Below, piece by piece: positions 1 through 64,000 of a stretch of DNA of 64,000 nucleotides. The stretch comes from Acidobacteriota bacterium. Its GTDB lineage: Bacteria > Acidobacteriota > Terriglobia > Bryobacterales > Bryobacteraceae. Within the stretch, counting starts at the first letter, position 1. The number at the start of each line of letters is the position of its first letter. The position numbers and the translations under genes were made by a program. The stretch covers positions 62,001-126,000 of the forward strand of contig JACPNQ010000027.1 in the NCBI GenBank assembly GCA_016185425.1, written 5' to 3'. Below the pieces are notes generated by a model, which did not search any database, was not told where the DNA came from, and worked only from the letters and a program-made list of their open reading frames with translations.

Positions 1-2
1 GT

Positions 3-674
3 GCCACCTGCGGGACGGTCGCGGCGCCGCTTACGTGCACTGTGAATGTCGGGGTGAATCTCTTGTACACGTTCGGCGGGTTCTCGGTTTCTGCGGCCAG
101 CGGGTCGCACATTTATACAGGAGCCGATATCGCCATTGACGTGGCGACCGGAGGAGGGAACACCGGCTTGCTGACGTTTAGCAAGGTTGTCAATGCCAAT
201 GGTTCCTCGTTTCTTGCAAATCCCGGCGAATCGAGTTCCTTTACATTTACGTATACCGCGGCCGTCTCCGCGGTGAACCCGGGCACCGCAGCATTTGGAA
301 CGCCAGGTATCGTCAACATTGGTCAGGCGAATGCGAACGGGACCGGACTCGGAGCCGTGCAGATGCTACTGTTGAACCCACCGAATGCGACGTCTTGCCA
401 GGCATTCATCAACTCCGCATCCACAACGCAGGGCGTCTGCAATGCTTTGCCGCCGGGAACGACCAATGTGCTGACTGTTGGAGATATTGTCACCTTATCC
501 GCGGGCAACGGGACTGGCACCAACAATGTCGGCGTCCTTTCATTCAGCAATCTGCTCTCGGCAACCTTCTCGGCGGCTCCGGCCGGAGGCGATGTCCCCG
601 AACCATCGACATGGGTGACGCTCGGGATTGGACTAGCGGGAATCGCGACAATCAAAGCCGGTCGCGGAAGGTAA
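3..674 (+). CDS. PEP-CTERM sorting-domain protein, 5' end outside window
   Basis: The reading frame is open from the window edge, so the gene starts upstream; the first in-window start codon (GTG at 42) is probably internal. The visible part is Gly/Ala/Thr/Ser/Asn-rich and low in charge, as in exported surface proteins. It ends in a PEP-CTERM signal: VPEPST, a hydrophobic segment (VTLGIGLAGIA), then a short basic tail (KAGRGR). In known systems this tripartite tail directs exosortase-dependent processing and export with exopolysaccharide. No exosortase gene is in the window. The last 23 bases overlap the 3' end of the convergent BLUF gene. The sorting signal is clear; the substrate or role of the mature protein is unknown. 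Confidence 0.85.
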   Translation, partial: ATCGTVAAPLTCTVNVGVNLLYTFGGFSVSAASGSHIYTGADIAIDVATGGGNTGLLTFSKVVNANGSSFLANPGESSSFTFTYTAAVSAVNPGTAAFGTPGIVNIGQANANGTGLGAVQMLLLNPPNATSCQAFINSASTTQGVCNALPPGTTNVLTVGDIVTLSAGNGTGTNNVGVLSFSNLLSATFSAAPAGGDVPEPSTWVTLGIGLAGIATIKAGRGR

Positions 675-1037
675 TGATCAGATCGCGGACGAGTTCCGGA
701 TCGCCGAGTAGACCGGGTGCGGTGATCGATTCCCGGTGGCCGGTGGTGTTCAGGTTGACGAATGCCATCGACCACCCGGCGAATTGCCGGTGCCGGACGG
801 GGTGGTCGAGGAGCGTTTTGAAGCCGCCGTGGCGGGGATCTCCACTATTGGCGCGGTAGAGTTTCGCACAAGGGTGTCGTCGCCTTCGAGAACCTGGAGG
901 AAGCTTCGGTCCTGATACAAGAGCATTCCGGTAACGCCAATTTGGTCATTCCTGGCGCGGGATTGTTGGAGGAGGGGGAAGAGGTCGCTCGTCTTGAAAA
1001 GGGAAGTGGCGATGCTGGTATAGGCGAGGGAGATCAT
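652..1037 (-). pseudogene. BLUF-domain blue-light photoreceptor, single frameshift
   Basis: The first ~58 codons read as a canonical BLUF domain, with the flavin-site Tyr (LAYTS), Asn (ARNDQIGVTGMLLY) and Gln (SFLQVLEG). After EGDDTLVR the frame is lost near 860-864. Reading on in the next frame restores the family sequence: LYRANSGDPRHGGFKTLL, then DHPVRHRQFAGWSMAF, to a TGA at 652-654. The span (386 nt, 3n+2) fits one missing base. Restored, the protein would be ~128 aa, a stand-alone BLUF sensor binding FAD. It lies 58 bp downstream of the methyltransferase on the same strand. Either a recent pseudogene or an assembly indel. Confidence 0.8.
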
Positions 1038-1095
1038 CTGTAGGGGGTCTTATCGGCTGGAACGCGCTGCGGTTGAGGGGAAGTGGCTAGCCGGA

Positions 1096-1818
1096 CTAGA
1101 GCTTGGTTGCGATGATCGCGGCGCATTCGCGGCCGTCGAGGAACAGGCTGGCGGGGAGGTCGCGGCGCCGATAGAGGTAGGCCTCGTCCACTTGGAGACC
1201 GGCCGCTTCGACCTTTTTGCGGAGCGTGATGTCGTCGAGCAAATGGATGCTCTGCGGGATCTGGCCGAGCTTGCGGTGCGTGGAGTATTCCTTTGTGTCT
1301 TCCAGCCAACCTGGCCATTCGGCACCTTCCTTACGGCGGCTTTGGAAGACGGGCACAAAATCCTTGAACGGCTGTTGCCAGGGGGTGGAAGCCTGGATGA
1401 ATAGTCTGCCGCCGGGGCCAAGCCAGTGGGCGATGGAGGCGAAACCCTGTTCAAGTTGGGGGCCCGTGAGGAAATGCAAAACGTTGGAGGCGTGGACGGC
1501 GGAGAGGCTGGATTCGGCGAGCTTGAGATGGCGGGGAAAGCGCCCGGGAATGAGGATGAGGCGGCGGGCTTGATCGGGAGTGGCGGAGTGGGCGATGTGT
1601 GAGAGGTGGGAGGCTTCGAGGTCGTTGGCGATGACGGTGGCGCCGGTCTCCAGCGCCGCGAGGGTTGCGATTCCGAATGCGGCGCCGATGTCGAGTACGG
1701 GGAGGGCCACAGAACGGCAATGGGCCACGAACCGCTCACTGATTTCATTGAGCTGATTCGAGGCCCATCCGGTTTGGTTATGAGTGGGTATCCGGCGGTG
1801 GCGTAGAGGAGGGGGCAT
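1096..1818 (-). CDS. Class I SAM-dependent methyltransferase
   Basis: 240 aa. The Rossmann-type SAM-binding motif I is at residues ~41-50 (VLDIGAAFGIAT), followed by the acidic end of beta2 (VIANDLEASHL) and a motif-III-like GPGGRLFIQAS around residues 134-144. These are hallmarks of class I methyltransferases; the substrate cannot be told from sequence. The C-terminal third (KLGQIPQSIHLLDDITLRKK...) is the likely substrate-recognition part. The start lies 12 bp beyond the stop of the upstream exported-protein gene and 58 bp precedes the BLUF gene, so the three leftward genes may be co-transcribed. No unusual residues seen. Confidence 0.8.
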   Translation of the reverse strand: MPPPLRHRRIPTHNQTGWASNQLNEISERFVAHCRSVALPVLDIGAAFGIATLAALETGATVIANDLEASHLSHIAHSATPDQARRLILIPGRFPRHLKLAESSLSAVHASNVLHFLTGPQLEQGFASIAHWLGPGGRLFIQASTPWQQPFKDFVPVFQSRRKEGAEWPGWLEDTKEYSTHRKLGQIPQSIHLLDDITLRKKVEAAGLQVDEAYLYRRRDLPASLFLDGRECAAIIATKL

Positions 1819-1830
1819 GCCCCTTACAGT

Positions 1831-2769
1831 TTAGCGATGGCGGTATCCGCCGCCACCACGGATGATGACTCGCGGCCCGCCGTAATAGTAGCGGGGACCC
1901 CAATTGCCGTAGTAGCTGGGTCCCCACCAGAGGCTGGGACCACCGTAGAAGTAGGGATTATATCCGAAGCCGCCGCCGTAGTAATACGGGCGAGGCTGCG
2001 GAGCCGGCCGGCGGTCGATCTGCCGCTGCTCATAATCGGTCTGCCGCACAGGTTGGAACGCCTGTGCCGCGCGTGCGGTGTTGATCGTAATCGGCTCCAG
2101 AATCCGGAATGTCACTACCGTTTCCGGATAAATCTCCGTAGCCCGGCCGCGAGTGGCAAGAACGCCGATGCCGGCTGCGCCCGCTCCGGCGATCGCTCCC
2201 ATACCCGCGCCGAAACCACCGGCCGCCGCCGCGCCTATTGCGGCGCCGATTCCTGCCGTGGTGCCTACCGCGGCGGCATCGCGTCCCTTAGACGTTCCGC
2301 CGTTATACTCGACGAGTTGCGTGCGGAGGTGCGCCTGCTGGCCGTCGGCCAAACCGACTTCGGTTAGCTCCAGGCCGAGCCGCGAGGTGCCTTTGGCGCG
2401 TCCGGCTTTAATGGCATCTGTCACCCTGCCTTCGATTGTCTGGCCGCGATGGGCCACAACAAATCCGTCGGCAACAAGCGGCTGCACGAGTGTGCCGCTG
2501 AAGTGATCGCCCGTCAGGTTACGGTCAGACGAAAGGGGCTGATCGACCCGGATTTTTATCCAGGAGCCTGCGGGGATGGTGATCTGGTTGGGAAGCGCGC
2601 GGTCGAAATTGGGACCGTCACTCTGGTAGGCAGGTGCGCGCTGCGGCTGTTGCCGCTGTTCTTCGATAGGCGGAGCGGGAGGAGCCGATTCCGGTTCGGC
2701 GGGCGGTTGAGCCCACGCTGTAGCCGCGAGCAGTGCGGCGCTAATGGTAAGTAGGAATTGCGTTTTCAT
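1831..2769 (-). CDS. Exported protein with glycine-zipper region and Tyr/Gly-rich tail
   Basis: 312 aa from the ATG at 2769, chosen because a good signal peptide follows (MKTQFLLTISAALLAATAWA) and a GGGAG ribosome site lies just upstream; a longer frame to 2940 would bury the signal peptide. Order: signal peptide; Pro/Gln-rich linker; a beta-rich central domain (~residues 60-150; IPAGSWIKIRVDQPLSS, TIEGRVTDAIKAGRAKG); a glycine-zipper-like hydrophobic stretch (GTTAGIGAAIGAAAAGGFGAG); then a tail dense in Tyr, Gly, Pro and Trp ending RVIIRGGGGYRHR. Similar exported proteins are common in Acidobacteria, function unknown. Probably envelope-associated. Confidence 0.75.
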   Translation of the reverse strand: MKTQFLLTISAALLAATAWAQPPAEPESAPPAPPIEEQRQQPQRAPAYQSDGPNFDRALPNQITIPAGSWIKIRVDQPLSSDRNLTGDHFSGTLVQPLVADGFVVAHRGQTIEGRVTDAIKAGRAKGTSRLGLELTEVGLADGQQAHLRTQLVEYNGGTSKGRDAAAVGTTAGIGAAIGAAAAGGFGAGMGAIAGAGAAGIGVLATRGRATEIYPETVVTFRILEPITINTARAAQAFQPVRQTDYEQRQIDRRPAPQPRPYYYGGGFGYNPYFYGGPSLWWGPSYYGNWGPRYYYGGPRVIIRGGGGYRHR

Positions 2770-2918
2770 GGAGGATTCTCCCAGTTCGATAGAGGCAATT
2801 CGCATACCAAAACGGAACATTCTGATTCTAAGAGAGTTGTTTGGCGGGTAGCGTCCGGTGGATTGGTGGAAGGGTAGCAGAATGGTTGGTTTCAGCCACC
2901 CGTCGCGGTTACGAAAGC

Positions 2919-2949
2919 AAACGGCCCGTGCTTGAGGCACGGGCCGTTT
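2919..2949 (-). terminator. Intrinsic-type hairpin after the TonB receptor gene
   Basis: A perfect 13-bp inverted repeat, AAACGGCCCGTGC and its complement, with a 5-nt loop (TTGAG). It sits 20 bp past the stop of the leftward TonB-receptor gene. Reading leftward, the stem ends in TTT and is followed by a T-rich GCTTTCG rather than a long T run. A strong stem with a modest U tract: probable rho-independent terminator. Confidence 0.75.
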
Positions 2950-2969
2950 AAGCGTTGGTTTGTTCCTGG

Positions 2970-5900
2970 TTAGAAACGATAGATCAACGACAGTTGCACG
3001 AGCCGACGGCCATTAATTCCGTTGGACGTCAGACGGCCGAAGGTGGTGCTGGTGATCGTGTAGTCACCCGATACGTCGAAGGTCGGATGGTTAAGGATAT
3101 TCGACGAGTCCATACGGAACTCGATGGTGTGTCCTTCCTTAATTTGCGTGACCTTCTGTGCCGAGAAGTCCAGATCGAAGTTCCATGGCCCGGAGAAGTA
3201 GCGCCGTTGCAGTGTGCCGATCGTTCCGGCATTGGGTTGGTAGAAAGCCTGGCCCTGGAATGGAGCCCCGCCATCCGCATTCACGCCGCGGTTATCCGGA
3301 CCGATCGCCGAAGCGGCGACGATAAATGGGCCGCTTCCCGTCATGCGGTAGGCGATGACATCGTCAAGCTGCGATTTGGAGAGAAGGGATACCGCGGTGT
3401 TGGTCGCCGTCGAGCGGGCACCGCGATTGAAAGTCCCACGGCCCGACAGTATGGAGAACGGCGAACCGGACTGCCACGTCATAATACTGCCGATATTCCA
3501 ACCACTCACAATGCGGCTGACAACGGGATTGCCGGGATTCCAGTTGTGACCCTTGCCAAAAGGCAGTTCATAAACACCGTTCGCCCGAATGACGTGGGTG
3601 ACGTCGAAGATCGCGCGGGCGCGTTCGATTTTGCCGTTATTCACATCCAGGAATGGGTCGAAGCGCGTCTGGCTGTCGCCCGAGGTATCGGACATCACCT
3701 TGCCGTAGGTGTAGTTTCCCTGGAGTTGAACTCCGTTGCGCATCTTGCGGCGGGCGTCGACTTGCAGTGAATTGAAGGAAGCATGGCTGTAGTTATCGAA
3801 CAGGTTCATGCCGAGTCCGTAGGGGTTCGCAAAGAAGTTGACGTTCCCATTCAGCCGGTTGACCTGATAGGTCGTAGCGAGTTCGCCCGGCTGCTGAGTC
3901 TGGATCAAGCCGCGAATGGTAGCGTTGGTCAGCAAGCCTCCGCTGGGAAGGGCGTTAAAGAACGGTGTCTGCTGGCTGCCCGGCACTGCGGCGTTGTACG
4001 CCGGATCGAAGCCGCGCCCTGCATTCTGGGCCAGAATGCCGTTATTGTAAGCTCGGCGGAAATCGTCCAAATAACCAGGAGCGCTGATGTTGACTTGGTT
4101 GGTGTCGAACGCGCGATACTGTTTCACCGCGTGGTTGCCGACATAACGGACTTCCAAAATGGTTTCCTTGATGTTTTGCTGAATGCCGATGGAGTACTGC
4201 TGGACATACGGCGTCCGGAGATTTGGATTGACGAGGGCCTGTGCGTTCCCGGTGTCGAGAGCATAATTGTCAGCCGGCGTGCGCGGAACTTTATAGGGCG
4301 GCGTGGCGATACTGCCGGCATTGGATAGGCGGGAAGTGAGGCCCGAGCCGCTGACCGTCGAGGTCAGACCCGAATTTGTTGTGACACTATTCCGGATGGA
4401 TACGATGTTTTCGTCGTTCACGAAGTTGATGGAATATCCGCCCCGGATGGCCGTCTTTCCCTTGCCGAATGGATCATAGGCAAAGCCGAAATTCGGCGCG
4501 AAGTTATTGCGGTCCGGGTTGTACCATGGGCGACCGACGGCGGAGCCAGCGAAGTCATACAGCGGATTTCCGAGAAGGAGAGAACGCGCATTGTCCGTGG
4601 TGATGCCTTGTGGCAGCAGGAACAGCGCATCGCTTTCGTCAACGCGAGTGTAGTAGTCGTAGCGGAGGCCCAGGATAAGCGAGAGTTTCGGGGTGACTTT
4701 CCAGGTATCCTGCCCGTAGAGGCCCCAATTGGACTGTTTGAAGTGGCGTAGATTAGTGGCCCCATCGACGAAACCCGAAGTGCGGCTCGTAACGTTGAAT
4801 GTCTGTGAAGAGCTCGAAACAAGCCCGGCGAGATTCGCGAGTAGCGCGTTTGCATTGCTAAGATCGGCGGCACTGATGCCAGGGAGCTGATTGGAACTTA
4901 AGCCGAACTGGCTGTTGGCCGAGATGCCCAGCGTGAATGTCGGTGTGATGCCAGCATCGTTATAAGGGGTAACGGACAACTTCTGATACTGGAATCCGTA
5001 CTGGAAGCTGTGCTTTCCCTTGACCGTGGTGGCGTTGTCCTGGAGGTTATAGGTATTCGTCTCGCGGCCTTGCGCACGGAATGTGTTGACGGGGTTGCTG
5101 TAGAGGAGCCCTCCAACGAGATATTTGCCGAAGGATTCCGAGGTGGCAAAGGGCGCGGTGGTCAAGTTGAAACCGCCGCGCAGTTCGTTGGTCGTGTGCG
5201 CGGCCGGTGTCCAGCGCCAAGTGAGAGACAATAAGCGCGGTGCGCTGTCGTTTGTTACTTTCGGTACCGCCGAGTAGTCGTTGGACTGATCGGGACGATC
5301 GAGAATATCCCGATTCCACAAAAAACTCGCCGAGAAGTTGTTCTTCGTGTTCAGGTAGTAATCGAGCTTCCCGGTAACGTTGTCGCGGGTCCGATTATTG
5401 CGCGAGTTGAACGAGTAGCCAGCCGTATTACGAATGAGCGCATCGCTCGAATCGCCATTACGGAAATTGTTGATTTTATCGGCCGTCGGCACAGCGTCCA
5501 GTAGCGCCTTCGCCGCAGGATCCATCGAGAGCCCCACTGTCTGCAGCACGTTGACCTTGCGCACCTGCCCGCCGGCGACGTAGGTGAAGATTCCGTTCCG
5601 GGCGTCTGCCGACAGGATAGTCGTGTTTCGAAGCGTCTGCTGCCTGTTGCGGAATCCTTCGTAGTTGCCGAAGAAGAACAGCTTGTCCTTAATGATCGCG
5701 CCTCCGAGCGATCCGCCGAACTGATTCTGATTCAGGAACGGCTTCGCGACGCCGTCCCGGTTGTTGAACCAATTGCTGGCCGCGGCCACGTTATTGCGGT
5801 TGCTCCAGAAAACATTCCCGTGATACTTGTTCGTGCCGGACGGCGTCACAAAATTGATCTGGCCTGCGCCGCCGCTCTGGCTGAGATTGTTGTTGGAGGT

Positions 5901-6554
5901 GCCAATGTTCACTTCCGCGACCTGGTCGAGCAGAAGGAGGTTGGGCTGAAAGTCGATACCGTTCGTGCGGATGAAGTTGTCCTGAATGTTGATGCCATCG
6001 AGCGTAATGTTCACGAACGAAACACGGAGGCCGTTGATAGTCGTGGACGATCTGGGGTTGGTCGTGATGCCTGTTTGCGTCAGCAGCAGCGCAATGGGGC
6101 TGCGATTGATCGTGGGAAGCCGCCGCAGCTGCTCATTTGTAATCGTGGACGAAATCTCGGCGTTATTGGTCTGAACCGCCTGCGTCGCGGCAGTGACTTC
6201 GACAACCTCCGTCACAGCCCCGAGTTCGAGCTTTACGTTCCCAAGGGGCGTCTCTTGCGAAGGATTGATCTTCACGCCGCGCACAGCGTTTTTGCGGAAG
6301 CCACTGGCTTCAAGAGTGACGTCATAGGTCTCCGGACGCAGAGATGGGAACAGAAAAAACCCCTCCGCATTGGTTACGGAAGAAGCTATCGGGGCGGAAC
6401 CACCCTGGAGGATTAACTTAACGTTGGCGTTGGCGATCGGCGCGCCTGATGGATCTACGACGCTACCGGAGAGCCTTCCAGCTACTTGCGCGGTCGCGAT
6501 GGCGGACGAGGCGAGCAAAAATGCGCAGAGCGCATTCGCGAGATTTTTAGACAT
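2970..6554 (-). CDS. TonB-dependent receptor with N-terminal carboxypeptidase-regulatory domain (Oar-like)
   Basis: 1194 aa. A signal peptide (residues 1-22, ending ATA/Q) is followed by a carboxypeptidase-regulatory-like beta-sandwich (~25-110: GRLSGSVVDPSGAPIANANV, YDVTLEASGFRK), a plug domain (~130-260, with INGLRVSFVNITLDGINIQD) and a long C-terminal beta-barrel ending in aromatic YRF, as outer-membrane barrels do. Such receptors import large ligands (oligosaccharides, peptides, siderophores) powered by TonB/ExbBD; none of those partners is encoded here. An AGAGGG ribosome site precedes the ATG. A paralogue of the same architecture lies at 32.5-36.0 kb. Substrate unknown. Confidence 0.92.
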   Translation of the reverse strand: MSKNLANALCAFLLASSAIATAQVAGRLSGSVVDPSGAPIANANVKLILQGGSAPIASSVTNAEGFFLFPSLRPETYDVTLEASGFRKNAVRGVKINPSQETPLGNVKLELGAVTEVVEVTAATQAVQTNNAEISSTITNEQLRRLPTINRSPIALLLTQTGITTNPRSSTTINGLRVSFVNITLDGINIQDNFIRTNGIDFQPNLLLLDQVAEVNIGTSNNNLSQSGGAGQINFVTPSGTNKYHGNVFWSNRNNVAAASNWFNNRDGVAKPFLNQNQFGGSLGGAIIKDKLFFFGNYEGFRNRQQTLRNTTILSADARNGIFTYVAGGQVRKVNVLQTVGLSMDPAAKALLDAVPTADKINNFRNGDSSDALIRNTAGYSFNSRNNRTRDNVTGKLDYYLNTKNNFSASFLWNRDILDRPDQSNDYSAVPKVTNDSAPRLLSLTWRWTPAAHTTNELRGGFNLTTAPFATSESFGKYLVGGLLYSNPVNTFRAQGRETNTYNLQDNATTVKGKHSFQYGFQYQKLSVTPYNDAGITPTFTLGISANSQFGLSSNQLPGISAADLSNANALLANLAGLVSSSSQTFNVTSRTSGFVDGATNLRHFKQSNWGLYGQDTWKVTPKLSLILGLRYDYYTRVDESDALFLLPQGITTDNARSLLLGNPLYDFAGSAVGRPWYNPDRNNFAPNFGFAYDPFGKGKTAIRGGYSINFVNDENIVSIRNSVTTNSGLTSTVSGSGLTSRLSNAGSIATPPYKVPRTPADNYALDTGNAQALVNPNLRTPYVQQYSIGIQQNIKETILEVRYVGNHAVKQYRAFDTNQVNISAPGYLDDFRRAYNNGILAQNAGRGFDPAYNAAVPGSQQTPFFNALPSGGLLTNATIRGLIQTQQPGELATTYQVNRLNGNVNFFANPYGLGMNLFDNYSHASFNSLQVDARRKMRNGVQLQGNYTYGKVMSDTSGDSQTRFDPFLDVNNGKIERARAIFDVTHVIRANGVYELPFGKGHNWNPGNPVVSRIVSGWNIGSIMTWQSGSPFSILSGRGTFNRGARSTATNTAVSLLSKSQLDDVIAYRMTGSGPFIVAASAIGPDNRGVNADGGAPFQGQAFYQPNAGTIGTLQRRYFSGPWNFDLDFSAQKVTQIKEGHTIEFRMDSSNILNHPTFDVSGDYTITSTTFGRLTSNGINGRRLVQLSLIYRF

Positions 6555-6652
6555 TTTGTACCCTCTGCTGAAGCAATTGCGGTCGTCATCCTTCCGCTAG
6601 CCGGGATGAACGCAATTTAAGAAATTGGTTCCCCTATTTTACAATGATCGGC

Positions 6653-7282
6653 TTAGAAATCGATGGACTGTAGGAGGTCGCTCGGTTTCTTGTCAAAAGC
6701 CTTGGAGATCGCCAGCAGGGATTCCATCGACGGCAGGTGCGCGCCCCGTTCGATAGCACTGATTTGGGAAACGCTCAGTTTCGTCGTCCCCGCGAGGTCT
6801 TTGAGCGACCAGTCATGCTCCACGCGGAGGACTTTGATGCGGTGGCCGAGACGCTCGCGCAGCCGATCCTGCGGTGTTTTCCCGAGGTCGCGCGTCTCGA
6901 CCGCGTGTTTCAGGACCTGACGAAGCTGAGCGAGAGAGAAAGGCTTGGTGATGTAATCAAACACGTTCATCTTGAACGTCGCGCGCATGTCTTCGTAGGA
7001 TGGATAACCCGTCACGACGATGACGCACAGACCGGGCCACCGCGACTGAAGTTGTTCCAGCACGACATCGCCTTTGAATTCCCCCATTTTCATATCCAAT
7101 AAAACAATGTCGGGGAGTTGCTGGTCGGCCGCGGCGAAAAGATCCTCCGGGTGCGCGAAGGTGCGAACGGAATAGGTGTCCTCATCCTTGAGGACGTCTT
7201 CCATGTAGTTGCGGAAGTCGAGGTCGTCATCGAGTACGGCGATGTCGATGAGCGTCTCTGATTGCTGGGATTCAGCCGCCAT
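6653..7282 (-). CDS. Response regulator with REC domain and XRE-type HTH output
   Basis: 209 aa. Residues ~12-125 are a receiver domain with the acidic cluster D18-D20, phospho-acceptor D63 (VLLDMKM), T91 (VVTGYPS) and K113 (DYITKPF). Residues ~141-203 form a Cro/C1 (XRE)-type helix-turn-helix (LRVEHDWSLKDLAGTTKLS, SQISAIERG, PSMESLLAISKAF). This pairing is uncommon; receivers usually carry winged-helix, LuxR or Fis outputs. The gene follows its kinase by 14 bp in a leftward operon whose upstream side faces the ACIII-caa3 respiratory operon. It is therefore a candidate transcription regulator of that operon, which is inference. Confidence 0.9.
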   Translation of the reverse strand: MAAESQQSETLIDIAVLDDDLDFRNYMEDVLKDEDTYSVRTFAHPEDLFAAADQQLPDIVLLDMKMGEFKGDVVLEQLQSRWPGLCVIVVTGYPSYEDMRATFKMNVFDYITKPFSLAQLRQVLKHAVETRDLGKTPQDRLRERLGHRIKVLRVEHDWSLKDLAGTTKLSVSQISAIERGAHLPSMESLLAISKAFDKKPSDLLQSIDF

Positions 7283-7296
7283 GGGTACAGGATAGA

Positions 7297-8727
7297 TCAG
7301 GCCGGGTTTGGGGCGGCTTCCGGCAAGCGGATTTCAATGCGCGCGCCGCCGTTTGCATTATTCGATGCGGTGATCGTGCCGCCATGCTGCTGGATGATGC
7401 CTTCCGTTACCGTCAGTCCGAGGCCGGTACCGCGGGAGTCGAGACGCGTCGTGATGAAGGCCTCGAAGATATCGGGCAGCACATCTTCGGGGATGCCCGG
7501 TCCATTGTCCTCCACAGTAATTGCCCACCAACGTCCAAGAGTGGCGGCGTATGGTGTGGCTGCGACGCGAATCTGGCCGTCGGACTCGGGGATCGCCTGG
7601 AGCGCATTACGCAGCAGGTTGACGAAGACCTGGATCAGACGATCGGGATTACCGATAAGCCGGCAGTCCGCGGGCACTGCGTTTTCAAAATGGGCCGCGC
7701 CCGACTTTTCGTCCAACGCAAGCAAACTCCAGGCTTCGTCGATCAGCGGACGGATCGAGACTGGTTCGCTACGCTGCTTGCGGACGCGTGCGAAATCCAG
7801 CAGGCCTTCGCTGATCGAACGGAGCCGCGTGGCGACACGCTGCATTCTCAGTAGCCGCTCCTGGGCGCTCGCCGATTTTACCGTTTCCAGAAGCTTTTCG
7901 ATGGAGCCCTGGAGGACGGCCAACGGGGTATTCAGTTCGTGAGCCACGCCGGCACTGAGCATGCCCAGGCTGGCGAGGCGATCCTGGTCGGCGAGACTTT
8001 GCTTTGCGTTTTCGAGGCGCGCGAGCGCGGCTTCGAGATCCTCTTCGCGCGACCGAAGTTGTTCCACCGTGCTGTTGCGGGATAGCATGATCTGACCGAT
8101 TTCGTCGCGGGGGATATAAGCCGGCGGAATGATTTCGTTGGCACGATCTCCCGTCATTACGGAATAATCCGCGGCAAGCATTGCGCGCAACGGCCGATAG
8201 ACATAGAGCGGCATGATGACCAGCTCAAGCAGGAGTACGGCAAGAATGTAAATCACACCCAGAACGACGAAAAGCGCGGTTCGGATCAGAATCAAGGCCT
8301 GGCGGTAGTATTCGTTGGGCAGGCGGATCTTGCGGTAGGTGCCGGAATTGGGATTTTTCCGATATAGGTACTCATCCCTGGCGGAATCGCCGTGGATACG
8401 GCCGGGGTGATCGTCGAGCCAGATGCGAATTGGCGGTGAGATACCAAGCGTTTCCGGCGCGCCTTCTTCATACGAGTAAATTTCCAGGCCTGGGAGCCGT
8501 GGAAGGGGAGCGTCGGCCAGAAATGCCTGTGTGATCAAGCTAATTTCTCGCGATCGTGCGCCGGAGACCCTTTGCTCTAGTAGCGGGAAGACTGTAAAAT
8601 ACACGGAGCCGGTTAACACAAGAAAAAAGAGATTGTGCAGAATGATGAGCTTGAGGCGGACTTTAAGGTCGCCAAAGCGTTTGCCGAGGTAACCGGGATG
8701 GCGGTCTTCGGAGACGAAAAACTTCAT
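7297..8727 (-). CDS. Membrane sensor histidine kinase
   Basis: 476 aa. Two membrane segments (~residues 27-49 and 144-172) bracket a ~95-residue periplasmic sensor. Next come a HAMP-like linker, a coiled coil (~215-245), the HisKA box with phospho-acceptor H263 (GVAHELNTPLAVLQG) and an HATPase domain with N box (VNLLRNALQ), G1 (DNGPGIP, ~407-413), F box (IFEAFITT) and G2 (GTGLGL, ~433-438). All catalytic motifs are intact. The enzyme autophosphorylates His and should pass the phosphate to the receiver encoded 14 bp downstream. The signal sensed cannot be read from sequence; the respiratory neighbours make a redox, quinone or oxygen cue plausible. Confidence 0.92.
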   Translation of the reverse strand: MKFFVSEDRHPGYLGKRFGDLKVRLKLIILHNLFFLVLTGSVYFTVFPLLEQRVSGARSREISLITQAFLADAPLPRLPGLEIYSYEEGAPETLGISPPIRIWLDDHPGRIHGDSARDEYLYRKNPNSGTYRKIRLPNEYYRQALILIRTALFVVLGVIYILAVLLLELVIMPLYVYRPLRAMLAADYSVMTGDRANEIIPPAYIPRDEIGQIMLSRNSTVEQLRSREEDLEAALARLENAKQSLADQDRLASLGMLSAGVAHELNTPLAVLQGSIEKLLETVKSASAQERLLRMQRVATRLRSISEGLLDFARVRKQRSEPVSIRPLIDEAWSLLALDEKSGAAHFENAVPADCRLIGNPDRLIQVFVNLLRNALQAIPESDGQIRVAATPYAATLGRWWAITVEDNGPGIPEDVLPDIFEAFITTRLDSRGTGLGLTVTEGIIQQHGGTITASNNANGGARIEIRLPEAAPNPA

Positions 8728-8742
8728 AAGGGGACGTCGAAA

Positions 8743-8759
8743 TTCTTGTCAAACAAGAA
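8743..8759. promoter_or_regulatory. Inverted repeat, possible operator between kinase and act operon
   Basis: TTCTTGT-CAA-ACAAGAA is a perfect 7-bp inverted repeat, 15 bp upstream of the kinase start codon. It lies in the 209-bp divergent spacer between the two-component operon and the respiratory operon. Symmetry of this size suits a dimeric HTH regulator such as the XRE-output response regulator. The repeat is seen; its role is inferred. Confidence 0.4.
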
Positions 8760-8773
8760 ATTTTCTCTCGTTT

Positions 8774-8786
8774 GCAGAATTTCTGC
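8774..8786. promoter_or_regulatory. Second inverted repeat in the same divergent spacer
   Basis: GCAGAA-T-TTCTGC, a perfect 6-bp inverted repeat, 14 bp from the first one. It overlaps the -35-like hexamer of a weak rightward promoter match (TTCTGC at 8781-8786, 17-bp spacer, TATGAA at 8804-8809). Possible operator for the act-cox operon; function inferred. Confidence 0.35.
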
Positions 8787-8809
8787 ACCTATGGTAGAAG
8801 TAGTATGAA
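8781..8809 (+). promoter_or_regulatory. Candidate promoter of the act-cox operon
   Basis: TTCTGC, 17-nt spacer, TATGAA: a weak sigma-70-like match about 130 bp upstream of actA. It is the best-spaced pair I found in the spacer, but the -35 element is poor. Activation by a bound regulator at the adjoining inverted repeats would fit a weak -35 box. Confidence 0.25.
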
Positions 8810-8936
8810 AACCTGCAATGGGGAGCGCGGGTTGCAACACGTCCACTTCCAAATCCAAGCTATCATGATTTGCCAAACAGCCCTGGCACGAGCAGCCTCC
8901 GGGACTCGTGACTGGAGAGGAGCCGTAGTCTAGGCA

Positions 8937-9584
8937 ATGGGACAGATATTTTCGAAGAAGATTGACCTGATGATCCGCGTTGGTTTGCTGGTGGCGGGCA
9001 TCGGGGCGGCGGCGACGGCCGGGGGGGTGCTGTTCCTGCACCATCCGAAACGGATCGAACCGGGGTACCAGCCGACACAGCCGATACCGTATAGCCATAA
9101 ACTGCACGCGGGCAACCTCGGTTTGGACTGCTTGTACTGCCACAATACAGTGGACAAGAGCTCCTACGCGGCAATTCCTTCCACCCAGACTTGCATGAAC
9201 TGCCATAGCAAGGTGAAAGGGCAGAGTATCGTGCTGGAGCCTGTGCGGAAGAGTTTTGAGCTCGATCAGGCGATCCCGTGGGTGAAGGTCCACCGGCTGC
9301 CCGACTATGTGTATTTCAACCACAGCGCCCATGTGAATTCGGGCGTAAGCTGCGTGAGTTGCCATGGGCGAATCGACCAGATGGTGGAAGTCAAACAGGT
9401 GCAGCCGCTGACGATGGCGTGGTGCCTGGAGTGCCATCGAAACGCGGCGCCGAACATTCGGCCGGCCGAGTTGGTGACGAAGTTGGACTGGAAGGCGGAA
9501 CGCGATCCGTCGGAGATCGGGCGGGAGATCATGGCTGTGAAAAAGATTAATCCTCCGACGAACTGCTCGGGGTGCCACCGATGA
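8937..9584 (+). CDS. actA: ActA, pentaheme cytochrome c subunit of alternative complex III
   Basis: 215 aa. One N-terminal membrane anchor (~residues 11-34) and five CXXCH heme sites: C65 (CLYCH), C86 (CMNCH), C139 (CVSCH), C163 (CLECH) and C210 (CSGCH). Five hemes plus a single anchor is the ActA pattern. In ACIII this subunit relays electrons from the quinol-oxidising core to the cytochrome c acceptor on the periplasmic side. It is the first gene of a 13-gene rightward cluster. Its stop codon overlaps the actB start (ATGA), implying translational coupling. The ribosome site is weak. Confidence 0.95.
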   Translation: MGQIFSKKIDLMIRVGLLVAGIGAAATAGGVLFLHHPKRIEPGYQPTQPIPYSHKLHAGNLGLDCLYCHNTVDKSSYAAIPSTQTCMNCHSKVKGQSIVLEPVRKSFELDQAIPWVKVHRLPDYVYFNHSAHVNSGVSCVSCHGRIDQMVEVKQVQPLTMAWCLECHRNAAPNIRPAELVTKLDWKAERDPSEIGREIMAVKKINPPTNCSGCHR

Positions 9585-12574
9585 TTCAGATACAAGGAAT
9601 TGGAAACCAGACCGGAAAGAAATTCTGGCGTAGTCTAGAAGAACTCTCGAATTCGCCGAAGTTTCAGAAGTGGGTTGCGCAGGAGTTTCCTGAAGGCGCG
9701 ACCGATGTGTTGGATGGAAAGTCGCGGCGCAACTTTTTGCAGTTGATGGCGGCTTCGATGGGCATGGCCGGTTTGACGGCTTGCCGCCGTCCTGTTGAAA
9801 AGGTTCTGCCCTACGCCAAGTCGGTGGAAGGCGTGGTGATGGGCAATTCGCTCCATTTCGCCACGGCAATGCCGTTTAACGGGCGCTCCTATGGGTTGGT
9901 TGTCGAATCGTTCGACGGGCGTCCTATTAAGATCGAGGGCAATCCGGGCCATCCGGCGAGCCGCGGGGCGGCAAATTCGCTGGCGCAGGCTTCGGTTCTG
10001 AACCTATATGATCCGGACCGTTCGAAAGAAGTTCTGGAAGGTGGTAAAGCGTCGAGTTGGGACGCGTTCAGCAAGGCTGCGGCGGCGCTGCCGGCCGATG
10101 GTGACGGCGTCCGGATTCTGAGCACCTTTGTGAATTCGCCCACGCTGAGCGGGCTTCGCACGCAGTTGGCGGCGAAGATGCCGAAGGCGAAGTGGGTAGA
10201 GTACGAAGCGATCTCGGACGACGCGATTCTGGAAGGATCGCAGATCGCGTTTAACGATTCCCTGCGGCCGCACTACGATTTCAAGAAGGCGAACATCGTT
10301 GTCGCGCTGGATTCGGATTTTCTGCAGCTCGACAACCGGTCACTCGGCTGGGTGAAGGACTTTACTGCCCGGCGCAAACCGGCGCACAAGGCGGAAGAAG
10401 GAGTGCACGGGGCAGCCGGTGCCCCTCCCCCGGCAGAACACGCCGCCGATCCTGGCGTGAACCGGCTTTACGCGATCGAGCCGAACTTCACACTGACCGG
10501 CATCATGGCCGATAACCGGCTGCGCATCAAGCCTAGCGACGTGCAGAACTTCGTGTTCGATCTGGCGCGCGAGTTGGGCGCCATCGCCGGGTTGAAGGTG
10601 CTGGGCCAACAGGACAAGTGGATCAAGGCGCTGGCGAAGGACTTGCAGGCGAACAAAGGCAAGTCGGTTGTTCTGGCCGGGCCCCGGCAGCCGGCAGTAG
10701 TTCACGCGGTTGTCGCGCTCATTAATCAGACGCTTGGCAACAGCGGCGAAACGATCCTTTATACGAAGGAAGAGCGCCGGCCGGTATCGGCGTTGAAGGA
10801 TCTGACGGCTGACTTGAACAGCGGCGCTGTCAAGGCGCTGCTCGTGCTCGGTGGCAATCCGGTTTACGACGCCCCGGCCGATTTCGCGTTCGGCGACGCG
10901 ATGAAGAAGGCCGCGAATTCGATTCATCTCGGCGCGGAAGTGAACGAGACCGCGGCTGTGGCGAAGTGGCATCTGCCGGAGTCACACTACCTGGAAACAT
11001 GGGGCGATGTGGCGAATCTGGATGGCACCGTTTCGCTGATACAGCCGTTGATTGAGCCGCTTTTCGGCACCAAATCCGCCGTGGAAGTGGTGAGCTTCCT
11101 GGTGTCGGGCAAATGGAACAAGGGTTTCGACCTGGTGAAGGCGCAGACTAAGCTGGACGACGCCGCGTGGCGCAAGGCGCTGCATGGCGGAGTTGTGGCG
11201 GGAACAGGTCCAGCGCCTGCCAAGAGCGGTGCGGACAAAGGAAAGGTCGAGGCTGCTGTGAATGCCGCCCCGAAGGCGGGCGCGAAGATCGAAGTCTCGT
11301 TCATCCCGAGCGCGAGCTTCTGGGATGGCCGCTTTACGAATAACGCGTGGCTGCAAGAGGCGCCCGACCCAGTGACGAAGCTGGTCTGGGACAACGCCGC
11401 CCTGATGAGCCCGAAGACGGCGAAAGAGCTACAGGTCGAGATCATCCCCGATAACGTCGGCATGTACGCGCAGAAGATCAACGTCGAAATCGGCGGGCAG
11501 AAGGTGGAAGCTCCGGTGTACGTGTTGCCGGGCCACGCCGACGGCGCGATAACCCTGGTCATGGGCTACGGCCGCCAGAGCATCGGCCGCGTCGGACGCG
11601 GAATCGGCTACAACGCATTTGCCGTGCGCAATTCCGCGGGCATGGGCTTTACGACCGCCGCGAACGTGACGAAGGCTCCCGGCACCTATTACATGGTGAC
11701 GACGCAGGAGCACCATAGCCAGGAAGGCCGCCCGATCGTCATGGAAGCGACGGTCGCCAAATACGAAAAGGAACCGCATTTCGCCAAGGAAGAAGAGGAG
11801 CATGTCGAGCTCTTCTCGCTGTTTACCGAGCACGACTACTCCAAGGGCAATCAGTGGGGGATGTCGGTAGACTTGAACGCCTGCATCGGCTGCAACGCCT
11901 GCCTGCTGGCCTGCCAGAGTGAGAACAACATTCCGGTTGTCGGCAAAGAACAGGTCGGCAAGGGCCGCGAAATGCACTGGATTCGCCTGGACCGGTACTT
12001 CACCGGCGACGAGGAAGATCCACAGGCCGTCTACCAGCCGATGGCGTGCCAGCACTGTGAGAACGCGCCCTGCGAATCGGTTTGCCCGGTCGCCGCCACT
12101 ATCCATAGCCCCGAGGGCTTGAACGACATGGCGTACAACCGCTGCGTCGGCACGCGATACTGCGCCAACAACTGCCCGTACAAGGTGCGCCGTTTCAACT
12201 ACCTGAACTTCCATAAGGACATGGATGAGTTGACGAAGATGTCGCAGAATCCGGACGCCTCTGTGCGCATGCGCGGCGTCATGGAAAAGTGCACGTACTG
12301 CGTGCAGCGCATTCAGGAAGCCAAAATCAAAGCGAAAGCGGAAGGGCGCGCGTCGGGCGCGGCTGGTCCCTACAAGGTGGGCGAGATTCTCACCGCCTGC
12401 CAGCAGACTTGCCCGGCCGACGCGATCGTCTTCGGCAATATCAACGACCCCGAATCGAAAGTGGCGCAGCTCAAGAAGGACCACCGTAACTACTCGCTGC
12501 TCCATGAACTGAACGTGAAGCCGCGCACAACCTATCTGGCAAAGCTGCGCAATCCCAATCCGGAGCTGGCGTAA
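9581..12574 (+). CDS. actB: ActB, molybdopterin-oxidoreductase-like / iron-sulfur subunit of alternative complex III
   Basis: 997 aa from the ATG at 9581, which overlaps the actA stop; an in-frame GTG lies at 9572. The N-terminal ~700 residues resemble the large subunit of molybdopterin oxidoreductases, which in characterised ACIII has lost its molybdenum cofactor. A Tat-like [12 protein letters not shown] followed by a lipobox-like LTAC sits unusually far in (~45-70), as in other ActB proteins. From ~765 on is a ferredoxin-type domain with four cysteine clusters ([42 protein letters not shown]...[13 protein letters not shown]). The fused B1-B2 form is usual. Electrons from quinol pass through these clusters to the hemes. 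Confidence 0.95.
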
Positions 12575-14034
12575 TGGCGGAAATCACTCACGCTGCGCTT
12601 AACCCGCACGCACAGGAAATGAAGGAGCGGCTGTCGCCGTCACTGACTACCGGCCATCCGTCGATGCATGACGTGACCGAGGCGGTCAGCATCATTTCGG
12701 AAGTTAAGACTCACCGCAACTGGTACATCGCGCTTGCGGTTACGGGCAGCATCACCGGCATTCTCGGGCTGATGCTCGCCTATCTGGTCGCAACGGGCGT
12801 CGGCGTCTGGGGCAACAACGGCCCGGTCGGCTGGGGCTGGGACATTACGAACTTCGTGTTCTGGATCGGCATCGGCCACGCCGGTACACTGATTTCGGCG
12901 ATTCTCTTCCTGTTCCGGCAAAAGTGGCGGACGTCGATCAACCGCTTCTCCGAAGCGATGACGCTGTTCGCCGTGGCCTGTGCCGGCATCTATCCGGCCG
13001 TTCACGTGGGCCGTCCCTGGCGCGCCTACTGGCTGTTCCCGATTCCCAACGAATTTCTGAACATGTGGCAGAACTTCCGCAGTCCGCTGCTTTGGGACGT
13101 ATTCGCGGTTTCGACGTATGCCACCGTTTCGGCGCTGTTCTGGTACGTCGGCCTGATCCCGGATCTGGCAACCATCCGCGACCGGGCGGTGACCAAGGGC
13201 CGGCAGATGGCTTACGGCATCGCGAGCCTTGGGTGGCGCGGGTCGGCAACGCACTGGAAGAACTACGAAAAGGCGTACATGATTCTGGCGGGCCTTTCGA
13301 CGCCGCTGGTGCTTTCCGTGCACACCATCGTGTCGTTCGACTTTGCGGTTTCGATTCTCCCCGGTTGGCACACGACGATCTTCCCACCCTACTTCGTCGC
13401 GGGCGCTATCTTCTCCGGATTCGCGATGGTGGTGACATTGATGGTCATCGCGCGATGGATCTACAAGGTCGAGCATCTGGTCACGATGACGCACCTGGAG
13501 AACATGAACAAGGTCATCCTCGCCACCGGCACAATCGTCGGTTACGCGTACGCGACCGAGTTCTTCATCGCCTGGTACAGTGGCAACCCGTATGAAAGCT
13601 ACGTCTTCTTCGTCAGCCGGGCAACCGGTCCTTATTGGTGGGCCTATTGGACGATGATCACCTGCAACGTGATTTCGCCACAGTTCTTCTGGTTCAAGAA
13701 ACTGCGGACAAACATCCCGTTCATGTTCGCGATTTCGATTGTCGTCAACATCGGCATGTGGTTCGAGCGTTTCGTGATTATCGCGACGAGTTTGCACCGC
13801 GACTTCCTGCCGGCATCCTGGGGCTACTTCCGGCCGACTTTCGTCGACATCCTGACGTTCTTTGGCACGTTCGGTCTGTTCTTGACGCTCTTCGTTTTCT
13901 TCACCCGCTTCCTGCCGATTATCGCGATGAGCGAAGTGAAGGGCATGATGTCGGCGACACGCCACGAGCAGCATTACCTGGATGAAGCGGTCGACGCTTC
14001 CGAAGGAAAGGTTCTCGAAGGAGGGGCGCACTAA
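12574..14034 (+). CDS. actC: ActC, NrfD-like quinol-binding membrane subunit of alternative complex III
   Basis: 486 aa polytopic protein of the NrfD/PsrC family, with about ten hydrophobic segments between residues ~45 and 460. Conserved-looking stretches include [28 protein letters not shown] and [19 protein letters not shown]. ActC and ActF form the membrane arm where menaquinol is oxidised. The start overlaps the actB stop (TAATG), and its own stop overlaps the actD start. The soluble N-terminus (~40 residues) and the C-terminal tail ([17 protein letters not shown]) are cytoplasmic-looking extensions. No missing residues noticed. Confidence 0.95.
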
Positions 14035-14573
14035 TGGCTGACAATCCTTCCATTCACGGGTTGGTGGCGGACTTCGATTCACCGGACAGGCTGATGGACG
14101 CCGTCAAGGCAGCCCGCAAAGCGGGCTACACGAAGATGGAAGCCTACACGCCGTTTCCGATTCACGGGATCGATGACGCGATGGGCGCAAAGCCTTCGAT
14201 CCTTGGCTACCTGGTGCTACTTGGATCGGCTACGGGCCTCGGACTTGCGATTTGGTTGCAGTGGTGGACCGGCGCCGTCGACTATCCGCTGGTTATCGCC
14301 GGCAAGCCGTTCTTTGCATTCGAACCTTCGGTCCCGATCATGTTCGAGTTGACCGTACTGCTCTCGTCATTCGTGGCGGTGTTCGGCATGATTGGCCTGA
14401 ATGGGCTACCGAAGTTGTACCACCCCATCTTCAACTACACGGGGCATAAGGGAATCACTGACGACCGGTTCGTACTGGTGATCGAAGCGAGCGATCGCGA
14501 GTTTGATGCAACCGGTACGCGGGATTTTCTGGCGGCCCAAGGCGCCGGCAAACTGGAATTGATCGAGGCTTAG
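14034..14573 (+). CDS. actD: ActD, DUF3341 membrane subunit of alternative complex III
   Basis: 179 aa, DUF3341 family. A soluble N-terminal part (HGLVADFDSPDRLMDAVKAA, then YTPFPIHGIDDAMG, typical of ActD) is followed by two membrane segments (~residues 58-78 and 98-120) and a short soluble tail. ActD is a structural subunit of ACIII without cofactors. It overlaps the actC stop by one base and ends 3 bp before actE, so it is translated as part of the operon. Confidence 0.93.
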   Translation: MADNPSIHGLVADFDSPDRLMDAVKAARKAGYTKMEAYTPFPIHGIDDAMGAKPSILGYLVLLGSATGLGLAIWLQWWTGAVDYPLVIAGKPFFAFEPSVPIMFELTVLLSSFVAVFGMIGLNGLPKLYHPIFNYTGHKGITDDRFVLVIEASDREFDATGTRDFLAAQGAGKLELIEA

Positions 14574-14576
14574 CGA

Positions 14577-15185
14577 ATGCGACTGGTATCCACATTACTT
14601 ATCGTCGCGGCTGCCGCCGGACTCGCCGGCTGCGGTCCTGGTGCGGGCAAGGACACACCGCCGCTTTGGATTATTCCTGACATGAAAGTGCAGGAGAAGT
14701 ACAAGCCGCAGCAGGAGAGCCCTTTGTTCGCGGACCGCTCGGCGAGCCGCCGGCCCGTCGTTGGGACCGTTTCGCAAGAAAACTATTACGAGGACGAAGG
14801 CTACCACTTCGGCATCGTGAACGGACAGTATATCGGCAAGAACCCGCTGGAGTTCAACGACAAGGTTTTGAAGCATGGGCAGAGGAAGTTCAACACGTAC
14901 TGCTCGCCTTGCCATGACCGAACGGCCTCCGGCGGCGGCATTGTAGGCAAGCGCGCCGGCGCCGTGTTCCAACCCGCCAATCTGCATAAGCAGGAGATTC
15001 GGGACAAGAACGATGGCGAACTATACTCGGTTGCCAGCGACGGACGCCGCACGATGATGGGCTATCGCAATCAGATTTCGGACTATGACCGCTGGGCAGT
15101 CATTGCTTACCTTCGGGTTTTGCAGCGAGCCGGCGGCGCCAAGATGGAAGACGTGCCTGAGAACCTGCGTTCGGAGGTGCGATAA
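14577..15185 (+). CDS. actE: ActE, monoheme lipoprotein cytochrome c of alternative complex III
   Basis: 202 aa. A lipoprotein signal peptide (VAAAAGLAGC, lipid-modified Cys ~19) is followed by a mono-heme cytochrome c domain with one CXXCH (CSPCH, ~residue 112) and a distal-ligand region around GRRTMMGYRNQISDYDRW with a candidate Met. ActE collects electrons from ActA and hands them to the terminal oxidase on the periplasmic face. It lies between actD and actF as in other ACIII operons. Confidence 0.93.
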   Translation: MRLVSTLLIVAAAAGLAGCGPGAGKDTPPLWIIPDMKVQEKYKPQQESPLFADRSASRRPVVGTVSQENYYEDEGYHFGIVNGQYIGKNPLEFNDKVLKHGQRKFNTYCSPCHDRTASGGGIVGKRAGAVFQPANLHKQEIRDKNDGELYSVASDGRRTMMGYRNQISDYDRWAVIAYLRVLQRAGGAKMEDVPENLRSEVR

Positions 15186-15190
15186 ACAAA

Positions 15191-16408
15191 ATGAGCCATT
15201 CTCACCACCACACCGCGCCCCAGGACAGTTACGTCATTCCAGACGCAATTTGGGATCGCGGCCGCAACGTACTGGGCGCCCTGTTTTTGCTCGGATGGGG
15301 CGCTGCCCTGGCGGGTTACGCTTCCAACCACGATCAGTTCTTCCAGTCTTATCTCGTCGCGTTCTTCTTCGGGTTCTCCATCGTAGTCGGCGGGACGCTC
15401 TTCGTCATGATCCAGCACCTGACCGGATCGGCCTGGAGCGTGCCGGTGCGCCGCATCATGGAGACGATCATGATGTCGTTCCCGGTGTTGGCGCTGTTGT
15501 TCATTCCGGTCGCCCTCGGGGTGCACTCGCTGTACGAGTGGTCGCATCCGGATTTTGTGGCGAAAGAGATCATGAAGCTGAAGGTCTCGGTCTACCAGCA
15601 CTACCTGAACGAGAAATACTTCTACATCCGCGCCGTCGCGTTCTTTGCGATCTGGACGCTCTGGGCATGGCGGCTGTATTCGAATTCGAAGTCGCAGGAC
15701 ACGACGAACGCGCTGCAGCCCACCTTCTCGAACGAGAAATGGAGCGCGCCAGGTATGTTGGTCTTCTTCCTGACGGCCTCTCTCGCGAGCGTCGACTGGA
15801 TAATGTCTCTGAACCCGCACTGGTATTCGACGATGTTCGGCGTCTACTGCCTGGCAGGCGGAGCCTGGGGCTTCTTCGCCCTGCTGACGTTCATCTTCCT
15901 GCGCTTCCGGGCCAACGGCATCATGGCCAACTCGGTTACCACTGAGCACTATCACGATCTCGGCAAGTGGATGTTTGCGCTAACGGTCTTCTGGGCCTAT
16001 ATCGCGTTCTCTCAATACATGCTGATCTGGTACGCGAACCTGCCGGAAGAGACCATCTTCTTCAAGATGCGCCGGACCGGCACTTGGGAGGCCGTGAGCG
16101 GTGTGTTGCTGTTCGGCCACTTCGTCATCACCTTCCTGGTGCTGCTGGCGCGGAACAGCAAGCGAACGCTCAATGTCCTGAAGTTCGCCACCGTCTGGAT
16201 TCTGCTGATGCACTATGTGGACATCTACTGGATGGTCATGCCGAATTTCCACAAGGAAGGCATTGCATTGAGCTGGGTGGATGGCGCCGCGCTGGCTGCC
16301 GTTATCGGTACGCTGGGCTTGGCGTTCTGGCTACGTCTGAAGAACAAGATGATCGCGCCCGTCGGCGATCCTCGCTTCAAGAAAGGATTGGAGTTCCAGA
16401 ATGTCTAA
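15191..16408 (+). CDS. actF: ActF, second NrfD-like membrane subunit of alternative complex III
   Basis: 405 aa polytopic protein, about ten predicted membrane segments, family of quinol:cytochrome c oxidoreductase quinone-binding subunit 2. Recognisable stretches include SFPVLALLFIPVALG, NEKYFYIRAVAFFAIWTLWA, SLASVDWIMSLNPHWYSTMFG and YANLPEETIFF. It pairs with ActC in the membrane arm. The N-terminus is His-rich (SHSHHHTAP), which may bind metal or be incidental. The stop overlaps the next gene by 8 bp. Confidence 0.93.
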   Translation: MSHSHHHTAPQDSYVIPDAIWDRGRNVLGALFLLGWGAALAGYASNHDQFFQSYLVAFFFGFSIVVGGTLFVMIQHLTGSAWSVPVRRIMETIMMSFPVLALLFIPVALGVHSLYEWSHPDFVAKEIMKLKVSVYQHYLNEKYFYIRAVAFFAIWTLWAWRLYSNSKSQDTTNALQPTFSNEKWSAPGMLVFFLTASLASVDWIMSLNPHWYSTMFGVYCLAGGAWGFFALLTFIFLRFRANGIMANSVTTEHYHDLGKWMFALTVFWAYIAFSQYMLIWYANLPEETIFFKMRRTGTWEAVSGVLLFGHFVITFLVLLARNSKRTLNVLKFATVWILLMHYVDIYWMVMPNFHKEGIALSWVDGAALAAVIGTLGLAFWLRLKNKMIAPVGDPRFKKGLEFQNV

Positions 16409-16826
16409 TCCGGTGACAACCAAACAACCCGTTAGTGCCGAGCTCGGCTATGACCGTTCCGATCCGTTGATTGGCGCCATTCTCGCCAACATTTTCAGCA
16501 TCATCGTTATTCTGGCGGTGGTGATCGGCGGCGTTACGTTCTACTTCCATACCTATCGTGACCGGATCATCGAGGAAACACAGCTTACACCGGTATCCCA
16601 GGACCTCCTTGACTTGCGGGCGAAAGAAGATCAAACGTTAAATAGTTACGGCATTGTGGACAAGGCAGCCGGGACGGTCCGCCTGCCGGTCTCCCGCGCC
16701 ATGGAACTGGTGATGGCGGAAGCCAAGGAAGGCAAGCCGAAGTATCCCACCGCTCCTTATGCGGTGAAGAAAGTGGAAGAGGCCGCCGCCGCTCCTGCCG
16801 CGCCTGCCGCCGAACCCGCAAAGTAG
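16401..16826 (+). CDS. Small single-span membrane protein of the act-cox operon
   Basis: 141 aa, with one strong membrane segment (~residues 30-55, IGAILANIFSIIVILAVVIGG). A soluble domain follows, containing TVRLPVSRAMELVMAEA, and the tail is Ala/Pro/Glu-rich. It overlaps the actF stop by 8 bp and is followed 7 bp later by the SCO gene, so it is a true operon member. I do not recognise a characterised family. A small protein at this site is common in acidobacterial ACIII clusters, and an accessory or assembly subunit is the reasonable guess. Confidence 0.7.
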   Translation: MSNPVTTKQPVSAELGYDRSDPLIGAILANIFSIIVILAVVIGGVTFYFHTYRDRIIEETQLTPVSQDLLDLRAKEDQTLNSYGIVDKAAGTVRLPVSRAMELVMAEAKEGKPKYPTAPYAVKKVEEAAAAPAAPAAEPAK

Positions 16827-16833
16827 TTAATCG

Positions 16834-17625
16834 ATGACAAAGACACTCCTCAGTTTGTTGCTGGCCGCCGGGGTAACCGCCTCGGCGCAGATCAACAGGA
16901 CTCCGCGCGAGCTGGAGGATGTCGGTGTGTCGGAAAAGCTGGGAACAGTTGTCGATGGATCGCTCGAGTTTGTCGCTGAAAGCGGCCGCCCGGTAGCCCT
17001 CCGGTCCTATTTGAACCAGGGCCGGCCGGTAATCCTGAACTTCGTTTATTACTCCTGCCCGATGCTCTGTTCCATGGTGCTGAACGGCGTGACATCGAGC
17101 ATGCGGGAATTGAGCTGGACTCCCGGCAACGAGTACGAAGTTGTCACCATCAGTTTCGACCCGCGAGAGACGCACGAGCTGGCGGCGGCGAAGAAGCAGG
17201 CGTACCTGGCAAGCTTCGACCGGCCCGCGCCCGGTTGGCATTTCCTGGCCGACAACAACGACAGCGCAAAGAAGCTCGCTGAGCAGGTTGGTTACAAATA
17301 TCACTGGGACAAGAGCCGCAGTCAGTACGCCCACACCGCGGCGCTGGTCCTGCTAACGCCGGAGGGCAAAGTCGCCCGGTATCTGTACGGCATTAAATAC
17401 AAGGCATTCGACCTGCGCATGGGCCTGACGGAAGCCGCCCAGGGACGAGTGTCCGGGACGAAGATGGAGCAGATGCTGCTGTACTGTTTCCAGTACGATC
17501 CCAACGCGCATAGCTACGTGATGACCGCGAGGAACATTATGCGGGCGGGCGGGGCGATGACGGTTTTGATCCTGGGCGCTACGCTGATGCGGCTGTGGCG
17601 GAAGGATCGCGAGCAGGTTTCTTAA
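16834..17625 (+). CDS. SCO1/SenC-family copper chaperone for oxidase CuA assembly
   Basis: 263 aa. A signal peptide (~residues 1-18) is followed by a thioredoxin-fold SCO domain with the copper-binding Cys pair C75 and C79 (SCPMLCS) and the third ligand H167 (SQYAHTAALVLL). A C-terminal hydrophobic segment (~240-256, GGAMTVLILGATLMRLW) likely anchors the protein, which is longer than minimal SCO proteins. SCO proteins deliver copper to, or reduce, the CuA site of cytochrome oxidase subunit II. The gene lies 10 bp before subunit II, which fits that job. Confidence 0.93.
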   Translation: MTKTLLSLLLAAGVTASAQINRTPRELEDVGVSEKLGTVVDGSLEFVAESGRPVALRSYLNQGRPVILNFVYYSCPMLCSMVLNGVTSSMRELSWTPGNEYEVVTISFDPRETHELAAAKKQAYLASFDRPAPGWHFLADNNDSAKKLAEQVGYKYHWDKSRSQYAHTAALVLLTPEGKVARYLYGIKYKAFDLRMGLTEAAQGRVSGTKMEQMLLYCFQYDPNAHSYVMTARNIMRAGGAMTVLILGATLMRLWRKDREQVS

Positions 17626-17635
17626 GGAAGACACT

Positions 17636-18577
17636 ATGAATTCGTTACGGGACTGGATGATGCCGATGCAGGCCAGCGAACACGCTGCCAAGATCGACAA
17701 CTTGTACCTTTTCATATTTTGGCTGACGCTGGCATTTTTCATTCTCATCGCCTATCTTACGGTCGCATTTGCCTGGAAGTACCGGCGGAAGAAGGAGGGT
17801 GTGCTGACCGTCAATTTGCAGCACAACCTTGCGCTGGAATTGGTCTGGAGCATCATTCCGCTGATCCTGGTGATCGGCATCTTCTTCTGGGGCTTCAATG
17901 ACTATGCTGCGGCGAGTGTGGCACCCAACGACGCGCTGGAGATTCACGTCACGGGCAAGAAATGGAATTGGTCCTTTGAGTACCCGGACGGAACCCGCTC
18001 GATCCGGTCGCTGCACGTGCCCGTCAACAAACCGATCCGCCTGATCATGACCAGCGAAGACGTGCTGCATGCGTTTTTCATCCCGTCGATGCGCGTCAAG
18101 CAGGACGTGATACCGGGCCGTTACGTGGACTTGAACTTTACTCCGACGGTCGCCGGCCGGCACCAGGTGTTTTGCGCCGAATACTGCGGACGTGACCACT
18201 CCGGCATGATGGCCGACCTTTTTGTCGATACTCCCGCGAAGTACGCAGAGTGGCTGGAAAAGGGCGACGAAGAACTCTACAAGATGAAGCCGGCCGAACT
18301 CGGCAAGATGGTGTGGGAGATGAAGGGCTGCAACTCCTGCCACACGATCGACGGAACGAAGGGCGAGGGCCCGAGCTTCAAAGGAATTTTCGGAAAGACG
18401 GAGAAGTTTCGCGACGGCAGTACGATCGTCGTTGACGAAAACTACATTCGTGAATCCATTTTGAATCCGCAGGCGAAGGTTGTGGCCGGGTTTGAGCCGG
18501 TAATGCCGACCTTCCAGGGCCTGCTGCGCGAAATCGAAATCAAGGGCGTTATCGCCTATATCAAGGAATTGAAGTAA
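17636..18577 (+). CDS. ctaC: caa3-type cytochrome c oxidase subunit II with fused cytochrome c
   Basis: 313 aa. Two membrane helices (~residues 24-48 and 66-88) precede a cupredoxin domain with the CuA ligands H145 (VLHAFFIP), C180 and C184 (CAEYCG), H188 and M191. A fused mono-heme cytochrome c domain follows, with CNSCH at 232-236 and a distal Met candidate in VMPTF (~294). The heme-c fusion marks a caa3-type oxidase that can take electrons directly from ActE. A GAAGGA-like ribosome site precedes the ATG. No lipobox is seen. Confidence 0.95.
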
Positions 18578-18591
18578 GGCGAGGAGGGAAC

Positions 18592-20241
18592 ATGGCTGAT
18601 ACCGTAGCAAGTCCACAAGTACACGGCCCCGTCGGACAGCACGACGTCGACTATCTCCACGACGGATCGCTGCTGTCGTGGCTGACCACGGTCGATCACA
18701 AGAAACTGGGCGTGATGTACCTTTGGTCCATCCTGTTCATGTTCTTTCTGGGCGGCATTTTTGCGCTGCTCGTCCGGCTGGAGCTGTTCGCTCCGGGCAA
18801 GACCATCATGGACGCCGAAACCTACAACAAGGTTTTCACGCTGCATGGCGCAATCATGGTGTTTCTGTTCATCATCCCGTCGATCCCCGCCGCGCTGGGC
18901 AACTTTGCGCTGCCGATCATGCTTGGCGCCAAGGACGTCGCATTCCCCCGGCTGAATCTGCTGAGCTTCTGGATTTATGCGACCGGCGCGATGATCGCCG
19001 TGGTGGCGATGGTGACTGGCGGAGTCGACACCGGCTGGACATTCTACACGCCGTACTCCACCACCACCGACGGCTCGGTGGCCCTTATGACATTTGCCGC
19101 GTTCGTTCTGGGCTTCTCCTCCATTCTCACCGGCGTCAACTTCATCGCGACGGTGCATAAACTCCGCGCGCCCGGCATGGGTTGGTTCAAGATGCCGCTC
19201 TTCATCTGGGGCATCTATTCCACGGCAATTATTCAGGTTCTGGCGACGCCCGTGTTGGCGATCACGCTGCTCCTCCTGATCATGGAGCGCACGTTCGGCG
19301 TCGGCGTATTTGATCCGAAACTGGGCGGTGACCCGGTGCTGTTCCAACACTTCTTCTGGTTCTACTCGCACCCCGCCGTCTACATCATGATTCTGCCCGG
19401 TATGGCGATTATCTCGGAAATCGTTCCCGCCATGTCCCAGAAGACGTTCTTCGGCTACAAAGCCACGGCGTTTAGCTCGGTCGCGATCGCGATCGTCAGC
19501 TTCGTCGTGTGGGGACACCATATGTTCACGAGCGGCCAGTCGCAGCTTGCCGGCGCGATCTTCTCGTTCCTGACCTTTCTCGTCGGCATCCCTTCGGCCA
19601 TCAAGGTCTTCAATTGGATCACGACCATGTACAAGGGGTCGATTTCGCTCCAAGCTCCCATGCTGTACGCCCTGATGTTCCTGATCCTCTTCGGTATCGG
19701 CGGTTTGACGGGCATCTTCCTGGGCGCGATGTCGGTCGATATCCACCTCCACGACACCTACTTCGTCGTCGCCCACTTCCACTACGTGATGATGGGTTCC
19801 ACCGTCATCGCCTTCTTCGGCGGATTGCACTATTGGTGGCCCAAGATGTTCGGCCGCATGTACAACGAAACGGCGGCCCGCATCGCGGCGATTTTGGTGT
19901 TCATCGGTTTCAATACCACGTTCCTGCCGCAGTTCCTGCTGGGCAGCCGCGGTATGCCGCGCCGGTATTATAACTACCTGCCGGAGTTCCAGTTCCTGCA
20001 CCAGGTTTCGACGGTCGGTTCGTGGATCCTTGGCCTCGGCTTCCTGATTATGGCGGGCTATCTGTTCGCCTCGCTGCGCAAGAAGTTCGACGCGCCGCCG
20101 AATCCGTGGCACGCGCGCACGCTCGAGTGGCAGATTCCTTCGCCGCCGATTACCCATAACTTCCACGAGGTCCCGGTTGTGAAGAGCGATCCGTACGATT
20201 ACTACAGGCCATTTGAGCCGTCCGTGAAGGGACATCACTAA
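18592..20241 (+). CDS. ctaD: Cytochrome c oxidase subunit I, A2-type heme-copper oxidase
   Basis: 549 aa with twelve membrane helices expected. Ligand motifs for low-spin heme, CuB and heme a3 are visible ([31 protein letters not shown]). The D-channel glutamate motif HPEV is replaced by YSHPAV at about residues 257-262, the signature of the A2 subfamily of proton-pumping oxidases. The catalytic Tyr-His region is present. It reduces O2 to water at the binuclear centre. The GAGGAGGG ribosome site is strong. Second gene of the ctaCDEF block, between subunits II and III. Confidence 0.96.
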
Positions 20242-20243
20242 GA

Positions 20244-20909
20244 ATGAGCTCCGAAACGCACGTTGTGGAACACGGCGCGGAACCCGCGTTCCGCCAGCAT
20301 CACTTCGTCGACGCCGAACAGCAGTTCAGCACGTCGAAGATCGGCATGTGGCTGTTCCTGGCCACGGAAATCCTCATGTTCGGCGGCCTCTTCGTCGGCT
20401 ACGGCCTGATGCAAGGGGTCTATCCGGAGGCCTGGGTGGCGGGTCACCATCACCTGGACCGCATCATGGGCGCCATCAACACGGTGTTCCTGCTCTGCTC
20501 CAGCTTCACCATGGTGATGGCGGTGCACGCCTCGTCCACCAATCAGAAGAGCAAGACGATTTTGAATCTGCTGTTCACACTCGCGTTCGCCGCTGGGTTC
20601 CTTGTCATCAAGTACTTCGAATACTCGCACAAGTTCCACGATGGCCTGCTCCCCGGCCGGTATTTCGCCTACCACGGCGGCGGGCCTCCCCAGCAGGCAA
20701 TGTTCTTCGGATTCTATTTCGTAATGACCGGCCTGCACGGCTTCCACGTCGTCGTTGGCATGGCGCTTATCACATGGATCACGATCCGCGCCAGCCGCGG
20801 GGAGTTCAGCAGCGCCTACTACACGCCTGTCGATCTGGTCGGCCTTTACTGGCACTTGGTTGACTTGATCTGGATCTACCTGTTCCCGCTGCTTTATCTG
20901 GTCAGCTAG
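20244..20909 (+). CDS. ctaE: Cytochrome c oxidase subunit III
   Basis: 221 aa with about six or seven membrane helices. Family stretches are visible: KIGMWLFLATEILMFGGLF, FFGFYFVMTGLHGFHVVVG and YWHLVDLIWIYLFPLLYL, including the conserved Glu of the lipid-binding helix region and the GLHG-H motif. Subunit III has no metal and stabilises subunit I and its proton uptake. It starts 2 bp after the subunit I stop. Confidence 0.95.
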   Translation: MSSETHVVEHGAEPAFRQHHFVDAEQQFSTSKIGMWLFLATEILMFGGLFVGYGLMQGVYPEAWVAGHHHLDRIMGAINTVFLLCSSFTMVMAVHASSTNQKSKTILNLLFTLAFAAGFLVIKYFEYSHKFHDGLLPGRYFAYHGGGPPQQAMFFGFYFVMTGLHGFHVVVGMALITWITIRASRGEFSSAYYTPVDLVGLYWHLVDLIWIYLFPLLYLVS

Positions 20910-20916
20910 GAGATAT

Positions 20917-21330
20917 ATGAGCGATCACGCACACGCCCATTCCAACTCGGCCCGTGTCTACGTATTCACGCTGGCTGTCTTGCTCATCCTGACGGGAATC
21001 ACCGTCGGCGCTGCCTATGTGAACTTTGGTTCCAGCAGCATCAATCTATTCATCGCCGTGGGCATTGCCACACTCAAGGCCTCGCTGGTGGCGCTGTTCT
21101 TCATGCACCTCCGCCACGATCCGCCGTTGAACGCAATCATCTTCATCAGCTCGCTGATCTTCCTTGGTCTTTTCCTGCTGTTTCCGTGGATCGATATTTA
21201 TTCCCGCGACCGCGTAGTGCCCTATGGACTGCGCGTCCAGGCACAGCCCGCCGCGGCGCAAAAGCAGGCCCCCGCCCCCGCCGCGGGCGAGCACGGCGCT
21301 GCTCCGGCCCCCGCGGCCGCACACCACTAA
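20917..21330 (+). CDS. ctaF: Cytochrome c oxidase subunit IV (prokaryotic type)
   Basis: 137 aa with three hydrophobic segments (~residues 14-34, 40-68, 76-92), as in the bacterial COX IV/CyoD-like family (VYVFTLAVLLILTGITVGAA, FMHLRHDPPLN). The tail beyond ~105 is Ala/Pro/Gln-rich and likely disordered. It is the last gene of the act-cox cluster. The convergent VWFA gene ends 14 bp beyond its stop, and I see no clear terminator hairpin between them. Confidence 0.9.
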   Translation: MSDHAHAHSNSARVYVFTLAVLLILTGITVGAAYVNFGSSSINLFIAVGIATLKASLVALFFMHLRHDPPLNAIIFISSLIFLGLFLLFPWIDIYSRDRVVPYGLRVQAQPAAAQKQAPAPAAGEHGAAPAPAAAHH

Positions 21331-21344
21331 CGGACGAGCCGCCC

Positions 21345-22439
21345 TTACCGCATGTGTTCGGGAACGGCGGCCATCCAATAGCCGGGGCGGGTCTTGACTT
21401 TGAGCCCGGAACGGTTCACTTCCACGGTGATCTCATGGTAGCCGCCCTCTTCCAGGTTTGAGGGTGCGTAGCTGATCATGTATTGGCTCTGCAGTTCCTC
21501 GCCAATGTCCATCACCATGCGTTCCAAGTCCTTGTAGGTAAGGAACGAGCGTTCGGTGCCGCCTGTGGCCTTGGTAAAAGCTTCAAGCTGATTGTCGACG
21601 AAGATGCTCTTTGCCTGGCGAAGAACTTCGACGATCAGCGGGAACGCGTTGCCGTTGTAGATGCCGCTGTTTGCGTTCACGGACGCGGGGTCGCTCAGGC
21701 CGCCCGGGGGTGTATGACCGGCGCCATAGGGAACAGCTGGCGGACGAGGAACCGTCGGCTTCGCCGTCAGGCTTGTAATCAGCCGGTTGATGTTAAGCGA
21801 ATAGAGAACGACGTTCCCGAATTGGAGGTCGAGCAGCGCCTGCCGCGTTTTCGCCTCACTGCCTTTGTCACGCGTCTCGGCGATCAGCAGAATGACCTTC
21901 CTGTGATTCTTCGGCCGGTTTCGCAACATCCTGGCAGCCTGCACGACGGCATCGGTCATCGCACTTGTTGTGGAGCCCGGGTTTATCTTGCCCAACGCCT
22001 TCGTCATCGCGTCGCTGTCGCGAGTCCAGTCCTGCATTATGCGCACGCGATGGTCAAAAGCGATGATCGCGGCCTGCCCCTGCTCGCCGAGAACCGTCCC
22101 CTCCAGCAACGGACCGATCTTTTTTATGTTCGGTAATACAGATTCAACCGTATTATTTGCCTGGACGCAGACCACCAGCGACAGCGGCTGAACGGCACTT
22201 TCGACAGTCACCTTTTGCAGTTTGCCACGGTCGATGAGCCGGAACTCGTGCGGCTCAATGCCTGCAACGTAGCGTCCATTTCGATCGGTGACGGTGGTCG
22301 GTGCAATCACTTGGCGGCTGAAAATGACGAACTGTGCCAGATCTTCGGTGGATTCTTCCGGCGCCTTTACAGCCGGTTTCTGCGCCCAAATCGGGGACGA
22401 AAGCGCGGCGGAAGTAAACAGACGGCGAGTGAGGCTCAT
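21345..22439 (-). CDS. VWFA-related acidobacterial domain protein
   Basis: 364 aa. An N-terminal MSLTRRLFTSAAL segment may act as a Tat-like or weak export signal. The body matches the VWFA-related family described from Acidobacteria (TIGR03436-like): VTDRNGRYVAGIEPHEFRL, then a von Willebrand A-like fold, and near the end SQYMISYAPSNLEEGGYHEITVEV. The classical MIDAS DxSxS is not obvious. Many copies of this family occur in acidobacterial genomes; function unknown, with surface adhesion or protein interaction usually assumed. Confidence 0.85.
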   Translation of the reverse strand: MSLTRRLFTSAALSSPIWAQKPAVKAPEESTEDLAQFVIFSRQVIAPTTVTDRNGRYVAGIEPHEFRLIDRGKLQKVTVESAVQPLSLVVCVQANNTVESVLPNIKKIGPLLEGTVLGEQGQAAIIAFDHRVRIMQDWTRDSDAMTKALGKINPGSTTSAMTDAVVQAARMLRNRPKNHRKVILLIAETRDKGSEAKTRQALLDLQFGNVVLYSLNINRLITSLTAKPTVPRPPAVPYGAGHTPPGGLSDPASVNANSGIYNGNAFPLIVEVLRQAKSIFVDNQLEAFTKATGGTERSFLTYKDLERMVMDIGEELQSQYMISYAPSNLEEGGYHEITVEVNRSGLKVKTRPGYWMAAVPEHMR

Positions 22440-22452
22440 AATTTATCGGATG

Positions 22453-22947
22453 TCATAGGCGAGTGCGAGGTTTCGGTGCGGAGGCGCGCCGGTAGTCACC
22501 GCTTTTGCCTCCGGTTTTCTCCAGTAAGTATATGTCCTGAATTTCTATGGACTTATCAAGCGCTTTGGTCATGTCGTACACGGTTAGCGCAGCCGCGCTG
22601 GCGGCCGTGAGAGCTTCCATCTCGACGCCAGTCGGTGCAACGGTCGTGGCCGACGCCGTGATACGCACGCCGCCATCTTCCACGCGAAGGTCAACGCCGA
22701 CATGGCTCAGCGGCAGCGGATGGCACATGGGTATCCATTCCGCGGTTCGCTTCGCGGCCATGATCCCGGCAATCCGGGCCACCTCGAGCGGGTCGCCCTT
22801 CGGATTTTCCGGCAGTTTCGCCAGCACGGCAGGTTTGATCTTCACGAAAGCATGGGCCGTCGCGGAGCGATGCGTCGCCGTTTTCGCCGACACGTCCACC
22901 ATCTTCGCTTCGCCCTTTTCGTCGTAGTGGCTAAGTTTACGCTTCAT
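22453..22947 (-). CDS. moaC: Cyclic pyranopterin monophosphate synthase MoaC
   Basis: 164 aa from the ATG at 22947, which overlaps the moeA stop (ATGA); a longer frame to 23058 is an artefact. Family hallmarks: MVDVSAKTATHRSATA near the N-terminus, KRTAEWIPMCHPLPLSHV in the middle, and ALTAASAAALTVYDMTKAL carrying the active-site Lys/Asp region. MoaC converts the MoaA product to cyclic pyranopterin monophosphate, the first committed molybdenum-cofactor intermediate. moaA and moaDE are not in the window. Confidence 0.95.
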   Translation of the reverse strand: MKRKLSHYDEKGEAKMVDVSAKTATHRSATAHAFVKIKPAVLAKLPENPKGDPLEVARIAGIMAAKRTAEWIPMCHPLPLSHVGVDLRVEDGGVRITASATTVAPTGVEMEALTAASAAALTVYDMTKALDKSIEIQDIYLLEKTGGKSGDYRRASAPKPRTRL

Positions 22948-24167
22948 TGCAGCAATACCGGAACCACCGATCCTTCTTCGTAGATTTCGCGGTCCGCGGC
23001 GGCCACGATAAACGCGTTGGATCGGGCCAGCGACGGCACGTCGGACGAGCCCTTCCATTCAATCGGCGTCACCCGCGCAACTCCATTCTCAAGCACGGCG
23101 GGCAGAAACCGGGTGAGCCCCGTCTTCTCTCGAAGAGTACGGGTAATGTGGGCTTCAGCGATCGGCAATACGGGCTCCGAGACTCCACTCAGCAACTCAA
23201 GGGCCGCGCGCGCGAATACGGTGAAGGTTACGGCCGTTGACAGTGGATTTCCGGGCAAACCAAAGAAAAACCGCCCTCGTGCGCGTCCGAAAACCAAAGG
23301 GGCGCCGGGCCGGATCTTCACACGTGTGAAGAAGAACTCTGCGCCGCAGTGGGCCAGGGCGGCCTCCACAAAATCGTAATCCCCCGCTGAAACGCCGCCG
23401 GAAAGCAGGAGCAGATCGGCTTGCAGTCCTTCCTCAACCAACGCGATCGTCGCCTCCAGATTGTCCGGCGCGACAGGCAGCACAGTAGGAATGCCGCCCG
23501 CCCCCGCCACCTGCGCCGCAAGAGCCCAGGAGTTGGAATTGCGCACCTCAAAGGAGCGCGGAACAGCTTCAACAGGGACAATCTCGTCGCCGGTCGCAAG
23601 AATTGCCACGCGCGGCCGCCGGAACACGGCCACCTCCGCCGCGCCTACTGTCGCGAGCATCGCAATGTGCGCGAATCCGAGGCGCGTACCGCGCCGCAAC
23701 ACGGTATCGCCTTTGTGCGTTTCGCAGCCGGCTCGATTAATGAACTCCCCCGCCTGGGCGGCGCGCGTGGTCGCCATTAGCCCGTTCTCCACGGTGGCGT
23801 GCTCCACCATGATCACTGCGTCTGCTCCTGCCGGAATCGGCGCGCCCGTCATGATCCGAACGCACTGCCCGGCTTCAACGATGCCGCAATAATCCTGCCC
23901 CGCTCGAACCTCTCCGGCGATCTGTAACGACCCAGGAATATCGGCCGCGCGCACCGCAAACCCATCTCGAATGGAGCGATCCACTGGCGGGTAATCCCTA
24001 TCGGCTGAAATATCGACCGCGAGAACCCGCCCCGCGGCCCCGGCGAGAGACACCGGTTCAACAATTGGCTCCGGGCGGCCCACTGTGTCCAGCACGCACC
24101 GCCGCGCGGCGGCAAAGTCGAGAGCATCCACAGCCTTCAGGATACCAGCGGGCGAATTGCCTACCAT
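22944..24167 (-). CDS. moeA: Molybdopterin molybdenumtransferase MoeA
   Basis: 407 aa from the ATG at 24167 (MVGNSPAGILKAVDALDF); other in-frame starts up to 24284 would run into the divergent amidase gene. Recognisable family blocks: PPVDRSIRDGFAVRAAD, RIMTGAPIPAGADAVIMVE, VAILATGDEIV, LLLSGGVSAGDYDFV and FFGLPGNPLSTAVTF. MoeA inserts molybdate into adenylylated molybdopterin. It is followed by moaC with a 4-bp overlap. The start sits only 3 bp from the divergent amidase start, leaving almost no room for two promoters between them. Confidence 0.94.
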   Translation of the reverse strand: MVGNSPAGILKAVDALDFAAARRCVLDTVGRPEPIVEPVSLAGAAGRVLAVDISADRDYPPVDRSIRDGFAVRAADIPGSLQIAGEVRAGQDYCGIVEAGQCVRIMTGAPIPAGADAVIMVEHATVENGLMATTRAAQAGEFINRAGCETHKGDTVLRRGTRLGFAHIAMLATVGAAEVAVFRRPRVAILATGDEIVPVEAVPRSFEVRNSNSWALAAQVAGAGGIPTVLPVAPDNLEATIALVEEGLQADLLLLSGGVSAGDYDFVEAALAHCGAEFFFTRVKIRPGAPLVFGRARGRFFFGLPGNPLSTAVTFTVFARAALELLSGVSEPVLPIAEAHITRTLREKTGLTRFLPAVLENGVARVTPIEWKGSSDVPSLARSNAFIVAAADREIYEEGSVVPVLLQ

Positions 24168-24170
24168 GGA

Positions 24171-25499
24171 TTGGTGATTCATTGGCCGCTGGAAAAGCAA
24201 CGGGAGGCGCTGCGCCGCCGCGAAATATCCGCTGCCGAGCTCCTGTCTGCGCATCAGGAGCGGATCGCGGAGGCCGATCCGCATCTACGCGCATTCGTGC
24301 GCGTCTTCGACGCGCCCACTGGCGGCGAGGGGCCGTTGGCCGGAATTCCAATCACGGTGAAGGATAGCTTCGACGTCGCCGGTTATCCGACACTGACAGG
24401 CAGCCTGTACCGCGTAGGCCACAAAGCGGCCGCCGATTCGACGGTATTGAAACGGCTGCGCGCCGCGGGCGCGGTTATCTTGGGCAAAACGAATTGTCCC
24501 GAGTTTCTCGCAAACTACGAAACCGATAACCACATCACCGGCTGGACGGCGAACCCGTGGAACTTGGAGCGAACGGCGGGAGGGTCCAGCGGTGGCGAGG
24601 CCGCCGCGATCGCGGCTGGATGCTCCGCCGGCGGAGTCGGCAGCGACGGCGGCGGCTCTATTCGCGTGCCCGCGCACTGCTGCGGCATAGCGGGCTTGAA
24701 ACCAACGCCAGGACGGGTTTCCGCGGCCGGACACTTTCCTGAGATCGCCCATCCGGGCGGACTCCTGGGCGTAGCCGGGCCGATGGCGCGCACTGTCCGC
24801 GACGTACGGATTCTATTCGACGTTCTCGCGGGCTACGACCCCCAAGATCCGTTCTCCGCACCGGTTCCGCTGCGGGACGATCGGCCGCGGCGATTGCGTA
24901 TCGGGCTGCTGGAAGACAAAGCCGATCCGTCGATCGCTGCGGCAGTCGCGGCGGCGGCGAAGACGCTGGCGGGATTGGGACATTCCGTCGAACCATTCGC
25001 GCCGCGGGGCAGGGAACGCGCTGTGGCGGTGTGGGATTTTTTCTTCAACGTTCTGACGGATGAATTAAAGCGGCAAGTGATCGCAACCGCTCCGGAGAAG
25101 GCCCATTGGACCGGTCTGGAACTACTGCGCGAGCCGCCTGCAAAGCCAACAGGATTGGAGGTGGTCACACAGTTAGCCGTGCGCGACAAAATGCGCCTGG
25201 CGATGATGGAGCAGATGGCGGAGGTGCCAATACTGATCGGCCCGCCCTGCGCAATGCCGGCGTGGCGCAAGCAGGAGCGCCCAGGTCCGTTCGTCGAAAC
25301 GATGGCGGCGGCGACACCCTGGAACCTGTATGGGTTCCCCGCCGTGGTGCTGCCGTTCGGCTTTGCGCCAGACGGCCTGCCCGTTGGCGTACAGTTGATC
25401 GCCCGGCCATGGGAGGAAGAACTGCTGCTTACCGTCGGCTGCCACCTGGAACAGGCGCGCGGCCCCTTTCCAACAGCTCCGCTGACGCCGTGGGCCTAA
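24171..25499 (+). CDS. Amidase-signature family hydrolase
   Basis: 442 aa from a TTG at 24171 (GTG at 24174 is an equal alternative). It has the Ser-cisSer-Lys triad: Lys in PITVKDSF (~residue 65), the signature TAGGSSGGEAAAIAAGCSAG (~139-158) with cis-Ser, and GSDGGGSIRVPAHCCG with the nucleophile region. Amidases of this family hydrolyse small amides; the same fold serves GatA, but no gatB/gatC is near and the length is that of a stand-alone amidase. The C-terminal FPAVVLPFGFAPDGLPVGVQ block is also typical. Confidence 0.9.
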   Translation: MVIHWPLEKQREALRRREISAAELLSAHQERIAEADPHLRAFVRVFDAPTGGEGPLAGIPITVKDSFDVAGYPTLTGSLYRVGHKAAADSTVLKRLRAAGAVILGKTNCPEFLANYETDNHITGWTANPWNLERTAGGSSGGEAAAIAAGCSAGGVGSDGGGSIRVPAHCCGIAGLKPTPGRVSAAGHFPEIAHPGGLLGVAGPMARTVRDVRILFDVLAGYDPQDPFSAPVPLRDDRPRRLRIGLLEDKADPSIAAAVAAAAKTLAGLGHSVEPFAPRGRERAVAVWDFFFNVLTDELKRQVIATAPEKAHWTGLELLREPPAKPTGLEVVTQLAVRDKMRLAMMEQMAEVPILIGPPCAMPAWRKQERPGPFVETMAAATPWNLYGFPAVVLPFGFAPDGLPVGVQLIARPWEEELLLTVGCHLEQARGPFPTAPLTPWA

Positions 25500-25511
25500 A
25501 ATAAAATCAGG

Positions 25512-26846
25512 ATGCGCCGATTCCTGCCTGTTCTCTCTCTGGCCACTTTCAGCATGCTGACCGCCGCCGAACCCCGCAAAATCTTCGATTACGCCTACCA
25601 GCAGCACGACTTCCCAAACGGGCTGCGCCTGCTCACGGTACCCACCGACTATCCCAACATCGTCGCGCTCTACATTGTCGTCAACGTCGGCTCGCGCAAT
25701 GAGGTGGAGCCGGGCAAAAGCGGGTTCGCGCACTTCTTCGAGCACGTCATGTTCCGCGGAACGAAAAAGAACCCTCCGCAGAAGTGGGAAGCTACGATGA
25801 AAGCCGCCGGCGCCGCCACCAACGCATTTACCAGCGACGACCTCACCGCCTATCACGCGACGTTTTCCAAACAGAGCCTCGCGTCCATACTCGAACTCGA
25901 AGCCGATCGTTTCCAGAATCTGGACTATAGCGAATCCGTCTTCCGCACCGAAGCCCTGGCCGTCAATGGCGAGTACAACAAAAACTCCGCCGCCCCCACG
26001 CAGAAGCTTTTCGAAACGCTGCGCGACAGCGCGTTCGACGCGCACACCTACAAACACACCACCATGGGCTTCCTCGCGGACATCAAGGCGATGCCCGATC
26101 AATATGTCTATTCGCGTCAGTTCTTCGACCGTTTTTACCGGCCCGAATACACGACGATTCTCGTCGTCGGCGATGTAAAGGCGGAAGAGGTAGAGGGGCT
26201 TGTGGAGAAGTATTGGGGCGGCTGGCAGCGCGGATCCTACGCGCCCGCCATTCCCTCGGAACCAAAACAGGCGGGGGAGCGCACGGCGAAGGTGGATTGG
26301 CCTGTGCCGACGCCCCCATGGCTCTCGGTGGCCTACAAGGTGCCCGCGTACTCCGATTCGGAAAAGGACACCGCGGCCTTGAACGTCATCGCGGCCCTGG
26401 CATTCGGCCCCACATCGCCCGCCTACCAGCGGCTGGTCATTCAGGAACAGAAAGTGGACGTATTAAACGGCAGCGCCACTCCGCACGTGGATCCCTATCT
26501 CCTTACCGTCACCTCGCGCGTAAAGGCCGAGAAGGATGTGGACGGCATCCGCGAGTCGATCATCTCCACGCTGAACGGTTTCAAGGACACGCTGGTGGAA
26601 GCCAAGAAACTGGAATCGGTGAAGAACAACCTGCGCTACAACTTCGCTCTTTCCATGAACAACAGCGAATCGATCGCCGGAGCTCTGGCGTATGCGGTCT
26701 CCCTGCGCCGGTCACCGGAAACCTTGAATCGCCTCTACGCCATGTACGAGCGCATCACGCCGGAGGATCTGCGTGAGGTGGCGCGTAAATACTTTGTCGC
26801 CGAGGGCCGCACCGTGGTCACTCTCTCCGGACCGAAAGCCAAATGA
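25512..26846 (+). CDS. M16 zinc peptidase, catalytic partner
   Basis: 444 aa with a signal peptide (MRRFLPVLSLATFSMLTAAEP). The inverted zinc motif HFFEHVMFRGT (HXXEH) lies at ~residues 77-81, and the distal ligand Glu region follows (ALAVNGEYNKNSAAP, ~E157). It belongs to the pitrilysin/insulinase-like M16 family with two homologous halves. The gene overlaps the next M16-like gene by 4 bp (ATGA). Pairs of this kind usually form heterodimers with one catalytic and one inactive subunit. Periplasmic location is expected; the substrate is unknown. Confidence 0.92.
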   Translation: MRRFLPVLSLATFSMLTAAEPRKIFDYAYQQHDFPNGLRLLTVPTDYPNIVALYIVVNVGSRNEVEPGKSGFAHFFEHVMFRGTKKNPPQKWEATMKAAGAATNAFTSDDLTAYHATFSKQSLASILELEADRFQNLDYSESVFRTEALAVNGEYNKNSAAPTQKLFETLRDSAFDAHTYKHTTMGFLADIKAMPDQYVYSRQFFDRFYRPEYTTILVVGDVKAEEVEGLVEKYWGGWQRGSYAPAIPSEPKQAGERTAKVDWPVPTPPWLSVAYKVPAYSDSEKDTAALNVIAALAFGPTSPAYQRLVIQEQKVDVLNGSATPHVDPYLLTVTSRVKAEKDVDGIRESIISTLNGFKDTLVEAKKLESVKNNLRYNFALSMNNSESIAGALAYAVSLRRSPETLNRLYAMYERITPEDLREVARKYFVAEGRTVVTLSGPKAK

Positions 26847-28312
26847 ACAAGCTTGCTCTCTCCTTACTCCTCATGACTGCCACTCTGCCGGCCATGGATG
26901 TTGTGGCGATGCCAGGCCAATCGCCGCTGATTCAATTTCGCTTCGTGTTCCGCGCGGGGTCGGTGAACGATCCGAAGGACCGCCCCGGGTTAGCTTCGTT
27001 GACCGCTTCCATGCTCTCGAGCGGCGGCACGAAAACGATGACCTATCAGCAGGTGCTCGACACGTTGTACCCGATGGCTGCCCGCGTCGCGACCAACGTC
27101 GACAAAGAGATGATCGTCTTCAGCGGCACCACGCACGTCGACAATCTGGAGGTGTACTACTCGGTTATCCGCGACATGCTGCTGAATCCCGGCTGGCGCG
27201 AAGACGACCTGAAGCGCGTCCGCGACGACCAGAAGAACGCCGTCCGCCTTGCATTGCGCGAGAACAACGACGAAGAGCTGGGCAAGGAGGTTCTGTACAG
27301 CCTGCTCTATGCGGGCCATCCCTATGAGCAACTCAGCCTGGGAACGCTTAGCTCCCTCGACGCGATTACGATGGCCGAGATGAAAGCCTTCTATGCGGCG
27401 CATCTCACACACGCAAACCTCACCATCGGTATCGCCGGCAAGTACCCGGCGGGCTTCGTCGAACGTGTGCGGAAGGACTTCGCCGCGCTGCCGAAAGGCA
27501 AACCATCGACGGTGAAACTCCCGCCGCCACCGCCCTTGAAGGACACTCGCGTAACGATCGTGCAGAAGAAGACACGCGCTGTGGCGATCTCGTTCGGCTA
27601 TCCAATCGACGTGACCCGCAACGATCCGGACTTCCCGGCGCTCCTGGTCGCCAACACCTGGTTCGGAGCTCATCGTTCCAGCGGCGGTAATCTCTATCAA
27701 CGTATGCGCGAGATCCGCGGATTGAATTATGGCGACTACTCCTATATCGAGTATTTTCCCAACGGCATGTTCCAGTTCGAGCCCAGTCCGAACCTCTACC
27801 GCCGCGGCCAGATCTTCCAGGTCTGGATCCGTCCAGTCGAGCCGCCCACGGCGCACTTCGCCTTGCGGCTCGGGCTGTTCGAGCTCGACCGGCTTGTCGA
27901 CAAGGGTCTCTCGGAAACCGACTTTGAAACGACTCGCGACTTTCTCGCGCTCAACGTGAATCTGCTAATGAAAACCAAGAGTGCCGAACTCGGGTACGCC
28001 ATCGATAGCAAAGCCTACGGTATCCCGGAATACACCTCTTACATTCAGAGCGCGTTGAAGAAGCTGACTTATGACGATGTGAAGAAAGCCATCCGCAAGC
28101 ATCTTCGCAAGGACCGGATGCAGATCGTCATCATCTCTGACAACGCCGAAGATCTGAAAGAGCGGCTTCTTTCCGATGCGCCTTCGCCCATGAAATACAA
28201 CTCTCCTAAGCCGGACGACATCGTCGAAGAAGATAAGATCGTCTCGACAAAAAAGCTCGGCTTTAAGCCGGAGCAGGTCACCATCGTCGCGGTGGAACAA
28301 GTCTTTCGATGA
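26843..28312 (+). CDS. M16-family protein without zinc motif, inactive partner
   Basis: 489 aa with a signal peptide (MNKLALSLLLMTATLPAM). The M16 fold is recognisable (FRAGSVNDPKDRPGLASLTA, SMLSSGG), but the HXXEH position reads GLASLTA, so the zinc site is absent. The substrate-binding Arg/Tyr motif region is kept (YQRMREIRGLNYGDYS). This is the usual composition of an M16B non-catalytic subunit. It is translationally coupled to the upstream catalytic subunit. Confidence 0.88.
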   Translation: MNKLALSLLLMTATLPAMDVVAMPGQSPLIQFRFVFRAGSVNDPKDRPGLASLTASMLSSGGTKTMTYQQVLDTLYPMAARVATNVDKEMIVFSGTTHVDNLEVYYSVIRDMLLNPGWREDDLKRVRDDQKNAVRLALRENNDEELGKEVLYSLLYAGHPYEQLSLGTLSSLDAITMAEMKAFYAAHLTHANLTIGIAGKYPAGFVERVRKDFAALPKGKPSTVKLPPPPPLKDTRVTIVQKKTRAVAISFGYPIDVTRNDPDFPALLVANTWFGAHRSSGGNLYQRMREIRGLNYGDYSYIEYFPNGMFQFEPSPNLYRRGQIFQVWIRPVEPPTAHFALRLGLFELDRLVDKGLSETDFETTRDFLALNVNLLMKTKSAELGYAIDSKAYGIPEYTSYIQSALKKLTYDDVKKAIRKHLRKDRMQIVIISDNAEDLKERLLSDAPSPMKYNSPKPDDIVEEDKIVSTKKLGFKPEQVTIVAVEQVFR

Positions 28313-28333
28313 GTGGATGTGGACAGCTAACCT

Positions 28334-29602
28334 TTACCCCCAGGTAGCCACGCTACGCTTCTCCACCTTCGCTTCATCCAGCGTAATCCCAAATCCAGGT
28401 GTTTCCGGCAGCGTAATCCTGCCGTTCGCCGGGGCAGGATCCCATTTCTCAAACCAGTAGTAGCCGCTCATCTTACTGATCAGGTATTCCACCAGCGGAC
28501 AGGTCATCGGTGACTGCGCCGCCACCACGTGCAACGCCGAATGCACGCTATGTCCGTGGGGAATCACCTGCGCATCATATGCCGAAGATATGTGGCAGAT
28601 CTTCATCAGCTCGCTCACGCCGCCGCACCACTCCGGGTCCGCCTGTACCACGCTGATCGCGCCCGATTGCAGGAATCGCATCACTTCCCAACGCCCATAG
28701 AAGTGTTCGCCGGTGGCAACGGGAACGGAAGTCGCCCGCCGGAGGGCGACAAAGCTCTCCATCTTATCGACGTGAAACGGCTCCTCAATCCACCGCGGCC
28801 GGTACGGCTCCACCTGTTTCGCCCACTGCACCGCATAGTTGATGTCCCAGCCCATGAAGGCGTCGAACATCAGATCGGCGTCGTTGCCCACCGCTTCCCG
28901 AAGAATCCGGACCATGTCGACATTCTTTTGCAACCCCGCCGCGCCATCACCCGGCCCGAGCGGCATAAACCACTTCTGATGCCGGAACCCCTGCTTCTTG
29001 AATTCCGCCGCCGTCTTGCGCATCCGCTCGGGCTCCACGCTGTGCCCCAGGCAACTGCCGTACACTTCAACCTGCTTGCGCGCCGGCCCGCCCAGCAGCC
29101 GGTAGACCGGTGTCGAATAATAGCGCCCGCGCAGATCCCAGAGCGTGTTGTCCACGGCGCTGATCGCCATCATGAAATGGCTCGAGCGCGAGTGCCGGTT
29201 CGACCGATGCAACTTGTCCCACAGCGTTTCACCGGCTAGTGCGTCCTTACCGATCAGAAACGGCCGAAGCTGCTGATAGACGACAATCGCCGCCTCGGTA
29301 TCGATCGGACCGTACAAGCCCTCCACGCCCTCATTCGTCGTAATCCGCAGATAGAGCGCCGATGCCTTCGCCTCGCCAGCCGGCTTGGAGCGCTCGTGAT
29401 ACTCGGCTGGGCGATGCTCCTCATAAACGTGGAGCGGATTCACCTGGTGCTGATTCTTCACGTCGCCGGCTTCCGTTTTCCGGCGGCCTTCCACGCGGAT
29501 CATTTCCACATTGCGAATCGTGGCGGGACCGTTCAGGCGGGCTTTTTCCTGGGCGTGCAACAGGGCGGGGACGGCGGTGAAGAGGATGTCTCGGCGGCGC
29601 AT
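28334..29602 (-). CDS. Enolase-superfamily enzyme, mandelate racemase / muconate lactonizing type
   Basis: 422 aa. It begins with MRRRDILFTAVPALLHAQ, a Tat-like or plain export signal. Capping-domain motifs follow, then a TIM barrel with metal ligands in order: Asp of LMFDAFMGWD, Glu of RWIEEPF, Glu of ATGEHFY. A general-base Asp (VQADPEWCGG) and a His (VIPHGHS) close the active site, the latter as in the mandelate-racemase subgroup. Family members abstract a proton alpha to a carboxylate, often as sugar-acid dehydratases. A mannonate-dehydratase-like gene lies at 36 kb. Substrate not assignable. Confidence 0.88.
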   Translation of the reverse strand: MRRRDILFTAVPALLHAQEKARLNGPATIRNVEMIRVEGRRKTEAGDVKNQHQVNPLHVYEEHRPAEYHERSKPAGEAKASALYLRITTNEGVEGLYGPIDTEAAIVVYQQLRPFLIGKDALAGETLWDKLHRSNRHSRSSHFMMAISAVDNTLWDLRGRYYSTPVYRLLGGPARKQVEVYGSCLGHSVEPERMRKTAAEFKKQGFRHQKWFMPLGPGDGAAGLQKNVDMVRILREAVGNDADLMFDAFMGWDINYAVQWAKQVEPYRPRWIEEPFHVDKMESFVALRRATSVPVATGEHFYGRWEVMRFLQSGAISVVQADPEWCGGVSELMKICHISSAYDAQVIPHGHSVHSALHVVAAQSPMTCPLVEYLISKMSGYYWFEKWDPAPANGRITLPETPGFGITLDEAKVEKRSVATWG

Positions 29603-29986
29603 AGAAGGGGAATTCTAACAGAGTCATCCACCGCGTCTGGGACCGGGCTCAACCGGCGTAGATAGAGTCACGGACGTGGATGTCATCCCAAAGGCGTCAG
29701 CCAGTCAATAAGCTTTGCAACTCGGCGACAGACTCCACTTGCACCTTTAAGACAAATGACTCGTCTCCTGTGCAACGGTGGCAATCGCGCACCGCCGGCA
29801 TCCTCTCGCCAACGTTGTCAGCCGCTTCGCCTGCGCTTCACTTCCGCTTAGCCGGATTTGGATAAACGTACCCACCGGCAGCCCGATCTTCGATTCGCCG
29901 GACATATAACCTGAGCCCGTGGGGAGGCGAAAGAAATAGGCCTGCCCGCTTGTGATAGCATTGCCCCCTCACCAAGGAGTTCTCAT
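29603..29986. other. 384-bp intergenic region with a possible gene remnant
   Basis: No convincing complete gene. On the minus strand, a frame open from about 29955 down to a TAA at 29747-29749 reads sensibly (SGQAYFFRLPTGSGYMSGES, then LPVGTFIQIRLSGSEAQAKR). It lacks an ATG/GTG/TTG start after an upstream stop codon, so it may be the tail of a decayed gene or chance. The right end carries the AAGGAG ribosome site of the DUF418 gene. No RNA gene recognised. Confidence 0.35.
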
Positions 29987-31306
29987 ATGCAGGCAGTTGG
30001 ACCGGTTCTGTCTGGAGAACGTATTAGCTCACTCGACACGATCCGCGGATTCGCCCTCCTCGGCATCCTTCTGATGAACATCGTGGGCTTCGGCCTGCCA
30101 TACGCTTATGACGATCCGGCCAATTCCGGCGGATCTACCGGCATCAACCTGTGGATCTGGATCGTTATGCACATCCTGGCGGAGGGCAAGATGCGCTGCC
30201 TTTTCTCGATGGTCTTCGGAGCGGGCATCATTCTACTCACCTCACGCGCCGAACAGCGTGCCGGCGCGTCGTCCTCAGCCGATATTTACTACCAGCGAAA
30301 TCTCTGGCTCGGCGGGTTCGGCATACTGCACGCCTTTCTCCTCTGGCAAGGAGAGATCCTCTATCCCTATGCGTTGTGTGCGCTCGCCCTATATCCGTTC
30401 CGCCGGATGGCCCCCAAGGGACTCATTAGTATCGCGGCCGCCATGATGCTCATCATCACGGGCCTCACAATCTACGACGGAATGGACACCAAGAAGACGA
30501 TCGCCGAAGGCAAAGCCGCCGAAGAAATCAAGAAAGGCGGCGCGAGTCTTACCGAGGACCAGGAAGCCAGCCTCAGGAAATGGGAAGACTTGCGCAAGCA
30601 CGTCAAACCATCATCCGCGGAAATCGAAAAGACCAAGAATCGGTGGCGCGGTGGCGTCGTCGATGTGTTAAAGGTCCGCGCCGAAACCGTCTGGCACTGG
30701 CACAGCCTGGCCTATTACCACTATCGGAATCTCGATATCTTCAGCATGATGCTGCTTGGTATGGCCTTCTTCAAATTGGGCGTCTTCAGTGGTACCCGCT
30801 CGTTCAAATTCTATGTCGTCATGGCTGGTGTTGGATACGCGATTGGTCTTTCGATCAACTCCTACACCGCCTATACAAGAGTGGCCAACAACTTCGACAT
30901 CGTCGTCAACATTTACTCTGGCGTCACCTACGACATCGGCCGTCTCTCCATCGCCCTGGCTCACGCCGGCATTCTGATGCTCCTCATGAAAGCGGGCATG
31001 CAAGCGTGGCTGACCCGTTCTCTCGGCGCCATCGGGCAGATGGCACTCTCCAACTACTTAACTCATTCCGTTGTCTGCTCTACGATTTTTTGTGGCTACG
31101 GCTTTGGCATGTATGGCCGCCTCGAACGCTACCAGCTCTACTACATTGTCGCCGCCCTCTGGATATTCCAGATGATCGTTAGCCCAATCTGGCTCCGCCA
31201 CTTTCACTTCGGCCCCGCCGAATGGGCATGGCGCTCACTCACATATTGGCAGAAGCAGCCAATGCGCAAACTCGTACCCCAATCTCTAGCCGCCGAAGCC
31301 TCGTAG
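29987..31306 (+). CDS. DUF418 (YeiB-like) membrane protein
   Basis: 439 aa polytopic protein. The N-terminal block ERISSLDTIRGFALLGILLM and NIVGFG and the C-terminal GAIGQMALSNYLTHS...FCGYGFG motif are the DUF418/YeiB signatures. A charged insert at ~residues 165-225 (Lys/Glu-rich, AEEIKKGGASLTEDQEASLR) interrupts the membrane helices and is likely a cytoplasmic loop. AAGGAG lies 8 nt before the ATG. Function uncertain; related families include acyltransferase-like membrane proteins. It appears to be monocistronic. Confidence 0.88.
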   Translation: MQAVGPVLSGERISSLDTIRGFALLGILLMNIVGFGLPYAYDDPANSGGSTGINLWIWIVMHILAEGKMRCLFSMVFGAGIILLTSRAEQRAGASSSADIYYQRNLWLGGFGILHAFLLWQGEILYPYALCALALYPFRRMAPKGLISIAAAMMLIITGLTIYDGMDTKKTIAEGKAAEEIKKGGASLTEDQEASLRKWEDLRKHVKPSSAEIEKTKNRWRGGVVDVLKVRAETVWHWHSLAYYHYRNLDIFSMMLLGMAFFKLGVFSGTRSFKFYVVMAGVGYAIGLSINSYTAYTRVANNFDIVVNIYSGVTYDIGRLSIALAHAGILMLLMKAGMQAWLTRSLGAIGQMALSNYLTHSVVCSTIFCGYGFGMYGRLERYQLYYIVAALWIFQMIVSPIWLRHFHFGPAEWAWRSLTYWQKQPMRKLVPQSLAAEAS

Positions 31307-31421
31307 CGGGCTGCTCAAGACACCGGGTGGCCTTGCGCCAAATATATACTGGGCTCCGGCTCCCTGTTTGCGATTCGGAGAGCGGCCGGGAACAGGATTA
31401 AGCCCTACGATGTGAGGCCAT

Positions 31422-32477
31422 ATGAACATTTTCACCAGACAGCGGTGTGTGTCCTGGCTTCGCCTCATCCTGGCTGGCGGTTTGGCGTCAGCCCTCGTCA
31501 CAGCGCAGGCAGCACCTCGTTTTGCCGGATCGGCCGCCTGCTCCACATGTCACGCCGCGCAGTCGTCGGCTCAATCTTCCAGCGGCCACGCCCACGCGCT
31601 CGCCCGCGCCTCTGGCCATCGCCTGCGATCCGTTTTCCCCCTTGCCGCTAGCGAGGCGCGCCGCGCCCCGAAGTTCCGCTTCCGCTTCGACGGCCTCACG
31701 GTGCGCATTGACGACGGCACCGAAGTCCTCGCGATCCCTATGGAATGGGCCTTCGGATCAGGTCACCAAGCCGTCACTTTCGTCAGTAGGGGCAACGAGC
31801 GCTTATACATTGAGCACTACCTGACGTACTATCCTTTGCTCGGCAAATTCGGGCCCACGCCCGGTCAGGGTAATATCGATCCGCAAAATCTGGCCGAAGC
31901 GGCCGGGCTGCTCTATCCGGCCAGCGATCCGCAGACCGGTATCGCCGGCTGCTTTGAGTGCCATTCAACCGGCGGTCTTCAGGCCTTAGAGCCTGCCGAA
32001 AATGGAGTGCGCTGCGAAGCTTGTCACGGCCCTGGCGCTGCCCACGCAGTGAGCGGCGGCAAAGCGGCGATCGTTAATCCTAAGCGCTTCACTGCGGTCG
32101 ATCTCAATAGGTTTTGCGGGCGCTGTCACCGGCCGCCCGCTTCCGACCCAGCCAAAGTCGATTGGAGCTTTGCGTGGAACGTGCGTCACCAGCCGGTCTA
32201 TCTCAGCCAAAGCGCCTGCTTCGTGAAGAGCCAGGGAAAGCTCTCGTGCCTTACTTGCCACTCGCCCCACGAGCCGCTCGAAACGCGCGCGGAGAGTTAT
32301 GATGCGCGGTGCAAAGCCTGCCACGATCGATCGCAACGGACATCCTCCTGCGCCCAGCGCGATTGCGCCGGCTGTCACATGCCCCGCGTGAGTCCCGAGC
32401 CACCGCTGCGGTTCACCAATCATTGGATTGGCGTTTATCCCGCAGTGGGGAGCAAGCTCAAACCGGAGCGCCGGTGA
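31422..32477 (+). CDS. Seven-heme exported cytochrome c
   Basis: 351 aa with a signal peptide (~residues 1-31). Seven CXXCH sites occur: C40, C177 (CFECH), C198 (CEACH), C232 (CGRCH), C276 (CLTCH), C297 (CKACH) and C315 (CAGCH). The first heme is followed by a ~130-residue heme-free stretch, and the other six cluster in the last 175 residues, an arrangement resembling cytochrome c554/multiheme-c families. Extra His residues could serve as sixth ligands. No oxidoreductase partner is adjacent; a TonB receptor gene converges on it. A periplasmic electron-transfer role is likely; redox partners are unknown. Confidence 0.9.
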   Translation: MNIFTRQRCVSWLRLILAGGLASALVTAQAAPRFAGSAACSTCHAAQSSAQSSSGHAHALARASGHRLRSVFPLAASEARRAPKFRFRFDGLTVRIDDGTEVLAIPMEWAFGSGHQAVTFVSRGNERLYIEHYLTYYPLLGKFGPTPGQGNIDPQNLAEAAGLLYPASDPQTGIAGCFECHSTGGLQALEPAENGVRCEACHGPGAAHAVSGGKAAIVNPKRFTAVDLNRFCGRCHRPPASDPAKVDWSFAWNVRHQPVYLSQSACFVKSQGKLSCLTCHSPHEPLETRAESYDARCKACHDRSQRTSSCAQRDCAGCHMPRVSPEPPLRFTNHWIGVYPAVGSKLKPERR

Positions 32478-32545
32478 ACGACAATTCCGGTGGTCTAGGG
32501 CTGTCGCCGTTGGGAGACTCTTCGGACTCAGGATTCCCACAATCC

Positions 32546-35500
32546 TCAAAATGTCAGCTTGAGGGCCAGTTGCAACTCCCGAGGCCTGGGGCTGAATGCC
32601 GTGGCCGTCACCACGCCGAAGGTAGTCGCCTGCACGTTATTTCCGGGCGTATCGAACACAGGCGTGTTTGCCACGTTGAACGCCTCAGCACGGAACTGGA
32701 GTGTGTACTTTTCCTTGATCCGGAAATCCTTGAACACCGAGCAGTCTACATTCTCCACGCCGTCGCTGGAGACGTTCGGGATCGTGCGCGATGCGTTGCC
32801 GTAGGTGAAAGGCGCAGGCACCGAGTAGGCAGATGTATTGAACCATCGCGACAGCGTGGAAGTGCCTGAATTCGGGTTCTGTCCTGCCACCACGTTGGGA
32901 CGATTACCGCCGCCGGCGTTGAGTGCGATCGTACGTCCGCTCTCGAAGGTGCCGATGGCATTCAACTGCCATCCACCGAGCAGGAAGCGGCTTACGGCGG
33001 GACCTTGCCTGAACCAGGGGACTGCCCACAGGGCCGTCAATACCATGCGCTGCGGCACATCCTCGATTCCTTTGGAGCGATCCTGCCGCAGGTTGTACCA
33101 GTTGATGATACCTGTGTCGGGAGCGCCCCCCGGACGCACGGCGCCGCCGCTGCCGGCCGCGGCGTCAATGATCTTGCTCAACGTATAGGAGGCCAGCACC
33201 GAGAACCCTTGCGAGAAGCGCTTCTCAACCTTCAGCGCGAAGGCGTGATAGATAGAATCGCCGAGCGACGACCAGCCGCCGGTTACGCTGTTGTACTGCG
33301 GATACGGTCGCAGCAATTGCTGGCGCGGTACCGTGGCTCCGCTTAGCGGGCCCGTTTGAATAATCCCGAAGAAGGGATTGGGAACCGATTGAGTTAGCGC
33401 GTTGCCCAGCGAGAAATAGGTCGGATCGAGTTGGTTCAAGTTCCGCGATTGCACGGTTAATACATGCGTTCCCTTGCTACCGGCGTAAGCGCCTTCCACT
33501 AGCCAGTTCGCTTTGGGCTCAAACTGCAATGTGAAATTCCACTGCTGCATGTAGCCGGGCTTGGGGTCGCGCATCTGAACCTGCAGGTCGCCGCCGATCT
33601 GCGTGGACGCCCCCAGCTTGCTGGCGGTGGGAATAAGCAAACCGCTGGGAAACGGATTCGCAACGGTGTCCTTGGGCGTCAAACCACCATCGAGAGAGGT
33701 CGCCATGGTGGTGATCGCCGCGTAGCCAGGGTAAGTCGGAATGCCGGTACCCTTGATGGGAATGTAGGTGATCCCATAGCCGCCGCGCGCCACAAGGTGC
33801 TGGCGCACTTGCCAGGCGTAACCGAGACGCGGAGCCCACATCTTATACGTAGGGTCGGTAATCAGGCGTGTGCCGCCGTTCGCCGCCGGACAGGCCGGTG
33901 CGCCTCGCAGGTTCAAGCCGGGAACCTGAATCGGCGCTGTGACAGTCGGATCGAAATTGGCATAGGCGTTGAAGCGTTCGGTTTGCGGAGCTTCATACTC
34001 CCACCGCACGCCCACGTTGAACGTGAGTGAGCGTCTGGGCTTCCAGTCCTCCTGCAGGAACGCAGCATGATAGTGCTGGCCAATCGAATAGTCCGGATTG
34101 AAGACGTTGTTGCCCGTAGCGGGCATCCCCAGAATGAATGACGCGGTGCCGAAGCCCGCCGCCGCACTGGCGGCGACGGGATTAGGCCCCTGCGTGAAGC
34201 CACGGTTAAAGTTGAACGTGCTGTTGCCTACGCCGCTGAAATTGAACGCCGAGAAGCGCTTGTCGTAGCCGAACTTCAACGTGTGATTGGACAGGATCTT
34301 GGTGGCCATGACACTCGTGTCCCAAGCGAGGCCCGTGCGGATTTGGTCAGCCGTGCCGGCGCCGAAATTGGTGAAGTCGGTGATATTGAATATGGGGAAG
34401 GCCCCGCGGGGTGTGAAGTGGCCGCGCTGGCGTTGGCCGATGAAGGACTGCGGGAATCCCAGCGACGTCAGGTCGAAGTTCTTGCCGATTTCTTGCGAGA
34501 ACGGGCCGTATCCATTCTCTCCGTCGGTGTTGATGCCGGCGCGGGCTTCGATCAGGAACGTGGCCGAGATGGTATGCGTGTACTGCGCGGTGCCGCTATG
34601 ACGGGGGATGGCGATGTAGCGTCCGTCGGTGTCGATGACGCTGTTAAAGAAATTCGGGAAGAGCCATGGCTCGAGCACATCGCGCGTGTAACGGACAGCG
34701 AACCGTTTGTTCTGAGTGAGATTGTAGTCACCCTTCAGACCCCATGCATACCGGTCGATCGGGCTCTTGGCCGCCTGGAAGAGGTTCTGAGCGCGGCTAT
34801 TGGGCAGGCCCGGAAGGTTACCAGCGGGCACCAGCTTGAGGATTTCCTGAGAGAGCTTGCTAACGCGGCTGCCGGGAATCATATTGCCGGGGAAGGCCTG
34901 CCGTATGAACCCGCCTCCGCTGGCGGCTGTAGTGAGCGGGTCGTAAATGGCGATGAGTTGCCCGGCGCCGGTGAGAGTGTCCGAAAAGTCGCCGGCGCGC
35001 TCGCGGGCGCTCGGCGAGGTGATGATACGCGTCTGCGCGCGACGCTCACGGTAGCCTTCGTAGTTGAAAAAGAAGAATGCACGGTCCTTTTTGACAGGGC
35101 CTCCCAATGTTCCGCCGTACTGATTTACGGCCAGTGGCGGCAGCGGAGCGCCCGAACTGTTGCTGAAGAAATTGTTCGCGTTCATGTTGTCGTTACGCAG
35201 GAACTCGAACAGACTGCCATGATACTGGTTGGTGCCCGAGCGGCTGATGACGCTGATCACGCCGCCGCCGGTGCGGCCAAACTCGGCCGACATCGAATTG
35301 GTGAGCACCTTAAATTCCTGTGTGGCGTCCACGGTTAGATACGTCATTGCCCCGGCCGCGTCGCCAATCTTGTCGTTAGCCACGCCGTCGACCAGGAAAG
35401 AGTTGAGCAGTGGCTGGCCACCGCTGATGTTCACCGCCGCTGTGCGCCACGTGGACAGCACCTGGCCGCCGAAATAGCCTACACCGCGCACGGTGGGAAT

Positions 35501-35989
35501 CAAATTCGCTAGCCCCATCGGATTGCGGCCGTTGAGCGGCAGGTCCACGATCTTCTGCTGGTCCATCACAGTGCCAAGTGACGACGTGTTGGGCTCGAGG
35601 AGCGGGGTGCCACCCACCACCTCCACCGTGTCGGTAACTTGGCCCACCGAGAGTGTCACCGGGATCGCTAGCGACCGGTCCGCTTCCGCGACGATCCCGT
35701 CGCGCCGGAAAGTGCGGAACCCGGGACTGGTGGCTTCAAGGACATAGATGCCCGGCTGCACCAGCGGAAACTGAAAGTTCCCGGCGCTGTCCGATGTCGT
35801 TGTGCGGGCGACCGCGGTTCCAGTGTTGGTGAGCTTGAGGGCGGTCCCTACGACGGCTGCGTTGGTTGCATCGACGACGGTTCCAGTGATCGAGCCGCTG
35901 GTGACTTGCGCGGAAGCGGGGGAAAGTAGCCAGACCAAGGTCGCGCCAAGGGGAGCGAGTGCTCGAAGCGTGACGGAGAACAGACGCAT
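32546..35989 (-). CDS. TonB-dependent receptor with N-terminal carboxypeptidase-regulatory domain (Oar-like)
   Basis: 1147 aa from the ATG at 35989, which has a GAGGTG ribosome site and leads straight into a signal peptide (MRLFSVTLRALAP...ASAQ); the frame could be read from 36070 but that adds no export signal. Order: regulatory beta-sandwich (SGSITGTVVDATNAAVVG, ~30-110), plug (~120-270, with FLVDGVANDKIGDAAG), and a beta-barrel ending LALKLTF with terminal Phe. It has the same architecture as the 2970-6554 receptor but differs greatly in sequence, so the two likely import different ligands. It faces the sugar-enzyme gene at 36103 across a 113-bp spacer. Confidence 0.92.
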   Translation of the reverse strand: MRLFSVTLRALAPLGATLVWLLSPASAQVTSGSITGTVVDATNAAVVGTALKLTNTGTAVARTTTSDSAGNFQFPLVQPGIYVLEATSPGFRTFRRDGIVAEADRSLAIPVTLSVGQVTDTVEVVGGTPLLEPNTSSLGTVMDQQKIVDLPLNGRNPMGLANLIPTVRGVGYFGGQVLSTWRTAAVNISGGQPLLNSFLVDGVANDKIGDAAGAMTYLTVDATQEFKVLTNSMSAEFGRTGGGVISVISRSGTNQYHGSLFEFLRNDNMNANNFFSNSSGAPLPPLAVNQYGGTLGGPVKKDRAFFFFNYEGYRERRAQTRIITSPSARERAGDFSDTLTGAGQLIAIYDPLTTAASGGGFIRQAFPGNMIPGSRVSKLSQEILKLVPAGNLPGLPNSRAQNLFQAAKSPIDRYAWGLKGDYNLTQNKRFAVRYTRDVLEPWLFPNFFNSVIDTDGRYIAIPRHSGTAQYTHTISATFLIEARAGINTDGENGYGPFSQEIGKNFDLTSLGFPQSFIGQRQRGHFTPRGAFPIFNITDFTNFGAGTADQIRTGLAWDTSVMATKILSNHTLKFGYDKRFSAFNFSGVGNSTFNFNRGFTQGPNPVAASAAAGFGTASFILGMPATGNNVFNPDYSIGQHYHAAFLQEDWKPRRSLTFNVGVRWEYEAPQTERFNAYANFDPTVTAPIQVPGLNLRGAPACPAANGGTRLITDPTYKMWAPRLGYAWQVRQHLVARGGYGITYIPIKGTGIPTYPGYAAITTMATSLDGGLTPKDTVANPFPSGLLIPTASKLGASTQIGGDLQVQMRDPKPGYMQQWNFTLQFEPKANWLVEGAYAGSKGTHVLTVQSRNLNQLDPTYFSLGNALTQSVPNPFFGIIQTGPLSGATVPRQQLLRPYPQYNSVTGGWSSLGDSIYHAFALKVEKRFSQGFSVLASYTLSKIIDAAAGSGGAVRPGGAPDTGIINWYNLRQDRSKGIEDVPQRMVLTALWAVPWFRQGPAVSRFLLGGWQLNAIGTFESGRTIALNAGGGNRPNVVAGQNPNSGTSTLSRWFNTSAYSVPAPFTYGNASRTIPNVSSDGVENVDCSVFKDFRIKEKYTLQFRAEAFNVANTPVFDTPGNNVQATTFGVVTATAFSPRPRELQLALKLTF

Positions 35990-36102
35990 GGTGTTCACCT
36001 CATCCTTTTCGGCAATTCCAAAACTTGGGCGAAGTATACTCCAAACTGCCTGCGATAAGTCACTACCCAATGCTCGGCTGGGTCTGGTACTCCTATTCGT
36101 TG

Positions 36103-37170
36103 ATGAAACGCAGATCCTTCGGTGCCGCCGCCAGCGCTGTGCTCGCCGCGCCCGCTCAGACGCGTCCGCGCAGGAACGAACTCATGCACGTCGGCGGCGA
36201 CTATCACAGTGTTGCGGGCGGACCCGGCGCTGGCCCGACCGGGAAAGAGAACCTCGAATACAATCTCCGCCACGGCGTTAAGCACCTCACGGTTCAAATG
36301 CCTTACCGTGCCTCCGGCTGGGACCTGGCAGATCTAAAAAGAATGCGCGACAACTGCGATCGCGCCGGAGTAGTCTTCGAGGCGATCCGGATGGACTCCG
36401 GCTACATCAAGCTCGGCAACGGGCCTGATCGCGACCGCGAACTCGACGTCGTCGTGGGCAACGTCCGAAAAGCCGCTCAAGTTGGCGTCAAGATCATTAC
36501 CTATCACTGGACGGTGATCCCGATCCGCCGTAATCGGCAAACACCCGGGCGCGGCGGGTCCACCTACCACGGATTCAAACTGGAGAGCGATTGGCGTAAT
36601 CTCCCCGCTGGCGATTCCGGTCGCGTCACCGCGGACGATTACTGGGAGCGGATCACCTACTTTCTCCAGCACGTGATTCCTGTGGCGAGGGAATCCAGCG
36701 TCCGAATGGCTTGCCACCCCTATGACCCGCCGGGCCTGCCGTTCGGCTATCAAGGCGCTGACAACTGGGACTCGCCCTCCGTCTTTGATGCCATCAAGCG
36801 TTACGAGGCGATTATAGACTCGCCGTACAACGGCTTTCAGCTCTGCCTGGGCACCGTCGCCGAAGGACTGAAGAACCCGCGAGCCGGCGTTCTGCCCATC
36901 GTCCGCTACCTCGGCCAACGAGGCAAGATCCACCAGATCCACATGCGCAACATTAAGGGCGCCCTCTACGACTTCGAGGAAGTATACCCGGACGAGGGTG
37001 TCATGAATTTTCTGGAGATCATGCGGATCCTCCGCGATACCGGCTTTTCCGGCTCGATCTGTCCGGACCACATGCCGCGACATACCGGCGATCCCGGAGG
37101 ACTCCAGGCATTCGCATTCGGCTATGGCTACCTCCGCGCTCTGATCCAAGCCGTCAACTCCGAGGTGTGA
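36103..37170 (+). CDS. Mannonate-dehydratase-like TIM-barrel enzyme
   Basis: 355 aa from the ATG at 36103, giving a Tat-like start (MKRRSFGAAASAVLAAPAQ). It resembles the UxuA/xylose-isomerase-like TIM-barrel group: YHWTVIPIRRN, RMACHPYDPPGLPFGYQG, QLCLGTVAEGLKNPR, IHQIHMRNIKG and CPDHMPRHTGDPGG. His, Cys and Asp residues in these blocks match the metal-binding pattern of mannonate dehydratase, which converts D-mannonate to 2-keto-3-deoxygluconate. The export signal is unusual for UxuA, so an extracytoplasmic relative acting on another sugar acid is possible. It is transcribed away from a TonB receptor that could supply the substrate. Confidence 0.75.
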   Translation: MKRRSFGAAASAVLAAPAQTRPRRNELMHVGGDYHSVAGGPGAGPTGKENLEYNLRHGVKHLTVQMPYRASGWDLADLKRMRDNCDRAGVVFEAIRMDSGYIKLGNGPDRDRELDVVVGNVRKAAQVGVKIITYHWTVIPIRRNRQTPGRGGSTYHGFKLESDWRNLPAGDSGRVTADDYWERITYFLQHVIPVARESSVRMACHPYDPPGLPFGYQGADNWDSPSVFDAIKRYEAIIDSPYNGFQLCLGTVAEGLKNPRAGVLPIVRYLGQRGKIHQIHMRNIKGALYDFEEVYPDEGVMNFLEIMRILRDTGFSGSICPDHMPRHTGDPGGLQAFAFGYGYLRALIQAVNSEV

Positions 37171-37319
37171 GTGCCGGCAATCGCGGTCGTCGAGTTCTCC
37201 AGTCTTAAGGCTGCCAAAAGGAACTTTCTACTTTGGCCATTTAGGAGCTTCTCGCATTGCCGCGACACGGCAACCTCCGTCGGATTCCATTCGTCTTTCA
37301 AGTCTGTTACTATCCGCTT

Positions 37320-37347
37320 CTCCCCCGCGCCTATCGGCGCCTGGGAG
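37320..37347 (+). other. Hairpin upstream of the EF-G-like gene
   Basis: GCGCC-TATC-GGCGC forms a 5-bp stem, extended outward, after a 2x2 internal mismatch, by CTCCC/GGGAG. No T run follows, so it is weak as an intrinsic terminator for the upstream enzyme gene. It could instead be a structured leader element of the EF-G-like gene, whose start is 58 bp downstream. Confidence 0.3.
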
Positions 37348-37404
37348 ACATTCTAGGCTTGCGCGAGCCGAATGGAAGCTCTCGCAGGGAAAGGAGAAGT
37401 CCTT

Positions 37405-39501
37405 ATGAAGGTCTATGACGGCACCGACCTCCGCAACGTCGCACTGGTCGGCCATCTTCATAGCGGCAAGACATCGTTGGCCGCCGCTATGCTCCATACG
37501 GCCGGGGGAACAACCCGGCTCACCCGAGTGGACGAGGGCAACACACCTACCGACTTCGACGAAGAAGAGGTGGCCCGCAAGATCAGCATTTCCGCGGGAA
37601 TCGCCCCCGTGGAATGGAAGAAGTACAAGGTGAACCTGGTCGATACGCCCGGGTTCAACTCGTTCCTCTATGAGACTAAGGCTGCTCTTGTGGGCGCGGA
37701 TTCTGGCGCGGTGGTTGTGGACGGTGTCGCCGGCGTCGAAGTCGGCACCGAACACGTCCACCACTTATGCGCGGAGTTGAACATCCCGCGTGTCTTCGTC
37801 ATCAACAAGCTGGACCGGGAGCGCGCCAGCTTCGACCGCGCCCTCGAAAGCATTCATGCCGCGTTCGGCCGCGGCGCCATTCCCATTCAGTTGCCCATCG
37901 GTTCGGAGCGTGAGTTCAAGGGCGTCGTCGACGTAGTTCGCATGCGCGCCTGGATATACACGAACGACGGCGATGGCAAAGGGAAGGAACAGGACATCCC
38001 CGCCGAACTAAGCGATGCGGCAACGGCCGCTCATGAAGCCCTCGTCGAGATGGTCGCCGAAGGCAACGATCAACTGCTGGAGGAATTCTTCGCCGAAGGC
38101 ACGCTTCCCGTCGATCACATCGTCGACGGACTGCGCCAGGCCATCCGCGATCGCCGGCTCTTCCCGGTCTTCTGCTGCTCCGCGCTGCGCAACATCGGCA
38201 CCGGGCAGCTTCTGGACCAGATTACGGAGTTACTGCCTAATCCCGTGGAACGCGACAACGCGTACGGTTCGTGGAATGGCCAACAGGTCATCCGTAAGAT
38301 CAAGGACAACGAGCCGCTCTCCGTTTACGTCTTCAAAACGTTGGCCGATCCCTTCGCCGGCCGCCTGTCGTTCTTCCGCGTCGTCAGCGGAGTCCTGAAA
38401 AATGACGCGCACCTTATTAACGGAACCACCGGCACCGATGAACGCTTCGCCCATATCGCCTGCCCGCTCGGCAAGACGCAGATTCCCATCACGGAGCTCC
38501 ATGCCGGCGATATCGGCGCCGTGGCCAAGCTGAAGGACACACTCACTGGCCACACGCTGTTCGACAAGGCCGCGCCCGTCCAATATCCGCCCGTGCAATT
38601 GCCCGAGCCCTCCATCGCCTACGCTATTTCGGCCAAGAGCCGCAATGACGAAGACAAGCTGGGCCAGACCATTCACCGCATCATGGAAGAGGACCTCTGT
38701 CTCCGCTTCGTGCGCGATCCGCAGACCAAGGATTTTCTCCTCCATGGCACCGGGCAGGCGCACATTGAAACGGTCGTCAGCAAAATCAAGCGCCGCTACC
38801 ACCTGGATGTAGCCCTCAATGCGCCGAAAATCCCGTACCGCGAAACCATCCGCGGCGCGGCCACCGCGCAGGGCCGGCACAAAAAGCAGACCGGCGGCCA
38901 TGGCCAGTTCGGCGACTGCTGGATCCGCATGGAGCCGCTTGACCGGGGCGCCGGGTTCCAGTTCGCCAACGAAGTCTTCGGCGGCGCCATTCCGCGCAAC
39001 TTCATTCCCGCGGTGGAGAAGGGAATTATCGAAACCGCCGCGAACGGGTTCCTTGCCGGCTTCCCGATGGTGGACTTCAAAGTTACCGTCTACGACGGGT
39101 CCTACCACGATGTCGACAGCTCCGAAATGGCGTTTAAACTTGCCGCCCGGAAAGCGTTCAAGGCAGCGATGCAGTCCGCCAGGCCGTCTCTGCTCGAGCC
39201 CGTCATGCGCGTCGAAATACAGGCTCCGGTAGAGTTCGCCGGCGATCTGATGAGCGACGTCACCGGCCGCCGCGGCCGCATGAACGGCATGGAGACCAAG
39301 GGTGCCACGCAGGTTATCCGCGCCACCATCCCCATGGCCGAAATGCTTACCTACCAGAACGACCTGACGGCCAAGACCCAGGGCCGCGGATCATTCACTA
39401 TGGAGTTCGACCACTACGATTACGTGCCGTCGCTTCAGGCGGACAAGATCGTAGCCGCAGCAAAGGCCGCCGGTGTCCACGCCACCGAGGACGACGAGTA
39501 G
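37405..39501 (+). CDS. EF-G-like translational GTPase (FusA2 type)
   Basis: 698 aa from the ATG at 37405, which has an AAAGGAGA ribosome site at ideal distance; an in-frame start at 37372 lacks one. The G domain has G1 GHLHSGKTSL (canonical EF-G has GHIDHGKTT), a switch-I-like TDFDEEEVARKISI, G3 VDTPGF and G4 INKLD. The usual EF-G domains II-V follow (HGTGQAHIETVVSKIKRRYH; GGHGQFGDCWIRMEP). The altered G1 and switch I place it with the EF-G-like/EF-G2 group rather than housekeeping FusA. Role of this group is unsettled. A hairpin terminator follows. Confidence 0.88.
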   Translation: MKVYDGTDLRNVALVGHLHSGKTSLAAAMLHTAGGTTRLTRVDEGNTPTDFDEEEVARKISISAGIAPVEWKKYKVNLVDTPGFNSFLYETKAALVGADSGAVVVDGVAGVEVGTEHVHHLCAELNIPRVFVINKLDRERASFDRALESIHAAFGRGAIPIQLPIGSEREFKGVVDVVRMRAWIYTNDGDGKGKEQDIPAELSDAATAAHEALVEMVAEGNDQLLEEFFAEGTLPVDHIVDGLRQAIRDRRLFPVFCCSALRNIGTGQLLDQITELLPNPVERDNAYGSWNGQQVIRKIKDNEPLSVYVFKTLADPFAGRLSFFRVVSGVLKNDAHLINGTTGTDERFAHIACPLGKTQIPITELHAGDIGAVAKLKDTLTGHTLFDKAAPVQYPPVQLPEPSIAYAISAKSRNDEDKLGQTIHRIMEEDLCLRFVRDPQTKDFLLHGTGQAHIETVVSKIKRRYHLDVALNAPKIPYRETIRGAATAQGRHKKQTGGHGQFGDCWIRMEPLDRGAGFQFANEVFGGAIPRNFIPAVEKGIIETAANGFLAGFPMVDFKVTVYDGSYHDVDSSEMAFKLAARKAFKAAMQSARPSLLEPVMRVEIQAPVEFAGDLMSDVTGRRGRMNGMETKGATQVIRATIPMAEMLTYQNDLTAKTQGRGSFTMEFDHYDYVPSLQADKIVAAAKAAGVHATEDDE

Positions 39502-39513
39502 CCGTACCCCTTG

Positions 39514-39549
39514 GAGGGAGCACCAGAACCCGCATTCTATTGCTCCCTC
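39514..39549 (+). terminator. Hairpin after the EF-G-like gene
   Basis: A 9-bp inverted repeat GAGGGAGCA / TGCTCCCTC with an 18-nt loop, starting 12 bp after the stop codon and followed by TTGTCC. The long loop and short T tract make it a moderate candidate for an intrinsic terminator. Confidence 0.5.
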
Positions 39550-39698
39550 TTGTCCGATCTCCGGCGGGCCGATAGTCCCAATAGGGACACACCTCCTGTG
39601 ACCGAAGTAAACAGCGAGGGTTGAATCATGAGTCGCCCTTATAGTAACGTCAAGAAGTTGCGATGTAACCCCAAATTAAAGAACCGCCGGGAGATGGA

Positions 39699-41411
39699 AT
39701 GAGGAAATTCCCAGTCCTACACGCCGCGAAAGCGGCTGTAGCCACTATCGTGACTGCGGGTCTCGCTGTAATTGGCCCAACCGTCGCGATGGCGCAATTG
39801 GTGCCGACACTGGCACTTTCCGCCAAACCGGAGGCCGACGATTCTCCATCGCGAGGCATCGAAGCCGTACCTGCCATCGCACCGATGGCCGCTCTCAGTC
39901 AGGCCGTCTATCCGCCGAAACCGAGTTGGAAAGAAGAACGCCTCGTTCAGGCGGAAACCCTCTATTTGGAAGGCTACAAGCTGTACCAGGCCGGCGACCG
40001 CGTCGGGGCGCGCAAGCATTTCGACGACGCGCTGGATCTGGTGCTGAACGCCCGGTCTGAGCCTGTCAACCGCTCCTCCTTCGACAAACGCTTCGATGAG
40101 CTGGTGCAGAAGATCTATAGGATCGACGTCGACACGCTGCAGGGCGAAAAACCGAAGGAGTCCGAGCCGTCTTATGACAAGGCGCCGATCGACGATATTC
40201 TCTCACTGACATTCCCCGTCGACCCGAAACTGAAGCCAAAAGTCCGGGAAGAAGTTGGCGCCACGGTCAGCCAGTTGCCCCTCGAAGCAAGCGACGCCGT
40301 TCTGAGCTTCATCAACTACTTTTCCGGTGACCGCGGCCGCCGCACGCTGATCGCCGGACTGCGGCGCGCTGGGCGTTATAAGCCCATGATTTCGCGCATC
40401 CTTGACGAGGAAGGCATCCCCCAGGAGTTCATTTTCCTGGCCCAGGCCGAGAGCGGTTTCCTGCCCCGCGCGATAAGTTACATGGCCGCCGGCGGCATGT
40501 GGCAGTTCATCCGCGAGACGGGAGCGAAATACGGTCTGAAAAACGACGGTTGGGTCGACGAACGCTTCGACCCGGAAATGGCCACGCGCGCCGCCGCCCG
40601 TCACCTTCGCGATCTCTACCACGAGTTCGGCGACTGGTATCTGGCGATCGCTGCGTATAACTGCGGCCAAGGCAACGTGGACCGCGCCGTAGCAAAGACC
40701 GGTTATGCCGACGTGTGGGAACTCCGTTCCCGCGGCACGCTTCCTCTCGAAACTTCGAACTACGTTCCCATCATCCTCGCCATGACCATCATGGCCAAAA
40801 ACCCGCAGAACTACGGCATTGAAACCGTCATTCCCGAAGACCCGCTGCTATACGATACGGTTGACAACGCCTCGCTCACGAGCCTCACACTCGTCTCCGA
40901 CATCATCGGCCGCCCGGTTTCCGAGCTCAAAGAGCTGAACCCGGCGCTTTTGCGCGACTTCGCGCCCCCTGGCTACCGGCTGCATATCCCACGCGGATCG
41001 GGCCAGACACTGATGGCCGGCCTGGAAATGGTGCCGGCGGAGCGTCGCGCAAGCTGGCGCGCCCACCGTGCGGAAACCGGCGAATCGCTCGCCCTGCTCG
41101 CCACCCGGTACCGGACCAACGTCGCCGCCCTTCGCGCCGCCAATAACATGGCGGAGGAAGAAATCAATCCGGGTGCGCTGCTGGTGATCCCGGCCGCGCC
41201 GCAACCGGTAGTCACCGCGCGTGCCGCCCGCACACCCGTTCGCGGTGCCGTGCGTCCGGGCACGCGACCCGGTGTTCGCTCCGCTGTAGCCTCCCGGCAG
41301 CCCGCGCGTCGTCCTGCCGCTTCGCAGGCTGCCGCTAAGGCGCCGCAGAAGCAGGTCCGGAAACCGGCGGCAACCGTTGCGCGCGGCGCCGCCCGCCGTC
41401 CGCAAGGCTAA
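39699..41411 (+). CDS. Lytic transglycosylase with SLT domain and LysM repeats (MltD-like)
   Basis: 570 aa. A signal peptide (~residues 1-32) and a helical region precede an SLT/GEWL domain (~240-370). This carries the catalytic Glu in FLAQAESGFLP, then AAGGMWQFIRETG and WYLAIAAYNCGQGNVDRAV, all class hallmarks. Two LysM-like modules follow (~385-430 and ~450-500; SGQTL..., GESLALLATRYRTNVAALRAANN). The last ~70 residues are Arg/Ala/Pro-rich and strongly basic. The enzyme cleaves peptidoglycan between MurNAc and GlcNAc, forming 1,6-anhydroMurNAc. The tail could bind wall or DNA, which is inference. Confidence 0.92.
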   Translation: MRKFPVLHAAKAAVATIVTAGLAVIGPTVAMAQLVPTLALSAKPEADDSPSRGIEAVPAIAPMAALSQAVYPPKPSWKEERLVQAETLYLEGYKLYQAGDRVGARKHFDDALDLVLNARSEPVNRSSFDKRFDELVQKIYRIDVDTLQGEKPKESEPSYDKAPIDDILSLTFPVDPKLKPKVREEVGATVSQLPLEASDAVLSFINYFSGDRGRRTLIAGLRRAGRYKPMISRILDEEGIPQEFIFLAQAESGFLPRAISYMAAGGMWQFIRETGAKYGLKNDGWVDERFDPEMATRAAARHLRDLYHEFGDWYLAIAAYNCGQGNVDRAVAKTGYADVWELRSRGTLPLETSNYVPIILAMTIMAKNPQNYGIETVIPEDPLLYDTVDNASLTSLTLVSDIIGRPVSELKELNPALLRDFAPPGYRLHIPRGSGQTLMAGLEMVPAERRASWRAHRAETGESLALLATRYRTNVAALRAANNMAEEEINPGALLVIPAAPQPVVTARAARTPVRGAVRPGTRPGVRSAVASRQPARRPAASQAAAKAPQKQVRKPAATVARGAARRPQG

Positions 41412-41491
41412 TTCATAACTTCTGTAGTTGCAACAGCAAAAGGCCAGTGTATTCTAATACGGAGAACGCGCTGAATGAGGAGCCCTTCGCT

Positions 41492-42196
41492 ATGCAAGAA
41501 TCGCCCTGGAATACACGCCCTTTTGATGACGATGACGACGAGTTCGGCTTCGAGGAAGGACATGCCGAACTCGCATCGGAGCTGCGCGAGTATGCCGGCG
41601 ACGATGATGATGAGTTCGACGAGGAGGAGCGCGCCAGCGTTACGATTATCGTGGCGACACCCCTCGCTCCGCCGGCAACGATTCCCTCTGCTCCTCCTGC
41701 GGTAACCAGGGAACCGGAGCCGGATTTCATACCTGTTCCAGTCCCGGCCACGTTGCCCCCCGCCTACACCGCGCCCCGCGCAAAGAAACCGGCTCCAGTC
41801 AAAAAGGCCACCTCGCCCAAGAAAGCCGCTCCGGTTCAGAAGAAGGCCGTCGCCGCGAAAAAGCCGCCGCCCAAGCCGCCCGTGAAGAAGGCCGCGGCAA
41901 AGAAACCGGTCGCAAGGAAACCGGTCTCCAAAAAACCTGTCGTCAAGAAGGCTGCTGTTGTCAAAAAGGCTGCCATAAAGAAGGCCGTCGCCCAAAAAGC
42001 CGTAGTCAAAAAAGCAATCGTCAAGAAAGCTGCTGCCAAAAAAGCCGTCGTCAAAAAAGCAGCGCTGAAGAAGGCAGCCCCCAAGAAAGCCGCTCCGAAA
42101 AAACCAGCTCCGAAGAAAGCGGCGGCCAAAAAAGCGCCAATGAAAAAGGCGCCCGTGAAGAAGGTCGCCAAAAAAGCCGCGAAGCGGAAGCGCTAA
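41492..42196 (+). CDS. Polyampholyte protein: acidic N-terminus, histone-H1-like Lys/Ala/Pro tail
   Basis: 234 aa from the ATG at 41492 (GAGGAG ribosome site); an in-frame GTG at 41447 is less likely. Residues ~1-50 are strongly acidic (DDDDDEFGF, DDDDEFDEEE). A Pro/Ala/Val linker follows, then ~130 residues of tandem KKA/KKP/VKK units ending KKAAKRKR. The tail resembles histone-H1-like DNA-condensing proteins of bacteria, but the acidic head is unusual and could fold back on or regulate it. The repeats make the underlying DNA internally repetitive. Nucleoid binding is inferred from composition. A clear terminator follows. Confidence 0.75.
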   Translation: MQESPWNTRPFDDDDDEFGFEEGHAELASELREYAGDDDDEFDEEERASVTIIVATPLAPPATIPSAPPAVTREPEPDFIPVPVPATLPPAYTAPRAKKPAPVKKATSPKKAAPVQKKAVAAKKPPPKPPVKKAAAKKPVARKPVSKKPVVKKAAVVKKAAIKKAVAQKAVVKKAIVKKAAAKKAVVKKAALKKAAPKKAAPKKPAPKKAAAKKAPMKKAPVKKVAKKAAKRKR

Positions 42197-42205
42197 CCAA
42201 CAGAA

Positions 42206-42228
42206 AAGGGCGCCAGCACGGCGCCCTT
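42206..42228. terminator. Bidirectional hairpin terminator
   Basis: AAGGGCGCC-AGCAC-GGCGCCCTT: a perfect 9-bp stem flanked by A residues on the left and TT on the right. It sits between the convergent 41492-42196 and 42252-42485 genes, 9 bp and 23 bp from their stops. Suitable as a shared intrinsic terminator. Confidence 0.7.
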
Positions 42229-42251
42229 CCCGATACCACTGGCGAGGGAGT

Positions 42252-42485
42252 CTATTCGTCTGGCAGCGGCTTCGCAACGGCCTGGCGGCAGCGCTGGAAA
42301 AGTTCCAAGAGCGAATCCGCGTACTCCTCGGCCGATCGCGTCGCTCCCTTCCCGGCAAATCCTGCGGCGGGGGCGCCCTTCCCGTAGCCCGTGCTGACAG
42401 CGATGAATCGCATCAGCTCCAACGCTACTTCATCACGATTATTCTTCTCACCCAATTTGGACTCAGGTGCTTTTTCATCTGCCAT
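42252..42485 (-). CDS. Small hypothetical protein
   Basis: 77 aa, acidic and hydrophilic, no signal peptide. A charged N-terminus (ADEKAPESKLGEKNNRDEVALELM) precedes a short Gly/Ala-rich region and a helical C-terminus (SAEEYADSLLELFQRCRQAV). I do not recognise a family. It is divergent from the HipA-like kinase gene with only 19 bp between start codons. That spacing raises the idea of a toxin-antitoxin-like or co-regulated pair, but no HTH is visible in it. Confidence 0.6.
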   Translation of the reverse strand: MADEKAPESKLGEKNNRDEVALELMRFIAVSTGYGKGAPAAGFAGKGATRSAEEYADSLLELFQRCRQAVAKPLPDE

Positions 42486-42504
42486 AACTCTAGACTAGAC
42501 TAAG

Positions 42505-43344
42505 ATGCCGGTTCTCGCCCGTCGTCCGCTGCGCCGCATGCGCGGCGGAGCACAGGCCTTCCTGATGGAAGCTGCCGACGGACACCACTACGTGGTCAAA
42601 TTCACTGATAATCCCCAGCACCGGCGTGTCCTCGTCAATGAGTACGTTGCGTCGATCCTGCTCTCCCACCTCGATATCGCCCAGCCGGAAACGCGCATCA
42701 TTGATGTGCCCGCCGATCTCCTTCACGACAACCCTGAGGTCTTCATCCAGCTCGGAAACAGCCGCCGCGCCGTCTCTCCCGGCTGGCACTTTGGCTCACG
42801 TTTCCCCGGCAACCCCAACACACAGGCCGTCTATGACATCCTCCCCGACGCGCTTATGAAAAAAGTCGCCAATCCGGAGGACTTCCTCGGCGTCCTGGCG
42901 TTCGACAAATGGGCCGGCAATTCCGATTCCCGCCAAGCCATTTTCTTTCGCGCGAAGCTCGCCGAATGGCGCTCCCATGCTGGCGAAAATCCCCTGCACG
43001 TTGGCTTCCTCGCTCAGATGATGGACCACGGTTACTTGTTCGACGGACCCAACTGGGAATTCCGCGACGCGCCGCTCTTTGGCCTGTTCTTCCGGCCTAT
43101 CGTCTATCGGAATGTGCGCGGCCTCCAGGATTTCGCGCCTTGGATCGAGCGCATCCGCAACTTCCCGGAAGAACTGATGGACCGTGCCCTCCGCGAAGTC
43201 CCCGAAGCATGGCTCCCCGGTGATGATCGCGCTGAGCTCACTCGCCTTCTCGAGATCCTGCTCCGCCGCCGCAAACGCATCGAAGGGCTAATCGAAGATT
43301 GCACCCGGGGTCGCGTCAACCCCTTCCCAAACTGGAAACAATAG
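42505..43344 (+). CDS. HipA-like kinase-fold protein, stand-alone
   Basis: 279 aa, resembling the HipA_2 family of short HipA relatives. Residues ~20-40 hold a nucleotide-binding-like region (AADGHHYVVKFTDN, candidate Lys). The catalytic loop is LAFDKWAGNSDSRQAIF (Asp...Asn, ~135-150) and the metal-binding motif MMDHGYLF follows at ~180. HipA toxins phosphorylate GltX, but short stand-alone members are of unknown role and lack the N-terminal HipA-1 part. No HipB-like HTH gene is adjacent. The last 29 bp overlap the convergent FAD-oxidase gene. Confidence 0.8.
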   Translation: MPVLARRPLRRMRGGAQAFLMEAADGHHYVVKFTDNPQHRRVLVNEYVASILLSHLDIAQPETRIIDVPADLLHDNPEVFIQLGNSRRAVSPGWHFGSRFPGNPNTQAVYDILPDALMKKVANPEDFLGVLAFDKWAGNSDSRQAIFFRAKLAEWRSHAGENPLHVGFLAQMMDHGYLFDGPNWEFRDAPLFGLFFRPIVYRNVRGLQDFAPWIERIRNFPEELMDRALREVPEAWLPGDDRAELTRLLEILLRRRKRIEGLIEDCTRGRVNPFPNWKQ

Positions 43345-44311
43345 ACGCCGCAATCAGCCTCGCCGTGACGGGTGCTAACAGGATTCCGTTGCGGAAGTGG
43401 CCGTATGCCAGCCAGATATCTTTTCCGGGCATCTGCTCCACGACCGGTTCCCCCGCTGTCGATCCTGGCCGAAGCCCCGCCCAGACCTCATCCGGAGCCC
43501 GGTCCAACAGGCGAGGAAGGAGTGCACTTGCTGCCTCGGCCAAGTGCCGCGCGCTCTCCGGATCCGGCGTCGAATCCCATACATCCGGCCGCTCATCGGA
43601 ACCGAAAATCGTGAATCCGTTCTCCCGCTGCAGCGCGTAGTGGTGGCCATGACGCACAATCGGCGGCAGGCTTTCCTTCTTGCACCGGTATCCCAGCAAA
43701 TGGCCCTTTACCGGAAAGGACCGCGGCGCCGCTTCCATCCCGGCAATCTGGCTTGCCCACGCCCCGGACGCGATCACCGCCGGGCCCTCGCACCGCGCCA
43801 CGGCATCGTTCTCCCGGATCTCTACCCCTAGCGCCCGGCACGCCCCCGCAAGCGCCGCGCACATATCCCTCGGGTCTACCACCGCTTCATTCGGAAACCA
43901 CCGCGCCGCCCGGATTGCATCCTTCGCCACGGGAGCAAAATACCCCGCGCCCGCCGCCGTAACCTCCTCCACAACGATCCCCTCCGGCCGCGGCCGGTCG
44001 AGCGCCTTTTTCTCCTCTTCATCCATCGCCAGTTCCAGGGCGCCGCAGACACGGTAATCGATCCGCATGCCCGTCGCCATCGTCAATTCTTCGACAAATG
44101 CGCCGTATTCCGCCAGACTCTCAATCGCTAGCCGCGTCCACCTTGATTCCGAGCGAAATTCGCCCCCCGGCGCCAACATCCCCGCGCCTGCCCAACTCGC
44201 TTCTCCCGCCACACGCCCCTTGTCGCGCACAACCACGCGGACGCCCCTCTGTGCCAGCCGCCAGGCGATCGAGAGCCCGATAATCCCGGCCCCGGCAATC
44301 GTTACTTGCAT
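43316..44311 (-). CDS. FAD-dependent amino-acid oxidase, glycine oxidase (ThiO)-like
   Basis: 331 aa. The N-terminal dinucleotide-binding motif GAGIIGLSIAWRLAQRG (~residues 7-23) ends in an acidic residue region, and WAGAGMLAPGGE is typical of ThiO/DAO-type oxidases. The C-terminal block (WAGLRPGS...GHFRNGILLAPVTARLIA) closes the FAD domain. Glycine oxidase makes dehydroglycine for thiamine thiazole synthesis, but no other thi gene is near, so another D-amino or secondary amino acid is possible. It lies back to back with a class IV aminotransferase (38 bp between starts). Confidence 0.85.
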   Translation of the reverse strand: MQVTIAGAGIIGLSIAWRLAQRGVRVVVRDKGRVAGEASWAGAGMLAPGGEFRSESRWTRLAIESLAEYGAFVEELTMATGMRIDYRVCGALELAMDEEEKKALDRPRPEGIVVEEVTAAGAGYFAPVAKDAIRAARWFPNEAVVDPRDMCAALAGACRALGVEIRENDAVARCEGPAVIASGAWASQIAGMEAAPRSFPVKGHLLGYRCKKESLPPIVRHGHHYALQRENGFTIFGSDERPDVWDSTPDPESARHLAEAASALLPRLLDRAPDEVWAGLRPGSTAGEPVVEQMPGKDIWLAYGHFRNGILLAPVTARLIAASIVSSLGRG

Positions 44312-44349
44312 GTCTATTCATCCTATTCCATGTCTTAAAATGTGGGAGT

Positions 44350-45216
44350 ATGCACCGCTTCCTGCTGCACAACGACGCTATCCGCGAAACCACAGAACCG
44401 TGCCTGTCGCCTGGCCAGGTCGGATTCATGAACGGCTGGGGCGTCTTTAGCACGCTCCGCGTCTCCGAAGGCGTGCTCTTTGCCTGGGAGCGGCACTGGG
44501 CGCGCATGCTTCGCGACGCCGGGCGGATGCACGTTCCCATGCCCGCCACGCCCGACTCCCTGCTCGCCGGGCTCCGCACACTGATCGCCGCCAACGGTGC
44601 GCAGGACGGAACACTTCGCGTGGCCATCGTCCGCAATCACGGCGGCCTGTTCGAAGCGCCGGGCCTCGACCGCCCCTTCGAGACGATTGCCTTCACGACC
44701 AGTCTCCGCGATTGGGGCGGCTCCGTCTCCCTGGCTCTAAAATCCGATGCCCGCCACGGCGCCAACCAATTCCGCGGCGCGAAAATTACCGCCTGGGCCA
44801 ACAACCTCGCCTGGTACGAGGAATCGCATGATCGCGGTTTTGACGAAGTCGTCCTGCTCGACGAATTCGGCCGCGTCAGCGAGTGCACCTCCGCCAACAT
44901 CTTTGCCGTCTCCGGTAGCGATGTGCTCACTCCTCCGCTCGATAGCGGCTGCCTGCCCGGAATTACCCGCGAAGTCCTCCTCGACGCGATTCACCTCGAA
45001 GGCATCACCATCCGCGAAGCGCACCTGAAACCTGCCGATCTCGAAGCGGCGGACGAGGTCTTTATCACCTCCTCCACCCGCGATCTGCTGCCTGTCGCCG
45101 CTATCGAAGGCCTGAACGTCAAACAAGGAACGGCGGTCCAGTCCCGCTTGCTTGCCGCTTTCCGCGCATACATTTCCAACTATGTCGCGGCCCGTAAAGC
45201 TGTGCCGGTTGTTTAG
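44350..45216 (+). CDS. Class IV PLP aminotransferase (BCAT / aminodeoxychorismate-lyase family)
   Basis: 288 aa, fold-type IV. The PLP-binding Lys is in RGAKITAWANNLAWYEE (~residue 145), followed by FDEVVLLDEFGRVSECTSANIF and LPGITREVLLDAI, the class IV signature blocks that bind the cofactor phosphate. Members include branched-chain and D-amino-acid aminotransferases and PabC; substrate-defining residues cannot be judged confidently here. Divergent from the ThiO-like oxidase, with GGGAG just before the ATG. A shared amino-acid pathway is possible. Confidence 0.88.
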   Translation: MHRFLLHNDAIRETTEPCLSPGQVGFMNGWGVFSTLRVSEGVLFAWERHWARMLRDAGRMHVPMPATPDSLLAGLRTLIAANGAQDGTLRVAIVRNHGGLFEAPGLDRPFETIAFTTSLRDWGGSVSLALKSDARHGANQFRGAKITAWANNLAWYEESHDRGFDEVVLLDEFGRVSECTSANIFAVSGSDVLTPPLDSGCLPGITREVLLDAIHLEGITIREAHLKPADLEAADEVFITSSTRDLLPVAAIEGLNVKQGTAVQSRLLAAFRAYISNYVAARKAVPVV

Positions 45217-45315
45217 GTTCCCTCGTGTACTCATACCGGCTCATCCGCGATGAGCCCAGGTACGGCCGCACCGGCGCAATCTCTTGTCCGCCCAAACACC
45301 TCGAAGCATCGGACG

Positions 45316-45329
45316 CCGGTTTAAACCGG
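45316..45329. promoter_or_regulatory. 14-bp perfect palindrome upstream of zinc-ribbon gene
   Basis: CCGGTTTAAACCGG, perfectly symmetric, ~94 bp upstream of the 45423 start. A second small inverted repeat (GCTCAT-CCGCG-ATGAGC, 45239-45255) lies in the same 206-bp spacer. Either could be an operator; nothing else is recognised in the spacer. Confidence 0.3.
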
Positions 45330-45422
45330 ATTCTAGGGTAATTTTCGCCTTCCGGCTAGGTAATGCTAACTAAAGGAAATGTTTTATTTTGTCCGTACAT
45401 GGATGTATCATGTCCTTAATCC

Positions 45423-45866
45423 ATGCATCTCGCGTGCCCCAAATGTGGCTCCGACGAGGTCCGCTTATCTCGCCGTAAGCTAGCTCTGCGCAAGTTTTTG
45501 CATATTTTCGGTGTCTATCTTTTCCGCTGCGAATACTGCGAATTCCTCTTTCGCGCCAATATTCACAGCGTCCGGCACACCCTCTACGCCAAGTGCCCCA
45601 CTTGCCATCGTATGGATCTCGGCCGGTGGAGCCGCGATTACTATAGCCCGCCGTTCATCACCCGTTTAATGCTCGCTTTCGGCGCGAAACCCACGCGTTG
45701 CGAGTATTGCCGCAACAAATTCTGGAGTTTTCGTTTCGTCCGCGAGAAATTCAGCAGGGAAAAGCGCGCTGCTCGCAGCGTCGTCGTGAGACCAGCCGAT
45801 CCTCAGATTCGCCCCGCGGTCGAGCCGCCCGCACTCCTAAAACGTAGGGCCGCAACGAAGGGCTAG
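45423..45866 (+). CDS. Zinc-ribbon protein with four CXXC knuckles
   Basis: 147 aa. Four CXXC motifs form two likely zinc ribbons: CPKC (~residue 5) with CEYC (~38), and CPTC (~59) with CEYC (~97). Between them is FRANIHSVRHTLYAKCPTC; a basic, Arg-rich tail follows (~110-147). I do not recognise a named family. Zinc binding is strongly implied; nucleic-acid or protein binding is a guess. It faces the rodA gene tail to tail with 2 bp between stops. Confidence 0.65.
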   Translation: MHLACPKCGSDEVRLSRRKLALRKFLHIFGVYLFRCEYCEFLFRANIHSVRHTLYAKCPTCHRMDLGRWSRDYYSPPFITRLMLAFGAKPTRCEYCRNKFWSFRFVREKFSREKRAARSVVVRPADPQIRPAVEPPALLKRRAATKG

Positions 45867-45868
45867 CG

Positions 45869-46960
45869 TTAGTTCACAAACCGCCGCAGCCGGACATTGT
45901 TCACCAGTCCGAGCATCAGAAACACGCTCAGCATTCCCGATCCGCCGTTGCTCATCAGCGGCAGCGGAATCCCCGTCACCGGCATCCGCCCTACGACCAT
46001 CCCCACATTGACCAGCAGATGGAATAGCAGCGTGGCGCAAATGCACATGCAGATATACATGCCCCCGCGGTCCGGTGCCGTCTGCGCATTCTGCACGATC
46101 TGCATAAACAGCAGGAAGTAAAGTCCCAGTACGAAGACCACGCCCACAAACCCATGCTCTTCCGCGAACGCCGCGAACACAAAATCCGTATGCGGCACCG
46201 GCAGGAATTGATAGCGGGTCTGTGTCCCGCGTGTCACGCCTTTCCCCCACATGCCGCCGTTCCCGATCGCAATCTTCGACTGGATCACCTGGTAGCCGTC
46301 CCCCTTCGGATCGCGCGACGGATCGAGGAATGTCTGAATCCGCGACTTCTGATAGTCCTTCAACAGGAACCAGCTCGACGGTATCAACACAAGGGCCAGC
46401 GCCGCGATCAGCACTGTGTATTGCCAGCGCAACCCGGCCAGAAATACTCCCATCGCCAGGATCGGCATGTACGTCATTGACGTGCCCAGGTCAGGCTGTT
46501 TCATCACCATCAGCATTGGCACAATCACCAGCCCCACCAGCTTCGCCAGGTCCTTCCAATGCAGGGACTCCGTGCGCAGCTCAGTCAGGAACCGCGCCAC
46601 CAGCAAGACAATTACCAGCTTGGCGAACTCCGAAATCTGGAACAGAAACCCGCCCGGTAACGCGATCCACCGGCGCGCCTCGAAGATCTTCACTCCGAAC
46701 AATGCCGTAAGAATCAACAAGACGATTGTCGCTCCGTATAGGATCGGCACCTGCCCCAGCAGCGTGTGGTAGTCGATCGACGAGACAATCCACATCAGCA
46801 CCAAGCCCAGGCATACGAAGATAATTTGCTTCCACCATAGGTCGCGCCACTTCGTCCCCTGCCCGGCCGAGAAAATCTGCAGGATGCCGATCGAGCAGAT
46901 CAACAGCGCGATCAGCAGAAGCCCCCAATCGAAATCCTTGATCGAGCGGTAACTCGCCAT
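45869..46960 (-). CDS. rodA: RodA, SEDS peptidoglycan glycosyltransferase
   Basis: 363 aa, about ten membrane helices, FtsW/RodA/SpoVE (SEDS) family. Family blocks are ARRWIALPGGFLFQISEFAKL with the WI-LG/Q-SE pattern, VMKQPDLGTSMTY with the catalytic Asp region, HTDFVFAAFAEEHGFVG, and TGIPLPLMSNGGSGML at the end. RodA polymerises lipid II glycans during lateral wall growth with its partner PBP2, encoded 2 bp upstream. Last gene of the leftward mreBCD-mrdA-rodA operon. Gene order is the classical one. Confidence 0.95.
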   Translation of the reverse strand: MASYRSIKDFDWGLLLIALLICSIGILQIFSAGQGTKWRDLWWKQIIFVCLGLVLMWIVSSIDYHTLLGQVPILYGATIVLLILTALFGVKIFEARRWIALPGGFLFQISEFAKLVIVLLVARFLTELRTESLHWKDLAKLVGLVIVPMLMVMKQPDLGTSMTYMPILAMGVFLAGLRWQYTVLIAALALVLIPSSWFLLKDYQKSRIQTFLDPSRDPKGDGYQVIQSKIAIGNGGMWGKGVTRGTQTRYQFLPVPHTDFVFAAFAEEHGFVGVVFVLGLYFLLFMQIVQNAQTAPDRGGMYICMCICATLLFHLLVNVGMVVGRMPVTGIPLPLMSNGGSGMLSVFLMLGLVNNVRLRRFVN

Positions 46961-46962
46961 CT

Positions 46963-48855
46963 TTAATTCGCAAACCCCTTTTGTGCATGTGGCGCCAACG
47001 CCAGCGTTGGCAGCCGGTTTACATTCCGATTCTTCTTGTCGAAGTAAGCCTTGATCACATCGCGCGAAATCGGCGCGGCCTGATCGCCGTGCCCGCCTGC
47101 CTCAAACAGCACGGCTACAACAATCTCCGGATTCACCCGAGGCGCGAAACCAACGAACCATGCGTTGTCTCGCAACTCCGCCGCCAGGCGTGCCGACGAC
47201 CTCAACAATTCGTTCGACGCCAACTGCGCCGTCCCTGTCTTCCCGCAGACATCGATTCCCGGCAGCCGCGCCACTCGTCCCGTCCCGCCCTGGTTCACAA
47301 CGCCGTACATTCCGTACACCACCTGGTTCACGTTGTCGAGGTTTACATCGGACTTCCGCGGCTCAATCCGGTTCGGATCTTTCACCATATGCGGGCGCTG
47401 CCAGACGCCGCCCGCCGCAATGCCGCCGGTCATCACCGCAAGCTGCAGCGGCGTGATCGCCAGATACCCTTGACCGATCGCCACGGAAATCGTATCGCCA
47501 GGAAACCATGGCTGGCGCAGCGTCCGCGCCTTCCACCTCGACGACGGCAGCACCCCGCGATACTCAAACGGCAGATCGATACCCGTCTCTTTTCCCAGTC
47601 CAGCGAGCTCTCCCAGCTTCGCCAGCTTGTCGATCCCCAACCGGTTGCCGACGTTGTAGAAGAACACGTCGCAGCTCTGTGCGATCGCCTGGTGCAGATT
47701 CACCGTGCCATGCCCCCCCTTTTTGTGGCACGCGTGATAATGCCCGTAAAAACTCATCCCGCCGGGGCAGTGAAATGTCGTGTTTTCGTCGATCACGCCG
47801 TTCTCCAGCGCCGCCAACGCCACAAGCGGCTTAAACGTCGACCCCGGCGCCAGGTTCGCCTGAATCGCCCGGTTCAGCATCGGTTTCTCCGGATTGTTGA
47901 AGATCTCGTTCCAATCCTTCTGCCGGATACGCCCCGCAAACTTATTCGGATCGAAGGAGGGTCGCGACACCATCGCCAGCACCTCTCCATTCCGGGGATC
48001 CATCGCCACAACGGATCCTCGCCTTCCTTCCAGCGCAAGCTCCGCCACAATCTGCAAATCCAGATCCACCGTCAATTGCAACGAACGGCCAGGCTCTGCC
48101 TCCTTGTACCGGATCACTTCCCGCTCATTGCCCTTGTTATCGACAACCACCTGGCGTTGCCCGTCCACCCCCATTAGGATCTCGTTGTATTGCCGCTCAA
48201 TCCCAGCCTTACCGATCACATCGCCCTGGTTGTACCTCGCGAAATCGGCAAGATCGAGCTCCGCCTCCGTCACCTCGCCCACGTACCCAATTGCGTGCGC
48301 CAAAAGATTGTCTCGCGGATACAGCCGGTGTTGCACATGCACCAGCTCCAGTTCCGGAAACGTGTCGGGGTCGTGATGCGATTCAACAAACGCAATCTCT
48401 GCCGGCGACAACTCTTCCTTAATGACAATCGCCTGGTACTTTGGGCGCGACCGGAATCGCCGCAGCCGCGACGACAACTCTTCAAAGTCCATGTTCAAAC
48501 CGGCCGCGATCGCCGGAAGATGTTCATCCTTCAGGTTTTCGCGCGACAGATACACCGAGAACGACGAGTGGTTATCGACAATCGTGCGCCCCTCGCGATC
48601 CAATATCTTCCCGCGCGCCGCCAGGATCGGCGTCGACTTAATCCGGTTCCGCTCCGCCGCTTCCGAATATAATTCGTTGTTCTGAACCTGCAGCTTCCAG
48701 AAACCCGCGATCAGAAAGAGGAAAACCGCCACCGAGACGTATTGAAAGAACGCAATCTTACCCGACGCGTAATTCGTGTCGTCGTGGAGTACCGCCGGAT
48801 CCAGTTTTTCCGGATTCAGCGGGTCGTTCGGGTTCCGCAGCGTCCCAGTGGACAT
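46963..48855 (-). CDS. mrdA: Penicillin-binding protein 2 (MrdA), peptidoglycan transpeptidase
   Basis: 630 aa. One N-terminal membrane anchor (~residues 33-55) and a dimerisation/pedestal domain lead to a transpeptidase domain. The catalytic Ser is in PGSTFKPLVALAAL (SXXK), followed by the SXN-like motif (AQSCDVFFYNVG) and KTG (DVCGKTGTAQ). A conserved NRAIQ block precedes SXXK. It crosslinks stem peptides on strands made by RodA, to which it is translationally adjacent (2 bp). Class B PBP length is normal. Periplasmic, anchored. Confidence 0.96.
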   Translation of the reverse strand: MSTGTLRNPNDPLNPEKLDPAVLHDDTNYASGKIAFFQYVSVAVFLFLIAGFWKLQVQNNELYSEAAERNRIKSTPILAARGKILDREGRTIVDNHSSFSVYLSRENLKDEHLPAIAAGLNMDFEELSSRLRRFRSRPKYQAIVIKEELSPAEIAFVESHHDPDTFPELELVHVQHRLYPRDNLLAHAIGYVGEVTEAELDLADFARYNQGDVIGKAGIERQYNEILMGVDGQRQVVVDNKGNEREVIRYKEAEPGRSLQLTVDLDLQIVAELALEGRRGSVVAMDPRNGEVLAMVSRPSFDPNKFAGRIRQKDWNEIFNNPEKPMLNRAIQANLAPGSTFKPLVALAALENGVIDENTTFHCPGGMSFYGHYHACHKKGGHGTVNLHQAIAQSCDVFFYNVGNRLGIDKLAKLGELAGLGKETGIDLPFEYRGVLPSSRWKARTLRQPWFPGDTISVAIGQGYLAITPLQLAVMTGGIAAGGVWQRPHMVKDPNRIEPRKSDVNLDNVNQVVYGMYGVVNQGGTGRVARLPGIDVCGKTGTAQLASNELLRSSARLAAELRDNAWFVGFAPRVNPEIVVAVLFEAGGHGDQAAPISRDVIKAYFDKKNRNVNRLPTLALAPHAQKGFAN

Positions 48856-48861
48856 GGAGCT

Positions 48862-49395
48862 TTATCCCCTCTCCCTCAGTTTATCGAGAATGAGGAATAA
48901 CGGCACCGCTACCAGTGAATTCAGCAGGCCGAAAAGCAGTGTCTGCGTCACGTCGAAATCGATCGCCTGTCCCAGCAGCGCCCGCACTAGAATCCAGGTG
49001 AAGAACTGGTGAAAGAAGAAAAAGAAGAACGATAGGCCGAAGCGGATCGTCGTGTTGTCCACGTCGATTTTGATCGAAATCGACGCCGCGAAATATCCCA
49101 CCAGCGTCTTCACCATGCCGAAGATCCCCAGCGGCTGGTGCGAGAGAGCATCCTGCAGCAGCCCTATCGCCGCCCCGATCAGTGTGCCTCCGATCGGATT
49201 CCGCCGCATCAGCGAAAAATAAACGGTCACCAGCAGCGGCAGTTCCAGATACGCCAGGTGCCGGAAAAACAGCGGAATATTCACCTGGAAAGCAATCGAT
49301 GCCAGCGGAATAAAGATCAGCCAAACCACGCGGAACTTGGAAATCTTCCCGCGCCGCGGATTGTCGATCAATATCTGGTCGGAGATGTCGGGCAT
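48862..49395 (-). CDS. mreD: Rod shape-determining protein MreD
   Basis: 177 aa integral membrane protein with about five hydrophobic segments. The family block NPIGGTLIGAAIGLLQDALS (~residues 70-90) and the C-terminal helix region (FGLLNSLVAVPLFLILDKLRE) match MreD. Part of the elongasome, bridging MreC and membrane components. It starts 2 bp after mreC ends and ends 6 bp before mrdA begins. Confidence 0.92.
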   Translation of the reverse strand: MPDISDQILIDNPRRGKISKFRVVWLIFIPLASIAFQVNIPLFFRHLAYLELPLLVTVYFSLMRRNPIGGTLIGAAIGLLQDALSHQPLGIFGMVKTLVGYFAASISIKIDVDNTTIRFGLSFFFFFFHQFFTWILVRALLGQAIDFDVTQTLLFGLLNSLVAVPLFLILDKLRERG

Positions 49396-49397
49396 GG

Positions 49398-50525
49398 CTA
49401 TTGCTGCTGCTGCGGTCGCGGAGCTGCCTGCGCGGGGCCCTCTGCCAGCGGTTTCGGCGGCGACAGCACCGGCGCCTGCGGCCGCGAAACCTGGTTCGGG
49501 TCCATGTTGAAATTCGGCAGTCGCGCACCCGCCGTTCCGAATTTCACACCTTGAATCTCTCCGATGCGCTTAATCTTCTCTCGTAGCCGGTCCGCGTCCG
49601 TCGCTAATCCCGGCGTGACCGGCTCGGCAGCCTTCGGATCCTCCGGCTTCCGTTCGGAAGATTCCGGCGGCGGCATCACCACAACCGGCCCCGTCGCCGG
49701 GCCGTTGCCCTCCGGTATCATCTGGTGCACGCCCTCCAATACAATCAGCACCTCTTCCAAACCCTGCTGCAAGCCAGACGGGTCCAGGTAGATCTCCTTG
49801 AATTCCTTCCCTTGCCGCGTGGTTCGCACTTGCCCCACTGGCAGTCCCTTCGCGAACACGCGATCGTCGCCGGAGGTGAAGAACCACTCGCCCTCTTCCA
49901 CTTTGATCTCGTTCTGAATATGATCCACCAGAACCTGGCTGCGTCCCAGCCCCTTCAACGTCCCGGGCACACGCGACTTCTGCGAAATCACTCCAGCCGC
50001 GAAAAACGGATCGGTGATCAGGAGCACCTGCGACGCCGATGGATACACGAACGTCACTTTGCCCACAATCCCGTCCGGCGTTATCACGGCCATCCCTCGC
50101 ATGACGCCGTCTTTCTCCCCGCGGTCGACGAACACAGCCTTCGAATTCGCTCCCGTCCCGTTGCCGATCACCCGCGCCGCCACCGTCTTCGCCCGTGTCT
50201 GTTGCTGGAACATCGCCAGCGCCCGCACGCGGTCCGCTGTCGTCAACTCTGTCCGCAGAAACTGGTTCTCCAGCTTCATCTTGTCCAGTTCGTTCTTCAA
50301 CCGCTCGTTCTCCTGCTCTACCCGCAGCAGCAGAATATACCGGTCCAGAAATCCCAGCGACGAGCCCCGCGCGTTATCCAATGCCTTTGCCAGCGGAGAA
50401 ACAGCCGTCACCGTCACCGATCGCAACAGGCTCACATCTTCCTTCGTCCGCACCTGGTAGGCAAGCAACACCAACTGCGCGGCGATCACAATCACCAGAA
50501 CAGCCAGGTTGCGGTATCGGCTCAT
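49398..50525 (-). CDS. mreC: Rod shape-determining protein MreC
   Basis: 375 aa from the ATG at 50525 (GGAG ribosome site); a start at 50537 would add four residues. One membrane helix (~residues 8-24) is followed by a coiled coil (~63-95, EQENERLKNELDKMKLENQ) and the two beta-barrel-like MreC domains (ARVIGNGTGANSKAVFVD, GMAVITPDGIVGKV). The C-terminal ~110 residues are Pro/Gln/Ala-rich and disordered, longer than in well-studied MreC. MreC activates PBP2-RodA in the periplasm. 12 bp downstream of mreB. Confidence 0.93.
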   Translation of the reverse strand: MSRYRNLAVLVIVIAAQLVLLAYQVRTKEDVSLLRSVTVTAVSPLAKALDNARGSSLGFLDRYILLLRVEQENERLKNELDKMKLENQFLRTELTTADRVRALAMFQQQTRAKTVAARVIGNGTGANSKAVFVDRGEKDGVMRGMAVITPDGIVGKVTFVYPSASQVLLITDPFFAAGVISQKSRVPGTLKGLGRSQVLVDHIQNEIKVEEGEWFFTSGDDRVFAKGLPVGQVRTTRQGKEFKEIYLDPSGLQQGLEEVLIVLEGVHQMIPEGNGPATGPVVVMPPPESSERKPEDPKAAEPVTPGLATDADRLREKIKRIGEIQGVKFGTAGARLPNFNMDPNQVSRPQAPVLSPPKPLAEGPAQAAPRPQQQQ

Positions 50526-50549
50526 GAGGCACTCCAACGGCCCGAACAG

Positions 50550-51575
50550 TTACTCAATAGCGATGCGGCGCAGCAGTTTGAAATCGGTCAACATCTTGCC
50601 CGTACCCAGCACCACGCTGGCCAACGGGTCTTCGGCGATGGAAACCGGCAGCCCGGTCTCCTCCCGGATTCTCTTGTCCAGGTTCTTCAACATCGCGCCT
50701 CCACCCGTCAGCACAATACCGCGGTCGCTGATGTCCGCGGAGAGTTCAGGCGGAGTCCTTTCCAGTGCCACGCGAATCGCATTCATAATCGTGGCCACAC
50801 ACTCTCCCAGCGCGTCGCGAATCTCCGAATCGTCGATGGTGATCGTCTTCGGCACGCCCTCGATTAAATTCCTGCCTTTAATCTCCATCGTAATCGGCTT
50901 GTCCAGCGGATAGGCCGAGCCCACTGTAATCTTGATCTGCTCCGCTGTCCGCTCGCCGATCAGCAGGTTGTACTTCCGCTTCAAATACTGCATGATCGCG
51001 TCGTCCATCTCGTTGCCGGCCACGCGCACGGACCGCGAATAGACAATGCCCGACAGCGAAATCACCGCCACGTCCGTCGTCCCGCCGCCGATGTCCACCA
51101 CCATGTTGCCCGACGGTTCCGTAATCGGTAGTCCGGCGCCGATCGCGGCAACCATCGCCTGCTCCACCAGGTGCACCTCGGAGGCCTTCGCGCGGTACGC
51201 CGAATCGATAACGGCGCGCTTTTCCACTTGCGTGATCTCCGACGGCACACCGATCACGATGCGCGGATGCACCAGCATCTTCCGCCCATGCGCCTTCTGA
51301 ATGAAGTAATTCAACATGCGCTCGGTCACTTTGAAATCGGCGATCACGCCATCTTTCATCGGCCGGATAGCGACAATGTTTCCGGGCGTTCGGCCCAGCA
51401 TGTCTTTCGCCTCTTTGCCAACGGCTTCTACTTCGCCGTTTGTCTTATTGATGGCTACGATCGAAGGTTCGTTTACAACTATTCCTTTGCCCTTGGCAAA
51501 TACGAGTGTGTTCGCGGTGCCGAGGTCAATTGCAAGGTCAGATGAAAAAAGGGAGAAAAGAGAGCGGAGATTCAT
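50550..51575 (-). CDS. mreB: Actin-like cell-shape protein MreB
   Basis: 341 aa with the actin-fold phosphate motifs: phosphate 1 DLGTANTLVF (~residues 17-26), adenosine GIVLTGGGAMLKN near the end, phosphate 2 VVDIGGGTTDVAVIS (~163-177). MreB forms membrane-bound filaments that steer the elongasome and keep cells rod-shaped. First gene of the operon; 105 bp separate it from the upstream same-strand HEXXH protein gene, room for its own promoter. The cell is therefore likely rod-shaped. Confidence 0.97.
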   Translation of the reverse strand: MNLRSLFSLFSSDLAIDLGTANTLVFAKGKGIVVNEPSIVAINKTNGEVEAVGKEAKDMLGRTPGNIVAIRPMKDGVIADFKVTERMLNYFIQKAHGRKMLVHPRIVIGVPSEITQVEKRAVIDSAYRAKASEVHLVEQAMVAAIGAGLPITEPSGNMVVDIGGGTTDVAVISLSGIVYSRSVRVAGNEMDDAIMQYLKRKYNLLIGERTAEQIKITVGSAYPLDKPITMEIKGRNLIEGVPKTITIDDSEIRDALGECVATIMNAIRVALERTPPELSADISDRGIVLTGGGAMLKNLDKRIREETGLPVSIAEDPLASVVLGTGKMLTDFKLLRRIAIE

Positions 51576-51680
51576 TTGAAGCGCAGGAAAGTACCGGGCT
51601 CCGGAACAGGCCCAGGGGGTGCTATTACCAACCTAGCACGAGTTGCCGGGTGTCGATGGCAATTTCCGCAATTTTTTCAG

Positions 51681-52478
51681 CTATTTGGGCAGGGTAAGGG
51701 CCATCTGCTTCAGCCGCCCGAAAACGGTCTCCAGGGCCTTCTGATGATCCGCTTTCGCCGCCAGATTTTCTTGCCCGAGTTGCGCCGCCAGGTCACTCGC
51801 CGCCGGCTGTATCACCGGAAACCGATTCGATAGGAGCTCCAGAAAACGCTGCCGCTCCGGCCACTGCGCGTCGGTCAGCCCCAGCCGGACGTCGATCCAC
51901 AAAACCGCTTGCGAAACCGCCTGGCATCGGTCCGGCGGAGGCGGATCGCGCTGCCCGTCCAACGCCCGCAGCGCGCCCGCAAGCGAGTGCAGCCACGGCT
52001 CGCGCCATGGAATCCGCCGCTTCTCCATCTCCGCCCGGATCAGCACGTGCTGCACCGCGTCGCCGGCCAATATGGATAGACAACTCGACGGTCCGCCAAA
52101 ATAGGCCGGCGCGGGATACCGCAGCGCCTTCAGCCACAAATGCCCGAACTCGTGCGCAATCACGTAGGGCTCATCCTGTGGTGGCGTCTGCTGCGTGTTC
52201 AACAACACAAAACACAATCGCCCCTCCGCGCCTTGATACGTGATGCTCAACGCCTGCGCCCGCGCGAACTGCTCCTGAAAGTTGGGATTATCCGTGAATT
52301 GCTCCACGATCGCTTTGTGCGCCGTACCCTCCGGCACGGGCATCCCCGGTGCCAGCCGGAGCAGATAAACGGATTGCGGCCCCGTCTTCTCAATCTCCGT
52401 CCGCCACAATTCCAGGGGGCCGGTCAACAGCAGGGCCAATACGGCGAACGTCACGATAAAATGGTAGCAGTTGCTCAC
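51681..52478 (-). CDS. HEXXH-motif putative metallopeptidase, membrane-anchored
   Basis: 265 aa starting at a GTG (52478), chosen because a membrane anchor or signal segment follows immediately (FIVTFAVLALLLTGPLEL); the frame is open further upstream but only as antisense of the neighbouring gene. A zincin motif HEFGH is at ~residues 114-118 (YVIAHEFGHLWLKALRYP). No third ligand can be assigned with confidence. The rest is Arg/Ala-rich and helical. No named family recognised. The start overlaps the divergent beta-propeller start by 8 bp. Confidence 0.6.
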   Translation of the reverse strand: MSNCYHFIVTFAVLALLLTGPLELWRTEIEKTGPQSVYLLRLAPGMPVPEGTAHKAIVEQFTDNPNFQEQFARAQALSITYQGAEGRLCFVLLNTQQTPPQDEPYVIAHEFGHLWLKALRYPAPAYFGGPSSCLSILAGDAVQHVLIRAEMEKRRIPWREPWLHSLAGALRALDGQRDPPPPDRCQAVSQAVLWIDVRLGLTDAQWPERQRFLELLSNRFPVIQPAASDLAAQLGQENLAAKADHQKALETVFGRLKQMALTLPK

Positions 52479-53577
52479 ACGCAGACACTTTGGAATTGCC
52501 TTGGCCGCGTTCGCCGGCGCCTCCTGTACCCGGGAAAGAGGGAATGGATTCGAAGGCCACGCCTTCGTCGCGAATGAAGAGGGCGGCGCCGTCGCCGCCG
52601 TCAATCTCACCGCATTCGCGGTCACTCGCCATATCCGTATTGACGGCCGCCCTACCAAGGTCGTCAGCCATCCTACGATCTCTTCCGTCTGGGCCCTGGC
52701 CGGGAGCAACATTCACGAGATCGACCCCAGCCGCCTCGAATTCCGCCGCAAGATCGCTCTTAACGCCACGACTCTTGATCTCCAACTCAGCCCGGACGCC
52801 GCCTCCCTCTGGGCGCTTTCTGCCAATCGACTCACCCGCTACGCCGCCGAAACGCTCACGCCCTCCGGCTCCTGGAACCTCCCTGGCCAGGCGGTCTCTT
52901 TCGTCCTCGCCCGCCGCGAGCCCTGGGCCGCGGTCGTCATGAAGGATTCCCCTCCACTCCTCATCTCCACCGCCGAGCCCGGCAGGACACTCCCCGTTGT
53001 TCTCCCCTACCAACCCGGCCTGGCCCACTTCCGCAGTGACGGCAAGCAACTCATGCTCGCCGGAGCCGCTGCCCGCCAGGCGTCATTCGTCACCGTCCCT
53101 GGCGCACGCACCGTCGCCCATCTCCCCCTTGCCATCGAGCCCCGCCGCGTCGTCTCCAAACCCGATGGCGGCGAGCTCTATCTCACCGGTGACGGTCTCG
53201 ACGCCGTCGTGGTGCTCTATCCCTATCTCGCCGAAGTTGGCGAGACAGTGCTCGCCGGCCGCCATCCATCCGCCATGGCCACCGTCTCAACACCCGATTT
53301 GGCCTATCTCTTCGTCGCCAACCCCGATGCCGGCAACGTGACAATTCTCGACATCACAACGCACAAAATGGTAGGTGCTGTTCCCGTCGGCAGGGACCCG
53401 TCATTTCTCACCATCACCCCGGACGGCCAATACGCGCTCGTACTGAATCGGGCTTCCGGCGATATGGGTGTAATCCGAGTCAAGTCGGTAGTTCGCAACC
53501 GCGGCAAATCCGCCCCGCTCTTCACGATGATCCCCGTCGGCTCCCAACCCGTTGCCGCCGCCGTCCGCCCCCTCTAG
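52471..53577 (+). CDS. Exported YncE-like beta-propeller protein, probable lipoprotein
   Basis: 368 aa from a TTG. The N-terminus MLTRRHFGIALAAFAGASC combines a twin-Arg-like start with a lipobox (AGASC), which supports this start. Repeated blades of the YVTN/YncE type follow: HIRIDGRPTKVVSHP, TVSTPDLAYLFVANPDAGNV, MVGAVPVGRDPSFLTITPDG and VIRVKSVVRN. A seven-bladed propeller is likely. Such proteins bind ligands or nucleic acid; function unknown. The start overlaps the divergent HEXXH protein start, an unusual head-to-head arrangement. Confidence 0.75.
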   Translation: MLTRRHFGIALAAFAGASCTRERGNGFEGHAFVANEEGGAVAAVNLTAFAVTRHIRIDGRPTKVVSHPTISSVWALAGSNIHEIDPSRLEFRRKIALNATTLDLQLSPDAASLWALSANRLTRYAAETLTPSGSWNLPGQAVSFVLARREPWAAVVMKDSPPLLISTAEPGRTLPVVLPYQPGLAHFRSDGKQLMLAGAAARQASFVTVPGARTVAHLPLAIEPRRVVSKPDGGELYLTGDGLDAVVVLYPYLAEVGETVLAGRHPSAMATVSTPDLAYLFVANPDAGNVTILDITTHKMVGAVPVGRDPSFLTITPDGQYALVLNRASGDMGVIRVKSVVRNRGKSAPLFTMIPVGSQPVAAAVRPL

Positions 53578-53649
53578 ACGCCCCAATAAATCAGGCGCAT
53601 ACTATGGACAGCCCGGGGCCCCACGCAAAAGGCCTCAAGGAGAAGCAAG

Positions 53650-54504
53650 ATGTGGCTCAATGTCCTCATCTCCGTTTTCCTGGCTGCTGTCGGCGCGATG
53701 ATTTTTGCCGGTTCCCGCTGGAACGCCAAAACCGGTAAATTACGGGATAAGCTCCTCGCCGCTCGCGCGCCTCTCCCGCCGGAAACCCCGCAGAACCCCG
53801 AATGGGCGAGCCTCCCCGCGCCCGTTGCCCGCTACCTCCGCGAAGCTCTTCCTCCGCACCAGCCGCGCATCGCCATTGCCAGGTTCACGCATACCGGAAC
53901 ATTCAACACGGGCCAAACCATTCCCAACTGGCGGCCATTTACGTCGGACCAGCTTGTTATCGCCCACCGCCCCGGTTTCGACTGGGACGCGCGGATATCC
54001 ATGGTGCCCGGCATCACGTCCTTCGTCCATGACGCCTACGTCAACGGCCAGGGTATCCTCCACGGCAAAGCCCTGGCAATGGTTCCCGTTGTCGACGTTC
54101 GCGGTACGCCCGAGATCGCCCAAGATGAGTTGGAACGCTACCTCGGAGAAGCTCCCTGGTACCCTACGCGCCTTCTTCCGGGCAACGGCGTAACTTGGGA
54201 GCCTGCCGGCGACAACGCCGCCGTCGCAACTCTCCGTGATGGTCCCACCGCCGCAACCCTTACCTTCCACTTCTCCGCCAATGGACTCGTCAACCAGGTC
54301 AGCGCCGCCGCGCGCAATCGTCTTGTCAAAGGCGTCAACGTCCCTACGCCTTGGCAAGGCCGCTTCTGGTCCTACGAATCTCGCGGTGGCTATCTCATCC
54401 CTACGGAAGCCGAAGTCGCATGGCTTCTGCCCGGCGGTCCTTGGCCCTACTGGCGTGGCCGCCTCACCCGCTTGAACTTCGAATTCGAAAGGTTCGCATC
54501 ATGA
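53650..54504 (+). CDS. DUF6544-like membrane-anchored protein
   Basis: 284 aa with an N-terminal membrane segment (~residues 1-22). The body resembles the DUF6544 family: WASLPAPVARYLREALPPH, FTHTGTFNTG, FDWDARISMVPG, VHDAYVNGQGILHGKAL. A lipocalin-like or beta-barrel fold is plausible; activity unknown. A GGAGAAGCAAG ribosome site precedes the ATG. The stop overlaps the following nitroreductase-like gene (ATGA), so the two are coupled. Confidence 0.75.
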   Translation: MWLNVLISVFLAAVGAMIFAGSRWNAKTGKLRDKLLAARAPLPPETPQNPEWASLPAPVARYLREALPPHQPRIAIARFTHTGTFNTGQTIPNWRPFTSDQLVIAHRPGFDWDARISMVPGITSFVHDAYVNGQGILHGKALAMVPVVDVRGTPEIAQDELERYLGEAPWYPTRLLPGNGVTWEPAGDNAAVATLRDGPTAATLTFHFSANGLVNQVSAAARNRLVKGVNVPTPWQGRFWSYESRGGYLIPTEAEVAWLLPGGPWPYWRGRLTRLNFEFERFAS

Positions 54505-55472
54505 CCACCCCGTCTCCTGTTCAACTCGATAACGCCATGGTCACAATCATCGAAGCTGCCATGCGCGCTCCGTCCAGTCACAACACCCAGCCCTGGCGTT
54601 TTCGCGTCGACGATTTCGGCGTGCACCTCTATGCCGATCGCACGCGCGCCCTTCCCGTTAACGACCCCTTCGACCGTGAACTCACCATGAGCTGCGCCTG
54701 CGTCCTCTTCCACATTCGCGTCGCCGCCGCCGCGCAGGGCATCGCCAGCGATGTCTTCGTCCTTCCCAACCCCGCCGATCCCGATCATCTTGCCACCGTC
54801 AAACTCCACCGTGGCGACTACTCGGTCACCGACGCCAGTCTGATCGCCGCCATCGCCGCCCGCCACACCTACCGCAAGGCTTTCGAGCCGCAGCAGATCC
54901 CCGAGGCTACGCTCGATAAGCTCTGCGCCGCCGCCGCGCAGGAAGGCGCCTGGCTGGCGATTCTCTCCGGCGAACAGGTGCGTCACGATACCGCCGCTCT
55001 CGTAGCCGAAGGCGATGCGATCCATTGGGCCAATCCCAGTTGGCGCCGTGAGCTCGCCGCCTGGATGCATCCCCGCCGCCAGGGTGACGGTCTGACAATC
55101 CCATGGCTCGCCGCGCCGTTCGCGCAGATGATCGTCCGCACCTTTGACCGCGGTGACGGCATCGGCGCCAAGGACCGTCAAATTGCCGACGACTCCCCCC
55201 TCCTCGCCGTTCTCGGAACCACTGCCGATGAGACCGAGGACTGGATGTCCGCCGGCCAAGCCTTGGCGAGAGTCCTGTTGCTGGCCGCTCACCACGACAT
55301 TCAGGCGTCGTTCCTGAATCAGCCCGTCCAGATCTCCGAGCTGCGTCCGAAGCTGCAGTCGCTGGTCGGCCACCCCGGCTACCCGCAAATCGTTTTAAGG
55401 ATGGGCTATGTCGCCGGCAAGTTGCCGATCACGCCGCGCCGGCCGCTCCACGAAGTCGTCGACGCTCACTAA
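54501..55472 (+). CDS. Acg-like nitroreductase-fold protein
   Basis: 323 aa from the ATG overlapping the previous stop; an in-frame start at 54351 would read through the DUF6544 gene. It matches the Acg/nitroreductase-like family: AMRAPSSHNTQPWRFRVDD (the FMN-type RAPSxxNxQPW motif), ARHTYRKAFEPQQIPEATL, then GQALARVLLLAAHHDIQASF and VLRMGYVAG. In mycobacterial Acg the FMN may be bound without redox activity. Flavin binding is likely; reduction substrate unknown. Confidence 0.85.
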   Translation: MTTPSPVQLDNAMVTIIEAAMRAPSSHNTQPWRFRVDDFGVHLYADRTRALPVNDPFDRELTMSCACVLFHIRVAAAAQGIASDVFVLPNPADPDHLATVKLHRGDYSVTDASLIAAIAARHTYRKAFEPQQIPEATLDKLCAAAAQEGAWLAILSGEQVRHDTAALVAEGDAIHWANPSWRRELAAWMHPRRQGDGLTIPWLAAPFAQMIVRTFDRGDGIGAKDRQIADDSPLLAVLGTTADETEDWMSAGQALARVLLLAAHHDIQASFLNQPVQISELRPKLQSLVGHPGYPQIVLRMGYVAGKLPITPRRPLHEVVDAH

Positions 55473-55477
55473 GCTCA

Positions 55478-56635
55478 TTATCGGGTCGCCGCCGCGAACA
55501 CGCGCAGGACATTCCCGCCCAGGAACTTGCGGATTCGCGCCTCGCTCCACCCTCGCCGCTGCATCGCCTCGGTGATCTTCGGAAAATCCCGCACGTCCCG
55601 AATCCCGATCGGAAACGTCGGTCCGCCGTCCAGGTCCGAACCTAGCGCCACATAATCTTCCCCGGCAAGCTGTATCACCGCCTCCACCGGCGCCAGCCAC
55701 TGATCCACCGTGCACCTTACCGAATCCGGCGCGTCTAAACCCACCATCGGATGATGATTCTTCACCAGCGCATCCACTTCCACAATCGACATATCCCGTG
55801 GCTGCTTCTCCACACTCGTCGTGTCCCAAAACGCCTTCCCCGCCTGTGCCGTCCGATAGTCGAACATCGGCCGGTGATGAAACTCGCACCCTGCCTGGAA
55901 CCCGATCACTCCCCCCTTCGCCGCCAGCTCTTTCACCAGCTCATCCGACATCGTCCGCGGAATATTGTTGAACCGCTTTAGCCCCGAATGGGTCGCCATC
56001 ACCGGCCGCGTTGACACCGCCAGCACATCCCGCACCGTCTTCTCCGACGCATGAGCCACGTTGATCAACATCCCCAGCCGGTTCATCTCCCGCACAACTT
56101 CCTTCCCGTGCTCGTTCAGCCCGCCAAACAGGCTCTTCGAACAGCACGACTCCGCGAAAGCATTCGCCCAGTTGTGCGCCGGCAACTGCATCACCCGGAA
56201 CCCTGCGTGGTACAGCTCACGCAGCACGCCCAAATCTCCATCCAAATCGTACCCGCCCTCCAGGTCGAGCACCGCCGCAATCCGGCCCGTCTTCGCAATC
56301 CGCGTCACGTCCGCCGCGCTGTACGCAAACTCGATCTTGTCCTTATTCGCCGCCACCTGCCGCCGCGCCAGATCGAGCAGCCGCAGCACATGCTTCGTCT
56401 CATACCGCGCCGGATAATACTGTTCTTCGACGAACAGCGAAAAGAACATCGCGTCAATCCCGCCCTCCTTCGCCCGCGGCAGATCCACCTGCCCGTCCTG
56501 CACACGCTCGCCGATATCGCCGCCCTTATAAAACTGGCGGTTGATCATGTGGACATGCGCGTCGAAGACGAACGCCTTGTGATGCAGATCTTCGGCGATC
56601 AGCGGAAGTGCGAGAGAGAGAAAAAGGAGTTTCAT
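55478..56635 (-). CDS. Membrane-dipeptidase-like (M19) metallopeptidase
   Basis: 385 aa with a signal peptide (~residues 1-14). Amidohydrolase-type metal motif DAHVHM (~25-30) is followed by DLEGGYDLDGDLG, GMLINVAHASEKTV, PVMATHSGLKRF and GSDLDGGPTFPIG, the pattern of renal-dipeptidase homologues. The bridging Glu is in DLEGG (~E124). It hydrolyses dipeptides, including D-configured ones. It converges on the nitroreductase gene with 5 bp between, and is followed upstream by the frameshifted exported protein on the same strand, overlapping it by 4 bp. Confidence 0.9.
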   Translation of the reverse strand: MKLLFLSLALPLIAEDLHHKAFVFDAHVHMINRQFYKGGDIGERVQDGQVDLPRAKEGGIDAMFFSLFVEEQYYPARYETKHVLRLLDLARRQVAANKDKIEFAYSAADVTRIAKTGRIAAVLDLEGGYDLDGDLGVLRELYHAGFRVMQLPAHNWANAFAESCCSKSLFGGLNEHGKEVVREMNRLGMLINVAHASEKTVRDVLAVSTRPVMATHSGLKRFNNIPRTMSDELVKELAAKGGVIGFQAGCEFHHRPMFDYRTAQAGKAFWDTTSVEKQPRDMSIVEVDALVKNHHPMVGLDAPDSVRCTVDQWLAPVEAVIQLAGEDYVALGSDLDGGPTFPIGIRDVRDFPKITEAMQRRGWSEARIRKFLGGNVLRVFAAATR

Positions 56636-57818
56636 GCAGTCTGTACATACGGCGGATCGGCCGCCCGGTAGCGAATAGCGAGCGCGGGCGTTTCCACACG
56701 CTTGCCGGTCCGCACCGACTCGAAGAGATGCGCCAACGCGCCCGTCGTCAACACCGTCCGTTCCACCGGATACGGCGGGCGCCCGGTCAGCATCAACTCT
56801 TCTATGTTATGCGCCAATCCGTCGAAATGCGGCAGTGGCCGGGTCTTCCCAATGGGTCCAAACTTACACGCCACCGTCTGGCCGCCACTCGCACCGGCAA
56901 ATGCCCAGTCGGAGATAGCCCCATTGAGTAGCACCGCCGCCGCGCGCAACCCGTCTCTGTACTCGAGTGCAAACAGCACCGGCTTCTTCACCAACTCCCG
57001 GAACGGAGCGCCGGACTTCTGGGGACAGGTTGCATAGGCTGCGTTTACCAAAGGGCTCCAGGCGGCGTCCAGAAACTCCCAGACTCTGTCGCCGCTGACC
57101 GTTTCCACGGACTGAATTCCCGTCTCGCCGCCCGACCGCTGCTCCACCATGCACTGGAGCGCCTCAAGCGTATGAAAGCCGTAGGCATCCAGGTCGCCAT
57201 ACCCCAGCGCCACCGCCCGTTCGAATCGCGAGCCCATCGCCGGCACCAAATGTGGCACGCGCACACTCAGCGGGATAGAGGAGCCGGCAAACCAGGGCAC
57301 TTTCAACCTTCCCGCGCGCTCGTAAATCTCCTTCGCCGTCGGCCACGAATACGACAGGTGCTTATCGAAGAAGGTAGGCGCCGCCCGGCCCGATTTTCGT
57401 AGACATCGAGGATCTGCACGAACAGCTCATGCCGCGGATACAGCTTCTGGCCAACGTCGTTCGTCGGAAAGTTTCCATGCTCCCCAACGAACACCACCCC
57501 GTCCACCGCCAACCGCTCACCCCCCAAACACAGCGCCTTCGCAATCGAGTCGTAGGTCGTAAACCCATGCCGTGCCGCCAGATCCGCGCTCATATCCCGT
57601 TCATGGATCTGGTGGACGTAGAGCGAAACGACATCGCAGCGCGACGCGTGCCACTTCCCATTCGGCGAGCAGCCCGCCATCAACCGCCCCAGGATCACAT
57701 CCGCATGGGAATAGAAGTAGTACGACGTGACAACGGCAGCCAACCGCGGCCGCCGTGTCTGCTGTGCCGCCAGCGGGGCAGCGAGCAAAGGGAACACCGA
57801 GCGGCGCCGAAGGTCCAT
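56632..57818 (-). pseudogene. Exported conserved protein of unknown function, single frameshift
   Basis: An N-terminal part (from MDLRRRSVFPLLAAPLAAQQ, a Tat-like signal, at 57818) continues in frame to VYEN; a C-terminal part continues in the next frame from AAPTFFDKHLSYSWPTAKE through KVPWFAGSSIPLSVRVPHL to the stop at 56632. The break is at a run of four Ts, 57394-57397 (four A on the coding strand); five would restore the frame. The span is 3n+2, so one missing base explains it. The restored protein would be ~395 aa. I do not recognise the family. Either a homopolymer sequencing error or a recent pseudogene. Confidence 0.75.
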
Positions 57819-57884
57819 GGAGCTAAGATAACCGAGCCAAAGACCGCGTGTTAGAATGGCAAAGAAGCCGCCACTCGCATACTC

Positions 57885-57974
57885 GGAGAGATGGCCGAGC
57901 GGTTTAAGGCGCACGCTTGGAAAGCGTGTGTACTAGAAATGGTACCGAGGGTTCGAATCCCTCTCTCTCCGCCA
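57885..57974 (+). tRNA. tRNA-Ser (anticodon GGA), CCA encoded
   Basis: The acceptor stem GGAGAGA pairs with TCTCTCC (57964-57970). The D arm follows (GCCGAGC...), then an anticodon stem around loop TTGGAAA with anticodon GGA, a long variable arm as expected for class II tRNA, and the T arm GAGGG-TTCGAAT-CCCTC. G73 is followed by genomic CCA (57972-57974). No Ser anticodon ambiguity. It begins 66 bp beyond the start of the leftward frameshifted gene and marks the edge of the sparse accessory region. Confidence 0.97.
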
Positions 57975-58024
57975 CTTTATTTCAATCACCTACGCCGATT
58001 CAAGTCATCGGTGACGCAGGGTAA

Positions 58025-58216
58025 TCAAACCTCGTAGAATGGGATTCGCTCAATGAGCCGAGTGGCGCTCACCCTGTCGGGAAAGTTTCCTCGAAGCCAC
58101 TGATTTCGGCCCGGCGCGTATGCGGCTCGAATGCGATAGCAGGGCAGGGATAGCAGCCCCTTCGCCGAAGGATGAGGAACAAGCTGGTAGGACAAGCGTT
58201 CGGTTAAGTCTGCCAT
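58025..58216 (-). CDS. Small protein of the LSYxLV...YAxGR type (paralogue of 61676-61903)
   Basis: 63 aa, basic, no signal. Its core (LSYQLVPHPSAKGL, CYRIRAAYAPGRNQWLRGNF, ERIPFYEV) aligns residue for residue with the 75-aa protein encoded at 61676. It follows the DUF3606-like gene by 4 bp, so they form a two-gene leftward operon. I do not recognise a named family. Pairing with a DUF3606 protein and a diverged second copy nearby argue that it is a genuine gene rather than a chance frame. Confidence 0.65.
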   Translation of the reverse strand: MADLTERLSYQLVPHPSAKGLLSLPCYRIRAAYAPGRNQWLRGNFPDRVSATRLIERIPFYEV

Positions 58217-58220
58217 ATGC

Positions 58221-58427
58221 CTACCGTCCCGCCGGCGGTCTCAGCCACTTGCCAATGTATGCGCGCACGGCCTTCAGATCCGGACCCACTGACTCCACCG
58301 CCTTGCGAAGCGATTTGACAGACACCCCGAAGTGCTGAGCCCAGAACTGTCGTTGATAGCGGTCCTCGAGGGAAATTCGAAATTCACTTGTTGGCGCCGC
58401 TTCGGGCACGCTCGGATGGTCAGTCAT
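58221..58427 (-). CDS. DUF3606-like small protein
   Basis: 68 aa. The stretch ISLEDRYQRQFWAQHFGVS, KSLRKAVESVGPDLKAVRAYI resembles DUF3606, a small helical domain of unknown function found widely in proteobacteria and on mobile elements. AAGGAG lies 4 nt before the ATG, a strong initiation site. First gene of the pair with 58025-58216. A DNA-binding or stress role is sometimes supposed for the family but not shown. Confidence 0.7.
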   Translation of the reverse strand: MTDHPSVPEAAPTSEFRISLEDRYQRQFWAQHFGVSVKSLRKAVESVGPDLKAVRAYIGKWLRPPAGR

Positions 58428-58994
58428 GGAACTCCTTACATGACCACCACGGCGGGAGGCGCATTCACCTCAGTTCAGCAACTTTGGTGAGATCGGTAGG
58501 ACAATTCCTAGACTAGCCGACGCAAGGGTAGGTGCGGCAGGGGCGCGACGAGCCAACGTTTTTCGGCCGCGCTACGCTGAATCTCACGCGGAATTAGGCT
58601 GGGACCATAGAGAACGAGGATCGTGTTGAGGGCCATCAGCGAATCCGAATGGCGCCTCCTCCGCGTTCGAACTCTGTTGAGAGAATATGGACGGTTTCAC
58701 GCCTCGACCTGCGATCGGCGCCCGCTTTCGACTTCCGTAGGTGCGTGATAGGCGCGGGACCGTACCGTGGGACAGATCCCCAAGCCGGCCACTGGCCGTC
58801 AACTCGAACTCTTTAATCGTCCCGACGCACGAGCAGGCTTCTCCCGGGTTTCCAGTTGCCGGACTGGCACCGATTCCGAAGAACCTCGTACTTGACACAG
58901 AGTACTTTGTATAAGGAAGTTAGACTTCCAAAGGCGCCTCATCTATCGAACTAGAAGCGCCAAGCCTGAGGTGTCGATGTCTACAGAAGGAAAC
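58428..58994. other. 567-bp intergenic region with two inverted repeats
   Basis: No credible gene on either strand. The right end carries two symmetric elements before the serine-hydrolase gene: ACAGAGTACTTTGT (58897-58910, palindromic except one pair) and GGAAGT-TAG-ACTTCC (58915-58929). They lie 66-98 bp upstream of its start codon. A TTGACA at 58893 has no well-spaced -10 box. Likely regulatory; the rest shows nothing recognised. Confidence 0.45.
58897..58910. promoter_or_regulatory. Near-palindrome upstream of the serine-hydrolase gene
   Basis: ACAGAGTACTTTGT, symmetric around AGTACT with one mismatched pair. It overlaps the TTGACA-like hexamer. Sites of similar form are recognised by PadR-type repressors in other bacteria; assignment here is a guess. 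Confidence 0.3.
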
Positions 58995-60316
58995 ATGTCG
59001 AAGCGACGGATTCCGACCTGGCTCACGCTTTTGCTCGTAGCAGTCGGGCTCCTAATTGTGGCGATTCCGGCGCTTTGGGTTTTCGTGAGTCTCACTGCGA
59101 CGCCCCTGCATCCGAACGCAGACAGCGTGCCGGTAATAATCCATTCGGCGCCATTGCCAAAGTGGGCCGGTGCCGTGGAGCAAGCGCGGCAGTTCGCCCG
59201 TACGAGTGTCGCTGAGCAGAATCTGCCGGGACTTTCGGTGGCGATCGGTATCGATGGCGACGTCGTGTGGGCGGAAGGGTTCGGGTTTGCGGATCTCAAG
59301 ACCAGCGCGCCGGTCACGCCGGATCACCGGTTCAGGATCGGAACCGCTTCCACGGTGCTCACCTCGGCTGCGGCCGGCCTGCTGGTGGAGAATGGCAAGC
59401 ATAAGCTCGACGACGAGATTCAAACGAAGGTGCCTGCATTCCCTAAGAAACAGTGGCCCGTGACACTGCGCGAGTTAATGGGGCACACGGCAGGCGTCAT
59501 TTCCGATGGCGTGACGAGGGACCGCTTTTTACTAAACACTGTGAACGGCCGGGGGAAGCTCTGCGGTACTTTGCGAAAGAGTCGCTGCTGTTTGAGCCGG
59601 GGACCCGGTACCGCTATTCGAGCTACGGTTGGATCCTGGTGAGCGCGGCCGTCGAAGCCGCCGCAGATAAACCCTTCCTGACGTTTATGCGGGAGCAAAT
59701 CTTCCATCCGCTGCGTATGCGCAACACCATCCCTGATGCGGCGGTCCTTGAAGAGGGAGAGGACTTCCCGTTGTTCAATATGATCCGGGAGCTTATACAC
59801 GACCCGGAGGCGAAACGCGGTTCCGCCCCTGCCTCCGCGGCGAAGCCGGTCAAGGATCAAGTAACGTCCTACTTCCCGAGGTTCGCGGCCGATCCCAAGC
59901 ACGGAATGCACCTGATGCGACCACTCGACTATTCCTGCTATGCGGGAGCGAGTGCATTCGTCTCCACTCCGTCCGACCTGGTGCGCTTCGGCATGGCGAT
60001 CAACAGCGGCAAGCTCCTGCAACCGGCCACCGTCGAATTGCTGCAGACATCGCAACGGCTGCCCTCGGGCGAGGAGACCGGTTACGGGCTTGGCTGGGAC
60101 ATCAAGACCACCGTCACGCTTGCGGGCAAACAAACACAGGTGGTCGGCCACAACGGAAATTCGTTAGGCGGGATGGTAGCGTCTTTGATGACGTTTCCCG
60201 AATACGGAATTGTCGTAGCCGTGACTTCGAACATCTCCTACGCGGACACGCCGGCGATTGGGCTGAAAATCGCGGGGGCTTTCGCAGAACAGGGGAAAAT
60301 TCCTCCGCGCAAATGA
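58995..60316 (+). pseudogene. Serine beta-lactamase-like hydrolase, single frameshift
   Basis: Start at ATG 58995 with AAGGA upstream. A membrane anchor (~residues 7-35) precedes a class C beta-lactamase-like domain with GFGFADLKTSAPVTPDHRFR, then the position of SXXK reading TASTVLTSAA (Ser kept, Lys absent). After LRELMGHTAGVISDG the frame breaks near 59508-59513 and resumes in the next frame as DEGPLFTKHCERPGEALRYF through YRYSSYGWILVSAAVE (YXN-like region) and VVGHNGNSLGGMVASL, ending at 60316. One missing base explains it. Both the frameshift and the altered SXXK argue for a non-functional gene, though the shift could be an assembly indel. Confidence 0.75.
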
Positions 60317-60499
60317 TACGCCGTCCGCCGGTCGGGCGTTTGTTGGAGGCGACACTCCAGAAGCCCGCATCAAGGCGCGAGACGGCTGCGGGATCGGATT
60401 GTCCGTATTTTTGAAGACAACTTACTAACCCACTGACTATTACAGTTCGGCCATAACTGTTACTTGTTCACCACGGATCGGGGAAACGTACATTTATTC

Positions 60500-60528
60500 T
60501 TGACTGCGTCCCAACCCGGATGTATGCT
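60500..60528 (+). promoter_or_regulatory. Sigma-70-type promoter of the cupredoxin gene
   Basis: TTGACT, 17-nt spacer, TATGCT, 47 bp upstream of the ATG at 60576, which has a perfect AGGAGG ribosome site. The best promoter match I found in the window. Confidence 0.7.
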
Positions 60529-60539
60529 ACATCCCGGTT
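60513..60539. promoter_or_regulatory. Inverted repeat overlapping the -10 box, probable operator
   Basis: AACCCGGATGTA-TGC-TACATCCCGGTT: 12-bp arms with a single mismatched pair, centred on the -10 element. Placement predicts repression by a dimeric regulator when bound. The regulator is not identifiable; a copper- or redox-responsive one would suit the cupredoxin product. Confidence 0.55.
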
Positions 60540-60575
60540 CGAACTCTAGGTGCCTCACGGCAATAGGAGGGAAAG

Positions 60576-61145
60576 ATGCGTTTTCTGTTTATGTTCGTCG
60601 TTCTGGCGGCACTGGCTGTCAGCTTATCGTTGATGGTGAACTCCCCGGCCCAGGCTCAGGGATACGGCAACGATCCCAACATAGCGATGCTCGACAATTG
60701 CTCGACCACCGATCCGGGATATGCGCCATTCGGCGGCTGTCCGCAGGATTCTACGACAAAAGCACATCAGGGTGACGTTTCCGCCGGCGAGTTCTTGGCT
60801 CTACTGACCAGTCCGCTTGCACCGGGCAACCAGGTGATTGGGCACCCTTCCTGGCGCAACGAGCCGTCTTACATCACCGTCCGGTCGGGACAGAACATCC
60901 GGGTTTCCAATCGTGGCGGAAGAGTCCACACATTTACCGAAGTCGCAAATTTTGGTGGCGGATTCATATCGCCGCTCAATGGAGCCCTCACCCCAGCCCC
61001 TGAGTGCGGAAGTGGCGTCCCCAATCCGAACGTCAAGTTTGTTGCAGTTGGTGATACCCAAACACTGAGCGGGCTCGGGACTGGACTGCGGAAATTCCAA
61101 TGCTGCATCCATCCCTGGATGCGCGCAGCGATCCGGGTGCAGTAA
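60576..61145 (+). CDS. Exported cupredoxin-like copper protein
   Basis: 189 aa. Signal peptide residues 1-28 (MRFLFMFVVLAALAVSLSLM...AQAQ). The cupredoxin part spans ~95-189. Ligand candidates are His in GGRVHTFTEV, and Cys, His and Met in KFQCCIHPWMRAAIRV, the order seen in type 1 copper proteins. The N-terminal ~70 residues are a Gly/Asn/Pro-rich extension with two Cys. It could bind copper for electron transfer or storage in the periplasm. It has its own promoter and operator-like repeat, with no partner gene adjacent. Confidence 0.8.
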   Translation: MRFLFMFVVLAALAVSLSLMVNSPAQAQGYGNDPNIAMLDNCSTTDPGYAPFGGCPQDSTTKAHQGDVSAGEFLALLTSPLAPGNQVIGHPSWRNEPSYITVRSGQNIRVSNRGGRVHTFTEVANFGGGFISPLNGALTPAPECGSGVPNPNVKFVAVGDTQTLSGLGTGLRKFQCCIHPWMRAAIRVQ

Positions 61146-61675
61146 GCACACACGATGTAGGCATCGCGTCAGTGCAACACATCGCCTTCGGCACCGTCGA
61201 TGGGAAGACGATTCGAGAGCCTAACCCTCGAAGCCCGTGTCCCTCTCTCTGCCAGATATTATCCTGTGTTTTAAAAGAGTGTGGGGCACCGTTTGCAGAC
61301 TCGGCGAGGCGATCAGTTGGGGCTGTCTTTCAAAGCAGCAGACGGGTCTCTTCCGCCCTCCCAGCACCAATCCTTTTCCCACACGAACAAGTACACTCCG
61401 GGAGCATCCCCAAACTCCTCTAGCGGAACTTCTCCCGGCGATCACAACCCCTTGAGCATCGCGAGCCTGAAGAAGTCTAAGCAGTCCCCGGCGCGCCGTT
61501 CACCCACCCAGCGTCTTCCGCGGCTCTGGTCCTGCGGACAGATCACGTGTGAATTAGAGCGGACAAATCACATACTAACGACAACCGCCGGATCCCCTAC
61601 CGTAGCCTCCACCAGACACTGTGGCTATAATCGTCATCGGGAAGCTTAGTATCGTTGCTTCGCCGGGATTCCCGG
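61146..61675. other. 530-bp intergenic region with a tRNA-3'-end-like sequence
   Basis: Frames here are low-complexity or Ser/Pro-rich and not convincing. At 61240-61254, TCCCTCTCTCTGCCA matches the 3' end of the tRNA-Ser (TCCCTCTCTCT then GCCA, with CC missing), preceded by a CTCGAA resembling the T-loop. It could be an old attachment-site remnant. A TATAAT at 61626 is the only promoter-like element before the 61676 gene, and it lacks a spaced -35 box. Confidence 0.4.
61240..61254 (+). repeat. Imperfect copy of the tRNA-Ser 3' end
   Basis: TCCCTCTCTCTGCCA compared with TCCCTCTCTCTCCGCCA at 57958-57974: identical apart from two missing bases. The two lie 3.3 kb apart in the same orientation. 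A candidate att remnant of an element integrated at the tRNA, but short and of low complexity, so chance cannot be excluded. Confidence 0.3.
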
Positions 61676-61903
61676 ATGCCAAAGCCACCAAGCGTTCCAC
61701 CAGCGCCTACACGTCTGTCGTACTCGCTGGTTGCGGTTCCCCCGCCGAAGGGTTCTGCCTCCTATACTTCGCTCCGTATCTCCGTGGTATACGCGTCCGG
61801 CCGGACCATGTATCTTCCCGGACGGTTTACGGACTCAATCGCCGCGGAGGATTACCTCGCGCGCTTCTACCCGGACCTCTTAGGGAAGCAAACACAAAAA
61901 TAA
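61676..61903 (+). CDS. Small protein of the LSYxLV...YAxGR type (paralogue of 58025-58216)
   Basis: 75 aa from the ATG at 61676 (an in-frame TTG is at 61655). The N-terminus is Pro-rich; the core (LSYSLVAVPPPKGS, LRISVVYASGRTMYLPGRF) aligns with the 63-aa protein at 58025: LSY-LV, P-KG, RI, YA-GR, L-G-F and D at matching spacing. No named family recognised and no membrane or export signal. The two proteins sit 3.7 kb apart on opposite strands. Confidence 0.6.
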   Translation: MPKPPSVPPAPTRLSYSLVAVPPPKGSASYTSLRISVVYASGRTMYLPGRFTDSIAAEDYLARFYPDLLGKQTQK

Positions 61904-62030
61904 CGAGAGGATTGGCGGGTTGCGATCTTCAACCACAAGCTGGGATTGACTCCAGTCTGTAGCCCTGCGTCATTGGATGGCATCAGGAGACAACCGCGGC
62001 AGGACACGAGCACGTAGAATTGGATCAGTC

Positions 62031-62387
62031 ATGGACATCGGGGGAGACGGCGTCGTGCTCATACGCGGACGCGATCCGATTGTCATGTTGCGAAGCCGGT
62101 TTCCAGACTTTTTCGCAAGCCTTCCGTTCCATGTTGACAACGACGAGCCGTATTTTGCGTATGAGACATTCGCTGATCATCTACGGCAGAGAAGGACGGA
62201 TGAAGTGCTTTGGGATCGCGCCTGTTCCCTATTCGACGATATTGCAGCCAAAGACCCCTCCCTTCACGAATTGCTGAGCGTCGCGGTGTTTGATCCGCTC
62301 TGTAGCTCTCCCGAACTGTCGTTTCTACTGAAAAGCAAATTGGGGCCAGCGGCCCAAAAACTGATCGACGAGATCGAACAGTTTTGA
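62031..62387 (+). CDS. DUF7674-like small protein
   Basis: 118 aa from the ATG at 62031 (an upstream in-frame start is at 61977). It resembles DUF7674: a predicted helical, acidic protein with FPDFFASLPFHVDNDEPYFA, ETFADHLRQRRTDEVL and LFDDIAAKDPSLHELLSVAV. Members often occur in defence- or toxin-associated neighbourhoods as possible immunity proteins; that is family context, and no toxin is adjacent here. No signal peptide. Confidence 0.6.
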   Translation: MDIGGDGVVLIRGRDPIVMLRSRFPDFFASLPFHVDNDEPYFAYETFADHLRQRRTDEVLWDRACSLFDDIAAKDPSLHELLSVAVFDPLCSSPELSFLLKSKLGPAAQKLIDEIEQF

Positions 62388-62512
62388 CGATCCCATCGGA
62401 CCAGCCCACAACACAAAGTTCGAATCTCCCGAACCCGCGCTCGCCGCTCTTGGCCTTCGTATCGCTGTTTCGATCGAACGGACGGAGGTGTAACGCGCCA
62501 CTCCCCACCCCC

Positions 62513-62564
62513 TGGCAATGCATCGAATCCGGTGGTACTATCCCGGCATGACTGGCGATCGGTT
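62513..62564 (+). repeat. Direct repeat, copy 1 (promoter/start region)
   Basis: About 46 of 52 positions match 63553-63604, including an unbroken 22-bp run around the start codon. It contains TGGCA[A/T]TGC and TACTAT 8 nt before ATG, a possible promoter. Shared with the gutted second copy 1040 bp downstream. Confidence 0.75.
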
Positions 62565-62790
62565 ATCCCAAGCGCAAGCGTTTTGGAACAAGACCAAGGC
62601 CGTGGGTTGGTCAGACGAACAAACTCGAATGCAGGCCCGTCGCGAAGCTGGCATCGTACAGCACGGTGCCAATCTGATCTTCAGCGACGGCAGCATTCTT
62701 TCCAGCTCTACTGCTGCATTCGGCAGGAAGCTCGTCGTTCGCGAGAGAGCCTCCCTCGAACAATTGCGGAAAGCGGCGAGTGCCCGCTAA
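62548..62790 (+). CDS. Small hypothetical protein, intact member of a duplicated pair
   Basis: 80 aa from the ATG at 62548 (in-frame start at 62518 also possible). Basic, with helical N-terminus (LSQAQAFWNKTKAVGWSDEQ), and C-terminal SSTAAFGRKLVVRERASLEQ. No recognised family. Its 5' and 3' ends are repeated at 63588-63664 with the middle deleted. Codon content is less GC-biased than in the core genes to the left. Confidence 0.55.
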   Translation: MTGDRLSQAQAFWNKTKAVGWSDEQTRMQARREAGIVQHGANLIFSDGSILSSSTAAFGRKLVVRERASLEQLRKAASAR

Positions 62791-62881
62791 TCCCGTCAAC
62801 ATGATTTGCCTCCGCGCCGTCCCGCGCCAGCATGCAGGTGAAGTGTCGTTGCGCCCCTGCGGAAACCCGATTGCATCCTGA

Positions 62882-63444
62882 CTACTGCTCGGTGTCCAGG
62901 ACGAGGAACTGGAGTTGTCCGCCGCGCTCAAGATGCACGGCGATTGGACTGCCCGCGGTGATGCCTGCGAGCACGGCTTTGAGCTCGGCGATGTTGCGAA
63001 CCTGGCGGCTATTGCACCCATAGATGACATCCTCCGGCAGCAAGTTCTATCGGTTTCCCGGTCGACTCCGAGAAACTCGGCCGTGACGATCTTGCCGGAC
63101 GGTTTGAGGACGGAGTGAAATCGGCCAAGCTCACCGGAACTCTGCGTGAGCATCACCTGGACGCGACGAGCCGTGCCGACGACATGGGCGTTGGTGACAA
63201 TGTGGCCCGGGTCGACGAGTACTCCCGACCCCGAGGCGCGGCTGGATCGCAGACGGTTGGAAGCACTCCCGGCGGCGCTGATTTCGACGGCGTGAATCCG
63301 CACGACCGCCGGAGTGACACGTTCCGCCAGTTTCCGGATGCTATCGCCGAGACTGCGCAGGGAAGTGGTTTGCGATCGGGCCTGATCGGGAAAAACCAGG
63401 AAAAAGAGCAGGCAGATTCCTGCCATGTTGCAACGAGTGCCCAT
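62882..63444 (-). pseudogene. HtrA/DegP-type serine protease with internal deletion
   Basis: Start at ATG 63444 with a signal peptide (MGTRCNMAGICLLFFLVFPD). A trypsin-like domain begins (SGSGVLVDPGHIVTNAHVVG, catalytic His in TNAHVV) and runs to GVDRETD. The sequence then jumps, in another frame, to a PDZ-domain end: LPEDVIYGCNSRQVRNIAEL, KAVLAGITAGSP, to TAG at 62882. The catalytic Asp and Ser (GNSGGP) region and the PDZ start are missing. An internal deletion therefore joined the two parts. Non-functional; it lies between the two copies of the 52-bp repeat. Confidence 0.8.
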
Positions 63445-63552
63445 ATAGAGATCGTAACCTTGGCGTTGAGTCCAATGCGCTGTTTCGACCGAAACGCCCA
63501 CACCGGTCTCGCTAACGCCGGCGAAAGTGTCCGGGTCATTCTTATCCCACCG

Positions 63553-63604
63553 TGGCATTGCGTCGAATCGGATGGTACTATCCCGGCATGACTGACAATC
63601 GGTT
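63553..63604 (+). repeat. Direct repeat, copy 2
   Basis: Matches 62513-62564 at about 46 of 52 positions. Same orientation, followed by the gutted second gene copy. Confidence 0.75.
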
Positions 63605-63664
63605 TCCGCCGTCCGCCAGAGGGCATCCCTCAAGCGACTGCGGAGAGCGTCGAGTGCCCGCTAA
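63588..63664 (+). pseudogene. Gutted copy of the 62548 gene
   Basis: The ATG and first ~17 coding bases match copy 1, then a short unrelated stretch, then the final ~40 bases match again (35 of 42 over 63626-63667 against 62752-62793), including the stop TAA, which is out of frame with the ATG. The ~185-bp middle of copy 1 is missing. A clear duplication followed by internal deletion. Confidence 0.7.
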
Positions 63665-63738
63665 TCCGTCATTATTAACCCTCGCGCCAGATGTTATTAG
63701 CTGAAAAATAGACCCATCTCCCAGGAGAACCGAATACT

Positions 63739-63846
63739 ATGGCCCACAAAAAGGCCACTTGTTTCAGGCGTTCGCAGGTCCACTATGTGCGTCGCGTAAC
63801 GAAATCTCCAACAGCTTGGGGCCGGATACGGCGGCAGCCATGTTGA
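63739..63846 (+). CDS. Possible very short gene, doubtful
   Basis: 35 codons, basic (MAHKKATCFRRSQVHYVRRV). An AGGAG lies 11 nt before the ATG, a little far. The stop overlaps the start of the next frame (63840). No family recognised. The competing frame open through this stretch joins the downstream gene without a stop, so the region may instead be its longer N-terminus. Confidence 0.3.
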   Translation: MAHKKATCFRRSQVHYVRRVTKSPTAWGRIRRQPC

Positions 63847-64000
63847 AAATTCGCGACTCACAAATGAACGAGTTGGCCGAATCGCTATTCCGGCGAGATC
63901 TGGTCCGGCTTTCGCAGGAGCGATTGGTGGACTTGTTCCCGGACGAGTTGGCCGGAGTGACCCGCGACGAGCGGCTGCGTCGCGTCGAGTACGGTGTTCT
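63840..64000 (+). CDS. Partial gene running off the right edge
   Basis: At least 53 residues from the ATG at 63840: MLKIRDSQMNELAESLFRRD, then LVRLSQERLVDLFPDELAG. The frame is open to the window end. Proteins with a similar N-terminus (short, acidic/basic helical, beginning with an MLxIRxxQM-like motif) accompany type VI-like secretion or toxin-delivery gene sets in other bacteria; this is recollection of family context, not proof. The full length and function cannot be judged here. Confidence 0.55.
   Translation, partial: MLKIRDSQMNELAESLFRRDLVRLSQERLVDLFPDELAGVTRDERLRRVEYGV

Follow-up and report, generated by a model that had tools for sequence, protein, structure and literature searches.

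Membrane kinases that act in two-component control of respiratory genes are familiar from RegBA, PrrBA and ActSR, whose output domain is a Fis-type HTH; the locus described here resembles them in having a membrane kinase next to respiratory genes, but its regulator carries a Cro/C1-type HTH. In domain order, the regulator resembles DigR of Myxococcus xanthus, which works with the kinase SgmT and represents a rare but tested case of a receiver with a C-terminal HTH_Xre output (PMC3509222). DigR binds a palindrome as a presumed dimer and is an activator at fibA. It differs from the present system in several ways: its palindrome is TAATC-N14-GATTA, 24 bp in length and mapped at +1 to +24; its gene is an orphan; SgmT lies in the cytoplasm and carries GAF and GGDEF domains; and an oxidase role is absent from the part of its description available to us (PMC3509222). 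The original prediction that a receiver fused to a Cro/C1-type HTH is an unusual output is thus correct as to rarity, but such regulators are already known; as far as the available account of DigR goes, what sets this one apart is a different predicted site sequence and a different proposed role.

The neighboring respiratory genes also have described counterparts. In the ACIII-caa3 superoperons of Acidobacteriota, ACIII genes lie upstream of caa3 genes, the same order as here, and the available part of the study reports that expression shifts with O2 in other genera, its strains being Terriglobus, Acidobacteriaceae KBS 83 and A. capsulatum (PMC8407424). The term "two-component" has 0 occurrences in the text of that paper, and there is no REC-XRE match in the listed genomes of family f2. 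Nor did we find a dedicated regulator of alternative complex III or ACIII-caa3 in the open-access literature searched, which included papers on ACIII.

The window, that is, the whole 64-kb stretch of DNA analyzed, contains the following genes:

6653 to 7282, minus strand: REC-XRE response regulator gene, 209 aa (Pfam Response_reg and HTH_3)
7297 to 8727, minus strand: sensor histidine kinase gene, 476 aa (Pfam HisKA and HATPase_c)
8937 to 9584, plus strand: actA, multihaem cytochrome c (Pfam Cytochrome_C7), first gene of the operon
9572 to 16408, plus strand: actB, actC (NrfD), actD (PF11821), actE (cytochrome c) and actF (Pfam)
16401 to 16826, plus strand: 141-aa ORF between actF and SCO, with neither a Pfam nor an NCBIfam match
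16834 to 17625, plus strand: SCO1/SenC copper chaperone (Pfam)
17636 to 21330, plus strand: caa3 oxidase genes CoxB, CoxA, CoxC and subunit IV (NCBIfam)

The names actB, actE and actF follow operon order, actF being named by position with no Pfam match, and the caa3 genes match TIGR02866, TIGR02891 and TIGR02229 above cut-off and TIGR02842 below cut-off. The kinase-regulator pair is divergent from the actABCDEF-sco-coxBACD operon that starts at 8937, and the spacer between kinase and actA covers 8728-8936, 209 bp; the arrangement originally proposed, a kinase-regulator operon divergent from an ACIII-caa3 operon, is borne out by the Pfam and NCBIfam matches and by these coordinates.

The regulator consists of a canonical receiver, which contains the phospho-acceptor Asp as well as the switch Thr and Lys, and a C-terminal Cro/C1-type HTH. 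Pfam places Response_reg at residues 14-124 (E 1.1e-21) and HTH_3 at 149-203 (E 6e-11), and HTH_3, HTH_19, HTH_26 and HTH_31 are all above cut-off at residues 144-206. The receiver residues are D18-D20, D63, T91 and K113, the last three invariant among 43 homologues. The recognition helix, SVSQISAIERG, hardly varies, Phycisphaerales included; every aligned row fits S[VI]SQ[IVLM]S[SA]IERG. The AF2 model (mean pLDDT 87) has a receiver fold followed by five helices, and a fold search with this model returned receivers and other known regulator families, nothing new. Two familiar classes were rejected: NtrC/NtrX sigma-54 activators give the best receiver matches, but these cover the receiver and the AAA+ domain is absent from the 209-aa protein, while the ActR/PrrA/RegA redox regulator model NF033791 reaches 41.2 bits against a cut-off of 250, in the receiver only.

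Within its own genome, the regulator is the sole full-length match to itself, the next being receivers of at most 35% identity. Among genomes sampled from the family, 111 of 200 carry it (E up to 1e-20), as do 8 of 247 sampled from across the phylum. Scanning genome contigs yielded 78 loci, all titled Acidobacteriota except for four Phycisphaerales. The actA gene adjoins the pair in 30 of these 78 loci (31 with the window), and other REC-XRE genes adjoin a kinase alone or no kinase, for example beside ilv/leu-type genes (named from sequence). The cultured family member Acidobacteriaceae KBS 96 (L061) has kinase, regulator and act, with a degenerate operator. A regulator tree, with L122 left out, groups the proteins largely by gene context. 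Several loci show other layouts. In L064, L069, L076 and L118 (about 1-6600), a REC-XRE gene without a kinase lies beside ilvB/ilvN/ilvC/2-isopropylmalate-type synthase-like genes (named from sequence), while in genus g2 the kinase remains at act, so that the regulator and kinase of one pair live apart. In another group (L096 and L071, about 2400-4530), kinase and regulator are divergent from the gene of a large membrane protein that, judged from sequence, is similar to spermidine synthase-like proteins.

The kinase has two N-terminal hydrophobic stretches that flank a variable periplasmic region (topology by eye), followed by a cytoplasmic part (residues about 190-476) that includes HisKA, with H263, and HATPase_c. 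In an alignment of 38 kinases (the window's and 37 homologues), H31 in the first hydrophobic stretch is invariant, and the periplasmic region is absent from five (L067, L077, L083, L086 and L097). For these two reasons, our guess is that the kinase reads its signal, which may be quinone, heme or oxidase state, within the membrane. No RegB-type model occurs among its best 25 NCBIfam matches.

The spacer contains two perfect inverted repeats exactly where they had been claimed, TTCTTGT-CAA-ACAAGAA at 8743-8759 (palindrome 1) and GCAGAA-T-TTCTGC at 8774-8786 (palindrome 2). Palindrome 1 really spans 8742-8760, one base more on each side (ATTCTTGTC-A-AACAAGAAA); one further pair extends palindrome 2 to 8773-8787 (TGCAGAA-T-TTCTGCA), after which both repeats have 7-bp arms. 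Each palindrome sequence is found exactly once in the 6.64-Mb genome, and palindrome 2 has no other copy there at 0-1 mismatch. The repeats might reflect chance, or an autoregulatory element of the kinase-regulator operon only: the window holds 35 inverted repeats of like quality, so one alone is unremarkable, and palindrome 1 lies about 15 bp from the kinase ATG. Two or more such repeats fell in this spacer in 0.05% of 2,000 shuffles. The features of the spacer are as follows:

8742 to 8760, no strand: palindrome 1, the predicted operator and REC-XRE dimer site, centered at about -56 from the predicted act start
8763 to 8769, no strand: conserved stretch from operator to -35, by column conservation (family consensus TTGCTCC, here TTCTCTC)
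8772 to 8777, plus strand: act promoter -35 box TTGCAG (family TTGCGG), near-invariant columns 34-39
8773 to 8787, no strand: palindrome 2, a chance dyad over the -35 box
8792 to 8800, plus strand: extended -10 TGGTAGAAG, read as TG-G-TAGAAG (family TGGTAGAAA), near-invariant columns 54-62

The -35 and -10 hexamers are 17 bp apart, and act transcription would start at about 8807. Palindrome 2 had been described as overlying the -35 position of a weak promoter; its left arm is the -35 box and the promoter is conserved, but a consensus scan of the spacer misses this promoter, which is revealed by conservation among relatives.

That conservation comes from the same 200 family genomes, in which ActA falls into two types, one of high similarity (E up to 1e-80, 81 genomes) and one distant. 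Upstream regions were compared for 80 of the 81 high-type actA genes (G355, at a contig end, is unscored, and G265 was scored over 182 bp only) and for nine distant-type genes. These regions contain a 63-column element of fixed spacing made up, in order, of ATT[AC][CT]TG[TC]C-A-GACAAGAAT, TTGCTCC, TTGCGGAA and the extended -10; the first block is palindrome 1. The element is kept in 69 of the 89 regions, spanning 22 genera, and in most of these genera the distance from operator to actA promoter is fixed. Among all dyad centers tested, symmetry peaks at column 13; the left arm of this dyad is degenerate across the family, and covariation between the arms, tried as proof of symmetry, does not go beyond column composition. 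Conservation had been expected of both repeats. Palindrome 1 is kept, but the symmetry of palindrome 2 (at least 6 of 7 pairs) survives in just 2 of 69 sites, where otherwise the left half alone is kept, as the -35; we therefore rejected it as a second operator. On this comparative evidence, palindrome 1 is a well-supported predicted operator and palindrome 2 is a promoter box. A weaker dyad, TTNTAC-N7-GTAGAA, lies over the -10 (columns 43-61) in the act spacers of L107 and L103 and is kept in many act promoters.

Does the element follow the regulator and kinase? We scored it with a matrix built from other genera (leave-one-genus-out), taking as threshold 4.2, the top of all shuffles; score thresholds were chosen with the scores already seen. 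The element exceeds 4.2 in 67 of 72 REC-XRE-positive high-type genomes as opposed to 2 of 8 negative ones (Fisher p 3.8e-5, inflated by kinship, as are all p-values here), and in none of the nine distant-type regions. Among the five positives below threshold, G278 and G319 keep a recognizable site, while those of G423, G296 and G301 are weak. The six genomes that lack both element and REC-XRE gene (genera g150, g159 and g187) also lack the kinase beside act. The two REC-XRE-negative genomes with an element (G437 and G359) do have a kinase beside act, and we therefore presume that their regulator was missed, likely through a gap in the assembly or because the copy is distant. On the ActA tree, absence of the element corresponds to three changes, of which well-supported branches force only one.

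The element is also kept in 27 of the 28 genomes whose REC-XRE gene is not within 6 kb of act. Seventeen of these 28 keep the kinase next to act (G328 and G259 by weak matches of 27-28% identity); in the remaining 11 (genera g194, g203 and g210) neither gene is beside act and the operator is retained. With the operator at act and the regulator gene elsewhere, the regulator would act in trans, and no other observation points as strongly to such action on act as this retention (27 of 28 genomes). The spacer is indeed common to both operons, as first described, but the site within it belongs to act, since it stays there when the REC-XRE gene is elsewhere. Thirty-eight of the 111 REC-XRE-positive genomes are entirely without the high-similarity ActA type. 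Across the 78 loci and the window (875,642 bases), 26 sites score at least 18, all just upstream of the kinase start and all beside actA wherever the contig extends that far; no operator was seen beside REC-XRE genes located away from act. This pattern already largely refutes autoregulation as the main role. Given also the fixed distance to the actA promoter and the recurrence of the site before ctaB and cydA, described below, we consider it very improbable that the palindromes are a product of chance or serve the kinase-regulator operon only.

A family-wide search for the dyad found exact copies upstream of UbiA-type and SCO-like proteins in genus g189, in genomes without high-type ActA; here TTCTTGTCARACMAGAA precedes ctaB in 5 of 5 tested REC-XRE-positive genomes. 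In the window's own genome, the second-best site, TTCTTGTCAGACTAGAA at C16:130177, begins a ctaB-sco-DUF420 operon. The ctaB homologue matches Pfam UbiA, and we take this UbiA-type protein to be the heme O synthase CtaB/CyoE from its SCO and DUF420 neighbors and general knowledge of the family. Between the site and ctaB lies a 268-aa membrane-type ORF (L263:698-1504) whose position suggests a divergent heme A synthase; it has no significant Pfam match, and we rejected that assignment for want of Pfam support.

A ctaB match was present in 187 genomes, and to extend this, we scored the ctaB upstream regions of 89 of them with the act-promoter matrix. A score of at least 12.5 occurs in 31 of 52 REC-XRE-positive and 1 of 37 negative genomes (Fisher p 5e-9; Mann-Whitney p 7e-7 for scores of positives versus negatives); at a threshold of 16, the counts are 16 of 52 and 1 of 37. 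Overlap with a promoter-like TGC-N19-TAGAA makes nine of the 31 matches (g183, g186, g151 and g152) doubtful, and 21 of the 52 positives have no site near ctaB at 12.5. The sole negative genome with a site, G402, belongs to genus g189, whose other negative, G419, has none. Negatives were scanned over up to 2,000 bp and positives over 1,200 bp, a difference that works against the regulator-site claim. A larger regulon in the window's own genome was rejected: 23 places lie within one mismatch of TTCYTGYNNNRCARGAA (65 for a control pattern), and among the 10 places with loci that were scored, values above 19 are reached at act and ctaB alone; the third-ranking place (18.7, on C12) is inside an outer-membrane-protein-like gene.

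The site also occurs outside the Acidobacteriota. Phycisphaerales UBA7812 encodes a regulator 52% identical to the window's, and there a 17-mer identical to that of the window, TTCTTGTCAAACAAGAA, immediately precedes cydAB (cydA, PF01654, E 2.5e-161; cydB, PF02322, E 1.4e-104), with a matrix score of 27.7, higher than any act site; a weaker second copy lies 20 bp away. Since three further Phycisphaerales genomes gave no cydA match, the cydAB case consists of this single genome. UBA7812 has a second exact operator, L372:3568-3586, before a trypsin-like/BACON protein.

These observations bear on whether the operator might serve an unrelated transcription factor, with the REC-XRE pair co-traveling by descent. 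All of the evidence is comparative, and the three losses of the element may amount to few independent events, supported branches forcing one. Against this, kinase, regulator and site are lost together in all six genomes, the site persists where the regulator gene is elsewhere, in a genome of a second phylum with the same regulator, the identical 17-mer precedes genes for a different oxidase, and the dyad is of a size that suits an XRE dimer. We regard another factor as improbable. The link first proposed between REC-XRE and act-cox is strongly supported, in that the REC-XRE gene and palindrome 1 both show conservation alongside act, and loss of kinase and regulator is accompanied by loss of the site. 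Judged from sequence, it is likely that the kinase and REC-XRE protein control act-cox through the operator, and we have equally good confidence that the pair would be dedicated to terminal-oxidase genes.

How might this work? The membrane kinase would sense a signal inside the membrane near the invariant H31 and phosphorylate the REC-XRE protein, an XRE-domain dimer of which would bind the dyad next to the act promoter, on its upstream side (ATTCTTGTC-A-GACAAGAAT, 8742-8760), and raise transcription of actABCDEF-sco-coxBACD. The same regulator would also bind the second site in its own genome, ahead of the heme O synthase-SCO-DUF420 operon, and with both sites under its control, complex III, oxidase, heme O and copper delivery would be made together.

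The sign of control is suggested by the position of the operator. Counted by hand to the first base of the -10, the dyad center precedes it by 44 bp at act, by 24 bp at ctaA/ctaB-type sites of several g1, g2 and g153 genomes, and by 13 bp at g189; these steps of 20 and 11 bp approximate whole helical turns, with G254, G316 and G354 among the misfits. Cro/C1-type proteins are often repressors, and the regulator might repress act-cox, its release switching respiration on, or act both ways. The g189 operator, at about -25 from the predicted ctaB start, between -35 and -10, would suit repression, and for dual action there is the precedent of DigR, reported at induced and repressed promoters alike in the available part of that study (PMC3509222). 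On the other side, the act site is centered at about -56, with the -35 downstream of it intact, and several ctaA/ctaB-type sites in g1, g2 and g153 substitute for the -35 next to an extended -10, an arrangement typical of activators. Together, the upstream act site and the -35-replacing ctaB sites favor activation. We conclude that the regulator probably activates act-cox; repression or dual action seems unlikely, though with an appreciable chance.

More tentatively, and with somewhat less than even confidence, these systems may belong to an unrecognized family of oxidase regulators that spans phyla. Its members would combine an Xre-type response regulator, its recognition helix nearly invariant, with a kinase reading respiratory-chain state in the membrane, and would use a single operator at ACIII-caa3, heme O synthase/SCO and cytochrome bd genes in Acidobacteriota and Planctomycetota. 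Soils are rich in Acidobacteriota, whose oxidases function across a wide range of O2. With a defined kinase, regulator and 19-bp site, respiratory control in Acidobacteriota becomes a question for binding and reporter tests, and a recognizable operator is a means to seek oxidase regulons in uncultured relatives.
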